Source of the DNA: a virus
Direction: 5' to 3' (one strand)
IMG/VR virus record: IMGVR_UViG_3300021373_000622
Location: 1 to 43,020 of that record
Length of the DNA: 43,020 nt
Shown piece by piece: positions 1 through 43,020 of this stretch. Position 1 is the first letter of the stretch, and each line of letters opens with the position of its first letter. Both the position numbers and the translations under genes were made by a program. The notes under the pieces are model-generated. The model saw nothing but the letters and a program-made list of their open reading frames with translations, did not search any database and was not told where the DNA came from.

Positions 1-129
1 GAATACAAAAATCAGTTTTTAGAGTTTCTAAGAAAGAACAGACCTAATGAAGAACAACCTAAACCAAAAGAAATCAAAGTAAGAAAAAGAAAAAGAAAAA
101 CCGCCGACATTAATTTAGAAGAAATTTAA
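1..129 (+). CDS. C-terminal end of an unidentified protein (partial)
   Basis: An open frame runs from the first base to a TAA at 127-129 and encodes a charged 42-residue tail with a very basic run (VRKRKRKRK) followed by TADINLEEI. Two bases separate it from the gp47 start, so it is the upstream member of the same unit. In T4 the late sigma gene 55 lies upstream of 47/46. This could be such a gene, but the tail carries no diagnostic motif and the identity is left open. Confidence 0.6.
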   Translation, partial: EYKNQFLEFLRKNRPNEEQPKPKEIKVRKRKRKTADINLEEI

Positions 130-131
130 TT

Positions 132-1193
132 ATGAAAATTGCCATGCTAAATGACACGCATTTTGGTGTCAGAAATGATAGTGAAGCATTTAGAGAATAT
201 CAATTAAGATTTTACAATGAAATCTTTTTTCCATACTTAGAAGAACATAAGATTAAAACACTTGTTCATTTGGGTGACGTAGTTGATAGAAGAAAATTTA
301 TTAACTTCAATACTGCTTCTGTTTTTAGAAAACAGTTTTGGGATAGATTATATGAAGAACAAATTGATACGCATATTATAATAGGTAACCACGATACTTA
401 TTATAAGAACACTAACGAAGTAAATGCCATTGAAAATCTTTATACTTCATTTGATAAGAAACACGAACCTTGGATATATACAAGACCATCAGTTGTAGAT
501 TTTGATGGCACTAGTATATTGTTTATGCCTTGGATATGTGATGATACAAGAGAAGAGTCTATGAAGATGATAGAAACTGCCAAAGCAGAAATCGTAATGG
601 GACATTTAGAAATCAAAGGTGTTGAAATGCAAAATGGCGTGATTAATGACCATGGTTTAAACAAATCAGATTTTAAAAGATTTGATAAAGTTATCTCTGG
701 ACACTTTCATAAACATACAGATGATGGACAAATATATTACAATGGTGCTCAATATGAAATGACATGGTCTGATTATAAAGATCAAAAGGCATTTAATATA
801 TTTGATACAGAAACAAGAGAAATAACAAGAGTAAACAATCCATTAACTATTCATAATAAAATAATCTATGATGATAAAAAAAATAACTATGATAACTTTG
901 ATTTAAAACCTTATCATAAACACTTTGTTAAACTTATTATACTTAATAAAACAAATGAGGAACAATTTGATAGACTTGTTAATAGATTATATAAAGAAAT
1001 ACAAATACATGATTTAACAATACTAGAAGACTTTTCCGATATTAAAGCAAGTGTTAAAGATGAGGCACTAGATATGGGCGAAGATACCATTACTTTTTTA
1101 AATAACTATGTAGATCAACTTGAAACAGATGTTGATAAACAAAAACTAAAAGAATATTTAAAATCTTTTTATGTAGAGGCAAACGATAGATGA
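132..1193 (+). CDS. 47: gp47-like recombination nuclease subunit (SbcD/Mre11 family)
   Basis: Phosphoesterase subunit of the phage Mre11/Rad50-type complex, which resects DNA ends for recombination-dependent replication and degrades host DNA. The metallophosphoesterase motifs appear in order: NDTHFG (D8, H10), LGDVVDRR (D49), GNHD (N86, H87), MGHLE (H158) and SGHFHKH (H191, H193). The 353 residues are close to T4 gp47 (339). Its stop codon overlaps the start of gp46, as in T4, which implies translational coupling in a 1:1 complex. Confidence 0.95.
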   Translation: MKIAMLNDTHFGVRNDSEAFREYQLRFYNEIFFPYLEEHKIKTLVHLGDVVDRRKFINFNTASVFRKQFWDRLYEEQIDTHIIIGNHDTYYKNTNEVNAIENLYTSFDKKHEPWIYTRPSVVDFDGTSILFMPWICDDTREESMKMIETAKAEIVMGHLEIKGVEMQNGVINDHGLNKSDFKRFDKVISGHFHKHTDDGQIYYNGAQYEMTWSDYKDQKAFNIFDTETREITRVNNPLTIHNKIIYDDKKNNYDNFDLKPYHKHFVKLIILNKTNEEQFDRLVNRLYKEIQIHDLTILEDFSDIKASVKDEALDMGEDTITFLNNYVDQLETDVDKQKLKEYLKSFYVEANDR

Positions 1194-2899
1194 TACAATT
1201 TCAAAAGATAAGATGGAAAAACTTTCTATCAACAGGTAATAATTTTATTGAAGTAGATTTAGAGAAATCAAAATCAACTTTGATTATAGGTGCTAATGGT
1301 TCTGGTAAGTCAACTTTGTTAGACGCCTTATGTTATGTTTTATTTAATAGACCATACAGAAATATTAAAAAAGATCAACTTGTTAATAGTATTAACGGTG
1401 GTGAATGTGAAATAGAAATAGAGTTTATTGTAAATAGAAGACAATATAAAGTTATCAGATGTATTAAACCAAACAAGTTTGAGATTTATTGTAATGGCGA
1501 TTTAGTTGACCAAGACGCTTCTGCTGTTGATTATCAAAAGTCTTTAGAAGAAAATATATTAAAATGTAACTATCGTGCTTTTTGCCAAACAGTAATACTT
1601 GGTTCTTCTTCATATGAACCATTTATGAAAATGAGAGATCAGTATAGACGAGAAGTTGTTGAAGAAATATTAGACATAAGAGTCTTTACTCATATGGATT
1701 ATTTAATAAGACAGAAACAAAACGAACTAGGTAAAAGTGTTGTTGAAGTTAAACATAGATTTGATTTGTTAAGTGAAAAATATAACCTACAGAAAAAACA
1801 TTTTGAAGAAATACAATCAAAAGACAATACAGTTATAGAAGATAAGAAAAAACAATTAAAAGAAAATGAAGTTAGTAATTACGAATATAACCAGAAATTA
1901 CAGTTACTCAATGAAAAAATTATATCTACAAAATCTGAAATATGGGGTGGTGAAAAACATATTCAAAAATCAAATGAACTGGCAAAACTAGAAGCAAAGA
2001 TTGAAACAAATCTATCAAATCACAAAAGAACTTTAGACTTTTTTCAAAACAATGATACATGCAACACATGTACACAACCAATAGATAAAAATTTTAAATT
2101 AAAAAAGATAAACGAAGAGGCACAGAAAATATCAGACTTAGAACTAGGTCTACAAGATTTAGAAAAAGAGATCAATAAAACAGATGAGAAAATAACTGAA
2201 TACAAAGAAATAGAAAAAAGACTTAATAAGTTAAATCTATCTGTTGCTAAAATCAATACTTCTATTTCAGAAATCAATAGACATTCAAATAGATTAGATA
2301 TAGAAATTGCAAAACTAAATGGTGAAACAGATTCAACAAATAACATTGCCGAACAAATAGAACAACTTAGAATAGATTTAGAAAAAGTAAATATTGAAAA
2401 AGATGAAATCATAGAGAAGAAAAAATACATTGATATTGCCAGAGAAATATTAAATGATACAGGAGTTAAGGCAAACATTATTAAAAAGTATATACCTATA
2501 ATGAATGGTCTTATCAATAAGTATCTAAGAGCAATGGACTTTTTTGTAAACTTTCACTTAGATGAAGAATTTAAAGAGACAATCAAAAGTAGGTTTAGAG
2601 ACGCTTTTGCATACAACAGTTTTAGTGAAGGTGAAAAACTAAGAATAGACTTGGCACTTTTATTTACTTGGCGTGAAATTGCCAGAATGAAAAACAGTAC
2701 AAATACTAATCTATTAATATTAGATGAGATATTTGATTCTAGTTTAGATGGTCAAGGAACAGATGATTTTTTTAGAATACTAAAAGAACTAACAAATCAA
2801 AATGCATTTATTATATCACACAAAGGAGATATACTATTTGACAAGTTTACAAATATAATGAAGTTTAGTAAGGTTAATAACTTCTCAACCATGGAGTAA
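1190..2899 (+). CDS. 46: gp46-like recombination ATPase subunit (SbcC/Rad50 family)
   Basis: SMC-like ATPase partner of gp47. The Walker A GANGSGKS is at 34-41 and the ABC signature SFSEGEKLR at about 477-485. The Walker B LLILDE is at about 508-513 and is followed by a D-loop SLD. The middle is charged coiled coil with a zinc-hook CNTC (C291, C294) near its centre, as expected for Rad50 dimerisation. Length 569 matches T4 gp46 (560). The ATG overlaps the gp47 stop by four bases. Function by homology: ATP-driven opening of the nuclease and DNA tethering during strand exchange. Confidence 0.95.
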   Translation: MIQFQKIRWKNFLSTGNNFIEVDLEKSKSTLIIGANGSGKSTLLDALCYVLFNRPYRNIKKDQLVNSINGGECEIEIEFIVNRRQYKVIRCIKPNKFEIYCNGDLVDQDASAVDYQKSLEENILKCNYRAFCQTVILGSSSYEPFMKMRDQYRREVVEEILDIRVFTHMDYLIRQKQNELGKSVVEVKHRFDLLSEKYNLQKKHFEEIQSKDNTVIEDKKKQLKENEVSNYEYNQKLQLLNEKIISTKSEIWGGEKHIQKSNELAKLEAKIETNLSNHKRTLDFFQNNDTCNTCTQPIDKNFKLKKINEEAQKISDLELGLQDLEKEINKTDEKITEYKEIEKRLNKLNLSVAKINTSISEINRHSNRLDIEIAKLNGETDSTNNIAEQIEQLRIDLEKVNIEKDEIIEKKKYIDIAREILNDTGVKANIIKKYIPIMNGLINKYLRAMDFFVNFHLDEEFKETIKSRFRDAFAYNSFSEGEKLRIDLALLFTWREIARMKNSTNTNLLILDEIFDSSLDGQGTDDFFRILKELTNQNAFIISHKGDILFDKFTNIMKFSKVNNFSTME

Positions 2900-2901
2900 T
2901 T

Positions 2902-3462
2902 ATGAAGTATGAATTGATACCACCAACTGATCCAAGAGTGCTTTCAAGTGTTGCACTTTTTGATATAGAGACATTTAAAAAAGAAGAAAAAATAGAACTA
3001 AAAGAATTTGTTGATAATCTTTTTGAAACAATGAAGAACTATGGTGGCATAGGCCTATCAGCAAATCAAGTCGGCAAACCATATCGTATGTTTGTTATGG
3101 GTGGTCATGCAGATATATCAAAAGGTAAAAAGTGGACTTGTATCAATCCTGAAGTTGTTGAGTTTAGTAAAGAAACAGTTAGATATAAAGAAGGATGCCT
3201 AACTTTTCCATTTCTATTCTTAGATATAGAAAGACCTAGATTAATAAAAGTAAAATATCTAAATGAAAAACTAGAAACAGTTGAAGAAACATTTGATGGT
3301 TTAGTTAGTAGATGTTATCAACATGAATTAGATCATATGCATGGCCAAGTTTTTACAGAAAAAGTTACTAAGTTTAAATTAGACAGAGCAATAGCAAGAA
3401 GAAACAAAGAAATAAAAAGATTAGAAAAAGTTAGAAAGGCAATGGCAAGTGGAACCGTATAA
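2902..3462 (+). CDS. def: Peptide deformylase
   Basis: Fe/Zn hydrolase that removes the N-formyl group from nascent proteins. All three family motifs are present: GIGLSANQ (49-56), EGCLTFP with the metal-ligand Cys99, and the HELDH metal site (H141, H145) with catalytic Glu142. At 186 residues it is slightly longer than most phage deformylases, with a basic C-terminal tail. Marine T4-like phages often carry def, thought to support rapid turnover or processing of phage-encoded proteins. It starts 2 bp after the gp46 stop and overlaps the next gene by 14 bp. Confidence 0.93.
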   Translation: MKYELIPPTDPRVLSSVALFDIETFKKEEKIELKEFVDNLFETMKNYGGIGLSANQVGKPYRMFVMGGHADISKGKKWTCINPEVVEFSKETVRYKEGCLTFPFLFLDIERPRLIKVKYLNEKLETVEETFDGLVSRCYQHELDHMHGQVFTEKVTKFKLDRAIARRNKEIKRLEKVRKAMASGTV

Positions 3463-4201
3463 ATTTCCTAAATTAGTTATTGAAGAACATGATGGTTTTC
3501 ATGTAGTAAGAGACGATCTATTAGAAGGTGGTTCTAAAAGACGTTTTGTTGATAGACTTATTAGAGAAGAAGTTGCTAAAGGTGCCGAAGAATTTGTTTA
3601 TGGTGGTTGCCCAGCAAATGGTTATGCTCAATTATCTTTAACTTTACAAGCAAAACATTATGGCAAAAAGGCAATATTCTTTATGGCAAAAAGATCATTA
3701 GACAACTTGCATCCATATCAAAAACAAGCATTAGAATATGGTGCTGATATACGTTGGGTGCCAAATGGTATGTTATCAGTTACTAAAAAAAGAGCAAGAG
3801 ATTATTTTTACGAAGACCCTATAAAGAGAAGAATATTACCATTAGGATTAGAAGATCAAAGAGTATTTGAAGATATAAGAGATATTGCCTCAACAATAGA
3901 AAAAGATTATAACATAGAAGTTAGTGAAGTATGGTCAGTAGGATCAAGTGGAACATTAACAAGAGGATTGCAAATGGCATTTCCAGACAAAGAAGTAAAC
4001 GTAGTTTCAGTTGGTCACAAAATGAAACAAAAAGAAATAGGCCGTGCTAATCTTTATATGTCAGATTATAAATTTACGCAAGAAGTAAAAGAAGAAGATC
4101 GTCCACCTTTTCCGTCAGTGCCAACATATGACGCAAAGGCATGGCCAGTAATGAAAAAATATGCTAAAAAAGGTGCTTTATTTTGGAATGTGGGTAAATA
4201 G
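3449..4201 (+). CDS. PLP-dependent enzyme, fold type II (cysteine synthase / ACC deaminase-like)
   Basis: The residue pattern of tryptophan-synthase-beta-superfamily enzymes is visible. RDDLLEGGSKRR (21-32) puts the probable Schiff-base lysine at K30. GGCPANGYAQ (52-61) corresponds to the substrate loop, and SVGSSGTLTRGL (163-174) to the phosphate-binding glycine loop. At 250 residues it is short for the family (usually 300-350), so part of a domain is missing or compact. The substrate cannot be told from sequence: amino-acid lyase or deaminase chemistry, or nucleotide/DNA-base modification, are both open. It overlaps def by 14 bp, so it belongs to the gp47-gp46-def transcript. Confidence 0.75.
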   Translation: MEPYKFPKLVIEEHDGFHVVRDDLLEGGSKRRFVDRLIREEVAKGAEEFVYGGCPANGYAQLSLTLQAKHYGKKAIFFMAKRSLDNLHPYQKQALEYGADIRWVPNGMLSVTKKRARDYFYEDPIKRRILPLGLEDQRVFEDIRDIASTIEKDYNIEVSEVWSVGSSGTLTRGLQMAFPDKEVNVVSVGHKMKQKEIGRANLYMSDYKFTQEVKEEDRPPFPSVPTYDAKAWPVMKKYAKKGALFWNVGK

Positions 4202-4209
4202 ACAGGTTA

Positions 4210-4238
4210 TTGACAAAATAGTTATTTTATGATATTAT
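4210..4238 (+). promoter_or_regulatory. Sigma70-like promoter, leaderless output
   Basis: TTGACA (4210-4215), a 17-bp spacer, and TATTAT (4233-4238) preceded by TGA (extended -10). The -10 ends six bases before the ATG at 4245, so transcription should start at or next to the start codon. There is no Shine-Dalgarno sequence in the gap. Confidence 0.8.
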
Positions 4239-4244
4239 AATAAT

Positions 4245-5324
4245 ATGAGCGATTTGTTGCAACAAACACACGATACAATAAAAGATAAAGGTTTTCCTTA
4301 TTATCCAACAGATAAGAAATGGAGAGACGATAAGTATAATCAATTATTGGCATTTAAAAGAGACACTATATTAGATAGACAACATAAAGTTATAGGTCAA
4401 TCAACACATGGTTTAAATCTTGCATGGTCTTATATGACACACTCCTGGGGTATTCAGTGTGGTAAAATGAGAACACCTATGGAGATATGGGAAGATGAAG
4501 AACATCTTAAAAAAGGCATAAACAAAATACTTACAGGAACATTCTTTAAACAAAAGAAACCACATGAAATAACAGACTCAGATATGAGATCAATGTTAAG
4601 AAGATATAGTGGCACTCAAATGGTTTCTAATTTTAGACCCACAGCGGCTGCAACTTTATATGATATATTTGTTGATAAAGATTCGCCATTAGAAGGAACA
4701 ACTGCTGGCACAGTGTGGGATCCAAGTATGGGTTATGGTGGTCGTTTATTAGGTGCAATCGCAGCTGGCGTAAATTATATAGGAACTGATCCATGTATTC
4801 CTACTTATAAGGGTTTAGAACAAATAAGAGACGCATATGGTCATCCTCATAAGTCTTATACATTATTAAGACAAGGTAGTGAAACATATAATCCTGAAGA
4901 AGAAAGTTTAGATTTTGTATTTACAAGTCCGCCATACTTTGGTTGGGAAGCATATGGTGATGAACCAGAACAATCAAGTATTAAATTCAGTAATAGTGAT
5001 TTGTGGAAAGAAGGATTTTTAAGACAGACTATTAAAAATGCATACAAAGGATTAAAGAAAGGTAAAAAACTTGCTTTAAACGTTGCAAACACAAAACAAT
5101 ACAAAACATTTGAAGAAGATACACACGATCTAATGGTTGATGAGGGATTTAAAGATATGGAAATATGGTGGTTATCACTATCAACACAACAAGGTGCCAC
5201 AACACAATCTACACTAGAAGGCACAGAAACAGAAAAAAAACAAAAGAACAATTATATAGGGCGATTCGAAAGACCGAATCTATCTGGTAGAAAATTCGAA
5301 CCAATATTCATCGGAACCAAGTAA
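4245..5324 (+). CDS. DNA methyltransferase-like protein with TSPPYF motif
   Basis: Contains an AdoMet-binding motif WDPSMGYGGR (158-167), an acidic strand end YIGTDP (178-183), and the amino-methyltransferase catalytic motif TSPPYF (227-232) characteristic of N4-cytosine/N6-adenine DNA methylases. The 150-residue N-terminal region may hold target recognition. The last 60 residues carry a Q/T-rich loop and a conserved-looking RFERPNLSG segment. It resembles the protein at 18958-20223 in architecture (domain order and both motifs), suggesting paralogues. A dedicated leaderless promoter sits directly upstream. Likely role: protection or marking of phage DNA. The target base is unknown. Confidence 0.8.
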   Translation: MSDLLQQTHDTIKDKGFPYYPTDKKWRDDKYNQLLAFKRDTILDRQHKVIGQSTHGLNLAWSYMTHSWGIQCGKMRTPMEIWEDEEHLKKGINKILTGTFFKQKKPHEITDSDMRSMLRRYSGTQMVSNFRPTAAATLYDIFVDKDSPLEGTTAGTVWDPSMGYGGRLLGAIAAGVNYIGTDPCIPTYKGLEQIRDAYGHPHKSYTLLRQGSETYNPEEESLDFVFTSPPYFGWEAYGDEPEQSSIKFSNSDLWKEGFLRQTIKNAYKGLKKGKKLALNVANTKQYKTFEEDTHDLMVDEGFKDMEIWWLSLSTQQGATTQSTLEGTETEKKQKNNYIGRFERPNLSGRKFEPIFIGTK

Positions 5325-5426
5325 AAAATCAAGTGTTCTCCTTTTGTTCTCCTGTGCGAATTGGCACACCCTCAAAAAACCCAATAAAATCAACAAAAAA
5401 AAAATTAAAAAAAAGCTCTAGGTCTA

Positions 5427-5455
5427 TTGACTTTTTAATCGTTTTCCTATATACT
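5427..5455 (+). promoter_or_regulatory. Sigma70-like promoter for the VWA gene
   Basis: TTGACT (5427-5432), a 17-bp spacer, and TATACT (5450-5455). The ATG at 5464 is eight bases further and has no Shine-Dalgarno sequence, so the transcript is leaderless or has a leader of one to three bases. The 138-base gap upstream (5325-5462) holds a TTCTCC direct repeat, a small TGTGC/GCACA hairpin (5353-5368) and an A-rich run. Confidence 0.75.
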
Positions 5456-5463
5456 ATACGAAT

Positions 5464-7578
5464 ATGAAAAACAAAAACACTATGAATATGACAAATACTA
5501 TTGAAAATAAAAGTACACTTGCTAAACTACTTGCTACTGAAAATATTGAAGTACAAGAAAATGCTACACAAACTGCTTCATTTGATGTTGCGAATAGAAT
5601 ATTAACTATCCCAATATTTAAAGAAGAACACAAATCAAAACATGTTTATGATATGTTGATCGGCCATGAGGTATCTCATGCTTTACATACACCAGCTGAA
5701 TCATGGAAATCTATGTCTGATAGATCAAAAGAATTTAGATCATTTGTTAATGTTATCGAAGATGCTAGAATTGATAAACTTATTCAAAGTAAATATCCAG
5801 GTTTAACTGTTGATTATATTGAAGGTTTTAAAAAGTTATATGCTGATAACTTCTTTGGTACTAAAGATAAAGATATTAACAAAGACTATACATTAATTGA
5901 TAAAATCAATCTATGGTTTAAATCATCTAAAAAACTAGATGTTAAATTTTCATCTAAAGAAAACAAATTCGTTGAGGCAGTTGATAACTGTAAATCATTT
6001 GATGATGTTTTAAAACTTGCTGAAGAAATCTTAGGTCACTGTAAAGAAGAATTGAAAAAACAACCTGAATTGACTAAGTCTTTTAAACAATCAAAAGAAA
6101 AATCTAAAGATGACGAATCTGAAACCGAACAAGACTCTATGTCTGCTGATGAAAAATTAGACAAGTGGGTTGAAAAACAAGAAGGTGAAAGTGACGAAGA
6201 AGTTAAAAAAGAACAAGATCAATCATTTTCAAATGGTGCTGGCGGTGACTTTCAACTTAGATCATTGACTAATGAGGCATACGATAATGCTAGAAAGGAT
6301 ATGTCTGATGATAAACAAGAAGGTAGAGTATATTCAACTCTTCCATCTGTTAATCTTAAAGATATAATCATTCCTTATTCTAAGTATATTAAAGATCATT
6401 ATATATTTGACTCTAAGTTAGATTCTTATGACAAGGCTTTATTAACTCATGCCAAAGAAGACACTAAAAAATTTATGAAAGAATCTAGTTCAGTTGTAAA
6501 TTATCTAGTTAAAGAATTTGAAATGAAAAAAAATGCTAAGTTATATGCTCGTGCTTCACAGGATAAAACAGGTATTGTTGATCCTTTGAAATTACATACT
6601 TATAAATTTGCTGAAGATATTTTCAAAAAAATTACTACTGTTCCTAATCAAAAAAATCATGGTATGATTTTATTACTTGATTGGTCTGGTTCTATGGCAA
6701 AAAACTTATTGCCTACTGTTGAACAATTATTAAACTTAGTTATGTTTTGTAAAAAGATCAACATACCTTTTTCAGTATATTCATTTATGAATCCTGATAA
6801 AACAGATAATACTAATCCTTTTAAAATTACAAAGAAAACTTTACAGGCAGATCAATCAACGAGACTAGTACAGTTATTCTCACATAAACAAAGTAAAACT
6901 GATTTTACTAGAGTATGTGAATTGTTACACCGATCTGCTAAGTATTTTTCTGGATACAGATCATATCACAGCCATGATAGAGTGCCAAGTATTCCACATG
7001 AATATTACCTATCATCAACTCCTTTAAACGAGTCGTTGATTGCTATGGATACAATCATTAAAAAGTTTAAGAATGATTATAAAGTAGAAAAACTTGCTCT
7101 TGTTACATTAACAGACGGTGCTTCAAACTCACTTAGAGGACACGGTGATTCTTTTTATGGTAAATCTTATGTTAGATTAAATAACAAATATCTTCCTGTA
7201 TCTGATTATAGTAGAGATAAAGATAACTTAACAAATACTTTAATTACTTTCTTAAAGAAAAAATATGATTTACAAACTGTTGGTTTCTTTTTGGCAGATA
7301 AGTTTAGAGAGTTACAGTGGAATTTGCCAATAAGTTTATCTTATAAACAAACTGAAATATTTAAAAAATTGTTTAGTAAAGATAAATTTGTGCCAGATTA
7401 TACAACTGCTTATGATGTTTATTTTTATGTTAAGGCAGATACTAAAGTTGTAAATACTGACATGTCTAATGTTGAGACAACTGATAAGAGAACATTGAAA
7501 AAAATGTTTATGTCTGGTATGAAAAAGAGATTGACGAGTCGAATCTTATTACAGAATTTTATAAAGAGAATCGCTTAA
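5464..7578 (+). CDS. CobT-like VWA-domain protein with N-terminal HExxH metallopeptidase-like motif
   Basis: A C-terminal von Willebrand A domain starts near residue 398 with the MIDAS motif DWSGS (406-410). It continues with LVTLTDGAS as the later metal-site loop. The N-terminal part contains GHEVSH (H68, E69, H72), followed 26 residues later by NVIEDAR (E99). This is the His-His-Glu arrangement of zinc metallopeptidases. A low-complexity acidic linker (about 200-260) joins the two. Marine T4-like phages carry such a gene next to the CobS-like AAA ATPase and it is usually named cobT. The layout fits better with MoxR/VWA chaperone or protease-like pairs than with a cobalt chelatase. 704 residues. 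Confidence 0.8.
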   Translation: MKNKNTMNMTNTIENKSTLAKLLATENIEVQENATQTASFDVANRILTIPIFKEEHKSKHVYDMLIGHEVSHALHTPAESWKSMSDRSKEFRSFVNVIEDARIDKLIQSKYPGLTVDYIEGFKKLYADNFFGTKDKDINKDYTLIDKINLWFKSSKKLDVKFSSKENKFVEAVDNCKSFDDVLKLAEEILGHCKEELKKQPELTKSFKQSKEKSKDDESETEQDSMSADEKLDKWVEKQEGESDEEVKKEQDQSFSNGAGGDFQLRSLTNEAYDNARKDMSDDKQEGRVYSTLPSVNLKDIIIPYSKYIKDHYIFDSKLDSYDKALLTHAKEDTKKFMKESSSVVNYLVKEFEMKKNAKLYARASQDKTGIVDPLKLHTYKFAEDIFKKITTVPNQKNHGMILLLDWSGSMAKNLLPTVEQLLNLVMFCKKINIPFSVYSFMNPDKTDNTNPFKITKKTLQADQSTRLVQLFSHKQSKTDFTRVCELLHRSAKYFSGYRSYHSHDRVPSIPHEYYLSSTPLNESLIAMDTIIKKFKNDYKVEKLALVTLTDGASNSLRGHGDSFYGKSYVRLNNKYLPVSDYSRDKDNLTNTLITFLKKKYDLQTVGFFLADKFRELQWNLPISLSYKQTEIFKKLFSKDKFVPDYTTAYDVYFYVKADTKVVNTDMSNVETTDKRTLKKMFMSGMKKRLTSRILLQNFIKRIA

Positions 7579-7640
7579 AAAACATGAGTGTTGCAAATAT
7601 GTCACACTATTTATTAAGTAAATCAATATAAAATAAGTGC

Positions 7641-7669
7641 TTGACTTTCATATGATTTTATGATAGGAT
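7641..7669 (+). promoter_or_regulatory. Sigma70-like promoter for the AAA ATPase gene
   Basis: TTGACT (7641-7646), a 17-bp spacer, and TAGGAT (7664-7669) preceded by TGA. The upstream sequence AATAAGTGC is shared with the promoters at 24883 and 32926. The leader carries a purine-rich Shine-Dalgarno sequence (AAAAGGAAAA) before the ATG at 7708, so this unit is not leaderless. Confidence 0.7.
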
Positions 7670-7707
7670 AGTACTATAAACAAATAAAAAAAAAGGAAAA
7701 AAACACT

Positions 7708-8955
7708 ATGAAAAAAGTTGACTTAAATAAAAAACAAAAACAATTTGTTGATTATGCTTTTAAAAAGTATAATAAAAAAGAATTGACAATAGCAGAATTG
7801 AAAGAAGCTAATGCTCATTTTGGTTGCAAGTATGCACCACAATGGTTAGTTAAAAATTCTGATTATAAAGTTGGTAAACAGTTGTACAAATTACCTATTG
7901 ACGGTAAAATTGCTGTTAAACAATTTGCTGAACCAACATGTCAAGGTTCTATGGAATTTGAAGGCAAGTTAAAAGAACCAGAACAATCGAAACTTGATAC
8001 TAAGGCTGCTTACATTGTTAGCTCCCTAACAGACAATGTAGTTCCTGAAAAAGATAATGACTTTGTTACCTTTGGTAACTTTGGTGATGTAAAAAACATT
8101 ATCAAATCTAAAAAGTTTTATCCAGTATTCATTACAGGATTATCTGGTAATGGTAAAACACTTGCTGTAACACAGGCATGTGCCGAGGCAAAACGTGAAA
8201 TGATCAGAGTCAATATTACTATTGAAACTGATGAGGATGATTTACTTGGCGGATACAGACTAAGAGACGGTGCAACTGTTTGGCAAAACGGTCCTGTTAT
8301 CGAGGCAATGGAAAGAGGTGCTGTTTTATTATTAGATGAAATCGACCTTGCTTCAAATAAGATTATGTGTTTACAACCAATCTTAGAAGGTTCTGGTGTC
8401 TATGTTAAAAAGATTAACAAGTTTGTTAAACCTAAACTTGGTTTCAATGTGATTGCAACTGCTAACACTAAAGGTCAAGGTAGTGATGATGGTAAATTCA
8501 TCGGAACTAATGTTCTTAACGAGGCATTCCTTGAAAGATTTCCAGTTACATTTGAACAACAATATCCTTCTGCTAAAATAGAAGAAAAAATTGTTTCAAA
8601 CAAACTAAAATCATTTGGTAAATCTGATGACAAGTTTGCTCATAACTTAGTTACTTGGGCAGATGTTATTAGAAAAACATATACCGATGGTGGTGTTGAT
8701 GAAATTATATCAACTAGAAGACTAGTACATATTGCTGAGGCATATGGTATCTTTAGAAATAAGATGAAGGCTATTTCAGTATGTACAAATAGATTTAACG
8801 ATGATACTAAAAAATCATTTGTTGATTTATATTCAAAAGTTGATAGTGGCGTTACTGCTGAACAGATCATGGAAGATCAAAAGAAGGCTGAAGATGCTGC
8901 TATATTACAAGATTCCAACGATAGTGAGGATGGTGAAGAGGACATATCTGTCTAA
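7708..8955 (+). CDS. cobS: CobS-like AAA+ ATPase (MoxR type)
   Basis: AAA+ module with Walker A GLSGNGKT (144-151), Walker B LLLDE (207-211) and a sensor-like IATANTKG segment. It also has an arginine-rich ERFPVTFEQQYPS region typical of MoxR/CobS proteins. The first 130 residues are a separate basic domain and the tail is strongly acidic. It follows the VWA protein, the classical partner of such ATPases, although it has its own promoter and Shine-Dalgarno leader. In phages the name cobS is widely used, but no cobalamin pathway genes accompany it here. A role in remodelling or unfolding a protein target together with the VWA protein is an inference. Confidence 0.85.
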   Translation: MKKVDLNKKQKQFVDYAFKKYNKKELTIAELKEANAHFGCKYAPQWLVKNSDYKVGKQLYKLPIDGKIAVKQFAEPTCQGSMEFEGKLKEPEQSKLDTKAAYIVSSLTDNVVPEKDNDFVTFGNFGDVKNIIKSKKFYPVFITGLSGNGKTLAVTQACAEAKREMIRVNITIETDEDDLLGGYRLRDGATVWQNGPVIEAMERGAVLLLDEIDLASNKIMCLQPILEGSGVYVKKINKFVKPKLGFNVIATANTKGQGSDDGKFIGTNVLNEAFLERFPVTFEQQYPSAKIEEKIVSNKLKSFGKSDDKFAHNLVTWADVIRKTYTDGGVDEIISTRRLVHIAEAYGIFRNKMKAISVCTNRFNDDTKKSFVDLYSKVDSGVTAEQIMEDQKKAEDAAILQDSNDSEDGEEDISV

Positions 8956-8992
8956 TCAGTAACCAAAAATCTATCATTCATAGTGTAAGTCC

Positions 8993-9022
8993 ACCTGTGG
9001 AGTTCAACGCTCCACAGGTTTA
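8993..9022 (+). terminator. Probable intrinsic terminator after the AAA ATPase
   Basis: A perfect 10-bp stem (ACCTGTGGAG 8993-9002 with CTCCACAGGT 9010-9019) and a 7-base loop, followed by TTAATTAC. It lies between the AAA gene and the next small gene. The T-tract is short, so it may be a partial terminator or an mRNA-stabilising hairpin. Confidence 0.75.
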
Positions 9023-9047
9023 ATTACATTATAACAAAGGAATAAAT

Positions 9048-9209
9048 ATGAAGGACAATAGAGATAAACATTTTTACATATCAATGACCAAGAGTATGTT
9101 AAGACTTGGTGGATGTTATGGGTTATTTTTAACCGAAGATAAACTATTAATGGGCGTTGCAATTGTATTTGCTTTCGCTGAAATACTAGGAATTGCTGAG
9201 GAGTTTTAA
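9048..9209 (+). CDS. Small protein with one hydrophobic segment (53 aa)
   Basis: ATG at 9048 with Shine-Dalgarno AAAGGA seven bases upstream. The stop at 9207-9209 abuts the ATG of the next gene. The product has a polar N-terminus and a hydrophobic helix near residues 34-50 (LLMGVAIVFAFAEILGI), so it is probably a single-pass inner-membrane protein. No family is recognised. Confidence 0.65.
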   Translation: MKDNRDKHFYISMTKSMLRLGGCYGLFLTEDKLLMGVAIVFAFAEILGIAEEF

Positions 9210-9521
9210 ATGGGAAAATATGACTATGAATTAAACGCTAAACCTAAAATGACACAGGAAGAGCGTGATGAGAAGATGAAAAAGTTTTTAGAAAAAGGTG
9301 GTAAGATACAAAAACTTACTCCTGGTTCTGCTTATAATTTAGGTTGCTTAGATAGAAGCGGTAAACCTGCTTTTTCAAATGAAGAAATTAAAAAAGGTAT
9401 TGGTGGCAAAACAGCTATGCCAGATTATGATAATCATAAACCAAATACATACCACGATTTTGATTTAGGCGGAGACAACAAACCAGTGTTTCATCCTAAC
9501 TCATTAAAAACAAACAAATAA
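9210..9521 (+). CDS. Hypothetical protein, 103 aa
   Basis: A soluble, charged product rich in Gly, Lys and Asp, with an N-terminal amphipathic helix (MTQEERDEKMKKFLEKGGKI) followed by Gly/Pro-rich loops. No recognised domain. It begins directly after the previous stop and is followed 12 bp later by bS21, so it is co-transcribed with it. The composition suggests a small, partly disordered binding protein. This is inference only. Confidence 0.7.
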   Translation: MGKYDYELNAKPKMTQEERDEKMKKFLEKGGKIQKLTPGSAYNLGCLDRSGKPAFSNEEIKKGIGGKTAMPDYDNHKPNTYHDFDLGGDNKPVFHPNSLKTNK

Positions 9522-9533
9522 TAGGAGAATAAG

Positions 9534-9776
9534 TTGAGTATATATGTTGAAGTAAGAGGCGGAAACTTAGAGAAGGCTCTAAGAGTTCTTAAACGTAAAG
9601 TACAAAAAGAAGGTATTGTAAATACATTAAGAGATAAAAAGTATTTTCAAAAACCATCTGAAATAAAAAGAGTAAAGGCAAAAGAACGTGCTAAAGTTTT
9701 AAGAAAAAAACAATCTCAAAACGATGAAATGCTTGGTTACCGTATGGTAAAAGGTGTGAAAGTAAAGAAAATTTAA
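9534..9776 (+). CDS. rpsU: Ribosomal protein bS21
   Basis: An 80-residue bS21 homologue. It has the N-terminal VEVRGGNLEKALRVLKRKV helix, a central KKYFQKPSEIKRVK segment and a basic AKERAKVLRKK tail. A C-terminal extension of about 15 residues is beyond the core. The start is TTG with a good Shine-Dalgarno AGGAGAA eight bases upstream, and the conserved N-terminus supports this start. In bacteria bS21 joins the 30S platform beside the anti-Shine-Dalgarno helix and assists initiation on structured or Shine-Dalgarno-led mRNAs. A phage copy could alter host ribosomes. bS21 genes are known from pelagiphages. Confidence 0.92.
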   Translation: MSIYVEVRGGNLEKALRVLKRKVQKEGIVNTLRDKKYFQKPSEIKRVKAKERAKVLRKKQSQNDEMLGYRMVKGVKVKKI

Positions 9777-9780
9777 GAAT

Positions 9781-9927
9781 TTCTACGCCGTTTGTGTTTT
9801 GATTATATATATTATTACTACAAGGCGGTTCATAAGTCCTTGTAGAGGTGTAGGAAAAGACACTTAATAAGTGTCTTAGAAATCGGTGATGTTTGCCAGT
9901 TTAACTCCGTGAAAAAACGAAACTGGC
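9781..9927 (+). ncRNA. Structured non-coding RNA element between bS21 and Hsp20
   Basis: The 239-base gap 9777-10015 holds consecutive inverted repeats. An outer helix 9781-9789/9847-9855 (9 bp, two wobbles) encloses an 8-bp hairpin CTACAAGG/CCTTGTAG (9818-9825/9838-9845). A long hairpin follows at 9857-9866/9868-9877 (core AGACACTT/AAGTGTCT). The last, GCCAGTTT/AAACTGGC (9895-9902/9920-9927), has an inner CGT/ACG pairing. No tRNA cloverleaf or known riboswitch core was recognised. It could be a 3' UTR element of the rpsU transcript, a processed small RNA or a double terminator. Confidence 0.5.
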
Positions 9928-9938
9928 GCTTGAAATTA

Positions 9939-9946
9939 TATAAATA
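9939..9946 (+). promoter_or_regulatory. T4-type late promoter box TATAAATA
   Basis: An exact TATAAATA, the T4 gp55-dependent late -10 element. The predicted start is near 9952, giving a leader of about 64 bases with a strong Shine-Dalgarno (AAAGGAGG, 10003-10010) for Hsp20 at 10016. Confidence 0.6.
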
Positions 9947-10015
9947 ATCATTATATAATACATGAACGCCTTATAGGGTTCAGAAAATAAACTTTGCTTA
10001 ACAAAAGGAGGTTAT

Positions 10016-10468
10016 ATGACCAATACAAAAGCACTATCTATTTTCAATCAATTAAGACCATTATCAGTAGGATTTGACGACATGTTCGACCATTTCGAAT
10101 CTATGTTTGACCACCCTACGGTTAATTATCCACCATACAATCTAGTTAAGACAGGAACTCATAAATTTGATATTGAGATCGCTCTTGCAGGTTTCAATAA
10201 AAAAGATATTGAGATCACTAGTGAGAACAATATATTAACTATCGAATCAAAAGTTAAATCTGTTGTTGACGATTCAGTAGGTGTTGATAAACCAAAAGAT
10301 CAGGCAATGATTCATAAAGGTATCTCAAAAAGATACTTTAAAAGATCGTTTACTATCGCTGATGATGTTGAAGTTAAAGGTGCCGAGTTAAAAGACGGCC
10401 TTTTAAAAGTATCAATGGAAAAAATTATTCCAGATGCTAAAAAACTAAAAACTATTAACATTAAATAA
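10016..10468 (+). CDS. Small heat-shock protein (Hsp20/IbpA family)
   Basis: A 150-residue alpha-crystallin-domain protein. The core has FDIEIALAGFNKKDIEI (about 49-65), NNILTIESK, a FKRSFTIADDVEV segment and a GLLKVSMEKI strand. The N-terminal arm is variable and the C-terminal Ile-x-Ile anchor is present as INI near the end. It is an ATP-independent holdase that protects unfolded proteins during infection and is common in marine T4-like phages. It has a strong Shine-Dalgarno sequence and its own late-type promoter, and is followed by a hairpin terminator, so it probably forms a one-gene unit. Confidence 0.9.
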   Translation: MTNTKALSIFNQLRPLSVGFDDMFDHFESMFDHPTVNYPPYNLVKTGTHKFDIEIALAGFNKKDIEITSENNILTIESKVKSVVDDSVGVDKPKDQAMIHKGISKRYFKRSFTIADDVEVKGAELKDGLLKVSMEKIIPDAKKLKTINIK

Positions 10469-10478
10469 AAACCTAGAT

Positions 10479-10500
10479 AGGGCGGCCATTTGGCCGCTCT
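10479..10500 (+). terminator. Hairpin terminator after Hsp20
   Basis: A 9-bp GC-rich stem (AGGGCGGCC with GGCCGCTCT, one G:T) and loop ATTT, unusual in this AT-rich genome. It is followed by AAATAATATATTA rather than a pure T-tract. It sits 11 bases after the Hsp20 stop and 20 bases before the next promoter. Confidence 0.7.
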
Positions 10501-10520
10501 AAATAATATATTATGGCACA

Positions 10521-10549
10521 TTGACAAAACTAAAATTTTAGTGTATAAT
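10521..10549 (+). promoter_or_regulatory. Sigma70-like promoter for rubrerythrin
   Basis: TTGACA (10521-10526), a 17-bp spacer, and a perfect TATAAT (10544-10549). The leader of about 30 bases contains the Shine-Dalgarno AGGAGA before the ATG at 10585. Confidence 0.85.
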
Positions 10550-10584
10550 AACAAACAACTATTATATAATAGGAGAAATAAATT

Positions 10585-11010
10585 ATGAGTGATTTAAAAG
10601 ACACAAAAACAGCACAAAATTTAAGAGCTGCTTTTCAAGGCGAAAGTGAGGCAAATAGAAGATACCTTTACTTTGCACAAAAGGCAGATATTGAAGGTGC
10701 AAATGAGGTTGCTTCTGTATTCAGATCAACCGCTGAAGGTGAAACTGGCCATGCTCATGGTCATTTAGAATACCTTGAAGAAGTTGGCGATCCTGCAACA
10801 GGAGAACCAATGGGTAACACAGAGCAAAATCTTCAATCAGCAATTAAAGGTGAAATACATGAATACACAGATATGTATCCAGGTATGGCTAGAACAGCTA
10901 GAGAAGAAGGTTTTGATGAAATTGCAGACTGGTTTGAGACACTTGCAAAAGCAGAAAAATCTCATGCTGGTAAATTTCAAAAAACATTAGACGCCTACAA
11001 AGGTGAATAA
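10585..11010 (+). CDS. Rubrerythrin (diiron domain only)
   Basis: Ferritin-like four-helix diiron protein. Ligand candidates are E20 ([10 protein letters not shown]), E53xxH56 (EGETGH), E90/E93 (GEIHEY) and E124xxH127 (AEKSH), the two half-sites of rubrerythrin. The C-terminal rubredoxin-like Cys4 iron domain of classical rubrerythrins is absent, as in the short 'erythrin' forms (141 residues). The likely role is peroxide reduction or iron handling during infection. An external electron donor would be needed. It lies alone between a promoter and a terminator. Confidence 0.88.
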
Positions 11011-11015
11011 TTATG

Positions 11016-11036
11016 TGGGTGGCATTTTGTCACCCA
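11016..11036 (+). terminator. Hairpin terminator after rubrerythrin, abutting the next promoter
   Basis: An 8-bp stem TGGGTGGC (11016-11023) with GTCACCCA (11029-11036), one G:T, and loop ATTTT. The -35 hexamer of the next promoter starts at the very next base, so termination and initiation signals are back to back. Confidence 0.65.
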
Positions 11037-11064
11037 TTGACAAATTAAAAAAATGTGATATAAT
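11037..11064 (+). promoter_or_regulatory. Strong sigma70-like promoter of the clamp unit, leaderless output
   Basis: TTGACA (11037-11042), a 16-bp spacer, and TGA-TATAAT with TATAAT at 11059-11064. The ATG at 11071 comes after six bases and lacks a Shine-Dalgarno sequence. It resembles the promoter at 18925 over most of its length. Confidence 0.88.
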
Positions 11065-11070
11065 AATATT

Positions 11071-11334
11071 ATGAAATTCAGTGAAGATAAAATTTTAAAA
11101 GAAGTCCAAGACTATATTAAATCAACATACGGTCAACATTACTCCTCTGGTAAAGAGGGTATTCAGACACTAGATTTATTAAAGTCTATTGGAATTAAAA
11201 GTGATTTTTGTTTAGGTAACGCTATAAAATATCTTAGTCGTTATGGCAAAAAAAATGGTAAAAATCGTAAAGACTTGCTTAAGGCAATTCATTACATTGT
11301 ACTATTATTAAATAATGAAGGAGAAAATAAATAA
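11071..11334 (+). CDS. DUF3310-like small protein
   Basis: An 87-residue protein with the pattern of the phage DUF3310 (SaV-like) family: an N-terminal acidic helix, then IQTLDLLKSIG, FCLGNAIKYLSRYGKK, and DLLKAIHYIVLLL at the end. Family members are frequent in phage early regions and are sometimes annotated as nucleotide kinases, but the activity is unproven. It is the first gene behind a leaderless promoter, and its stop overlaps the clamp ATG. It may therefore deliver ribosomes to the clamp gene, which has its own Shine-Dalgarno AAGGAGAA. Confidence 0.75.
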   Translation: MKFSEDKILKEVQDYIKSTYGQHYSSGKEGIQTLDLLKSIGIKSDFCLGNAIKYLSRYGKKNGKNRKDLLKAIHYIVLLLNNEGENK

Positions 11335-11999
11335 TGAAAATAAGTGATAATACAGTTAGTATCTTAAAAAACTTTTCAGATATTAATAACAATATACTTT
11401 TCAAACCAGGTAAAAGTATTTCAACAATGTCAACTATGAAAAACATCATGGCAAAGGCAGATGTTGAGGAAGAGTTCGAACAAGAATTTGGCGTATATGA
11501 TTTGCCAGAATTTCTAAGAGCAATCGACTCATTTAAAAAACCAGTTCTTAAATTTAACGGCGCTGCTAATCTAAAAATAAATGATGAGGGTACTTCTCTA
11601 TCAGCTAGATATGCATTTGCTGATAAATCAACTTTGGTTACACCACAAAAAGAAATTAACATGCCAGATCAAACAGTTTCTTTCACTTTAAAAGATAGTG
11701 ATTATGAATCTGTAAAAAGATTATATACTAATCTAAGTCTACCTGATATTGCATTTATAGGTGAAAAAGGTAAAATCAAACTAGTTGCGTTAGATAAGAA
11801 AAACAATAACTCTAACGAATCATCAATTACAGTTGGTGAAACAGATGTTGACTTTACTGCTTACATTAAGGCAGAGAATATGAAAATTATTCCTGGCGAA
11901 TATGATGTTGCATTATCAAAGGCTAAGATCGCACATTTCATAAACAAGAAGGTAAAAGTCCAATATTGGATTGCTTTAGAAGCAGATAGTGTATTTTAA
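11334..11999 (+). CDS. 45: gp45-like DNA polymerase sliding clamp
   Basis: A 221-residue homologue of T4 gp45 (228), the trimeric processivity clamp that in T4 also activates late transcription through gp33/gp55. Recognisable are the N-terminal helix/strand with ILKNFSDINNNILFKPGKSI, the YDLPEFLRAIDSF segment corresponding to gp45 YDLNGFLGILS, and the C-terminal YWIALEADSVF. It overlaps the upstream gene by one base and precedes a glycosyltransferase instead of gp44 directly, as it does in T4. Confidence 0.92.
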   Translation: MKISDNTVSILKNFSDINNNILFKPGKSISTMSTMKNIMAKADVEEEFEQEFGVYDLPEFLRAIDSFKKPVLKFNGAANLKINDEGTSLSARYAFADKSTLVTPQKEINMPDQTVSFTLKDSDYESVKRLYTNLSLPDIAFIGEKGKIKLVALDKKNNNSNESSITVGETDVDFTAYIKAENMKIIPGEYDVALSKAKIAHFINKKVKVQYWIALEADSVF

Positions 12000-12003
12000 A
12001 TAG

Positions 12004-13344
12004 ATGAGTTTATTTGTTGAAGAACAAATAAAACCCAAAAAGACTATTAGAATTTTAGTATATCCAAATATTACATTTGGTAAAGACCTAGAAAAAGATA
12101 GTTACATACAAGTTATTAAAAAGCAAATATCTCTTTTAAACTCTATACGAGACGACTTGTGGTTTTATTTGATATTACCTAAGGAAGTTCCATCTTTACA
12201 ATTTGATAACGTAAGTCAATTGTATTTAGATTTGCCGACTCATCCTCCTACAATGAGAGTTCATTTTGATACACAGGTGATAAAATCTTTGTGTTCAAAA
12301 GACCTCGACTTTGATTTGGTAATGTCACATCTACCAGAGCATACCTGTGAATTAAAAAATGTTTTGTATAACATAACACAACATATTCCTAAATTTTTTG
12401 GATATTGTCATTGGTTTGATTTAAAAAAAGTTGCTAACTGGCCTATGAATAGTTTTAAAAAAAACATTGTAGGCCTATTAGAAATGGATAGATGTTATTT
12501 GAATACTCAATCTCAAAAGAATCTTGTTTTACAAGAAGCAAAAGAGACCTTTAGTGATGATGTAATAAAAAGATTAGACAAAATCTTAACAGTACAACAT
12601 TTAGGTGTAGATAAAAAAGATATTATTAAGACTATAAAAAAAGTAAAAGAAAAAATTATTGTTTTTAATCATAGACCTGATACTTATAAACATTACAAAG
12701 AATTTCTACAGGTGTGTGATGAATTGTATAAACAAAGACAAGATTTTAAAGTATGGGTTCCTCTAACAAGTAAACCTGATAGGGATTATATTATTACTGA
12801 TAGTGGGGATAAAGATTTTTACTATAAGAAATTACAAGAATGTTACATAGGATATTCTCCTAAACAAACTTATGGTGGATGGTCTGTTGCAACAACAGAC
12901 GGAATGATGAATGGTGTTCCGTATTTAATGTATGATGCTGATTATTATAGAGAACTTTGGAATGAAGGTGCATTTATAAAAAATGATAATGAGTTAATAG
13001 ATAAATTAAATTTTTATTTAGATAATGAAGATCAAAGAAATAAATTGGCAAATCAAAGTTTACAATATATTAAAACTAAATTAGTCTTTAAAAATGAAAT
13101 AGAACAAATGAGTAATTACATAAACGAATTATATAACAAATTACCAATTGTTAAAAAAAGTGAAAAAATTAAAGAAGTGATTTCCTGGATAAAAAAAGAA
13201 GGAAGTCTTTCTAAACAAGAAATTATAAACCGTTTAGGATGGGGAGTTGGTATTAAGTGGACACAATATCGCCACACACTATTGACAAATCCTAACATTT
13301 ATGATACCATGACTAAAAATCCAATATACAATTGGGTTGAATAA
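12004..13344 (+). CDS. Glycosyltransferase (GT-B-like) with C-terminal winged-helix-like domain
   Basis: A two-domain protein of 446 residues. The N-terminal Rossmann-like half starts with IRILVYPNITF. The second half starts near 213 with KIIVFNHRPDTYKHYKEF and includes YIGYSPKQTYGGWSVATTDGMMNGVPYLMYD, the nucleotide-sugar-binding region of GT4/GT1-type enzymes. The last 60 residues (387-446) look like a separate helical winged-helix domain (IKKEGSLSKQEIINRLGW) with a basic, aromatic tail, so DNA may be the substrate. It is inserted between the clamp and clamp-loader genes. Glucosylation of modified phage DNA, as by T4 alpha/beta-GT, is a reasonable but unproven reading. Confidence 0.75.
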   Translation: MSLFVEEQIKPKKTIRILVYPNITFGKDLEKDSYIQVIKKQISLLNSIRDDLWFYLILPKEVPSLQFDNVSQLYLDLPTHPPTMRVHFDTQVIKSLCSKDLDFDLVMSHLPEHTCELKNVLYNITQHIPKFFGYCHWFDLKKVANWPMNSFKKNIVGLLEMDRCYLNTQSQKNLVLQEAKETFSDDVIKRLDKILTVQHLGVDKKDIIKTIKKVKEKIIVFNHRPDTYKHYKEFLQVCDELYKQRQDFKVWVPLTSKPDRDYIITDSGDKDFYYKKLQECYIGYSPKQTYGGWSVATTDGMMNGVPYLMYDADYYRELWNEGAFIKNDNELIDKLNFYLDNEDQRNKLANQSLQYIKTKLVFKNEIEQMSNYINELYNKLPIVKKSEKIKEVISWIKKEGSLSKQEIINRLGWGVGIKWTQYRHTLLTNPNIYDTMTKNPIYNWVE

Positions 13345-13345
13345 A

Positions 13346-13364
13346 TTGAGGAATATATTATATT
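13346..13364 (+). promoter_or_regulatory. gp44 ribosome binding site and candidate RegA operator
   Basis: TTGAGGA followed by an AT-only run up to the ATG at 13365. It resembles the T4 gene 44 initiation region, a known RegA target with the GAGG element near an A/U-rich start. The spacing from GAGG to ATG is long (13 bases). RegA is encoded 1.6 kb downstream, so autogenous control of the loader genes is plausible. Confidence 0.4.
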
Positions 13365-14309
13365 ATGAGTGACTTTTTATGGGTCGAAAAATATCGACCA
13401 AAGCGTATTGAAGATTGTATATTAAGTGAAGACTTAAAAAATACATTTACAAAATTTTTAAATCAAAAAGAGATTCCAAATCTTCTCCTTTCAGGCACAG
13501 CAGGTACGGGTAAGACAACAGTTGCTCGTGCCTTATGTGAAGAATTAGGTTGTGATTATATCATAATCAATGGTTCAGATGAAGGTAGACATATTGATAC
13601 TTTAAGAACAACAATTAAAAACTTTGCGTCCACAGTATCTTTAGACGATACCAAAAATCATAAAGTTGTTATAGTTGATGAGGCAGATTATATGAATCCT
13701 GACTCAGTTCAACCTGCATTAAGAAACTTTATGGAATCGTTTCATAAGAATTGTAGATTTATTTTTACTTGTAACTTTAAAAACAAAATCATACCTGCGT
13801 TACATAGTCGTTGCACAGTTATTGATTTTCGTATTACAAATGGTCAAAAAGTAAAAACAGCACAGGCATTGCTTAAAAGACTTGGTACTGTCCTTGATGA
13901 TGAAAGTATCGAGTATGATAAAAAGGTACTTGCTGAGTTAATACAAAGACACTATCCAGACTTTAGAAGAACAATCAATGAATTACAAAGATATTCTGTA
14001 AGAGGTAAGATTGATAGTGGCATACTTGTATCGTTGTCCGATATAAACAATAAAGAGTTAGTGAAGTTGTTAAAAGAAAAACGATTTACTGATATGAGAA
14101 AATGGGTTATACAAAACTTAGATCAGGATCCGTCTTCTTTATTTACGGCTATCTATGATATTCTTTATAAGTCACTTCATCCACAATCGGTGCCAGCTGC
14201 TGTATTAACAATTGCTGACTATCAATACAAATCTGCTTTTGTGGCAGACCATGAGATCAATATGGTCGCATGTTTAACTCAAATTATGGCCGAGTGTAAG
14301 TTCAAATAA
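13365..14309 (+). CDS. 44: gp44-like clamp loader large subunit (RFC-like AAA+)
   Basis: AAA+ ATPase that opens and loads the gp45 clamp. The N-terminal WVEKYRPKRIEDCIL is typical of RFC/gp44. Walker A GTAGTGKT is at 44-51, Walker B VVIVDEAD at 101-108, sensor 1 near FTCNF, and the arginine-finger SRC motif at 148-150. At 314 residues it equals T4 gp44 (319). It lies in the conserved order gp45-gp44-gp62-RegA-gp43, interrupted only by the glycosyltransferase and two tiny genes. Confidence 0.95.
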   Translation: MSDFLWVEKYRPKRIEDCILSEDLKNTFTKFLNQKEIPNLLLSGTAGTGKTTVARALCEELGCDYIIINGSDEGRHIDTLRTTIKNFASTVSLDDTKNHKVVIVDEADYMNPDSVQPALRNFMESFHKNCRFIFTCNFKNKIIPALHSRCTVIDFRITNGQKVKTAQALLKRLGTVLDDESIEYDKKVLAELIQRHYPDFRRTINELQRYSVRGKIDSGILVSLSDINNKELVKLLKEKRFTDMRKWVIQNLDQDPSSLFTAIYDILYKSLHPQSVPAAVLTIADYQYKSAFVADHEINMVACLTQIMAECKFK

Positions 14310-14317
14310 AACTCAAA

Positions 14318-14461
14318 ATGACTACTAAGAAAAAACACAATCCAGTCGCTTCTGAATTACGGCAAACTAAATACAAACAAAGAGTCGTAAAACCTAAAAA
14401 AGGTAAAGGTTCTTTCAAAAGAAAAACAAAAGAAGACGAAGATTGGAGTGGCATAGTATAA
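14318..14461 (+). CDS. Small basic protein (47 aa) between gp44 and gp62
   Basis: ATG at 14318, eight bases after the gp44 stop. The product is highly basic (KQRVVKPKKGKGSFKRK) with an acidic, Trp-containing C-terminus (EDEDWSGIV). It has no clear Shine-Dalgarno sequence, so translation probably relies on coupling to gp44. The stop shares a base with the ATG of the next gene. The composition suggests nucleic-acid binding. The family is not recognised. Confidence 0.6.
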   Translation: MTTKKKHNPVASELRQTKYKQRVVKPKKGKGSFKRKTKEDEDWSGIV

Positions 14462-14613
14462 TGGCTAGAAGAACATTTTGGAGAAAACTCATCGTAAGAT
14501 GTAGAATGTTTTGGGCTGACGTGAGAGGTCATCATGGTAAAGTTTGGAATTATGAACCAGGCGATTACTATATGGGTTCACACAAAGGACATAAAAAACA
14601 CGAAAAACATTAA
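14461..14613 (+). CDS. Small basic aromatic protein (50 aa)
   Basis: Starts on the last base of the previous stop (TAATG overlap) and ends 2 bp before gp62. The sequence begins MARRTFWRKLIV, continues with an aromatic middle (FWADVRGHHGKVWNYEPGDYYMG) and ends in a His/Lys-rich tail. Without recognised homology it is supported by its exact fit between neighbours and a codon bias like theirs. Confidence 0.6.
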   Translation: MARRTFWRKLIVRCRMFWADVRGHHGKVWNYEPGDYYMGSHKGHKKHEKH

Positions 14614-14615
14614 TA

Positions 14616-15014
14616 ATGATTGAATATAAATTAGGTGATTACTTAAATGCCATCAATTGGTCTAAGATAAACTTACTTGATGGTGATGATATAACATGGG
14701 AAAAAAAGTTCGCACCATTTGTTATTAATCGTTGTTTATCACAGCACGTTGATACAATAATGATGGCAAATGAAATGAATCAAAGACACGGCCTTCCTAA
14801 AAGGTTGCAATTCCATTTTTTACTAAATAGTATTCGTAAGAGAAAAAGATTTGGTGGTAAGTGGTTATCTACTTCTAAATCTAAAAACTTAGAGTATGTA
14901 AAAGAATATTATGGTTACAGTAACATCAAAGCTAAACAGGCCTTAGACATACTTGATAATAAACAATTGAAACTTATCAAAGAAAAACTTGATAAGGGTG
15001 GGAGAAGAAAATGA
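14616..15014 (+). CDS. 62: gp62-like clamp loader small subunit
   Basis: A 132-residue protein matching the phage gp62 type. The first segment is YKLGDYLNAINWSKINLL, then FAPFVINRCLSQHVDTIMMANEMNQ, and a basic SIRKRKRFGGKW region. In T4 one gp62 binds four gp44 subunits to form the clamp loader. It is shorter than T4 gp62 (187), as in cyanophages. It overlaps regA by four bases. Confidence 0.88.
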   Translation: MIEYKLGDYLNAINWSKINLLDGDDITWEKKFAPFVINRCLSQHVDTIMMANEMNQRHGLPKRLQFHFLLNSIRKRKRFGGKWLSTSKSKNLEYVKEYYGYSNIKAKQALDILDNKQLKLIKEKLDKGGRRK

Positions 15015-15439
15015 GTGAAGGACTTAAATGGTCACCTGACAGTATGTTAGAGGTTACCCTTAAACAACCCGATGATTTTCTAAAAGTAAGAGAGACACTT
15101 TCCAGAATAGGTGTGGCAAGTCGTAAAGATAAAACTTTATTTCAAAGTTGTCATATACTACACAAACAAGGAAAGTATTACATAGTTCATTTCAAAGAGT
15201 TATTTGCTTTAGACGGCAAACAAGCAACACTAGCTGAAAACGATATACAAAGAAGAAATACAATATCAATTTTATTACAAGATTGGAATTTGATCTCTAT
15301 CGTTAAACCTAACGAAGCAGAAAACAAAGCACCATTATCTCAAATAAAGATAATTGCTTTTAAAGAGAAGAACGAATGGAACTTACAGGCGAAATATAAC
15401 ATCGGTAAGAAAATAAATAAAGACGAAACAACTGAATAA
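15011..15439 (+). CDS. regA: RegA translational repressor
   Basis: A 142-residue homologue of T4 RegA (122), which binds mRNA initiation regions of early genes and represses translation. Highly conserved blocks are present: KQPDDFLKVRETLSRIG, DKTLFQSCHILHKQGKYYIVHFKEL and LLQDWNL. Extra C-terminal residues end in KKINKDETTE. It is located between gp62 and the polymerase, as in T4, and its ATG overlaps the gp62 stop. Leaderless mRNAs in this genome would lack the usual RegA target upstream of the start codon. Confidence 0.93.
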   Translation: MSEGLKWSPDSMLEVTLKQPDDFLKVRETLSRIGVASRKDKTLFQSCHILHKQGKYYIVHFKELFALDGKQATLAENDIQRRNTISILLQDWNLISIVKPNEAENKAPLSQIKIIAFKEKNEWNLQAKYNIGKKINKDETTE

Positions 15440-15447
15440 AGGATATT

Positions 15448-15741
15448 ATGATTAAATTATATAGACTCACAACAGGTGAGGACGTGATAGGAACGTTTGA
15501 AGATCAAACAGATTTGTTTGAACACATAAAGAAACCTTATGTATTGATTCCAATGCAAGGGCAACCAGGACAACCTATGCAAATAGGATTCCATCCTTAC
15601 TTGCCATATTCAAAAGATGAAATAGTAAAGATTAAAAAAGTAAATATTGTTTGTGATTCAAATCCATCAGAAAACATAATTGAAGCATATCAAAAAAATA
15701 CTGGTGCAATTGTAACACCTAAAAAATCAATTATTACCTAG
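15448..15741 (+). CDS. Conserved small protein, Sm-like fold possible (97 aa)
   Basis: Starts MIKLYRLTTGEDVIGTFED, then HIKKPYVLIPMQGQPGQPMQIGFHPYLPYSK, a pattern of small beta-barrel proteins conserved near RegA/polymerase in marine T4-like phages. The strand arrangement and the 'tGEdviG' opening recall Sm/LSm-like folds, but this is tentative. Shine-Dalgarno AAGGATA lies upstream and the gene closes the clamp-loader unit. The polymerase promoter begins at its last base. Confidence 0.65.
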   Translation: MIKLYRLTTGEDVIGTFEDQTDLFEHIKKPYVLIPMQGQPGQPMQIGFHPYLPYSKDEIVKIKKVNIVCDSNPSENIIEAYQKNTGAIVTPKKSIIT

Positions 15742-15770
15742 TTGACTTTTTTACATTTCTGTGTTATAAT
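15742..15770 (+). promoter_or_regulatory. Sigma70-like promoter of DNA polymerase, leaderless output
   Basis: TTGACT (15742-15747), a 17-bp spacer, and TGT-TATAAT with TATAAT at 15765-15770. The ATG at 15776 is only five bases downstream, so the predicted start of transcription is the A of the start codon. No Shine-Dalgarno sequence is present. Confidence 0.88.
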
Positions 15771-15775
15771 ATAAT

Positions 15776-18277
15776 ATGAATCTAGCGAGCTCTTTCTATA
15801 CAAGTGTTTTAGAACACAAAGGCAAACTTCTTATAAGAGGTGTTGCCAACGGAGAGTCGTATCTAAGTAGAATCAATTATAGACCAACTTTGTTTATGCC
15901 TAGCAAAACACAAACGGCATACAAGTCATTAGACAATATACAATTGGCACCTAAGAGATTTGATTCCATTTCAAAGGCAAAACATTTTTACGATCAGTAT
16001 AAATCTATTCCTGAATATAAAATCTACGGAATGAATCGTTATCAATATCAATATATTGCTGACGAATATAAAGATGATATAAGATGGAATAAAGATTATA
16101 TTAAAATATTTACACTTGATATAGAAACCGAGTGTGAAAACGGTTTTCCCGATCCTGATACTGCAAAAGAAACTATTATTTGTATTACTGTAAAAAATCA
16201 TAGCAACAAACAAATATTGACATGGGGAACTGGCGATTTCATTGCTAAAAAATCAAATGTAACTTATATCAAATGTCAAAATGAAAAACATTTATTACTA
16301 GAGTTTTTAAAATTCTGGTGTAAGAATCATCCTGATATATTGACTGGTTGGAATGTTAGATTTTTTGACATGCCATATTTGATGAATAGAATGAGATACC
16401 TTTTTGATAATGATACTATTAACAAAATGTCACCTTGGAATTATGTTAATGCTGATCGTATTCAAATGGGACAAAAGAATCAACAGTACTGGAATATATT
16501 AGGTGTTTCTATATTAGATTACTTTGAACTGTATAGAAAATTTACCTATGTAAGGCAAGAGTCTTATAAACTAGATTACATCGGTAAAGTAGAACTAGGC
16601 GAACAGAAATTAGAAAATCCTTACGATACATTTAAAGAGTTTTATACAAAAGATTATCAAAAGTTTGTAGAATATAATATCCAAGACGTTGAACTAGTTG
16701 ATAAACTAGAAGATAAAATGCGTTTGATTGAGTTATGTTTAACTATGGCATACGATTACAAAGTAAACTATAACGATGTGTATTCGCAAGTAAGATGTTG
16801 GGATACATTAATCTATAATCATTTAAGAAAAAAGAATATAGTTATACCACCAAGAGAAGACCACGAGAAGGCAACTCAATATGAAGGTGCGTATGTAAAA
16901 GACCCACAACCAGGATTGCATGAATGGATTTGTTCGTTTGATTTGAACTCACTATATCCACATTTAATTATGGAATATAATATTAGTCCTGAAATGTTTG
17001 CCGGCGTAGAACCTAGAGCAGTAGGTGTAGAAAACTTTTTAGCAGAAAAACTAAATCTTAAATTTGCAAAAGATAAGAATGTTACAATTGCACCTAATGG
17101 TGCCATGTTTAAAAAAGATAAACAAGGTTTCTTACCTGAACTAATGGAAAAGATGTATACCGATCGTGTTGTTTATAAAAAGAAAATGATCGAAGCAAAA
17201 AAAGAATTTCAAAAGACAAAGGATCCTATCTATTCAAATGAGATTGCAAGATGTAATAATATTCAAATGGCAAAAAAGATTTCTCTAAACTCTGCTTATG
17301 GTGCCATTGGTAATCAATATTTCAGATACTTTGATGTTAAACAGGCAGAAGCAATTACACTTGGTGGTCAGTTGGCAATTCGTTGGGTAGAACGTGATGT
17401 AAATGCATTTATGAATAAGATATTACAAACAACAAATGTAAATTATATTGTTGCTTCTGATACAGATTCTATCTATTTAAAACTAGATAAGTTAGTTGAA
17501 AAAGTTTGTAAAGATAAATCAATTGACCAAGTTGTAGATTTTATCAACAAGGCCGCTGAAGAAAAAATACAAAAAGTAATTGATAAGAGTTATGAAAAAC
17601 TTGCCGAATATATTAATGCGTATGATCAAAAAATGATTATGAAACGAGAGGCAATTGCAAACAAAGGTATATGGGTTGCTAAAAAAAGATATATGATGAA
17701 TGTATTTGATGAAGAAGGTATTAGATTTGAAACACCTAAGTTAAAGATTATGGGTGTTGAGGCAGTTAAGTCATCAACTCCGGAGGTTTGCCGAGGTAAA
17801 ATTAAAGACGCAATTAAAATTATTATGAACTCAACGCAAGATGATTTGATTAAGTTTGTTGCAGATTTCAAAAAAGATTTCTTTAAATTAAAACCTGAAG
17901 ACATTGCTTTTCCTAGATCATGTAATAATATTGACAAGTATATAGATTCTTCAAATCTGTATATAAAAGGCACACCAATACATGTAAAAGGTTCTTTAAT
18001 ATATAATCATTATCTAAGAACTAAAAAACTAGAATCTAAATATCCATTAATTAAAGATGGTGAAAAAATAAAATTCTTAATGTTGAAGTTACCTAATCCT
18101 GTAAAAGATACCGTGATTGCATTTTCAACTAAGATACCAAAAGAATTTAATTTACATAAGTATGTGGATTATGATGTTCAATTTGAAAAAACATTTTCTG
18201 ATCCGTTGAAGTTTATCTTAAATACTATCAACTGGAAACTTGAAGAAGAAGCAACTCTGGAGGCATTTTTCGGATGA
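15776..18277 (+). CDS. 43: gp43-like family B DNA polymerase
   Basis: Replicative polymerase with a 3'-5' exonuclease. Exo I is FTLDIETE (D115, E117), and Exo III is near YNIQDVELVDKL. Polymerase motif A is DLNSLYP (389-395), motif B is KISLNSAYGAIGN, and motif C is SDTDSIY (D562, D564). The C-terminus carries the clamp-contact-like ending ATLEAFFG. Length 833 compares with 898 in T4. It has its own leaderless promoter rather than depending on regA read-through. The last bases (GGATGAC) provide the start of the next small gene. Confidence 0.96.
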   Translation: MNLASSFYTSVLEHKGKLLIRGVANGESYLSRINYRPTLFMPSKTQTAYKSLDNIQLAPKRFDSISKAKHFYDQYKSIPEYKIYGMNRYQYQYIADEYKDDIRWNKDYIKIFTLDIETECENGFPDPDTAKETIICITVKNHSNKQILTWGTGDFIAKKSNVTYIKCQNEKHLLLEFLKFWCKNHPDILTGWNVRFFDMPYLMNRMRYLFDNDTINKMSPWNYVNADRIQMGQKNQQYWNILGVSILDYFELYRKFTYVRQESYKLDYIGKVELGEQKLENPYDTFKEFYTKDYQKFVEYNIQDVELVDKLEDKMRLIELCLTMAYDYKVNYNDVYSQVRCWDTLIYNHLRKKNIVIPPREDHEKATQYEGAYVKDPQPGLHEWICSFDLNSLYPHLIMEYNISPEMFAGVEPRAVGVENFLAEKLNLKFAKDKNVTIAPNGAMFKKDKQGFLPELMEKMYTDRVVYKKKMIEAKKEFQKTKDPIYSNEIARCNNIQMAKKISLNSAYGAIGNQYFRYFDVKQAEAITLGGQLAIRWVERDVNAFMNKILQTTNVNYIVASDTDSIYLKLDKLVEKVCKDKSIDQVVDFINKAAEEKIQKVIDKSYEKLAEYINAYDQKMIMKREAIANKGIWVAKKRYMMNVFDEEGIRFETPKLKIMGVEAVKSSTPEVCRGKIKDAIKIIMNSTQDDLIKFVADFKKDFFKLKPEDIAFPRSCNNIDKYIDSSNLYIKGTPIHVKGSLIYNHYLRTKKLESKYPLIKDGEKIKFLMLKLPNPVKDTVIAFSTKIPKEFNLHKYVDYDVQFEKTFSDPLKFILNTINWKLEEEATLEAFFG

Positions 18278-18426
18278 CAAATGCCATAATACTATTAATG
18301 CTATTTTATATGAGTATCTGGTTATTTTTTCATTGGGGTGAAAGACTTGCAATGACAAGAATAGATACTAAAGTATTTTTAATTATAATATTGACAATAT
18401 GGATATCGATAAAAAATATAACGTAA
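18274..18426 (+). CDS. Small two-helix membrane protein (50 aa)
   Basis: ATG at 18274 overlaps the polymerase stop. Shine-Dalgarno GGAGG (18259-18263) lies inside the polymerase gene. The product has two hydrophobic segments (IILLMLFYMSIWLFF, about 5-19; VFLIIILTIWISI, about 34-46) joined by a short charged loop. It overlaps the MT-A70 gene by 28 bases. The function is unknown. Small membrane proteins at this position could be toxic or exclusion factors, but nothing in the sequence proves it. Confidence 0.55.
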   Translation: MTNAIILLMLFYMSIWLFFHWGERLAMTRIDTKVFLIIILTIWISIKNIT

Positions 18427-18941
18427 TATATGCTGACCCACCATGGTCGTTTAAAACTTATTCTGATAAGGGTAAAGATAGAAGTCCTGAAAATCATTAT
18501 AATGTTATGTCATTACAGGATATAAAAGATTTGCCAGTAAATAAGATTGCAAATGATGATTCAGTTTTATTGATGTGGGTTATTGATCCTTTATTAGATA
18601 AAGCATTTGAAGTAATAAACGCATGGGGTTTTAAATATAAAACTGTTGCATTTACATGGGCAAAAACAAATAAAACTAAACCAGGTTTCTTTACAGGATT
18701 AGGATATTGGACTAGAGGCAATCCTGAAATGTGTTTACTTGCCACAAAAGGTAAACCTAAAAGACTAAGTAAGTCTGTGCCACAATTAGTCGTAGAACAA
18801 CGGAGAGAACATAGCAGAAAACCAGATATAATGTACAACCATATAGAGAATTTACTAGAAGGTCCTTATATTGAAATGTTTGCTAGAACACAAAAACCTG
18901 GTTGGGATGCATGGGGCAATCAACTTGACAAATTTAAATAA
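18399..18941 (+). CDS. MT-A70 family N6-adenine methyltransferase
   Basis: A 180-residue methylase with the MT-A70 signature YADPPWSF (DPPW 13-16), followed by HYNVMSLQDIKDLPV and MWVIDPLLDKAFEVI. Further conserved parts are GFKYKTVAFTWAK, GYWTRGNPEMCLLATKGKP and the final EMFARTQKPGWDAWGNQ. All parts of the compact phage/bacterial MT-A70 (Ime4-like, DNA m6A) type are visible. TATAAT is present at 18384-18389 but without a good -35, so it is possibly transcribed with the polymerase. There is no Shine-Dalgarno sequence. It could methylate phage DNA against restriction. An RNA target cannot be excluded. Confidence 0.88.
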   Translation: MDIDKKYNVIYADPPWSFKTYSDKGKDRSPENHYNVMSLQDIKDLPVNKIANDDSVLLMWVIDPLLDKAFEVINAWGFKYKTVAFTWAKTNKTKPGFFTGLGYWTRGNPEMCLLATKGKPKRLSKSVPQLVVEQRREHSRKPDIMYNHIENLLEGPYIEMFARTQKPGWDAWGNQLDKFK

Positions 18942-18952
18942 TGTGTTATAAT
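18925..18952 (+). promoter_or_regulatory. Sigma70-like promoter inside the MT-A70 3' end, leaderless output
   Basis: TTGACA (18925-18930), a 16-bp spacer, and TGT-TATAAT with TATAAT at 18947-18952. The ATG at 18958 follows after five bases. The -35 lies within the last codons of the MT-A70 gene. Confidence 0.88.
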
Positions 18953-18957
18953 ATAGT

Positions 18958-20223
18958 ATGAATTATTTGAAAAAATACGCAAATGAAAACAAGTTACCTA
19001 TAATGGATCAACTTACGTTTGAACGTATAACAAACAGTATTGGTAAAGAAAAATTTAGAGAAGACCTAGCAGAATATATTTCTGTTGTTAGGCCTGTATA
19101 TCCTTTAAAACAAATCTCATATGACATAATGAGACAATCATTTAAGAGTTTACAAAAACAAGATGTTTGGCAACATATTAAACCATTAGAACAATTAGAA
19201 AAAAACGTTAAAGAAAAATACGATGATTTAAAATATAATTTTAAAGATCATGGACTAGGTGTTATAGACGCACCATCTATTTACAATGATGTTTCAAATT
19301 ATTTTCACCAAGAGTTAAGATTAAATTGTTCAAGTTATGGTTTTAAAGCACCATTAGATGTATGGTACAATGGCACAGCAAAAGATATATGGCGATGTTT
19401 AGGTCCTATATGGCGTGGTATCAATGGTATGAAACCTGTTATGATAGATGGCAAACAAGAACTAAGAGGTGGTGCATTGCACGAAGCAAGTTATATGAGT
19501 GCCTTTAGATTAGGAACTTATATTGCAACACAATTTAAACCTAATGTTGCAAAAGCAATTTATCAAATGACAGACGCAAAAAGAGTATTAGATACTTCAT
19601 GTGGTTGGGGTGATAGACTTGCAGGATTTTTTACTAGTGACGCTGAAGAATATATTGGTTGCGATCCTAATCCTAACACTTATAAACTATACATGAAACA
19701 AATAGAAGTTTACAATAGTTTTTTACCAGAAGAAAAACAGAAAAAAGTTACTATCTATAATTGTGGTGCTGAAGATTTGCCATGGGATGAAATAAAAGAT
19801 ATTGATTGTGCCTTTACAAGTCCACCTTATTTCTCAACTGAGAGATATAATGAAGGTGGTGAAAAAGAAGAAAATCAATCATGGTTTAAGTTTGATGAGT
19901 ATTCAAAATGGCGTGATGATTTTTATTTACCAGTTGCACAAAAAAGTTTTGAAAGATCAAAACATATGTTTGTAAACATTATGGATCCAACAATTAAAGG
20001 TAAAAGATATTTCAGTTGTGATGAATTAGTTGATAGTTTAAAAGAACACTTTGTAGGACAAATCGGTATGAGAATAATGCAAAGACCTAAGTCAGATAAA
20101 CTATTTGAAAGTGAAGAAGAAAAATCAGAATTTATGAATCGTATTTTTATTGAGAACGTTTGGTGTTTTTCAAAAGAAAAATTAGATTACTTTAGACACA
20201 GTAGAAAGGCAACCTTGTTCTAA
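18958..20223 (+). CDS. DNA methyltransferase-like protein with TSPPYF motif (second copy)
   Basis: A 421-residue protein with AdoMet motif LDTSCGWGDR (211-220), acidic YIGCDPNPN (232-240) and catalytic TSPPYF (287-292). The 200-residue N-terminal domain includes NCSSYGFKAPLDVWYNG and RGGALHEASYMSAFR and may recognise the target. The two motifs and their spacing match the protein at 4245-5324 (TSPPYF plus a W-x-G-GR-type motif I), although overall similarity by eye is low. Both are transcribed from leaderless promoters. An amino-group methylase of N4C/N6A type is the best guess. A non-methyl base modification is possible. Confidence 0.78.
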   Translation: MNYLKKYANENKLPIMDQLTFERITNSIGKEKFREDLAEYISVVRPVYPLKQISYDIMRQSFKSLQKQDVWQHIKPLEQLEKNVKEKYDDLKYNFKDHGLGVIDAPSIYNDVSNYFHQELRLNCSSYGFKAPLDVWYNGTAKDIWRCLGPIWRGINGMKPVMIDGKQELRGGALHEASYMSAFRLGTYIATQFKPNVAKAIYQMTDAKRVLDTSCGWGDRLAGFFTSDAEEYIGCDPNPNTYKLYMKQIEVYNSFLPEEKQKKVTIYNCGAEDLPWDEIKDIDCAFTSPPYFSTERYNEGGEKEENQSWFKFDEYSKWRDDFYLPVAQKSFERSKHMFVNIMDPTIKGKRYFSCDELVDSLKEHFVGQIGMRIMQRPKSDKLFESEEEKSEFMNRIFIENVWCFSKEKLDYFRHSRKATLF

Positions 20224-20228
20224 TAAAT

Positions 20229-20522
20229 ATGAGTATGTCAATAACAAAAATAGATTACGAAGATAAAAAAGAATATTGGGATTACCAAAGACTTTTAGAA
20301 TACAATAGAGAACTATTGCAAAAAAGATTAAATAGAGTCGATGGTAAAATATTTGGTCCTTTAGGTAGAGTTGAGGCAGATGAATTTTATGATAACATTT
20401 GGGCAACTGTTTCAAGTGAAGACTTAGAAGAAGCACCTAAAGAATGGGTACCAAAAGACCCTAAACTTAGATTTGAATGGGAAGGCGATCCAGTTGACAT
20501 TAATAATATACAAGAACTGTAA
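20229..20522 (+). CDS. Hypothetical protein, 97 aa
   Basis: A charged helical N-terminus (YEDKKEYWDYQRLLEYNRELLQKRLNRVDG) is followed by an acidic C-terminal half with several Trp (DNIWATVSSEDLEEAPKEWVPKD). No domain is recognised. There are two possible ATGs, 20229 and 20235. The AATAAATA preceding the second resembles a degraded late box at leaderless distance. It is located between the methylase and uvsX. Confidence 0.65.
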   Translation: MSMSITKIDYEDKKEYWDYQRLLEYNRELLQKRLNRVDGKIFGPLGRVEADEFYDNIWATVSSEDLEEAPKEWVPKDPKLRFEWEGDPVDINNIQEL

Positions 20523-20557
20523 ACCCTTTGAACGATATAATTTTAATTCAAAGGATA

Positions 20558-20586
20558 TTGACAAAGTAAAGAAAATGTGTTATACT
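20558..20586 (+). promoter_or_regulatory. Sigma70-like promoter of uvsX
   Basis: TTGACA (20558-20563), a 17-bp spacer, and TGT-TATACT with the -10 at 20581-20586. The leader of about 30 bases has Shine-Dalgarno AGGAGAAC before the ATG at 20624, in contrast to the leaderless polymerase and methylase promoters with the same core. Confidence 0.85.
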
Positions 20587-20623
20587 AATAATATAAAATG
20601 GTTTGTTATAATAGGAGAACAAG

Positions 20624-21643
20624 ATGAGTGATTTTTTAAAAGATATAATAAAAGAAACAGGTAATGAATATGCTACACTTATTAGTGAGGGTATTGAAGC
20701 AGGTGATGTAGATAGTTTTATTGATACAGGATCCCATGCTTTAAATGCCTTATTATCAGGCACAATATTTGGTGGATTACCAGCAAATAAAATAACTGCA
20801 ATTGCAGGTGAGGCTGCTACAGGTAAAACATTCTTTGCATTAGGTATATGTAAACACTTTTTAGATAAGAATAAAGACGCAGGTGTTATCTATTTTGAAT
20901 CTGAAAGTGCTTTAACAAAAGACTTAGTTGAAGCAAGAGGTATTGATAGTAAAAGAATGGTAGTTGTGCCAGTTGCAACAGTACAAGAATTTAGACATCA
21001 ATCAATAAAGGTTATAGACAAATATTTAGAACAGGATGCTTCTAAAAGAAAACCTTTAATGTTTGTATTAGATAGTTTAGGTATGCTATCTACAACAAAA
21101 GAAATGGAAGACACAGCAGAAGGTAAAGAAACTAGAGACATGACAAGATCACAAATTGTCAAGGCCGCATTTAGAGTATTAACATTGAAACTAGGTAAAG
21201 CAAAAGTTCCTATGATTATGACAAACCATACTTATGATGTTATCGGTTCAATGTTTCCACAAAAAGAAATGGGTGGTGGTTCTGGTTTAAAATATGCTGC
21301 TTCTAATATTGTATATCTTTCAAAACGTAAAGAAAAAGACGGTAAAGAAATTATTGGCAATGTTATACATTGTAAAAATTATAAAAGTAGATTGACAAAA
21401 GAAAATGCCATGATAGATGTTCGATTAACTTATGACAAAGGATTGGATAAATATTATGGGTTACTTGACCTTGCATTGAAACATGAAATATTTAAATCTG
21501 TTTCAACAAGAATTGAGTTACCAGATGGCACAAAACAATATGCTAAGACAATCAATAATGAACCTGATAAATTCTTTACTAAAGATATTCTCAATCAGAT
21601 TGACTCGGCTGCCAAAAAAGAGTTTCTATATGGACAAGACTAA
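20624..21643 (+). CDS. uvsX: UvsX-like RecA recombinase
   Basis: A 339-residue RecA/UvsX-family strand-exchange ATPase. Walker A GEAATGKT is at 62-69, the YFESESAL segment carries the catalytic glutamate, and the Walker B strand [11 protein letters not shown] follows. A KMKxxx-free loop region contains [14 protein letters not shown]. The C-terminus is acidic/helical. T4 UvsX is 391 residues. It drives recombination-dependent replication and repair with gp46/47 and gp41. Confidence 0.93.
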
Positions 21644-21923
21644 GAAAAAGTATCATTATGCTCAACGTGATGTTGACGATTATTCGTGTATCAAAATCAG
21701 CGAAGGAAAATATGAAGGTGTTATTTACACTTATGGTAAGGTTATGTTTGCTTCAGAAGCAAATCAACAAGATAAGTTACCATTAAAGTTTGAATATACT
21801 GTAAAGAAAAATCCTAAAGGTGAAGATACCGAATCTGAGGAATTTAGAATGTTGATCGGTGATATATTAGTCAGTGAAATAGAGGAACAATTAAAAAATG
21901 GACAGTTACAATTCAACAAGTAA
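21630..21923 (+). CDS. Conserved small protein between uvsX and gp41 (97 aa)
   Basis: The start is taken as the ATG at 21630 ([12 protein letters not shown]). An upstream in-frame extension to 21483 lies wholly within uvsX and reads as out-of-frame uvsX sequence. The protein is beta-rich and acidic ([27 protein letters not shown], then [23 protein letters not shown]). It overlaps uvsX by 14 bp and gp41 by 26 bp, so it is translationally coupled on both sides. Its position suggests a recombination or helicase accessory. The family is not recognised. Confidence 0.75.
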
Positions 21924-23304
21924 ATTTGAACAAACAATTTTAACTAATCTTATACATAACGAAGAATTTGCCAGAAAGGCAATTCCTTTTTTAAAAGAAG
22001 AATACTTTAAAGATAGAGTTGAAATTACTTTGTTTAATATCATAAATACTTTTATAGGAAAATATAACAATCTTCCTACTAAAGAGGCGATCGGTATTGA
22101 GTTATCAAACTTAAAAACAATTACCGAAGAAGAACATAATCAAGCAAAATCATTATTGAATACTTTGACTTATGAAGAAGTTGACTCAAAGTGGTTGATT
22201 GATACAACTGAAAAATTTTGTAAAGATCGTGCTGTATATAATGCTGTATTATCAGGAATAAGGATTATAGATGGCAAAGATAAACGACATACTCCGGAGG
22301 CGATTCCGAGCATTCTTAGTGAAGCTCTTGCTGTTAGTTTTGATTCTCATATTGGACATGATTATCTAAAACAACCAGATGTTAGATTTGATTACTATCA
22401 CAAAGTTGAAGAACGTCTAAGATTTGATTTAAACTATTTCAATCGTATTACAAAAGGTGGATTGCCACCTAAGACTTTAAATGTTGCTCTTGCAGGAACA
22501 GGTGTTGGTAAGTCGTTGTTTATGTGTCATGTTGCTTCTTCAATGTTAGCACAAGGCAGAAACGTCTTATATATCACTTTAGAAATGGCAGAGGAGAGAA
22601 TAGCCGAGAGGATTGACGCTAACCTATTAGATGTGACTATTGATGATCTATATCAAATGCCAAGAGACCTATATGAGAATAAGATCAATAAAATGCAATC
22701 TAAGATAAATGGTCAGTTAATTATCAAAGAATATCCAACTGCGTCTGCTCATAGTGGTCACTTCAAATCACTATTTGATGAACTGTCTTTAAAGAAATCT
22801 TTTAAACCAGATATTGTATTCATAGATTATTTGAATATATGTACAAGTGCGAGATTTAGAGGTGGTAATATTAATTCATATACAATGATTAAATCTATTG
22901 CTGAAGAACTTAGAGGACTTGCTGTTCAATATAATGTTCCTATTGTATCTGCTACACAAACAACTAGAACTGGTTTTATGTCAAGTGATGTAGGACTAGA
23001 AGATACATCAGAAAGTTTTGGTCTGCCTGCAACTGCTGACTTTATGTTTGCTCTAATCTCAAATGAAGAACTTGAAGAATTAGGACAAATGAAAGTTAAA
23101 CAACTAAAAAATCGTTACAATGATCCTGCTATTAATCGTGCTTTTATCATTGGTGTTGATAGATCAAAAATGAGATTGTATGATGTAGAAAACAATGCTC
23201 AACAAATAGTAGATAGTAACCAAGAATCACAGGAGAAGATAGACACACCATCTGGTCCTCAACCTGTTGATCCTTACGATAAATTTTCAGGATTTAAAGT
23301 ATGA
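21898..23304 (+). CDS. 41: gp41-like replicative DNA helicase (DnaB family)
   Basis: A 468-residue RecA-fold hexameric helicase. The N-terminal helical domain spans about 1-150. Walker A AGTGVGKS (199-206) is followed by a LEMAEERIAERI segment. The Walker B strand IVFIDYLNIC is followed by SATQTTR with the arginine finger region. The C-terminal tail is acidic and Gln-rich. Length matches T4 gp41 (475). It unwinds at the fork with gp43/44/62/45. The primase gp61 is not in this window. Confidence 0.93.
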   Translation: MDSYNSTSKFEQTILTNLIHNEEFARKAIPFLKEEYFKDRVEITLFNIINTFIGKYNNLPTKEAIGIELSNLKTITEEEHNQAKSLLNTLTYEEVDSKWLIDTTEKFCKDRAVYNAVLSGIRIIDGKDKRHTPEAIPSILSEALAVSFDSHIGHDYLKQPDVRFDYYHKVEERLRFDLNYFNRITKGGLPPKTLNVALAGTGVGKSLFMCHVASSMLAQGRNVLYITLEMAEERIAERIDANLLDVTIDDLYQMPRDLYENKINKMQSKINGQLIIKEYPTASAHSGHFKSLFDELSLKKSFKPDIVFIDYLNICTSARFRGGNINSYTMIKSIAEELRGLAVQYNVPIVSATQTTRTGFMSSDVGLEDTSESFGLPATADFMFALISNEELEELGQMKVKQLKNRYNDPAINRAFIIGVDRSKMRLYDVENNAQQIVDSNQESQEKIDTPSGPQPVDPYDKFSGFKV

Positions 23305-23585
23305 TAAAAAAGAAACCATCAATATATTATAAGGCACAAATGGTAAAAATAAAAGGTAAGATTATCTGGCGTGCTGTAGAAATGCCTAGTAAACTTGTTT
23401 TCAAAGAATCTTTTTTTGAAGAAGATGTAAAAGATATTGTTAAATTTCAAAACAACAATAAGACATTTGGAACGTTTGGGTTTCCGCCATTTTTTGATTT
23501 AAGAAATAGTAGTGAAAAACTATTAGATAATGGTAAAAGTAAATACAACTCCCCACCAAGAACTAGAGGTAGAAGCCGTGCATAA
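23301..23585 (+). CDS. Hypothetical basic protein, 94 aa
   Basis: The ATG overlaps the gp41 stop by four bases. The product is basic (MIKKKPSIYYKAQMVKIKGKIIWRAVEMP), has a Phe-rich middle (FGTFGFPPFFDL) and ends in a Pro/Arg-rich tail (SPPRTRGRSRA). No recognised domain. Coupling to gp41 suggests that it is expressed with replication proteins. Confidence 0.65.
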   Translation: MIKKKPSIYYKAQMVKIKGKIIWRAVEMPSKLVFKESFFEEDVKDIVKFQNNNKTFGTFGFPPFFDLRNSSEKLLDNGKSKYNSPPRTRGRSRA

Positions 23586-23588
23586 ATA
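23581..23588 (+). promoter_or_regulatory. Late-type box CATAAATA at leaderless distance
   Basis: One mismatch from TATAAATA. If it works like a T4 late promoter, +1 would be 23594, exactly the A of the next gene's ATG. No Shine-Dalgarno sequence is present there. Confidence 0.45.
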
Positions 23589-23593
23589 TATGT

Positions 23594-24838
23594 ATGCCAA
23601 AACTAAATAATATAAGCGTTAAAGAAAGTGTTTTCACTGCTATGCAGGAGAAAGCAACTGCCTTTATATTTAAGCGTTCTTATTTGTCACCTAAAAAAAG
23701 ATTTAAATCAGGTGAAGATATAGTTAAAGATAAAGATACCGTAAAAGGTCTAAAAGAAATATTTGTGTTGAACGGCAAACAACTGTTTAACTACACACTT
23801 CCTTGGTCTCAAAACCAAGAAAAAGTTTGGTTTGAAACTTTTTATAAACAACATGAAAAAATATTAGATGTTTTTCCTAATGCTAAATTTACTATCTTTG
23901 ATAGAGACGATAAAAATGGTTTTATGGAATGGTTTCAAAAACTAATAAAAGATTACTTCAAAATATCAAAGAAAGATAGTTATAATCCTGCTGATATTTG
24001 GTTAATAGATAAAAAAGAAGTTAATAGAAAAACCATATTAAAAGAATTAAACCAAGATTCTGCTACAAGAACCATTGCAGAATTAAATCAAGTAATGAGA
24101 TCACTATACAATGAAAAAAAAGTTGTAGGACTTTCTTTAAAATTAGTATCAGGACAAACAGCAAAATATGAAAGAGTAAACCTTGATGAAAAGTTTTTTA
24201 AAGATTTGGAAGCTAAAGAAGGTGTATATGACTATAAACTTAGTGATATAAAAATAGATTTAACTACCACTGGATCAGGAAAAAGAGCCAACTGGAAAAC
24301 ACAAGACACAGTTATTTCTCTAAGTCTTAACAATGTGATAAAAGTAAAATTTCAAGTTAAAGGAAACGGAACTTCTAAATTAGAAAATTTAAAAATTGAA
24401 GGATCGGGTGTTGGGGAAAAGGCAAGACTTGGTAAAGCGCCCTTACTACTTATTGGTAAATTAACAAGTGGTAAACCATATAAGAAAGTATTTCAAAACA
24501 AATTTGCTGATTTTCCAAAAAATATAAAAGAATTTACAAAACAATCTAAAAAATATAATGATATGTTTAGTGAACTGGAAAAAAGTTGTAAAAAAAATAA
24601 TATAAGATTAACAACTAATATTTCATCTAAAGATTTTATAAAACAAATGAAGATTGCTTTTGAGGGAGAAAAACCTTGGATTGCAAATTCTAAATTAATG
24701 CAATTAACCTTTGTTCATATGATTTGCTCAATGGCAAACAAAGATATGATAGATGAATATGTTACTGATATTCTATTTTTAGCTAAAAAAGAAGGACGAA
24801 CTATCTTTCAATTTGGCCCTTTTGGCAAGTTGTATTAG
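23594..24838 (+). CDS. Unknown 414-residue protein, possible PD-(D/E)XK-like core
   Basis: A large basic protein conserved in style with marine T4-like phage hypotheticals. NPADIWLIDKKEV (about 132-144), followed about 45 residues later by VVGLSLKLVSGQ, resembles the D...(S/E)xK strand pair of PD-(D/E)XK nucleases. The glutamate position is occupied by Ser, so catalytic competence is doubtful. The C-terminal half (KPWIANSKLMQLTFVHMICSM) is helical. It may be leaderless from the late-type box at 23581, and a T4-type late box follows at its stop codon. The function is not established. Confidence 0.7.
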   Translation: MPKLNNISVKESVFTAMQEKATAFIFKRSYLSPKKRFKSGEDIVKDKDTVKGLKEIFVLNGKQLFNYTLPWSQNQEKVWFETFYKQHEKILDVFPNAKFTIFDRDDKNGFMEWFQKLIKDYFKISKKDSYNPADIWLIDKKEVNRKTILKELNQDSATRTIAELNQVMRSLYNEKKVVGLSLKLVSGQTAKYERVNLDEKFFKDLEAKEGVYDYKLSDIKIDLTTTGSGKRANWKTQDTVISLSLNNVIKVKFQVKGNGTSKLENLKIEGSGVGEKARLGKAPLLLIGKLTSGKPYKKVFQNKFADFPKNIKEFTKQSKKYNDMFSELEKSCKKNNIRLTTNISSKDFIKQMKIAFEGEKPWIANSKLMQLTFVHMICSMANKDMIDEYVTDILFLAKKEGRTIFQFGPFGKLY

Positions 24839-24846
24839 TATAAATA
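24839..24846 (+). promoter_or_regulatory. T4-type late promoter box TATAAATA
   Basis: An exact TATAAATA starting in the last stop codon of the previous gene. The predicted start is near 24852, giving a leader of about 87 bases for the virion-related block. It is combined with a sigma70-like promoter 40 bases further on, so the block may be transcribed both before and during the late phase. Confidence 0.6.
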
Positions 24847-24882
24847 GTAATAAAAAGATTGTATTTGTTGATGGAATAGTGC

Positions 24883-24911
24883 TTGACAATCAGCACTAAA
24901 TTTGATATAAT
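24883..24911 (+). promoter_or_regulatory. Sigma70-like promoter with inverted repeat around the -35
   Basis: TTGACA (24883-24888), a 17-bp spacer, and TGA-TATAAT with TATAAT at 24906-24911. TAGTGC/GCACTA (24877-24882/24893-24898) flanks the -35 as an inverted repeat, which could be an operator. The leader has Shine-Dalgarno GGGAGAAA before the ATG at 24939. Confidence 0.78.
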
Positions 24912-24938
24912 ATATTATATGGATAACGTGGGAGAAAC

Positions 24939-26162
24939 ATGCAAAGTTTTAAACAATATTTAAGTGAGGCTAAAAATACTCACTTAGAACATTTAGAAGA
25001 TTCTATCATTAATGATGGATATGATGGTGGTGTTAATGCCATTTCATTTCTTAAATCATTAAGAGATATGCTTATAGGATCATCAAGTAGAAGATTAAAC
25101 GTTTCAGTAAAATGGGACGGTGCTCCTGCTGTGATCTGTGGAATCAATCCTGAAAACGGCAAATTCTTTGTTGGATCAAAATCAGTATTCAACGTAACTC
25201 CCAAAATAAATTATACATCTGCTGATATTAGAAGAAATCACACAGGTGGACTTGCTGAAAAATTACAAGTTGCATTAGTAGAATTAAAGAAATTAGGAAT
25301 CAAAGGTGTTGTTCAAGGTGACTTTTTATATACTAACAATGAATTAAAAAGTGCCAACATAAGAGGTGAAAGTGTTTTAACTTTTACACCAAATACAATT
25401 ACATATGCTGTGCCTACAGACAGTGCAATAGGTAAAAGAATTGCGTCTGCTAAAATGGGTATCATATTTCATACAACATACACTGGTAGAAAAATGGCAG
25501 ACTTAAAAGCAAATTTTGGTGTGAACGTAAGTTCATTTAGAAAAACATCATCTGTATTTTTTGATGACGCAGGATACAAAGACGCTTCAGGTGTCGCTAC
25601 ATTTACAACTGCTGAAAGTGAAAGATATGACGCAATGCTAAGAATGGCATTTGGTTCTGTAAGTAAAGGCAGACCAATATTAAACTTATTAAGTAAACAA
25701 CAAAATTTATATTCTGTTGGTGCTAGACTTAAAATATTTTTCAATGATTTTATTAGAAGAGGACAATCAATAGAAAATGTAAGTAAGTTGGTATCTCAAT
25801 TTAGAGAATACTATATTAAGACTTTAGACAAAGAAATATCGGCAAGAAAAACACAAAATGCTAAAAGTAAATTTGAAGCAATGAAAAACGAAGGACTAAA
25901 ATTTATGGAAAAAAATGAAGTCGGTATATATTTTGCCATTGCTAGTTATGTCACTCTACAAAGAGTAAAAGATTTCTTAATAAACAAAATGAATCAAATA
26001 AAAAGTATAGGAACATTTTTACAAAAAGACAATGGTTTCGAAGTTACAAATCCAGAAGGATATGTTGCCGTAGATAGAATGGGTAACGCTGTAAAACTAG
26101 TTGACAGATTAGAATTTTCAACTGCTAACTTTAATATTTCTAAGAACTGGATAAAAGGATAA
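24939..26162 (+). CDS. Ligase-superfamily nucleotidyltransferase-like protein with capsid-targeting-like N-terminus
   Basis: N-terminus MQSFKQYLSEA resembles the T4 internal-protein capsid-targeting tag (MKTYQEFIAEA), with a potential gp21-type cleavage after L-S-E. Downstream, VKWDGAPA (57-64) matches the KxDG nucleotidyl-lysine motif of DNA/RNA ligases. VVQGDFLY (124-131), PEGYVAVD (372-379) and VKLVD (385-389) look like motifs III, IV and V. The distance between motifs I and IV (over 300 residues) is longer than in ordinary ligases, so an insertion is present. I believe this family is listed as an uncharacterised domain in cyanophages. Ligase or capping-type activity is an inference. Confidence 0.7.
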   Translation: MQSFKQYLSEAKNTHLEHLEDSIINDGYDGGVNAISFLKSLRDMLIGSSSRRLNVSVKWDGAPAVICGINPENGKFFVGSKSVFNVTPKINYTSADIRRNHTGGLAEKLQVALVELKKLGIKGVVQGDFLYTNNELKSANIRGESVLTFTPNTITYAVPTDSAIGKRIASAKMGIIFHTTYTGRKMADLKANFGVNVSSFRKTSSVFFDDAGYKDASGVATFTTAESERYDAMLRMAFGSVSKGRPILNLLSKQQNLYSVGARLKIFFNDFIRRGQSIENVSKLVSQFREYYIKTLDKEISARKTQNAKSKFEAMKNEGLKFMEKNEVGIYFAIASYVTLQRVKDFLINKMNQIKSIGTFLQKDNGFEVTNPEGYVAVDRMGNAVKLVDRLEFSTANFNISKNWIKG

Positions 26163-26163
26163 A

Positions 26164-26970
26164 ATGGCAAACTGGAGAAAAGATTTACAAAACTATGGTC
26201 CTTTTGGGCATGATAGAACAGTTTTTGAAGTTCAAATGATTGCCGACAAAGACGGTAATATTATTAACACATTTGGTGGAGCTGCAAACGTTAATATTGC
26301 AGCTGGTTTAGTTGATGGATATTCTGGAGTTCACAAATATGGTGCAGTTTATGGAACTGCTGTAGGAACAATGTCAACAGTATGGACAAGGGCAGATACA
26401 ACAGCAAATGCTTTATATGATTGGACATATTCAGCAGGTACAATTACAGTAGAATCTACATCTGGTTCAGATACAACAGATGTAACTATTTCAGGTTTAG
26501 ATGATAATTATGCTGAAGTTACAGAAACATTGACATTGACAGGCACATCACCTGTTTCAGGTACACAAACTTTCTCCAGAGTTAATCGTGCTTTTATGGC
26601 AGGTACATCAACCAATGTTGGTAAAATTCATGTTAAAAGAGGTTCAACAATTGTAACAGAAATTGCAGCTGATTATGGACAAACACTACAATGTATCTAT
26701 ACAATACCTGCAGGTAAAACAGGTTACTTAATGAATTTAAGTGCTAGTGCTTCTAAAAATCAAACTGTTGATTTATTTTTATTTCAAAGACCTTTTGGTG
26801 GTGCATTTAGAGTATCGTCAACATTATCTTTATATCAAAGTAATGAAGTATTAGAATTTCCTGTGCCATTAAAATTAACAGAAAAAACTGATATTGATTT
26901 AAGAACAAAAGGTTCTTCTAACGCAACAGTATCAGCAGACTTTACAATAGTATTGGTGGATAACGAATAA
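26164..26970 (+). CDS. Virion structural protein (beta-rich, 268 aa)
   Basis: A Thr/Ser/Gly-rich beta protein resembling structural proteins of marine T4-like phages. The start MANWRKDLQNYGPFGHDRTVFEVQ is followed by a long Ig-like or jelly-roll-type region with repeated Thr-Val strands. The C-terminal part includes YTIPAGKTGYLMNLSASASKN and LFLFQRPFGGAFRV, typical of decoration or fibre-associated proteins. There is no signal peptide. It overlaps the adenylate kinase start by one base. Confidence 0.7.
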   Translation: MANWRKDLQNYGPFGHDRTVFEVQMIADKDGNIINTFGGAANVNIAAGLVDGYSGVHKYGAVYGTAVGTMSTVWTRADTTANALYDWTYSAGTITVESTSGSDTTDVTISGLDDNYAEVTETLTLTGTSPVSGTQTFSRVNRAFMAGTSTNVGKIHVKRGSTIVTEIAADYGQTLQCIYTIPAGKTGYLMNLSASASKNQTVDLFLFQRPFGGAFRVSSTLSLYQSNEVLEFPVPLKLTEKTDIDLRTKGSSNATVSADFTIVLVDNE

Positions 26971-27554
26971 TGAAAACATTTAGAACATATATTAAAGAGG
27001 CACAACAAAGACGAATAGTTATGTTAGGTGGTCCTGGTTCAGGTAAATCAACATACACTAAGTTTTTAATGGACAGATATGGCGTACCTCACATATATCC
27101 AGGTGGCATGTTAAGAAAAGAAGTTGAGAAAAATACAGAAATAGGAAAACAGATTAAAGATTTAATTACAAAGGGTAAGTTTGCACCTAGTGAAATGGTT
27201 TTAAAACTTATTAAAGACAGAATTGCAGAAAGTCCAGACGGATATGTATTAGACGGATGGCCTAGATATATGAAACAAGTAAGAGAAATGGAACGAGAAA
27301 ATATCGGACATGATGTTGCTGTGTTTTTAGATGTAAGTAAAGAAGAAGTAATGAAACGATTACTTGCAAGAGGTAGAGTTGATGATACCGAAGAAGTTAT
27401 CAACGATAGAATTAAACTATACAAACAGGAAACTGGACCTGTTGTAGAATACTTTAGAAATAAACCTGGTTTTATAAGTGTTAAGGCCGAGGGTGATACA
27501 CCAGAAAACATTAGTAAAAAAATTATTAGAGAAATAGAAAATGAAAAGCTTTAA
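26970..27554 (+). CDS. adk: Adenylate kinase with capsid-targeting-like N-terminus
   Basis: Nucleoside monophosphate kinase (ATP + AMP to 2 ADP). The P-loop GGPGSGKST is at about 20-28, VLDGWPRYMKQ corresponds to the DGFPR motif, and GRVDDTEEVINDRI is a short lid segment. The long zinc-type LID insertion of bacterial Adk is absent, as in short-form AMP/UMP-CMP kinases. The catalytic domain starts only after an extra tag MKTFRTYIKEAQQR, which matches the T4 capsid-targeting sequence and has an I-K-E potential cleavage site. The enzyme may therefore be packaged and injected. It overlaps the next gene by 14 bp. Confidence 0.88.
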   Translation: MKTFRTYIKEAQQRRIVMLGGPGSGKSTYTKFLMDRYGVPHIYPGGMLRKEVEKNTEIGKQIKDLITKGKFAPSEMVLKLIKDRIAESPDGYVLDGWPRYMKQVREMERENIGHDVAVFLDVSKEEVMKRLLARGRVDDTEEVINDRIKLYKQETGPVVEYFRNKPGFISVKAEGDTPENISKKIIREIENEKL

Positions 27555-30500
27555 ACAATTTAAACAGATATACGAGTCTATTATAGACATACCAAGAAAA
27601 ACGTATGCAAAGGCAGTGTTTGATAAACCAGATACGCCTAATCCAGAGTTAAAAGCTTCAGTTAAAAAACAAGTATTAGACGGAATTAAGTCATTTGAAA
27701 AATTTGGAAAAGTAGTTAAGTATGGTCTTATTGGATCAATACTAACAAAACAATATAGAGGTGACGCTGACCTTGATGTTAATATTTTATTTGATATACC
27801 TGGTTCAAAAGAAGAACAGGAAAAGATACATGAAAAAATAAAAGAACATCAATATGAAATAAATGGTAAAACAATACCAGGCAGTGAACATCCTATAAAC
27901 TATTTTTCTATCATAGATCCTGCTATATTTGATAAGGCAAATAAGATGGCAGATGGTATTTTTGATATCGATAAGAACAAATGGATCAAAAAACCAGAAC
28001 CAGGCAAGTTTGAACCTGAAAAATATATGGCGGATTTTCAGAAACGAGTATCTGAAATAGATGTTGTTAAGGGTGAATTGGCAAGAGACATGATTGATTA
28101 TGAGGAACTAAAAGAACTAGGTAAAGACGATATTGAAAACTTAGAAGGATTAGTTTCTAAAAAGTTATCCGAAATTAAAGATTCCATTAACACATTAGTT
28201 GATATTGGTGCTAAAACTGTTACAGATCGCAAAGACGCTTTCTTAGCAGATATGTCACCAGACGAAGTAAGAAAATTTGGAGTAAAAAACCGACTTCCTA
28301 AAAACGTGATTTATAAGATGTTAGAAAAGTATCATTATCTCAAATTCTTTAAAACTTTGGAAGAAATTATGTCGGATGGTAAAATAACACCAGATGAACT
28401 TAAATCGTTATCTAAGATTAAAGAAGCCAAAGGTAGACATATAGCGTTTACCTTTGGCCGATTTAATCCACCTACAATAGGACATGGAAAATTATTAGAA
28501 AAATTATTTACAGTTAGAGCAGACAATCACTTTATATTTTTAAGTAGATCGGAAGACTCAGATAAGAACCCATTATCATTTAGAGAGAAGTCAAAAGTTA
28601 TGAAACAAATGTTTCCTAGATATGCTTCAAACATAATAGTAAGTGGTTCAAATAGAGTATTTGATATAGTCACTGATCTTTATAATAAAGGTGCTACAGA
28701 ATTATCAATGGTTGTTGGTTCAGATAGAGTAAGAGAATTTGACACCACTATTAAAAAATATAATGGTGTAAAAAGCAGACATGGTTATTATAACTTTGAT
28801 AACATTAATATAGTTTCTGCTGGAGAAAGGGATCCAGATGCTGACGGCGCTACAGGAATGTCAGCAAGTAAAATGAGAGCAGCTGCTAAATCAAATGATT
28901 TAGTTGCATTTAAAAAAGGATTACCATCAACGTTTAGAGACGCTGAAGGTTTATTAAAAAGATTAAGACAAGGTATGAGATTGGCTGCTTCAAACGATCC
29001 AGAAATAGAAGAAGGAACATTAAAGTTTAAACCATTCATAACTGCTTCCACAAAAGAGGAGTTGGAAAATATGATTATAAGAGACAAGTATTTAACAGAG
29101 CATTTATACGATGTAGGAGATATTGTTGATGATGTTGAAAATAAAATTACAGGTGTTATCGTAAGAAGAGGAACAAACTATGTAACACTTGAAGACGTTG
29201 ATAGTAAGTTGCATAAGTCATGGTTATTTAATATCATTGAATCGCCTGTTTATCCTAGAGAATTAGATGAGTCGGCAAGAAAATTAAAATACGACAAAGA
29301 AACAGATCAACCTAAAAAATATGTTGCTGGTTTATCAGATAAAGAGAAGAAGGCACATGACAGACATTTAGAAAAACAAGGCAAAAAATCTGACGATGAT
29401 AAAAGTGCTTACAAACAATCGCCAGCAGATAAAGTTGCTAAAACTAAACCAAGTGTTCATACAAAGAAATTTAAACAAATGTATGGTGAACTTAAAACTG
29501 AAAAAGAACCACAAAAAAGAGGTGATGAATTTGTAGATACTGGATTGCCTGAAAGTTCAAATAAAAAGGCAGATGAGTTAGAACATGCTAAATTAATGAA
29601 TAAGGCACTTAGAACTATGCCTCAATCTATTAAACAAAAAGAAATTATAAAACAAATAAATGTTGTAAGAAAAAGATTAGGATATAGACCTCTTAGTGAG
29701 TCATATGAAATAGGCCACGATTATGCAAAATACACTTCATCTATAACCCCAGGTCAAAAACATTACGACCCTAAATTTCAAGGTGGATCATACAAACCAA
29801 GTGATCCTAAAAACAATTTAATCAACGTTAATGCTGATAAAAAAGTTGACTTAAAAGATATTGAAGAATGGATAAGTGACAGTGAAACAATAGATAAATA
29901 TAAAGAAAGATACGGTGAAGACTGGCAATCTAAGTTAGACGAAGTATATAATAAGATGTTTAACAAAGTTGTGGATACTAGTGAAAACAGTTATACAACA
30001 AAAGTTAAAGACGTTAAAGGTGATTTGAAAACAATGCCTGAGGAAGACTTTGAAGGTAAATATAAAAAGTCTAAATCAGAAATGAAAATAGATATAGGTG
30101 GTGATGGTGTGAAGATAAGAAGTTTTAAAGAATATGCTAATGTAAATGAGGCAATTGATTATCATTTACAAATGAATGTTCCTATTTGTGAGAACATTTT
30201 TAGACATAATTCTTCAGCATTCTTTGAGTTTTATAATAGACTTAGAGAAAAAGTTGAAAAAGAAAAAATTGAATTATCTGTTGAAGACAAAGAGTTTTTA
30301 AATACAGATATTGGAACCTTTGGATTATTTGAAGGCAATGAAGTTGCTTTAGATTGTCCAATGATTGATGAGGAAGATGAAAAAGATCCTCCAATAGGTA
30401 AACCAAAACGAGGCGGACCTAAAAAGTTTTATGTCTATGTAAAAGATGGAGATAAAGTTAAGAAGGTCACTTGGGGTGATACATCAGGATTATCAGTTAA

Positions 30501-30651
30501 GATGAATGATCCTGAGGCAAGAAAAAGTTTTGCTGCTAGGCACCAATGTTCTACACAAAAAGATAGAACATCGGCTGCATATTGGGCATGTAACACACCA
30601 AGATATGCTAAACAGTTAGGTTTATCTGGTGGTGGAAGTTTTTTCTGGTAA
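27541..30651 (+). CDS. Multidomain virion-type protein: nucleotidyltransferase + NadR-like adenylyltransferase + basic repeats
   Basis: 1036 residues. The N-terminus MKSFKQFKQIYES is capsid-targeting-like. Next is a pol-beta-type nucleotidyltransferase motif, IGSILTKQYRGDADLDV (64-80; D75/D77/D79). Around 300-450 there is a cytidylyltransferase/NMN-adenylyltransferase domain with GRFNPPTIGH (306-315) and GMSASKMR (439-446). A KOW-like HLYDVGDIVDDV segment follows, then a basic KKYVAGLSDKEKKAHDRHLE region known from many marine T4-like phage virion proteins. A second SFKEYANVNEA sits near 860, and a C-terminal domain holds KFYVYVKDGDKVKKVTWGD, ARHQCST and YWACNTPR. It probably supplies nucleotide/NAD enzymes to the capsid. 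Confidence 0.75.
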   Translation: MKSFKQFKQIYESIIDIPRKTYAKAVFDKPDTPNPELKASVKKQVLDGIKSFEKFGKVVKYGLIGSILTKQYRGDADLDVNILFDIPGSKEEQEKIHEKIKEHQYEINGKTIPGSEHPINYFSIIDPAIFDKANKMADGIFDIDKNKWIKKPEPGKFEPEKYMADFQKRVSEIDVVKGELARDMIDYEELKELGKDDIENLEGLVSKKLSEIKDSINTLVDIGAKTVTDRKDAFLADMSPDEVRKFGVKNRLPKNVIYKMLEKYHYLKFFKTLEEIMSDGKITPDELKSLSKIKEAKGRHIAFTFGRFNPPTIGHGKLLEKLFTVRADNHFIFLSRSEDSDKNPLSFREKSKVMKQMFPRYASNIIVSGSNRVFDIVTDLYNKGATELSMVVGSDRVREFDTTIKKYNGVKSRHGYYNFDNINIVSAGERDPDADGATGMSASKMRAAAKSNDLVAFKKGLPSTFRDAEGLLKRLRQGMRLAASNDPEIEEGTLKFKPFITASTKEELENMIIRDKYLTEHLYDVGDIVDDVENKITGVIVRRGTNYVTLEDVDSKLHKSWLFNIIESPVYPRELDESARKLKYDKETDQPKKYVAGLSDKEKKAHDRHLEKQGKKSDDDKSAYKQSPADKVAKTKPSVHTKKFKQMYGELKTEKEPQKRGDEFVDTGLPESSNKKADELEHAKLMNKALRTMPQSIKQKEIIKQINVVRKRLGYRPLSESYEIGHDYAKYTSSITPGQKHYDPKFQGGSYKPSDPKNNLINVNADKKVDLKDIEEWISDSETIDKYKERYGEDWQSKLDEVYNKMFNKVVDTSENSYTTKVKDVKGDLKTMPEEDFEGKYKKSKSEMKIDIGGDGVKIRSFKEYANVNEAIDYHLQMNVPICENIFRHNSSAFFEFYNRLREKVEKEKIELSVEDKEFLNTDIGTFGLFEGNEVALDCPMIDEEDEKDPPIGKPKRGGPKKFYVYVKDGDKVKKVTWGDTSGLSVKMNDPEARKSFAARHQCSTQKDRTSAAYWACNTPRYAKQLGLSGGGSFFW

Positions 30652-30654
30652 GTT

Positions 30655-30939
30655 ATGAATAAACCATATGATGATATAGTGATTGAAGAAAACCATTTTA
30701 TAAGAACTATTGACAATACTGCCGATAATTCAGAAATGGTTTGGCATAGAGATAGAGCAGACCGAAAGGTAATTGCTTTAGAAGGTGATGAATGGTATTT
30801 ACAAATGGATAATGAAATGCCTCAACTTATAGAATTAAATAAACCGATACATATTAAAAAAGGTGTGTATCATAGAGTAATAAGAGGAAAACAAAAATTA
30901 AAACTAGAAATTTGGGAAAGTAACCATGACAAAATATAG
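30655..30939 (+). CDS. Small cupin-like protein (94 aa)
   Basis: Conserved marine T4-like phage hypothetical with MVWHRDRADRKVIALEGDEWYLQMDNE followed by IHIKKGVYHRVIRG. The spaced His residues and the order of short strands resemble a single-domain cupin (H50, H86 as candidate ligands), though the full metal-ligand set cannot be confirmed. It lies between two capsid-type proteins and overlaps the next gene by 14 bp. Function unknown. Confidence 0.65.
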   Translation: MNKPYDDIVIEENHFIRTIDNTADNSEMVWHRDRADRKVIALEGDEWYLQMDNEMPQLIELNKPIHIKKGVYHRVIRGKQKLKLEIWESNHDKI

Positions 30940-31900
30940 AACAAGTTGGCAACAAATAATGGAAAGTATGAACGAAAGTCAAACCGTTTTCGTTGCAAGA
31001 TGGACATCTAAACAAGATGGTAAAAGATATGCGTCTCCTTTTAAAACAAAACCAGACGCTGAAAAAAGAGCAAAAGAATTAAAATCACAAGGTAACAGAA
31101 ATATATCTGTAACGCAAGACACTTTAAGACCACACATTAAATGGAAAAAAGATGGGTCTGCTGATATAAAAGGAATGCAAGAAGAAGTATTAGATGAGGC
31201 AGTTTCAAAACAAAAACTAGACACATTAAAAAGGTCTTGGGCGTCTATTAAAAAAATGACACCTTCAAAGATTAATGACTTGAAAAAGTTTTTAGAAAAA
31301 CAATCGTCAGACGTTTTATTACAATTAAGTCAATATGGTATTAACTTTGTTTCTCACATGGCAACATCTGTATTGAAAAAAAGAAAACCTGGATCAATGG
31401 CACATGCTGGTTCTCACAAAACATATGATTTAAAAATGAGTGAGGCAGTAACACCAGAGAAAAATCCAGAAGCAAAATTTAAAGATGCTAGAGACGATAT
31501 TGCAAAGTCACAACAAGAATTAGATAAGTTAGACAAATCTAATCCTGACAATAGACAACAAGTTGAACTAGGTCAAAAAGAAATTGAAGTTCAAAAATTA
31601 AAACTTAAACAAGATATAAGTAAAGAAAAAGAAAAAGAAAAACAATTAACTCGTTCCGAACAATTCATAGAACAGATCGAAGGTTTAAAAAAGAAAGCTG
31701 AAAAATCTGGTATGCCATATTCAATATTAAAACAAGTTTATAATAGAGGAATGGCCGCATGGAAAGGTGGTCATAGACCAGGAACAACACCTCAACAGTG
31801 GGCATTCGCAAGGGTGAACAGCTTTATAACTAAGTCAAGTGGAACTTGGGGTAAGGCAGATTCAGATTTGGCTGATAAAGTAAGAGGAAGTAAAGATTAG
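30926..31900 (+). CDS. Virion-associated protein with conserved marine-phage C-terminal domain
   Basis: 324 residues. The N-terminus MTKYRTSWQQIMESMNES is a variant of the capsid-targeting-like tag with I-M-E at 11-13. A SPFKTKPDAEKRAKELKSQGNRN region follows, then a helical bundle and a Glu/Lys-rich coiled coil. The C-terminal domain (GMPYSILKQVYNRGMAAWKGGHRPGTTPQQWAFARVNSF) is a widespread module in marine T4-like virion proteins, which I believe is classed as a DUF. Probable head-internal or structural protein. Confidence 0.72.
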   Translation: MTKYRTSWQQIMESMNESQTVFVARWTSKQDGKRYASPFKTKPDAEKRAKELKSQGNRNISVTQDTLRPHIKWKKDGSADIKGMQEEVLDEAVSKQKLDTLKRSWASIKKMTPSKINDLKKFLEKQSSDVLLQLSQYGINFVSHMATSVLKKRKPGSMAHAGSHKTYDLKMSEAVTPEKNPEAKFKDARDDIAKSQQELDKLDKSNPDNRQQVELGQKEIEVQKLKLKQDISKEKEKEKQLTRSEQFIEQIEGLKKKAEKSGMPYSILKQVYNRGMAAWKGGHRPGTTPQQWAFARVNSFITKSSGTWGKADSDLADKVRGSKD

Positions 31901-31909
31901 GAGAAAACA

Positions 31910-32905
31910 ATGGATAAAAAATATTTTGAAACTAAAACAGGCAGCTTAGAAGATGTATCCACAAAGATCGCTAAAGAGCAGCCATCAATAACAAAACCAG
32001 AAGTAAATGTAAAATTAACAACAGAAAAAAATTACTTAGGAAATAAACCAGGTTCACTTTCAGACATTGCTGCTAAGATTGTAAGTGAAGCAGTTGATCC
32101 AGTAAACAAAGACGCTGTTAAAAAAGATTTTGCAGATAGGAAAGATAAAGACCTTGATAACGATGGTGATTCAGATTCATCAGACGAATACTTACATAAA
32201 AAAAGACAGGCAATTTCTAAAAGTATGAAAGAAAGTAAAGCTGATTTTCTTCGTTTAAACTTTGCAAATAATCAAACTGTTAAAAAAGCAGAAAAATGGT
32301 TGTATAATAATATGGGTCATTCTAATCCAGGATATACAAGTATAGTTGCTGATAAAAATTCTATTGAGTTTAAAGATATGAATGATGCTGATAGTGTTAT
32401 GACAAAACTCAAAAGAGCAGGATTCAATTTTAAAGTAGATATGAGAGAAAGCAAAGCATACATGTTATCTTATGGTAAAAAAGGTGAAAAGGCAAAATTC
32501 TTTTATGGCAACAGTTTATCAGATATTCAAAAGAAAGCACATGAATTAAGAAAACAAGGTATCGTTGTTGATAAAATGGGTAGAACTGAACCAACTCATA
32601 AGTTAAGACAAACTATTGAGTCAGTAAATCCAGACGATGCTGGTGAAAAAATAAATGATAAGAAAAAAGAACTTGCTAAGAGTGGTGAGAAGTCTGTTAT
32701 CAAACCTTTACAAGAATTAGAAAAAGAGTGTCCTCAATGTCAAGGCAAAGGATGTGATCATTGCGATGACAAAGGAACTCATACTGTTAAAGAAAATAAA
32801 AAGACATTCAAAGAGATTCGAATACAGGCTGGTGAGGGTTCAAAAACTGATACAGGCAAAAAAACTGCTGTAATAGATACTGAACCATCAACAAAACCAA
32901 TATAA
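31910..32905 (+). CDS. Virion-type protein with duplicated N-terminal motif, EF-hand-like and DnaJ-like zinc motifs
   Basis: 331 residues. Two copies of a short motif open it: YFETKTGSLEDVSTKIAKE (5-23) and YLGNKPGSLSDIAAKIVSE (42-60). DLDNDGDSDSSDE (81-93) has the spacing of an EF-hand/dockerin calcium loop. A folded middle (SIVADKNSIEFKDMNDADS) follows. Near the end CPQCQGKGCDHCDDKG (274-289) is a CxxCxGxGCxxC zinc motif like one DnaJ repeat. A TFKEIRIQAGEG segment lies in the tail. Modular organisation like its neighbours suggests a head-associated protein. Function unknown. Confidence 0.7.
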   Translation: MDKKYFETKTGSLEDVSTKIAKEQPSITKPEVNVKLTTEKNYLGNKPGSLSDIAAKIVSEAVDPVNKDAVKKDFADRKDKDLDNDGDSDSSDEYLHKKRQAISKSMKESKADFLRLNFANNQTVKKAEKWLYNNMGHSNPGYTSIVADKNSIEFKDMNDADSVMTKLKRAGFNFKVDMRESKAYMLSYGKKGEKAKFFYGNSLSDIQKKAHELRKQGIVVDKMGRTEPTHKLRQTIESVNPDDAGEKINDKKKELAKSGEKSVIKPLQELEKECPQCQGKGCDHCDDKGTHTVKENKKTFKEIRIQAGEGSKTDTGKKTAVIDTEPSTKPI

Positions 32906-32925
32906 AAAGTGCGTCAGAATAGCGC

Positions 32926-32954
32926 TTGACAACCACGCTCATATATGATAGTAT
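32926..32954 (+). promoter_or_regulatory. Sigma70-like promoter of the HAD gene, leaderless output
   Basis: TTGACA (32926-32931), a 17-bp spacer, and TGA-TAGTAT with the -10 at 32949-32954. AGCG/CGCT (32921-32924/32936-32939) flanks the -35 as an inverted repeat, comparable to 24883. An ATG lies at 32961, six bases after the -10. A weak hairpin (AAGTGC/GCGCTT, 32907-32912/32922-32927) overlaps the -35. Confidence 0.65.
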
Positions 32955-32960
32955 ATGAGT

Positions 32961-33461
32961 ATGAAAACAAACACTATGAATAAAATAATATATTGTGACA
33001 TGGATGGTGTTCTTGCAGACTTTAAAAAAGGTGCTGAAAGAGCAACTAAAATGTCAATCAAACAATGGATGAATATCCCTTCTTCAAAAGAGAAGTGGAG
33101 ACCTATTATAGAAATGCCTAATTTCTGGTCTTCTCTTCCTTGGATGCCAGGAGGGCAAAGATTATGGAGTTATATCTCTAAATTTAATCCACACATACTA
33201 AGTGCATATGTTGAGGAAGAATTTGACCCTAACTGTATACCAGGCAAAAGAGAATGGTTAAGAAAAAATACAGGATTGTCAACTCCTCAAAGAGTTAATT
33301 TAGTTAAAAGAAAAGAAAAAAAACTATTTTCTAAAAAAAATGCCATCTTAATAGACGATTATCAAAAAAATGTTGATGAATTTACTAGATCAGGTGGTAT
33401 CGGAATACATCATACAGACACATCAAAAACAATCTCCCAACTCAAAAGACTAGGTTTTTAA
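32961..33461 (+). CDS. HAD-superfamily 5'(3')-deoxyribonucleotidase-like phosphatase
   Basis: 166 residues from the preferred ATG at 32961. The upstream ATG at 32955 would fall before the predicted transcription start, and the ATG at 32976 is a further option. Motif I is YCDMDGVLADF (D13, D15), motif II includes LSAY, the motif III lysine is in LVKRKEKK, and motif IV is LIDDY. The cap insertion and the WMPGGQRLW segment suit the phage deoxyribonucleotidase-like branch. It likely dephosphorylates nucleotides and helps balance precursor pools. Confidence 0.82.
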   Translation: MKTNTMNKIIYCDMDGVLADFKKGAERATKMSIKQWMNIPSSKEKWRPIIEMPNFWSSLPWMPGGQRLWSYISKFNPHILSAYVEEEFDPNCIPGKREWLRKNTGLSTPQRVNLVKRKEKKLFSKKNAILIDDYQKNVDEFTRSGGIGIHHTDTSKTISQLKRLGF

Positions 33462-33464
33462 TCT

Positions 33465-33472
33465 TATAAATA
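33465..33472 (+). promoter_or_regulatory. T4-type late promoter box TATAAATA
   Basis: An exact TATAAATA just after the HAD gene. +1 is near 33478, with a leader of about 63 bases that contains a small CCTT/AAGG hairpin (33518-33521/33526-33529) and Shine-Dalgarno GGGAGAG before the ATG at 33541. Confidence 0.65.
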
Positions 33473-33540
33473 GTCTAGTGTAAAACACGGTATAAATTTA
33501 TATCAAAAATTGAGTACCTTTAACTAAGGGAGAGAATAAT

Positions 33541-33822
33541 ATGTCAAGTTGGGGAAAAACAGACGCTGCTGGATCAGCACCTTTATGGGCTACAGCACAG
33601 GTAAATCTAGCGCCAACAAGTACGAATGCTTCGGACTTGTTTGAGAATAATACGCTTCCATTACCATATTTTAGTGATATGGTAGTAGCACTATTTAACT
33701 ACACTTCAAGTGAAGTGCCAAGTGGTGCTCACCAAGGATGGGTTTTATCTAAAACGTTTACAGGTGGTCGTTCAGGCAGATCACACCATGAGACACTTGT
33801 TGCATTAACAAGTAATACATAA
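33541..33822 (+). CDS. Small virion structural protein (93 aa)
   Basis: Starts MSSWGKTDAAGSAPLWATAQVN, a pattern common in short structural proteins of marine T4-like phages. It continues with FENNTLPLPYFSDMVVALFNY and a Gly-rich GGRSGRSHHETL end. Strong Shine-Dalgarno and late promoter upstream, hairpin terminator downstream. This makes it a dedicated, probably highly expressed late unit, as for a decoration or fibre-associated protein. Confidence 0.75.
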   Translation: MSSWGKTDAAGSAPLWATAQVNLAPTSTNASDLFENNTLPLPYFSDMVVALFNYTSSEVPSGAHQGWVLSKTFTGGRSGRSHHETLVALTSNT

Positions 33823-33833
33823 TAAAAATTAAT

Positions 33834-33855
33834 AGGGGTCGCTTTGGCGGCCCTT
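33834..33855 (+). terminator. Hairpin terminator between structural genes
   Basis: A 9-bp stem AGGGGTCGC (33834-33842) with GCGGCCCTT (33847-33855), two G:T wobbles, loop TTTG, then ATATATATT. Two further small hairpins, GTAGG/CCTAC (33876-33880/33887-33891) and CCC-GAAA-GGG (33901-33910), precede the next Shine-Dalgarno sequence and may shape the leader. Confidence 0.65.
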
Positions 33856-33927
33856 ATATATATTAACAACGTGATGTAGGAAAATACCTACAATAGCATT
33901 CCCGAAAGGGTTTATAGGAGAATAAAA

Positions 33928-34380
33928 ATGGCAGATAAAAAAATAACACAATTAACGGACTTAGGTGATTCACTGGCATCCGTAGATTTATTTCATGTAG
34001 TGGATGATCCATCAGGAACACCAATCAATAAAAAAATTGCAGCTGAAGATGTTTTCAATAACATTCCTAGTTACTTAGGATTAGCACAAACTAGTCAAAC
34101 ATTAACTATGGATAGTTCATCACAGGTTGCAGATGTAACTTCGGCAATAACTGAACTTAACGCTGCTTCGGCACCAGGAACAGTTACACTTGCTGACGGA
34201 ACTAATGGGCAAATTAAAACTATTCTAATTACAACTGGATCAAATGCAGTAACAATAACACCATCTAATTTATCAGGACATACTTCGGTAGTTCTAAATG
34301 CTTTAGGTCAGTCTGTTACATTAATGTTCAAGTCTTCAAACTGGAACATTGTTGCTGGGCATGATTACACAACAGTATAA
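33928..34380 (+). CDS. Virion structural protein, 150 aa
   Basis: Starts MADKKITQLTDLGDSLASVDLFHVVDDPSGTPINKKI, the opening used by many phage tail-fibre or appendage proteins (an N-terminal attachment-like segment). A beta-rich domain (LADGTNGQIKTILITTGSNAVTITPSNLSG) follows, resembling the trimeric head domain of fibres. The length is small for a receptor fibre, so a short appendage or decoration protein is more likely. Shine-Dalgarno AGGAGA lies seven bases upstream. Confidence 0.72.
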   Translation: MADKKITQLTDLGDSLASVDLFHVVDDPSGTPINKKIAAEDVFNNIPSYLGLAQTSQTLTMDSSSQVADVTSAITELNAASAPGTVTLADGTNGQIKTILITTGSNAVTITPSNLSGHTSVVLNALGQSVTLMFKSSNWNIVAGHDYTTV

Positions 34381-34395
34381 TTATAGGAATTAATT

Positions 34396-34650
34396 ATGAT
34401 AGATAAAGCAAAACTTGAAAGTGAAAAGGCAACTTTAGAAAAAGATTATTCTGAATTGTCTAATAAAATTGCTGCTTTTGAAAAATCTTTGTTCAGTATG
34501 AAAAACAATTTACATGCTGTTCATGGTGCAATTCAACAAGTAGATAAATTTTTAAAAAATATTGATGATGAACAAAAAGTATTATTACAGGAGGGAGAAC
34601 CTAGTGGCGAAAAACAAGACTACAAACTCACATACAGTTTCGAAGGATAA
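34396..34650 (+). CDS. Coiled-coil protein, 84 aa
   Basis: Residues 1-60 form one long heptad-rich helix (KLESEKATLEKDYSELSNKIAAFEKSL) with an acidic, Lys-rich tail. No family beyond similar small marine phage proteins. It has a Shine-Dalgarno (TAGGAA) and overlaps the following gene by 47 bases. Possibly a structural chaperone or trimerisation protein. Unproven. Confidence 0.65.
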   Translation: MIDKAKLESEKATLEKDYSELSNKIAAFEKSLFSMKNNLHAVHGAIQQVDKFLKNIDDEQKVLLQEGEPSGEKQDYKLTYSFEG

Positions 34651-34816
34651 TTTTTTATCTGATCTTGCTGATAATACACCAAATGATAAACAATTTGAGG
34701 GAATGCAATTAGAAAATAATTCTGAAGATTATGAATTGCAAGAAGTTGAAGAAGATTTATCAGGTGGTATAACATTTAAGTATTTAAAAAAAGAAGTAAC
34801 GGAGAAAAAGAAATGA
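34604..34816 (+). CDS. Small acidic protein with GTG start (70 aa)
   Basis: The start is set at GTG 34604 because a near-perfect Shine-Dalgarno AGGAGGG (34589-34595) lies eight bases upstream. The earlier in-frame TTG/ATG codons at 34562-34570 have no such site and would translate the Shine-Dalgarno itself. The product is acidic, with a QLENNSEDYELQEVEEDLSGG stretch and a basic end. It overlaps the previous gene by 47 and the next by four bases. Confidence 0.65.
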   Translation: MAKNKTTNSHTVSKDNFLSDLADNTPNDKQFEGMQLENNSEDYELQEVEEDLSGGITFKYLKKEVTEKKK

Positions 34817-35247
34817 AAACTTTTAGACAACACATTAAAGAAGGTGGACAAATGGGTGTTGGAACAACTTCACACCATGACTCAGTAGAGAATGGTAGTG
34901 TAGGAGTTCATAACATACATGAACCTGCTATAATGCAAAGAGTGAACGCTTTTGTTGGTGCTGTTGCTGATAGAGAATATATTAAACCCGAAGGCGCTCT
35001 TGCTGATTTAGAAGAAAAATTAGGAAGACTTGGAATCGGTTTTAAATCACCTATCAACATAGTAGGCAAAAACGGAAACTTTAAAACTGAATTGACACAA
35101 CACGGCGGACGTTTCGGTAAAGATACTGACGGCTCTGATATTAATGATGATGGTATAACACATAGAACAGGTAAAGCATTAACATTAAAAGGAAAATATG
35201 AGACGTTAGAGAACGGCGCTGTAAGAGTATATGCAGAGCTTGGCTAA
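34813..35247 (+). CDS. Virion-type protein with capsid-targeting-like N-terminus (144 aa)
   Basis: MKTFRQHIKEGGQMG matches the T4 internal-protein tag including an I-K-E potential cleavage site. The rest is a compact domain (MQRVNAFVGAVADREYIKPEGALADLEEKLGRLGIGF) followed by a Gly/Asp-rich beta section (GGRFGKDTDGSDINDDG). Similar proteins occur in marine T4-like phages without known function. It overlaps both neighbours by one to four bases. Head-internal location is inferred from the tag. Confidence 0.7.
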   Translation: MKTFRQHIKEGGQMGVGTTSHHDSVENGSVGVHNIHEPAIMQRVNAFVGAVADREYIKPEGALADLEEKLGRLGIGFKSPINIVGKNGNFKTELTQHGGRFGKDTDGSDINDDGITHRTGKALTLKGKYETLENGAVRVYAELG

Positions 35248-35609
35248 TGTTTACACAGATAACGAGTAAAAATTGGCTGTTTTATGCCATAAAAAACTAT
35301 AATATTCCTAATCTGGATACAGAGCAGGAATTTTATGAAGATATAAAACGATTTAAGTATATTAAACGTTTATTTCGAAAGTTTAAGTCAACAGGTGAAT
35401 TAAAAACAAGACTTATACTTAATCATATAATAGTTTTAAATAATGTATTTGGTAATGAGGCAGCTTCAACATTGTTGCTGTTTAAAATAGAAAGAGAGTT
35501 TTGGCCTATATTAAAAACTTTTTTAGTATTTTTAAACAATATAAAAGATGAGGAGTTACCATTAGTGAAAACTAACAAGACTCTGTTATTAAGTTTGGAG
35601 AAAATATAA
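35247..35609 (+). CDS. Conserved marine T4-like phage protein (120 aa)
   Basis: A helical protein with the order NWLFYAIKNYNIPNLDTEQEFYEDIKRFKYIKRLFRK and LKTRLILNHIIVLNNVFGNEAASTLL, which I recognise as a conserved block in marine T4-like structural regions. There are no catalytic motifs. The start overlaps the preceding stop and its own stop overlaps the next ATG. Role unknown; possibly virion assembly. Confidence 0.7.
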   Translation: MFTQITSKNWLFYAIKNYNIPNLDTEQEFYEDIKRFKYIKRLFRKFKSTGELKTRLILNHIIVLNNVFGNEAASTLLLFKIEREFWPILKTFLVFLNNIKDEELPLVKTNKTLLLSLEKI

Positions 35610-36199
35610 TGGGAAGAGCAATAGACCTTTTAATTACATATAGAGTTATTAAGTTATTAGTAACTCCATGGGAAAAACATGACGCTTATAAGTTAGGTAT
35701 TATTGATGACAAAGGTAAAGTATTAAGAAAGGCAAGAACACTAAAGACTAGTGAGGAAAAGAAATCTTATACTTTATTACATAGATTTGTTTTTAATTTA
35801 AAAAGACTTATAGGTATAGTGCCTGGTGGAAAATCAAAACTAGGATCATACGCTGCCGCTTTGGGATTATTATTAAAAGAAGAAAAAGAAATAAATTCTA
35901 TTGAGTTAGAAAAAGATTTATATAATCATTTAAGACAAAATAATTTAATATCACTAGGTGATCAATTAAATGAAACTGTTGGTTATGATTATTTACCTAA
36001 ATCTAAGTTTTTAATGATTGATGAATTGAGAGATTTAGAAGATAATGTTATTGCTGAAGTTGGTGATGTTGTTGAAAACATAGTAGATCAAAAACCAATC
36101 GACAAATACTTTGGCGTAAATTTATATAAAGTTATAAATGAAGATACGCAAAAGACAATTGTTGTATCGGAAGATAACATAGAGAGGATAAAATTCTAA
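35609..36199 (+). CDS. Conserved marine T4-like phage structural-region protein (196 aa)
   Basis: N-terminal half: YRVIKLLVTPWEKHDAYKLGIIDDKGKVLRKARTL, then RFVFNLKRLIGIVPGGKSKLGSYAAALGLLL, a conserved arrangement in this virus group. C-terminal half: acidic, with GDVVENIVDQKPIDKYFGVNLYKV forming a small KOW/SH3-like strand set that resembles the VGDIVDDV region of the 1036-residue protein. Translationally coupled on both sides. A DNA or head-vertex role is conceivable but not shown. Confidence 0.7.
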   Translation: MGRAIDLLITYRVIKLLVTPWEKHDAYKLGIIDDKGKVLRKARTLKTSEEKKSYTLLHRFVFNLKRLIGIVPGGKSKLGSYAAALGLLLKEEKEINSIELEKDLYNHLRQNNLISLGDQLNETVGYDYLPKSKFLMIDELRDLEDNVIAEVGDVVENIVDQKPIDKYFGVNLYKVINEDTQKTIVVSEDNIERIKF

Positions 36200-36864
36200 T
36201 GAAATCATTTAAAAACTGGTTTGAAGCTTGTTGGGATGGATACAAACAAGTTGGTATGAAGAAAAAAGGTGACAAGATGGTGCCAGATTGTGTACCTGAA
36301 GAAGCACCAGCAAACTCAGTTGGTTCTGGTAATATTGCAGGAGTAGGTGTTGGTCCTGATGGAGAACCAGGTGTTATGCCTGGCGCTGCTAATGTGTATA
36401 AGAAAAAGAACAAAGATGAATTTAAAAAAAGAATAACACACTTTCTAACTAAATTTAAAACTGTAAAAGAAGATAACGATACAAAAGTTTTAGAGATAGC
36501 ACAACAGATACAAGACGATGAGAAAGTCTATTCAAAACAAATAGAACCTATTTTAAAAAATCTAAGTAGAAAAAAAGTTAAAGACGAATATAACGAAGAA
36601 GAAGCAACAAAATTATTTAGATATGTTGTTGATAATAAAGTAAGAGAAGTTGCTAAAAGTGCCAATATGAATAGTAGAATGATTCCTGGCACAGTAAGAA
36701 ATGAAGTTGCAACAAAATTACTTTCAACATACAGTAAAAAAATAGATGAATATGTTGACACATATAGCCCAATGGCATCTATGGGATCGCAAGGGCAATT
36801 TCACCCTACTGGAAGAAGACGAGTAGTGGTAAATGCAGAAAACGAAAAAAACAAAAAGGACTAA
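36199..36864 (+). CDS. Virion-type protein with capsid-targeting-like start and CWDGYKQVGMKKK motif
   Basis: Begins MKSFKNWFEACWDGYKQVG, a shortened form of the capsid-targeting-like tag fused to CWDGYKQVGMKKKGDKMVPDCVPE. That cysteine-containing cassette is found in many marine T4-like virion proteins. A Gly/Pro-rich linker follows (45-65), then a helical domain (DTKVLEIAQQIQDDEKVYSKQIEPIL) and a basic end. 221 residues. Probably the last gene of the head-related block before the membrane/lysis genes. Confidence 0.7.
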   Translation: MKSFKNWFEACWDGYKQVGMKKKGDKMVPDCVPEEAPANSVGSGNIAGVGVGPDGEPGVMPGAANVYKKKNKDEFKKRITHFLTKFKTVKEDNDTKVLEIAQQIQDDEKVYSKQIEPILKNLSRKKVKDEYNEEEATKLFRYVVDNKVREVAKSANMNSRMIPGTVRNEVATKLLSTYSKKIDEYVDTYSPMASMGSQGQFHPTGRRRVVVNAENEKNKKD

Positions 36865-36866
36865 CT

Positions 36867-37448
36867 ATGGAACTATTAATAGCTTTGGCAATGAAATTTT
36901 GGCAATGGTCATTGTTGATACTACTTGTAATAGTAGGGTTTGTTATAAACTTATTAGATAAAAAGAAAGTTAATATAAAATTTTCTTATGAAGAATTACC
37001 ACACTTACAACCAGTAAAGATTTCCACAAAAGGAAAAGGATTCTGGAAAGGTATAATTTTATGGTTAACTTCAACAAGAAATTGGGTTATTACTAAAGAT
37101 TGGAAATACAAATTAAATGAAGTTAATTATGTAATACCAGCAGGTTTTCAATTTGATGGTGCAAGTATACCTAAGTTTTTGAGAACATTTTTTTCACCTG
37201 TCGGTGTATTACTAATAGGTGGTCTAGTGCATGATTACATGTACAAATACACTGCTTGCAAACCAGCAAGTAAAAAGAACGCATTGTTAATAGTAAATCA
37301 AAAGAAGGCAGATCAAATCTTTAGAGATATTAATATTGCTGTAAACGGATTTTATCTTATGAATTACTTAGCATACTGGTCATTAAGACTAGGCGGCTTT
37401 GTTGCGTGGAATGGTCATAGAAAAAGAAACGCTAAAATAGGAGACTAA
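36867..37448 (+). CDS. DUF1353-like membrane-anchored protein
   Basis: The N-terminal transmembrane helix (about 14-32, WSLLILLVIVGFVINLL) is followed by the DUF1353-type core. That core comprises YVIPAGFQFDGASIPKFLRTFFSP, then LLIGGLVHDYMYKY with a His-Asp-Tyr pair, and a KADQIFRDI helix. DUF1353 proteins are common in phages and often sit in or near lysis cassettes, with unproven activity. 193 residues. A second hydrophobic stretch near the C-terminus (FYLMNYLAYWSLRLGGFVAW) may contact the membrane. Confidence 0.78.
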   Translation: MELLIALAMKFWQWSLLILLVIVGFVINLLDKKKVNIKFSYEELPHLQPVKISTKGKGFWKGIILWLTSTRNWVITKDWKYKLNEVNYVIPAGFQFDGASIPKFLRTFFSPVGVLLIGGLVHDYMYKYTACKPASKKNALLIVNQKKADQIFRDINIAVNGFYLMNYLAYWSLRLGGFVAWNGHRKRNAKIGD

Positions 37449-37449
37449 T

Positions 37450-37560
37450 ATGTTTTTAACATTAGGATTAATTATAGGATTTGTACTAGGTTGGTATGTA
37501 AACGAGAAGTTTGAAGACTTAGTTGAAATATCTAGTAAACTGAAATTTTGGAAAAAATAA
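37450..37560 (+). CDS. Very small membrane protein (36 aa)
   Basis: ATG at 37450 with Shine-Dalgarno AGGAGA six bases upstream. A single hydrophobic helix (FLTLGLIIGFVLGWYV) is followed by a charged tail ending KFWKK. The stop directly abuts the ATG of the spanin-like gene. It could be a small holin or antiholin-type or lysis-accessory peptide. The length is too short for certain assignment. Confidence 0.6.
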   Translation: MFLTLGLIIGFVLGWYVNEKFEDLVEISSKLKFWKK

Positions 37561-38019
37561 ATGAGATTAATATTCATAGGCATTATCATCACGTCATTAC
37601 TTGGTGCTGGTGCCTATGTTTTGAAGTTACAAAAAGATAATGTAATTTTGAAAGAGAACGCAGTTAAATTAGAGTCTGCTATTAGTGAACAAAAAACTTT
37701 AATAGAAAATCAGAAAAAAGATTTTGAAGAAATATTAGACGCTAACAATAAGATGAATAAGTTAGTTAATGCTCTGAAAAAAGATTTAGATGATTTAGAT
37801 AAAAGATTTAATAAAAAAAATAGAGACGTTGGCAAATTAGCTATTGCTAAAACAAAATCTATTGAACGAATAACAAACGGTGCGTCAGCACTTGCTATAC
37901 GATGTGTTGAGATCGCAAGTGGATCACCTCTAACTGAGGAAGAAAAAAATGCTACGAAGAAGTCAGAAATTAATTCAGAATGTCCTTCTATTGCTAACCC
38001 TAACTATATTCCTTACTAG
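37561..38019 (+). CDS. Probable i-spanin (Rz-like)
   Basis: A 152-residue protein with one N-terminal transmembrane helix (IFIGIIITSLLGAGAYVL, 4-21). A long periplasmic coiled coil follows (about 22-100, LESAISEQKTLIENQKKDFEEIL and beyond), then a short cysteine-containing C-terminal part. This is the i-spanin layout. The next gene, beginning within it in another frame, has an o-spanin layout, so the pair resembles Rz/Rz1-type overlapping spanins that fuse inner and outer membrane at the last step of lysis. Assignment rests on topology and arrangement, not on sequence identity. Confidence 0.7.
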   Translation: MRLIFIGIIITSLLGAGAYVLKLQKDNVILKENAVKLESAISEQKTLIENQKKDFEEILDANNKMNKLVNALKKDLDDLDKRFNKKNRDVGKLAIAKTKSIERITNGASALAIRCVEIASGSPLTEEEKNATKKSEINSECPSIANPNYIPY

Positions 38020-38323
38020 TTGTAGCGGAGTAAAACAGTTAAGCATATTCAAAGAAGAAGTACCAAGGGCAAAACTTAATATAGAAAAACCCACACCATT
38101 AGAATTAGAAAACTTAAAATGGATTATTATAACATCTGAAAATGCCGAAGAAGTATTTAAGAAGTTAGAAGAACAAGGCATTGATCCTGTATTGTGGGGA
38201 TTAACAGATAAAGACTTTGAACTATTAGCAAAAAACTTTGCTCAAATAAGAAATCAATTAAAAATTACAAACGACTTACTAGATAAGTATAAAGAATATT
38301 ACGAAGAAGAAGAAGGCGCATAA
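37949..38323 (+). CDS. Probable o-spanin lipoprotein (Rz1-like)
   Basis: Starts inside the previous gene (71-base overlap, different frame) with Shine-Dalgarno GAGGAAG. The signal peptide is of lipoprotein type, with lipobox LTSC (22-25) and the mature protein beginning at Cys25 for outer-membrane anchoring. The rest is a charged helical region (ITNDLLDKYKEYYEEEEGA at the end). At 124 residues it is longer than classical Rz1. The overlapping two-gene arrangement and lipobox support spanin function. A curli-cluster lipoprotein role is an alternative because CsgG follows 1 kb downstream. Confidence 0.68.
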   Translation: MLRRSQKLIQNVLLLLTLTIFLTSCSGVKQLSIFKEEVPRAKLNIEKPTPLELENLKWIIITSENAEEVFKKLEEQGIDPVLWGLTDKDFELLAKNFAQIRNQLKITNDLLDKYKEYYEEEEGA

Positions 38324-38604
38324 TGGAATTATTTTTTGATATATTAGTTAAGTTTGGATTGCCTGTAGCAGCCGCAAGTGTTATGGGAATGTTCATCTAT
38401 ATAATTTTAAAATACATTTTAGGTGGTGTAGTTGGATCAGTAAAAGGATTGCACGGCATAATTATGGGTTTAGAAAATAGAGTTGAGACCATGAACAATG
38501 ATCTAATACACATTGATACATTAATTTCTGCTGCCTTACATTTAAGACCAGACTTAGATAGAATTGCCAGATCAGATGGTAAGAATGACGCTAGGAAAGA
38601 TTAA
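38323..38604 (+). CDS. One-TM coiled-coil protein, holin-like (93 aa)
   Basis: A short N-terminal amphipathic helix is followed by a transmembrane segment (VAAASVMGMFIYIILKYILGG, about 15-35). A hydrophilic heptad region (GLENRVETMNNDLIHIDTLISAALHLRPDLDRIA) completes it. It is related in layout to its neighbour, including DxxLFDI/LGLP-like starts and NNDLIxIxT matches. Topology resembles XhlA/BhlA-type holin-associated proteins. Its place after the spanins supports a lysis role. Starts on the last base of the previous stop. Confidence 0.6.
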   Translation: MELFFDILVKFGLPVAAASVMGMFIYIILKYILGGVVGSVKGLHGIIMGLENRVETMNNDLIHIDTLISAALHLRPDLDRIARSDGKNDARKD

Positions 38605-38858
38605 TGAACATATTACAAATACTTGAACAATATGGATTTGCAACTGTGGCCGCTATTGCCATGGGTTGGTTTATCTGGTTCATCTATACATACATCACAC
38701 AGGAAATTACATCTAAGTTGGCAGAGGCAAATAAGGCACTTATTGTTCTCCTAGACAAAATTAGACGATTAGATAACGATTTAATACGAGTAAAGACTAA
38801 ATTGAACACTGTATTAACCCTCCGAGAAGAAGAAAAACGAAACAAAAAGAGTAAGTAA
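38604..38858 (+). CDS. One-TM coiled-coil protein, paralogue of the preceding gene (84 aa)
   Basis: Same layout as the upstream protein: a short helix, a transmembrane segment (FATVAAIAMGWFIWFIYTYI, about 12-31), then LLDKIRRLDNDLIRVKTKLNTVLTLREE. The shared NDLIxVxT/NDLIHIDT block suggests a duplication followed by divergence. Basic C-terminus (EEKRNKKSK). Ends one base before the late promoter box of the curli operon. Holin or holin-partner function is an inference from context and topology. Confidence 0.6.
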   Translation: MNILQILEQYGFATVAAIAMGWFIWFIYTYITQEITSKLAEANKALIVLLDKIRRLDNDLIRVKTKLNTVLTLREEEKRNKKSK

Positions 38859-38866
38859 TATAAATA
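38859..38866 (+). promoter_or_regulatory. T4-type late promoter box TATAAATA at leaderless distance (curli operon)
   Basis: An exact TATAAATA. In T4 the box spans -13 to -6, so +1 would be 38872, exactly the A of the csgF-like ATG. No Shine-Dalgarno sequence precedes that ATG. It implies late, leaderless expression of the curli-like cluster. Confidence 0.75.
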
Positions 38867-38871
38867 TAAGT

Positions 38872-39360
38872 ATGAAAACATCAATGAAAAAATTGATGTT
38901 AGTAGTGGCACTTATATTATTCACATCGATTACATCAATTCTAGCATCAGAATTAGTACATAATTTTAAGAATCCTGCCTTTAGTGGAAATGGATATTCT
39001 TCACATGTATTGTCTATCAATCAACTTGAAGTACAAAGAGAGAAACAAGTTATTGATGATAGAAAATCAGCAGAAGCAGCTGCTGAAAGAGAAGAAAAAA
39101 ACAAGACGGTAAATAAATTTATCGCCAATGTTGAAAGTAGAATTTATGCCAACTTGTCAAAACAATTAGTTGACAATATGTTTGGTGAAAGTTGTGATAG
39201 TAGTACCACAACTTGTCCTACATCTGGTAATGCAGATATAGAAGGTGCTCAAATTTATTGGGTAAAAGATACTACAACTGAAATAATTACATTAACAATT
39301 ACAGCTGATGATGGAACAGTTACAACTATGGCAGTTCCAATAGGTGATTTTCAATTTTAG
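38872..39360 (+). CDS. csgF: CsgF-like curli assembly component
   Basis: 162 residues. Signal peptide to about residue 26 (LILFTSITSILAS), then ELVHNFKNPAFSGNGYSSHVLSINQLE (27-53). This parallels the E. coli CsgF mature N-terminus (FQFRNPNFGGNP...), the part that inserts into the CsgG pore. The rest includes an Ala/Glu helix, a small disulfide-type CDSSTTTC loop, and a terminal beta hairpin (EIITLTITADDGTVTTMAVPIGDFQF) matching CsgF's C-terminal domain. It is followed nine bases later by the CsgG-like gene. In bacteria CsgF couples the pore to curlin nucleation at the cell surface. Confidence 0.82.
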   Translation: MKTSMKKLMLVVALILFTSITSILASELVHNFKNPAFSGNGYSSHVLSINQLEVQREKQVIDDRKSAEAAAEREEKNKTVNKFIANVESRIYANLSKQLVDNMFGESCDSSTTTCPTSGNADIEGAQIYWVKDTTTEIITLTITADDGTVTTMAVPIGDFQF

Positions 39361-39369
39361 GATATTATA

Positions 39370-40203
39370 ATGTTTAAGATAATAATGGTTTTGATATTAG
39401 GGATAGTTTTGACTGGATGTCAAACAGGTAAAGAAGTTGAATTGTATAAAGGACCATCTATACAAGTATCAACTACTAAACAAAAGTTGAAGGCATTACC
39501 TGATTTAGATGGACAACCTATTATAACAATAGCTGTTTACAGATTTACAGACCAAACAGGTCAAAGAAAACCTAGTACAAAGTTTTCACAATTATCAACT
39601 GCCGTTACTCAAGGTGGTAGTATGTTTCTTGTGGATGCTTTAAAATCAGTTTCAGGTGGAGATTGGTTTCAAGTATTAGAAAGAGAAGGATTGGATAATC
39701 TAATTAAAGAAAGACAGTTAATTAGATCAACTAGAACAGAATATGATGGTGAACAACAGGTTGGAAATATTTTAAAACCTTTAGTGTTTGCTGGACTTAT
39801 AATGGAAGGATCCGTTATAGGTTATGATAGTAATATACAATCAGGTGGACAAGGTGCAAGATACTTAGGTATTGGTTTAAGTGAACAGTATAGAGTAGAT
39901 CAAGTAACAGTATCTATAAGACTTGTATCAGTTCAATCAGGTGAAATATTATTAACATCAAATGTGACTAAAACTATTGCTAGTCACTCAAAAGGTGGTG
40001 ATGTATTCACATTCTTAGATATGAATACAAAGGCGATAGAAATAGAACGAGGCGTTGCTGCTAATGAACCAGTAACATACGCAGTAAGAAACGCAATAGA
40101 ATTTGCCGTGCTAGACATAGTTATGTGTGGTAAAGAAAAAGGATACTGGAAGTTTAAAAAAGAAAAAGAAAAAGGATTACACGAAAATGAAAACAATAAT
40201 TAG
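39370..40203 (+). CDS. csgG: CsgG-like curli secretion channel lipoprotein
   Basis: 277 residues. Lipoprotein signal with lipobox LTGC (14-17). The family blocks are clear: PIITIAVYRFTDQTGQRKPS, FSQLSTAVTQGGSMFLVDAL, FQVLEREGLDNLIKERQLIR, GLIMEGSVIGYDSNIQSGGQGARYLGIGLSEQYRVDQVTVSIRLVSVQSGEIL and NEPVTYAVRNAIE. These align with E. coli CsgG over most of its length. CsgG forms a nonameric outer-membrane pore (type VIII secretion) for unfolded curlin. The pore constriction residues Tyr/Asn/Phe appear replaced by smaller or aliphatic ones. The C-terminus is a charged repeat-like tail. Overlaps the next gene by 17 bases. Confidence 0.9.
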   Translation: MFKIIMVLILGIVLTGCQTGKEVELYKGPSIQVSTTKQKLKALPDLDGQPIITIAVYRFTDQTGQRKPSTKFSQLSTAVTQGGSMFLVDALKSVSGGDWFQVLEREGLDNLIKERQLIRSTRTEYDGEQQVGNILKPLVFAGLIMEGSVIGYDSNIQSGGQGARYLGIGLSEQYRVDQVTVSIRLVSVQSGEILLTSNVTKTIASHSKGGDVFTFLDMNTKAIEIERGVAANEPVTYAVRNAIEFAVLDIVMCGKEKGYWKFKKEKEKGLHENENNN

Positions 40204-40870
40204 TGTTGTTATGTTCTTATTGATGTCAACTATGTTATGTGCTAACGACATATATGTCACTCAATCAGGTGCAAACCTTGATTTAGACATAACGCAAGAT
40301 GGATCAAACAACACAGTTGGTAGTTCGCAAACAGCTTCTGCTTCAAGTGGTGCCACTACTGTATTAGATATTGACCAGGTTGGTAACTCCAATATAATTA
40401 CATATCAAATTAACGGTGCTACATATACAGGTACTATTAACTTAACAGGCAACTCTAATGATGTTGACTTAAATTGTGATAGCACAGGTAACAACAGTTC
40501 ATGTGGAACTGTAACTGCTTCTATTACAATGACAGGAAATTCAAGTGATATAGACCTTGATATAGGGGAAACTAGTGACGCTTCAAACTCAACTGTATCT
40601 ATAACTGGACAATCTGGTTCAGATTCAAACACTATAGCTGCAACAGTTGACGGAACAAGTGCTATTTTAACTTTATCAGTTAATGGTGATACAAACAACT
40701 ATTTAATTGATATTGACGGTGATGGTGATGTTAATGGTCATACATTGATACATACACACACTGGTTCAATTGCTGACGTTGATATTGTACAATCAGGTGT
40801 TAATGACAATATGATCACTTTAACAACAAGTGGAGATAATGCTGATATTGATATATCGCAGACTGACTAA
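40187..40870 (+). CDS. Curlin-repeat-like secreted protein
   Basis: The start is set at 40187, giving a signal peptide (MKTIISVVMFLLMSTMLCAN) with Shine-Dalgarno AAGGA upstream. An in-frame extension to 40127 lies inside csgG and is basic, so it is rejected. The mature part carries curlin-type repeats of the form D/Y-I-x-Q-x-G-x-N: YVTQSGAN, DITQDGSNN, DIDQVGNSN, DIVQSGVND, DISQTD. They are separated by a Thr/Ser/Asp-rich beta region with small Cys pairs. It probably assembles into amyloid-like fibres exported by the CsgG-like channel. 227 residues. Confidence 0.8.
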   Translation: MKTIISVVMFLLMSTMLCANDIYVTQSGANLDLDITQDGSNNTVGSSQTASASSGATTVLDIDQVGNSNIITYQINGATYTGTINLTGNSNDVDLNCDSTGNNSSCGTVTASITMTGNSSDIDLDIGETSDASNSTVSITGQSGSDSNTIAATVDGTSAILTLSVNGDTNNYLIDIDGDGDVNGHTLIHTHTGSIADVDIVQSGVNDNMITLTTSGDNADIDISQTD

Positions 40871-40871
40871 T

Positions 40872-40964
40872 ATGGACTACGGAACAATAAACTTACTGTT
40901 ATTTACAGGACTTATAGTATATGCATGTTTGGAAGTATATCGTTGGTTTAATAATAATTTCTAA
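40872..40964 (+). CDS. Possible tiny membrane peptide (30 aa)
   Basis: ATG at 40872 one base after the curlin-like stop. Product MDYGTINLLLFTGLIVYACLEVYRWF... is one hydrophobic helix with a short tail. It overlaps the FecR-like gene by 44 bases and has no Shine-Dalgarno sequence. Real expression is uncertain. It may be translated by coupling, or may be chance. Confidence 0.35.
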   Translation: MDYGTINLLLFTGLIVYACLEVYRWFNNNF

Positions 40965-42021
40965 TACTGCTATTGCCTCTATTGGAGAAGTAACATTACA
41001 CACAGGTGTTGCTACTATTGATAGACAAGATGGTGACAAGGGTATTGAGGTAAAGAAAGAACTTGACGTTTTTTCTTATGATACTCTTAAAACTGGCAAA
41101 GGCAAAGTTGGTATAGAATTTATTGATGAAACTAGAGTCGATGTTACCGAGCATAGTAAACTATTGATTGATGAATTTGTTTATGACCCTAATACAAAAA
41201 CAGGTAAGTTATCACTAAAGGCAAAACTAGGCACAGTAAGATATGCTTCAGGACAGATTGCTAAAAACTCAAAACAAAATGTAAAGATCACTACCCCCAC
41301 AGCTACAATTGCTGTAAGGGGTACTGATTTTGCTATGACTATTGATGAGTTAGGTGGATCAACAATTGTATTGTTACCTAGTTGCAACAGTGAAGGATTT
41401 TGTTATGTAGGAGAAATTGAAGTACAAACAGACGCAGGATTTGTAATTATGAATCAGGCATTTCAAGCAACATCTGTAACTTCCTCTGAAACAAAACCTC
41501 TAAAACCTGTAAAGTTAGATTTAGAATTAGATATGATTAACAACTTATTAATCATAACACCACCTAAAAAATTAGAAGACGCAATTGAAGAACAAAAAAT
41601 AAAATCAGTTGCCAATGCATTAGATTTAGATTTTTTAAAGTTTGATGAATTAGAAATAGATATGTTAGAAGTTGAAGAGGATGAATATGCTTCTGCTTTA
41701 GATGTGAATTTTTTAGACCAAGATTTTTTAGTTGATATATTAGAACAACTAAACAGACAACTTGCCTTACAAATGAGAAATGAATTTGATAAAAAGAAAG
41801 ATAAGAAAAAAACAGGTAAAGATGAGTTTGGAGTTATACTTCTAATAGAAGAACCTCAATGGGTGTGGATGAGATCAGACGCAGGTGGTAATAATATAGT
41901 TTTAAGATTAGACCAAGAATATGGATACAACATAAACGTAACGCAAGGTGACAGTGAAATTATAGATTATGAATTAGGTGACAGTCCAACAAATCAAATA
42001 AGAATATATCAGAATCAATAA
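40921..42021 (+). CDS. FecR-domain secreted protein
   Basis: 366 residues. Signal peptide to about 20 (IVGLIIISNTAIAS). FecR-type domain from about 50 to 140: DTLKTGKGKVGIEFIDETRVDVTEHSKLLIDEFVYDP, KLSLKAKLGTVRYASGQIAK and TPTATIAVRGTDFAMTI. An acidic helical stretch (LDFLKFDELEIDMLEVEEDEY) and a C-terminal beta domain (PQWVWMRSDAGGNNIVLRLDQEYGYNINVTQGDSEI) follow. In marine Proteobacteria FecR proteins often sit next to curlin/CsgG genes. The substrate or partner is unknown. It shares a base with the next gene's ATG. Confidence 0.78.
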   Translation: MHVWKYIVGLIIISNTAIASIGEVTLHTGVATIDRQDGDKGIEVKKELDVFSYDTLKTGKGKVGIEFIDETRVDVTEHSKLLIDEFVYDPNTKTGKLSLKAKLGTVRYASGQIAKNSKQNVKITTPTATIAVRGTDFAMTIDELGGSTIVLLPSCNSEGFCYVGEIEVQTDAGFVIMNQAFQATSVTSSETKPLKPVKLDLELDMINNLLIITPPKKLEDAIEEQKIKSVANALDLDFLKFDELEIDMLEVEEDEYASALDVNFLDQDFLVDILEQLNRQLALQMRNEFDKKKDKKKTGKDEFGVILLIEEPQWVWMRSDAGGNNIVLRLDQEYGYNINVTQGDSEIIDYELGDSPTNQIRIYQNQ

Positions 42022-43020
42022 TGTATAAATTTTTAAAAAGATTTACAATTTTTCTATTCATATGGATGGTGTTTTTTTCTATTGTAGATAAGTTAAAAGC
42101 CGATGACCTATTAATTTATTATTCAAGTAATGAAAGCTCTCAATACTCAAATTTAAAAAGTGAGTTTGAAGATTTAGGTTTTACTGTGACAGGTAGTACA
42201 AGTGGCACAGTGAGTTCAAGTGCTCTGTCAGGCAAAGAACTTGTAATTGATATTGCAGGAACTTCAAACTGTGGTAGTACTTGTAAAACAAACTATGAAA
42301 GTTTTATTGGCGCCGGTGGCCATGTTATTATTCTAGCACCTAACGGAGCAACAAACAGAATAGGTAACATTGAATCGTTGATTGAAAGTAAATTAAGTGT
42401 AGGAAGTATGTCAATAGCAGGAGGGTGTAATACCTGTTATGGTTCATATGCAGTGGGCAATTACGCTTCAAGCACAACAAGTGAGAACACATTGCCAGGA
42501 CCTGACAAACTGTTTACAGCAAGTGGCGGTACAGCAATGGCTAAAAACAGTACAACCAGCAGTTGGAACAGTTGGTATACTTGGGACTATGGTTCTAATG
42601 GTGGAACAATTACAGTTTCATTTGGTTATGGACAATTATTATCAACACATACCTATAGTGCTAATATGGTAGACTTCCTAACTCGTGCAATGACAGAATC
42701 AGGATTAATCTCACAAACACCTGTCTCTGGTATAACTTCAAATCAAACAACAGAATTTAATACATTTAGAAATAAATCTGTAAGTGGTAATCAAATTTAT
42801 ATTACACAGACTGGAGATAATAATACATTAAACATAGTACAAGACGGTGACGACAACTTAATTATTGGTACAGACTTAACATCATCTGCTGTAATAAATG
42901 GTGATAACAATGCTTTGGATTTAGACCAAATTGGTAATGATAATGTTTTAGGTTTAGATATAACAGGTTCATCAAACAATGTGGCAGTCACACAAAACCA
43001 AGACCAAAGAGCAAAATTAA
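42021..43020 (+). CDS. Secreted protein with C-terminal curlin repeats (partial)
   Basis: Signal peptide/TM at 8-27 (FTIFLFIWMVFFSIVDKLKA), cleavage likely before DDLL. An N-terminal mixed alpha/beta domain (LLIYYSSNESSQYSNLKSEFEDLGFTVTGS, then GAGGHVIILAPNG) resembles ThuA/GATase-like folds. A Cys-containing beta section (CNTCYGSYAVGNYASS) follows. C-terminal curlin-type repeats begin near residue 258: YITQTGDNN, NIVQDGDDN, DLDQIGNDN, AVTQNQ. It reads open to the end of the window. Likely a nucleator or adhesin-type partner of the upstream curlin-like protein (CsgB-like role by analogy). Confidence 0.75.
   Translation, partial: MYKFLKRFTIFLFIWMVFFSIVDKLKADDLLIYYSSNESSQYSNLKSEFEDLGFTVTGSTSGTVSSSALSGKELVIDIAGTSNCGSTCKTNYESFIGAGGHVIILAPNGATNRIGNIESLIESKLSVGSMSIAGGCNTCYGSYAVGNYASSTTSENTLPGPDKLFTASGGTAMAKNSTTSSWNSWYTWDYGSNGGTITVSFGYGQLLSTHTYSANMVDFLTRAMTESGLISQTPVSGITSNQTTEFNTFRNKSVSGNQIYITQTGDNNTLNIVQDGDDNLIIGTDLTSSAVINGDNNALDLDQIGNDNVLGLDITGSSNNVAVTQNQDQRAKL

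Follow-up and report, generated by a model that had tools for sequence, protein, structure and literature searches.

Six genes with unrelated bodies in the DNA of an ocean T4-like phage start with the same kind of short peptide, and the comparisons reported here give good support to the view that this tag is a T4-type capsid targeting sequence (CTS). The DNA analyzed, hereafter the window, is the whole stretch of 43,020 nt (IMG/VR record IMGVR_UViG_3300021373_000622, positions 1 to 43,020), and the tagged genes lie within 24,939 to 36,864. Read directly, the six N-termini listed in an earlier note are all present verbatim at their coordinates, five of the six contain [I/L]-x-E (LSE, IKE, IYE, IME and IKE), and the proteins behind them are mutually unrelated: a DUF6267 protein, an adenylate kinase, a fusion of a nucleotidyltransferase (NTase) with an adenylyltransferase, a DUF5824 protein and two proteins without a Pfam family. 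The consensus is M-x-[ST]-F-[KR]-x-[FYH]-..-[IL]-x-E/[ASG], the slash marking the putative cut. Judged by sequence, the likeness among the six tags is more than chance.

All six tags are on the plus strand. Tag 1, MQSFKQYLSE/A (24939..24968), is carried by the DUF6267 protein (407 aa, 24939..26162; Pfam 9e-124) and retained in 79/84 relatives. Tag 2, MKTFRTYIKE/A (26970..26999), opens the adenylate kinase (194 aa, 26970..27554; Pfam ADK 4e-38, PDB adenylate kinases 6e-35), and tag 3, MKSFKQFKQIYE/S (27541..27576), the fusion protein (1036 aa, 27541..30651). The DUF5824 protein (324 aa, 30926..31900; Pfam 2e-18) bears tag 4, MTKYRTSWQQIME/S (30926..30964), which at 6.6 bits is the weakest of the six and has equivalents of the form M[TS]RYxxTMxEA in relatives. 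Tag 5, MKTFRQHIKE/G (34813..34842; 17.2 bits), is retained in 16/18 members of its family and stands on a protein of 144 aa (34813..35247) with no Pfam or PHROG match. Tag 6, MKSFKNWFE/A (36199..36225; 13.0 bits), which lacks [IL]xE, precedes a protein of 221 aa (36199..36864) with weak PHROG matches only, whose homologue in L019 begins MITFSKLRE/A.

Because a loose regular expression for the tag returned many false matches, a profile and a strict motif were adopted. Five of the six window tags scored 13-19 bits on the profile and tag 4 scored 6.6, values that are partly circular since the window tags sat in the training set; none of the internal Met positions used as the null reached 8 bits. 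For T4 we used a profile trained on marine tags only, to which T4 was thus unseen. In this blind search IPI, IPII and IPIII all fell within the top 5 of 254 T4 ORFs (hypergeometric about 4e-6). The earlier note had given MKTYQEFIAEA as the start of all three internal proteins, which is right for IPII and IPIII; the start of IPI is MKTFKEFTSTTTPVSTITE/A. At the DNA level the tag pattern matched at least 120 viral contigs and a permuted pattern matched none; the matches listed span 43 non-homologous families, and in 78/85 matches there is no in-frame Met upstream. When we asked whether the tag is equally common in non-virion genes, a 165-kb relative was found to hold all six of its strong matches within one 12.6-kb stretch. 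Two features of the T4 CTS are present: a short N-terminal peptide of the MK[ST][FY]xxF type common to unrelated bodies, and inside it, in five of the six window tags, the gp21-type [I/L]-x-E motif, weaker in the sister-clade DUF6267 proteins. In homologues from HTVC008M, S-SM1 and P-HM2 the tag is sometimes short or absent. Small tagged proteins without enzyme domains also exist.

Tagged proteins occur in the virions of S-CREM2 and S-SM1. The published S-CREM2 virion proteome contains five tagged non-structural proteins, namely a SAM hydrolase, an APH-like kinase, a cytidylyltransferase, a Cas9-like nuclease and ORF13. By the strict motif, 5/8 proteins were in the virion versus 21/185 (p 0.0013, somewhat optimistic because the motif was written after some S-CREM2 N-termini had been seen). 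By the looser profile score (8 bits) alone the virion enrichment in these data was not significant (p 0.09), and three motif-bearing proteins were absent from the virion proteins detected there. The S-CREM2 authors mention carry-over as a possible source of such proteins, and propose that virion-associated enzymes enter the cell (PMC10665884). The S-SM1 cytidylyltransferase, likewise found in virions, starts MKKFSAFLNE/A. A resemblance to head maturation sites is also apparent: the putative gp23 site is FLSE/A in the close relative G001, to be compared with YLSE/A in tag 1, and LLTE/A in S-CREM2. T4-type gp21 together with gp23 carrying a similar site was seen in HTVC008M, G001, G002 and G003; the window is a fragment without head genes.

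The tagged block is probably expressed late, to judge by its promoter motif. A T4-type late promoter octamer, TATAAATA (24839..24846, plus strand), lies upstream of the block; the window holds only four copies, all on the plus strand. In 73/79 loci the octamer occurs at -64 to -112 relative to the start of the DUF6267 gene, where 0.04 would be expected per 250 nt, and T4-like cyanophages use NATAAATA/TATAAATA as their late promoter (PMC2984593). The earlier note had placed the genes in a virion block, which does not hold: in relatives the tagged block lies between gp41 and gp61, outside the head and tail structural cluster. Its central claim, that the tagged proteins are targeted to the capsid, is well supported because the blind T4 match, the S-CREM2 and S-SM1 virion mass spectrometry, the likeness to gp23 sites, the late promoter and the 43 unrelated bodies all point the same way.

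What the tags would carry is clear to different degrees. In the adenylate kinase a complete enzyme of the cellular type, P-loop included, is preceded by about 13 extra N-terminal residues, and alignment with cellular enzymes pairs their residue 2 with its residue 15. The fusion protein combines a pol-beta-type NTase, an adenylyltransferase and a C-terminal DUF5872-like domain. Its adenylyltransferase carries GRFNPPTIGH and SASKMR motifs, and Foldseek matches of a model of modest confidence to CoaD/NadD (E 3e-5 to 4e-5) support a predicted NadD/NMNAT/CoaD type. Active-site motifs are intact in the adenylate kinase, the NTase and the adenylyltransferase. In the DUF6267 protein the motifs KWDG (25110-25127), QGD and EGYV...KLVDR, conserved in 36 relatives, suggest a candidate covalent nucleotidyltransferase. 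As an RNA/DNA ligase it found no PDB profile match, no fold match (low-confidence model) and an hhalign probability of 1%, and we treat its ligase-like motifs as a lead. Of the cargo functions proposed earlier, an adenylate kinase is supported by sequence and an adenylyltransferase of the NadD/CoaD type by fold, while work on nucleic-acid ends, which depended on the DUF6267 motifs, was not confirmed.

In the fusion protein Glu immediately precedes the conserved start of the body in 53/53 readable relatives, the length of the propeptide being variable. Between the NTase and adenylyltransferase domains lies an internal IKE/A (28408..28440, plus strand), a possible processing site; a stand-alone enzyme of Melnitz has MKKFSEIIE/A as its N-terminus at the matching place. 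A further internal tag, KIRSFKEYANVNE/A (30112..30150, plus strand), precedes the DUF5872-like domain, whose stand-alone relatives bear a tag at their N-terminus.

We consider the following account highly probable as a whole. The tagged proteins would be made late, join the scaffold core via the tag and become enclosed in the prohead, where gp21 would cut most of them after Glu together with gp23; the fusion product may be cut at its internal sites into separate enzymes. The mature adenylate kinase, the NTase and NadD/CoaD-type adenylyltransferase, the DUF6267 protein and others would then accompany the DNA as it enters the next cell and act ahead of phage gene expression, their most likely substrates being nucleic acids or nucleotides of the adenylate, NAD or CoA type. 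That T4-type cleavage reaches every tagged protein was rejected on the sister-clade DUF6267 proteins, which retain MFSFKGF and mostly lack [IL]xE.

That same absence could mean that the tag directs proteins to the capsid and stays uncut, I/L-x-E being part of a binding helix, and giant phages do not in every case retain the processing of the proteins they inject (PMC5694885). The invariant Glu before the body in the fusion proteins and the resemblance of the tag to putative gp23 sites argue for cleavage, and we regard an uncut tag as rather unlikely. It is also conceivable that the tagged proteins enter the prohead to serve head assembly or the condensation of virion DNA, with no enzymatic work in the next cell; the small proteins devoid of enzyme domains would fit. 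Against this, three of the enzymes retain their active-site motifs, and the tagged T4 internal proteins are injected, IPI protecting DNA (PMC3012670), which makes a purely assembly-related role quite improbable.

The tag might instead be a signal that highly expressed genes carry for translation initiation or at the codon level, or the resemblance might be due to chance; the enzymes would then be ordinary auxiliary metabolic genes at work in the infected cell. Pelagimyophage adenylate kinase has indeed been classed as a nucleotide-synthesis auxiliary gene (PMC7029224), and the tag shows less synonymous change than the body. However, the latter is not specific to the tag, because most untagged families show the same 5' drop (gp41, 0.066 vs 0.221), and on this test an initiation signal was rejected. 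Fused proteins carry tags internally as well, the permuted control gave no match against at least 120 contigs for the tag pattern, tagged proteins are found in S-CREM2 virions, and the promoter is late, not early. We hold this reading to be highly improbable.

With the preferred reading of packaged and injected enzymes, the adenylate kinase can be reread as a packaged, probably injected enzyme rather than an aid to metabolism that the cell itself produces. The tag provides a sequence rule predicting which ocean-phage proteins travel in the virion, would account for the cytidylyltransferases and kinases detected in cyanophage virions, and suggests a ready-made enzyme kit instead of synthesis only after infection. 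It is tempting to speculate, as a tentative extension that may well prove too broad, that marine T4-like phages possess a general modular system in which one tag serves dozens of unrelated injected enzymes, fusions are packaged polyproteins cut by gp21 at internal tag sites inside the head, and several auxiliary metabolic genes encode pre-made effectors for the first minutes of infection.

The tag itself is the known capsid targeting sequence of T4; what is new is that marine phages place it on a whole set of metabolic enzymes. As in T4 IPI, IPII and IPIII (PMC3012670), an N-terminal peptide with [I/L]-x-E stands before unrelated bodies. The T4 bodies are small DNA-protecting proteins, whereas several in the window are metabolic enzymes, and the marine tags differ further by their position in a late block flanked by gp41 and gp61 and in being retained internally in fused proteins. 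The ADP-ribosyltransferase T4 Alt has a short propeptide that can be cleaved off, and it is packaged in the head and injected, as the window proteins would be, but it starts MELITELFDED and not with the MKTFKxF type. In S-CREM2 (PMC10665884), a cytidylyltransferase and a kinase that carry the tag are in virions; the enzyme set differs from that of the window, and the accessible part of that paper gives no targeting signal. In the giant phages SPN3US and phiKZ (PMC5694885), propeptides are cut by a T4-type prohead protease and the proteins packaged and ejected, as would happen to those of the window; their propeptides are mostly over 100 residues, in contrast to the short T4-like tag described here.

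The window, a complete IMG/VR record of 43,020 bases, comes from a T4-like relative of the Pelagibacter phage HTVC008M. The six N-terminal peptides listed in the earlier note were all found in the sequence as stated, and Pfam and PHROG comparison bore out its view that the bodies behind them are unrelated, each belonging to a different family: a DUF6267 protein (24939), adenylate kinase (26970), a 1036-residue fusion (27541), a DUF5824 protein (30926) and two proteins that fall in no Pfam family (34813 and 36199). Ligase activity of the DUF6267 protein is an unproven candidate function, and the two structure models were both of modest confidence (pLDDT 70 and 65). The start MKTYQEFIAEA, attributed to the T4 internal head proteins IPI-IPIII, is correct for IPII and IPIII but not for IPI, which starts MKTFKEFTSTTTPVSTITE/A (a slash marks the predicted cut after Glu).

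A position profile trained on marine tags only was run on the 254 T4 ORFs. It ranked gene 61.1 (MKTFKEFIKED), IPI, ndd.1, IPIII and IPII highest, with all three known internal proteins within the top five (chance about 4e-6). Five window tags scored 13-19 bits and the 30926 tag 6.6 bits, values that are partly circular since the profile had been trained on these tags among others; in an internal-Met null nothing reached 8 bits. The 165-kb relative G001 has six profile matches at or above 9 bits, every one starting within 149.4-161.9 kb. At least 120 viral contigs matched the DNA pattern for M-K-[ST]-F-K-x-[FY]-[IL]-x-E-A, and none matched a permuted control of equal composition. Among the 85 readable matches of those listed, 43 non-homologous clusters were present, an upstream in-frame Met was absent in 78, and position 6, free in the pattern, was Gln or Glu in 58, as in T4. 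Recognisable bodies among the matches listed include adenylate kinase, DUF6267, cytidyltransferase, RNA-ligase-like protein, HAD phosphatase, glucosaminidase and an RlpA-like domain. Judged from these sequence comparisons, the likeness of the tags exceeds chance. The RNA-ligase-like protein, on an unrelated viral contig (L140:4344-5264), contains an EKMDG motif and matches PF09414 at 1.7e-5, slightly below the curated cut-off.

HTVC008M and three large relatives encode the prohead protease gp21. Putative maturation sites of the capsid protein gp23, located by analogy with T4, are FLSE/A in G001, LLTE/A in S-CREM2 and FLGE/I in HTVC008M; on this analogy, the window tag YLSE/A and the capsid protein of the close relative G001 share one kind of site. 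Among relatives of the window, scored with a profile partly trained on the same families, the tag is retained in 79/84 DUF6267 proteins, 33/39 adenylate kinases, 39/62 NTase fusions, 16/18 members of the 34813 family, 16/24 DUF5872-like proteins that stand alone, and 7/7 members of a 95-residue family. Sister-clade DUF6267 proteins retain MFSFKGF and mostly miss [IL]xE; counting both clades, 29 of 82 carry it. Among the homologues in HTVC008M, S-SM1 and P-HM2, some have a short tag or none. The window adenylate kinase is a complete enzyme of the cellular type with the tag added in front: alignment matches its residue 15 to residue 2 of the cellular forms. The conserved start of the body, [SAG][IV]IDxPR, was readable in 53 members of the NTase family; Glu directly precedes it in all 53, with Ile or Leu at P3 in 41, while the propeptide before this Glu varies widely in length and sequence, the longest lengths probably being mis-called starts. 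An invariant Glu after a variable stretch is the pattern expected of a cleaved propeptide. At L068:19031 and L061:14003 the tagged 34813-family protein is preceded by a fused mini-protein of about 44 residues with a tag of its own (MKRFKSYI...), so that two tags stand in tandem.

The 27541 product combines an NTase domain, a NadD/CoaD-fold adenylyltransferase and a C-terminal DUF5872-like domain. At the junction before the last lies KIRSFKEYANVNE/A; related fusions have a tag-like stretch at the matching junction, and in stand-alone versions the tag is N-terminal. A second internal site, IKE/A, separates the NTase and adenylyltransferase domains, where the stand-alone Melnitz enzyme has an N-terminal MKKFSEIIE/A. 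The fusion may be processed inside the head into separate enzymes. Several long proteins (window 29689-29715 and relatives) contain a [SA]Y[ED]IGxDYA module; in 38 of 40 cases the residue before it is Glu, often as V/I/L/M-x-E, as if modules were separated by internal processing sites.

The octamer TATAAATA is a T4-type late promoter (PMC2984593). The window has four copies, where shuffling gives an expected ten over both strands; every copy is on the coding strand, and one lies 100 bases upstream of 24939. Of 79 loci, which are related and hence not independent, 73 have it in the 250 bases ahead of the DUF6267 gene (0.04 expected per locus). Late expression of the tagged block is therefore expected, like that of virion proteins. 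Pelagimyophage adenylate kinase has been listed as a nucleotide-synthesis auxiliary metabolic gene (PMC7029224); the predicted late promoter and capsid tag argue for a virion role. The only other copies (9939, 33465 and 38859) precede an hsp20-like gene (10016), the 33541 gene and a curli-like cluster (38872-43019; CsgF-, CsgG- and curlin-repeat-like), which suggests that these may be late units too. Curli-like genes were previously reported for pelagimyophages (PMC7029224).

Published virion proteomes bear on packaging. The strict motif [FYL]xx[FYH][ILMV]xE occurs at nine N-termini in 219 annotated S-CREM2 ORFs (0.9 expected), and the S-CREM2 virion proteome comprises 52 proteins (PMC10665884). 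Eight of the motif-bearing proteins carry neither a structural nor an endolysin annotation, and the virion proteome contains five of these eight, versus 21 of 185 others (odds ratio 13, p 0.0013). The five are a SAM hydrolase (MKDFDSFLEE/F), an APH-like kinase (MKRFDAFLTE/E), a cytidylyltransferase (MKNFSSFLTE/A), ORF13 (MKDLHSFLTE/Q) and ORF12, a Cas9-like nuclease (L116:7704-10313) with a tag-like LRFASFMAE/A near its N-terminus. The S-SM1 cytidylyltransferase T4-GC190, present in purified virions (PMC3037559), begins MKKFSAFLNE/A. The S-CREM2 authors proposed packaging and also allowed carry-over; the accessible text of their paper names no targeting signal for the virion enzymes (PMC10665884). 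Judged by title, none of 15 papers that mention both "capsid targeting sequence" and "phage" concerns marine phages.

By its sequence, then, the tag is a T4-type capsid targeting sequence that would work likewise, as the earlier note had argued; injection and in-cell function of the tagged proteins are proposed. New here is that marine T4-like phages use it on a set of metabolic enzymes, that the tagged genes form a late block lying between gp41 and gp61, and that fused enzymes contain tags internally. In T4, gene 61.1 (L113:18966-19130, minus strand) encodes 54 aa beginning MKTFKEFIKE/DMVAG..., the best tag match in all T4, ahead of the known internal proteins. Its product is possibly a T4 internal protein that has gone unrecognised, and the gene sits between gp41 and gp61, the same as the marine tagged block.
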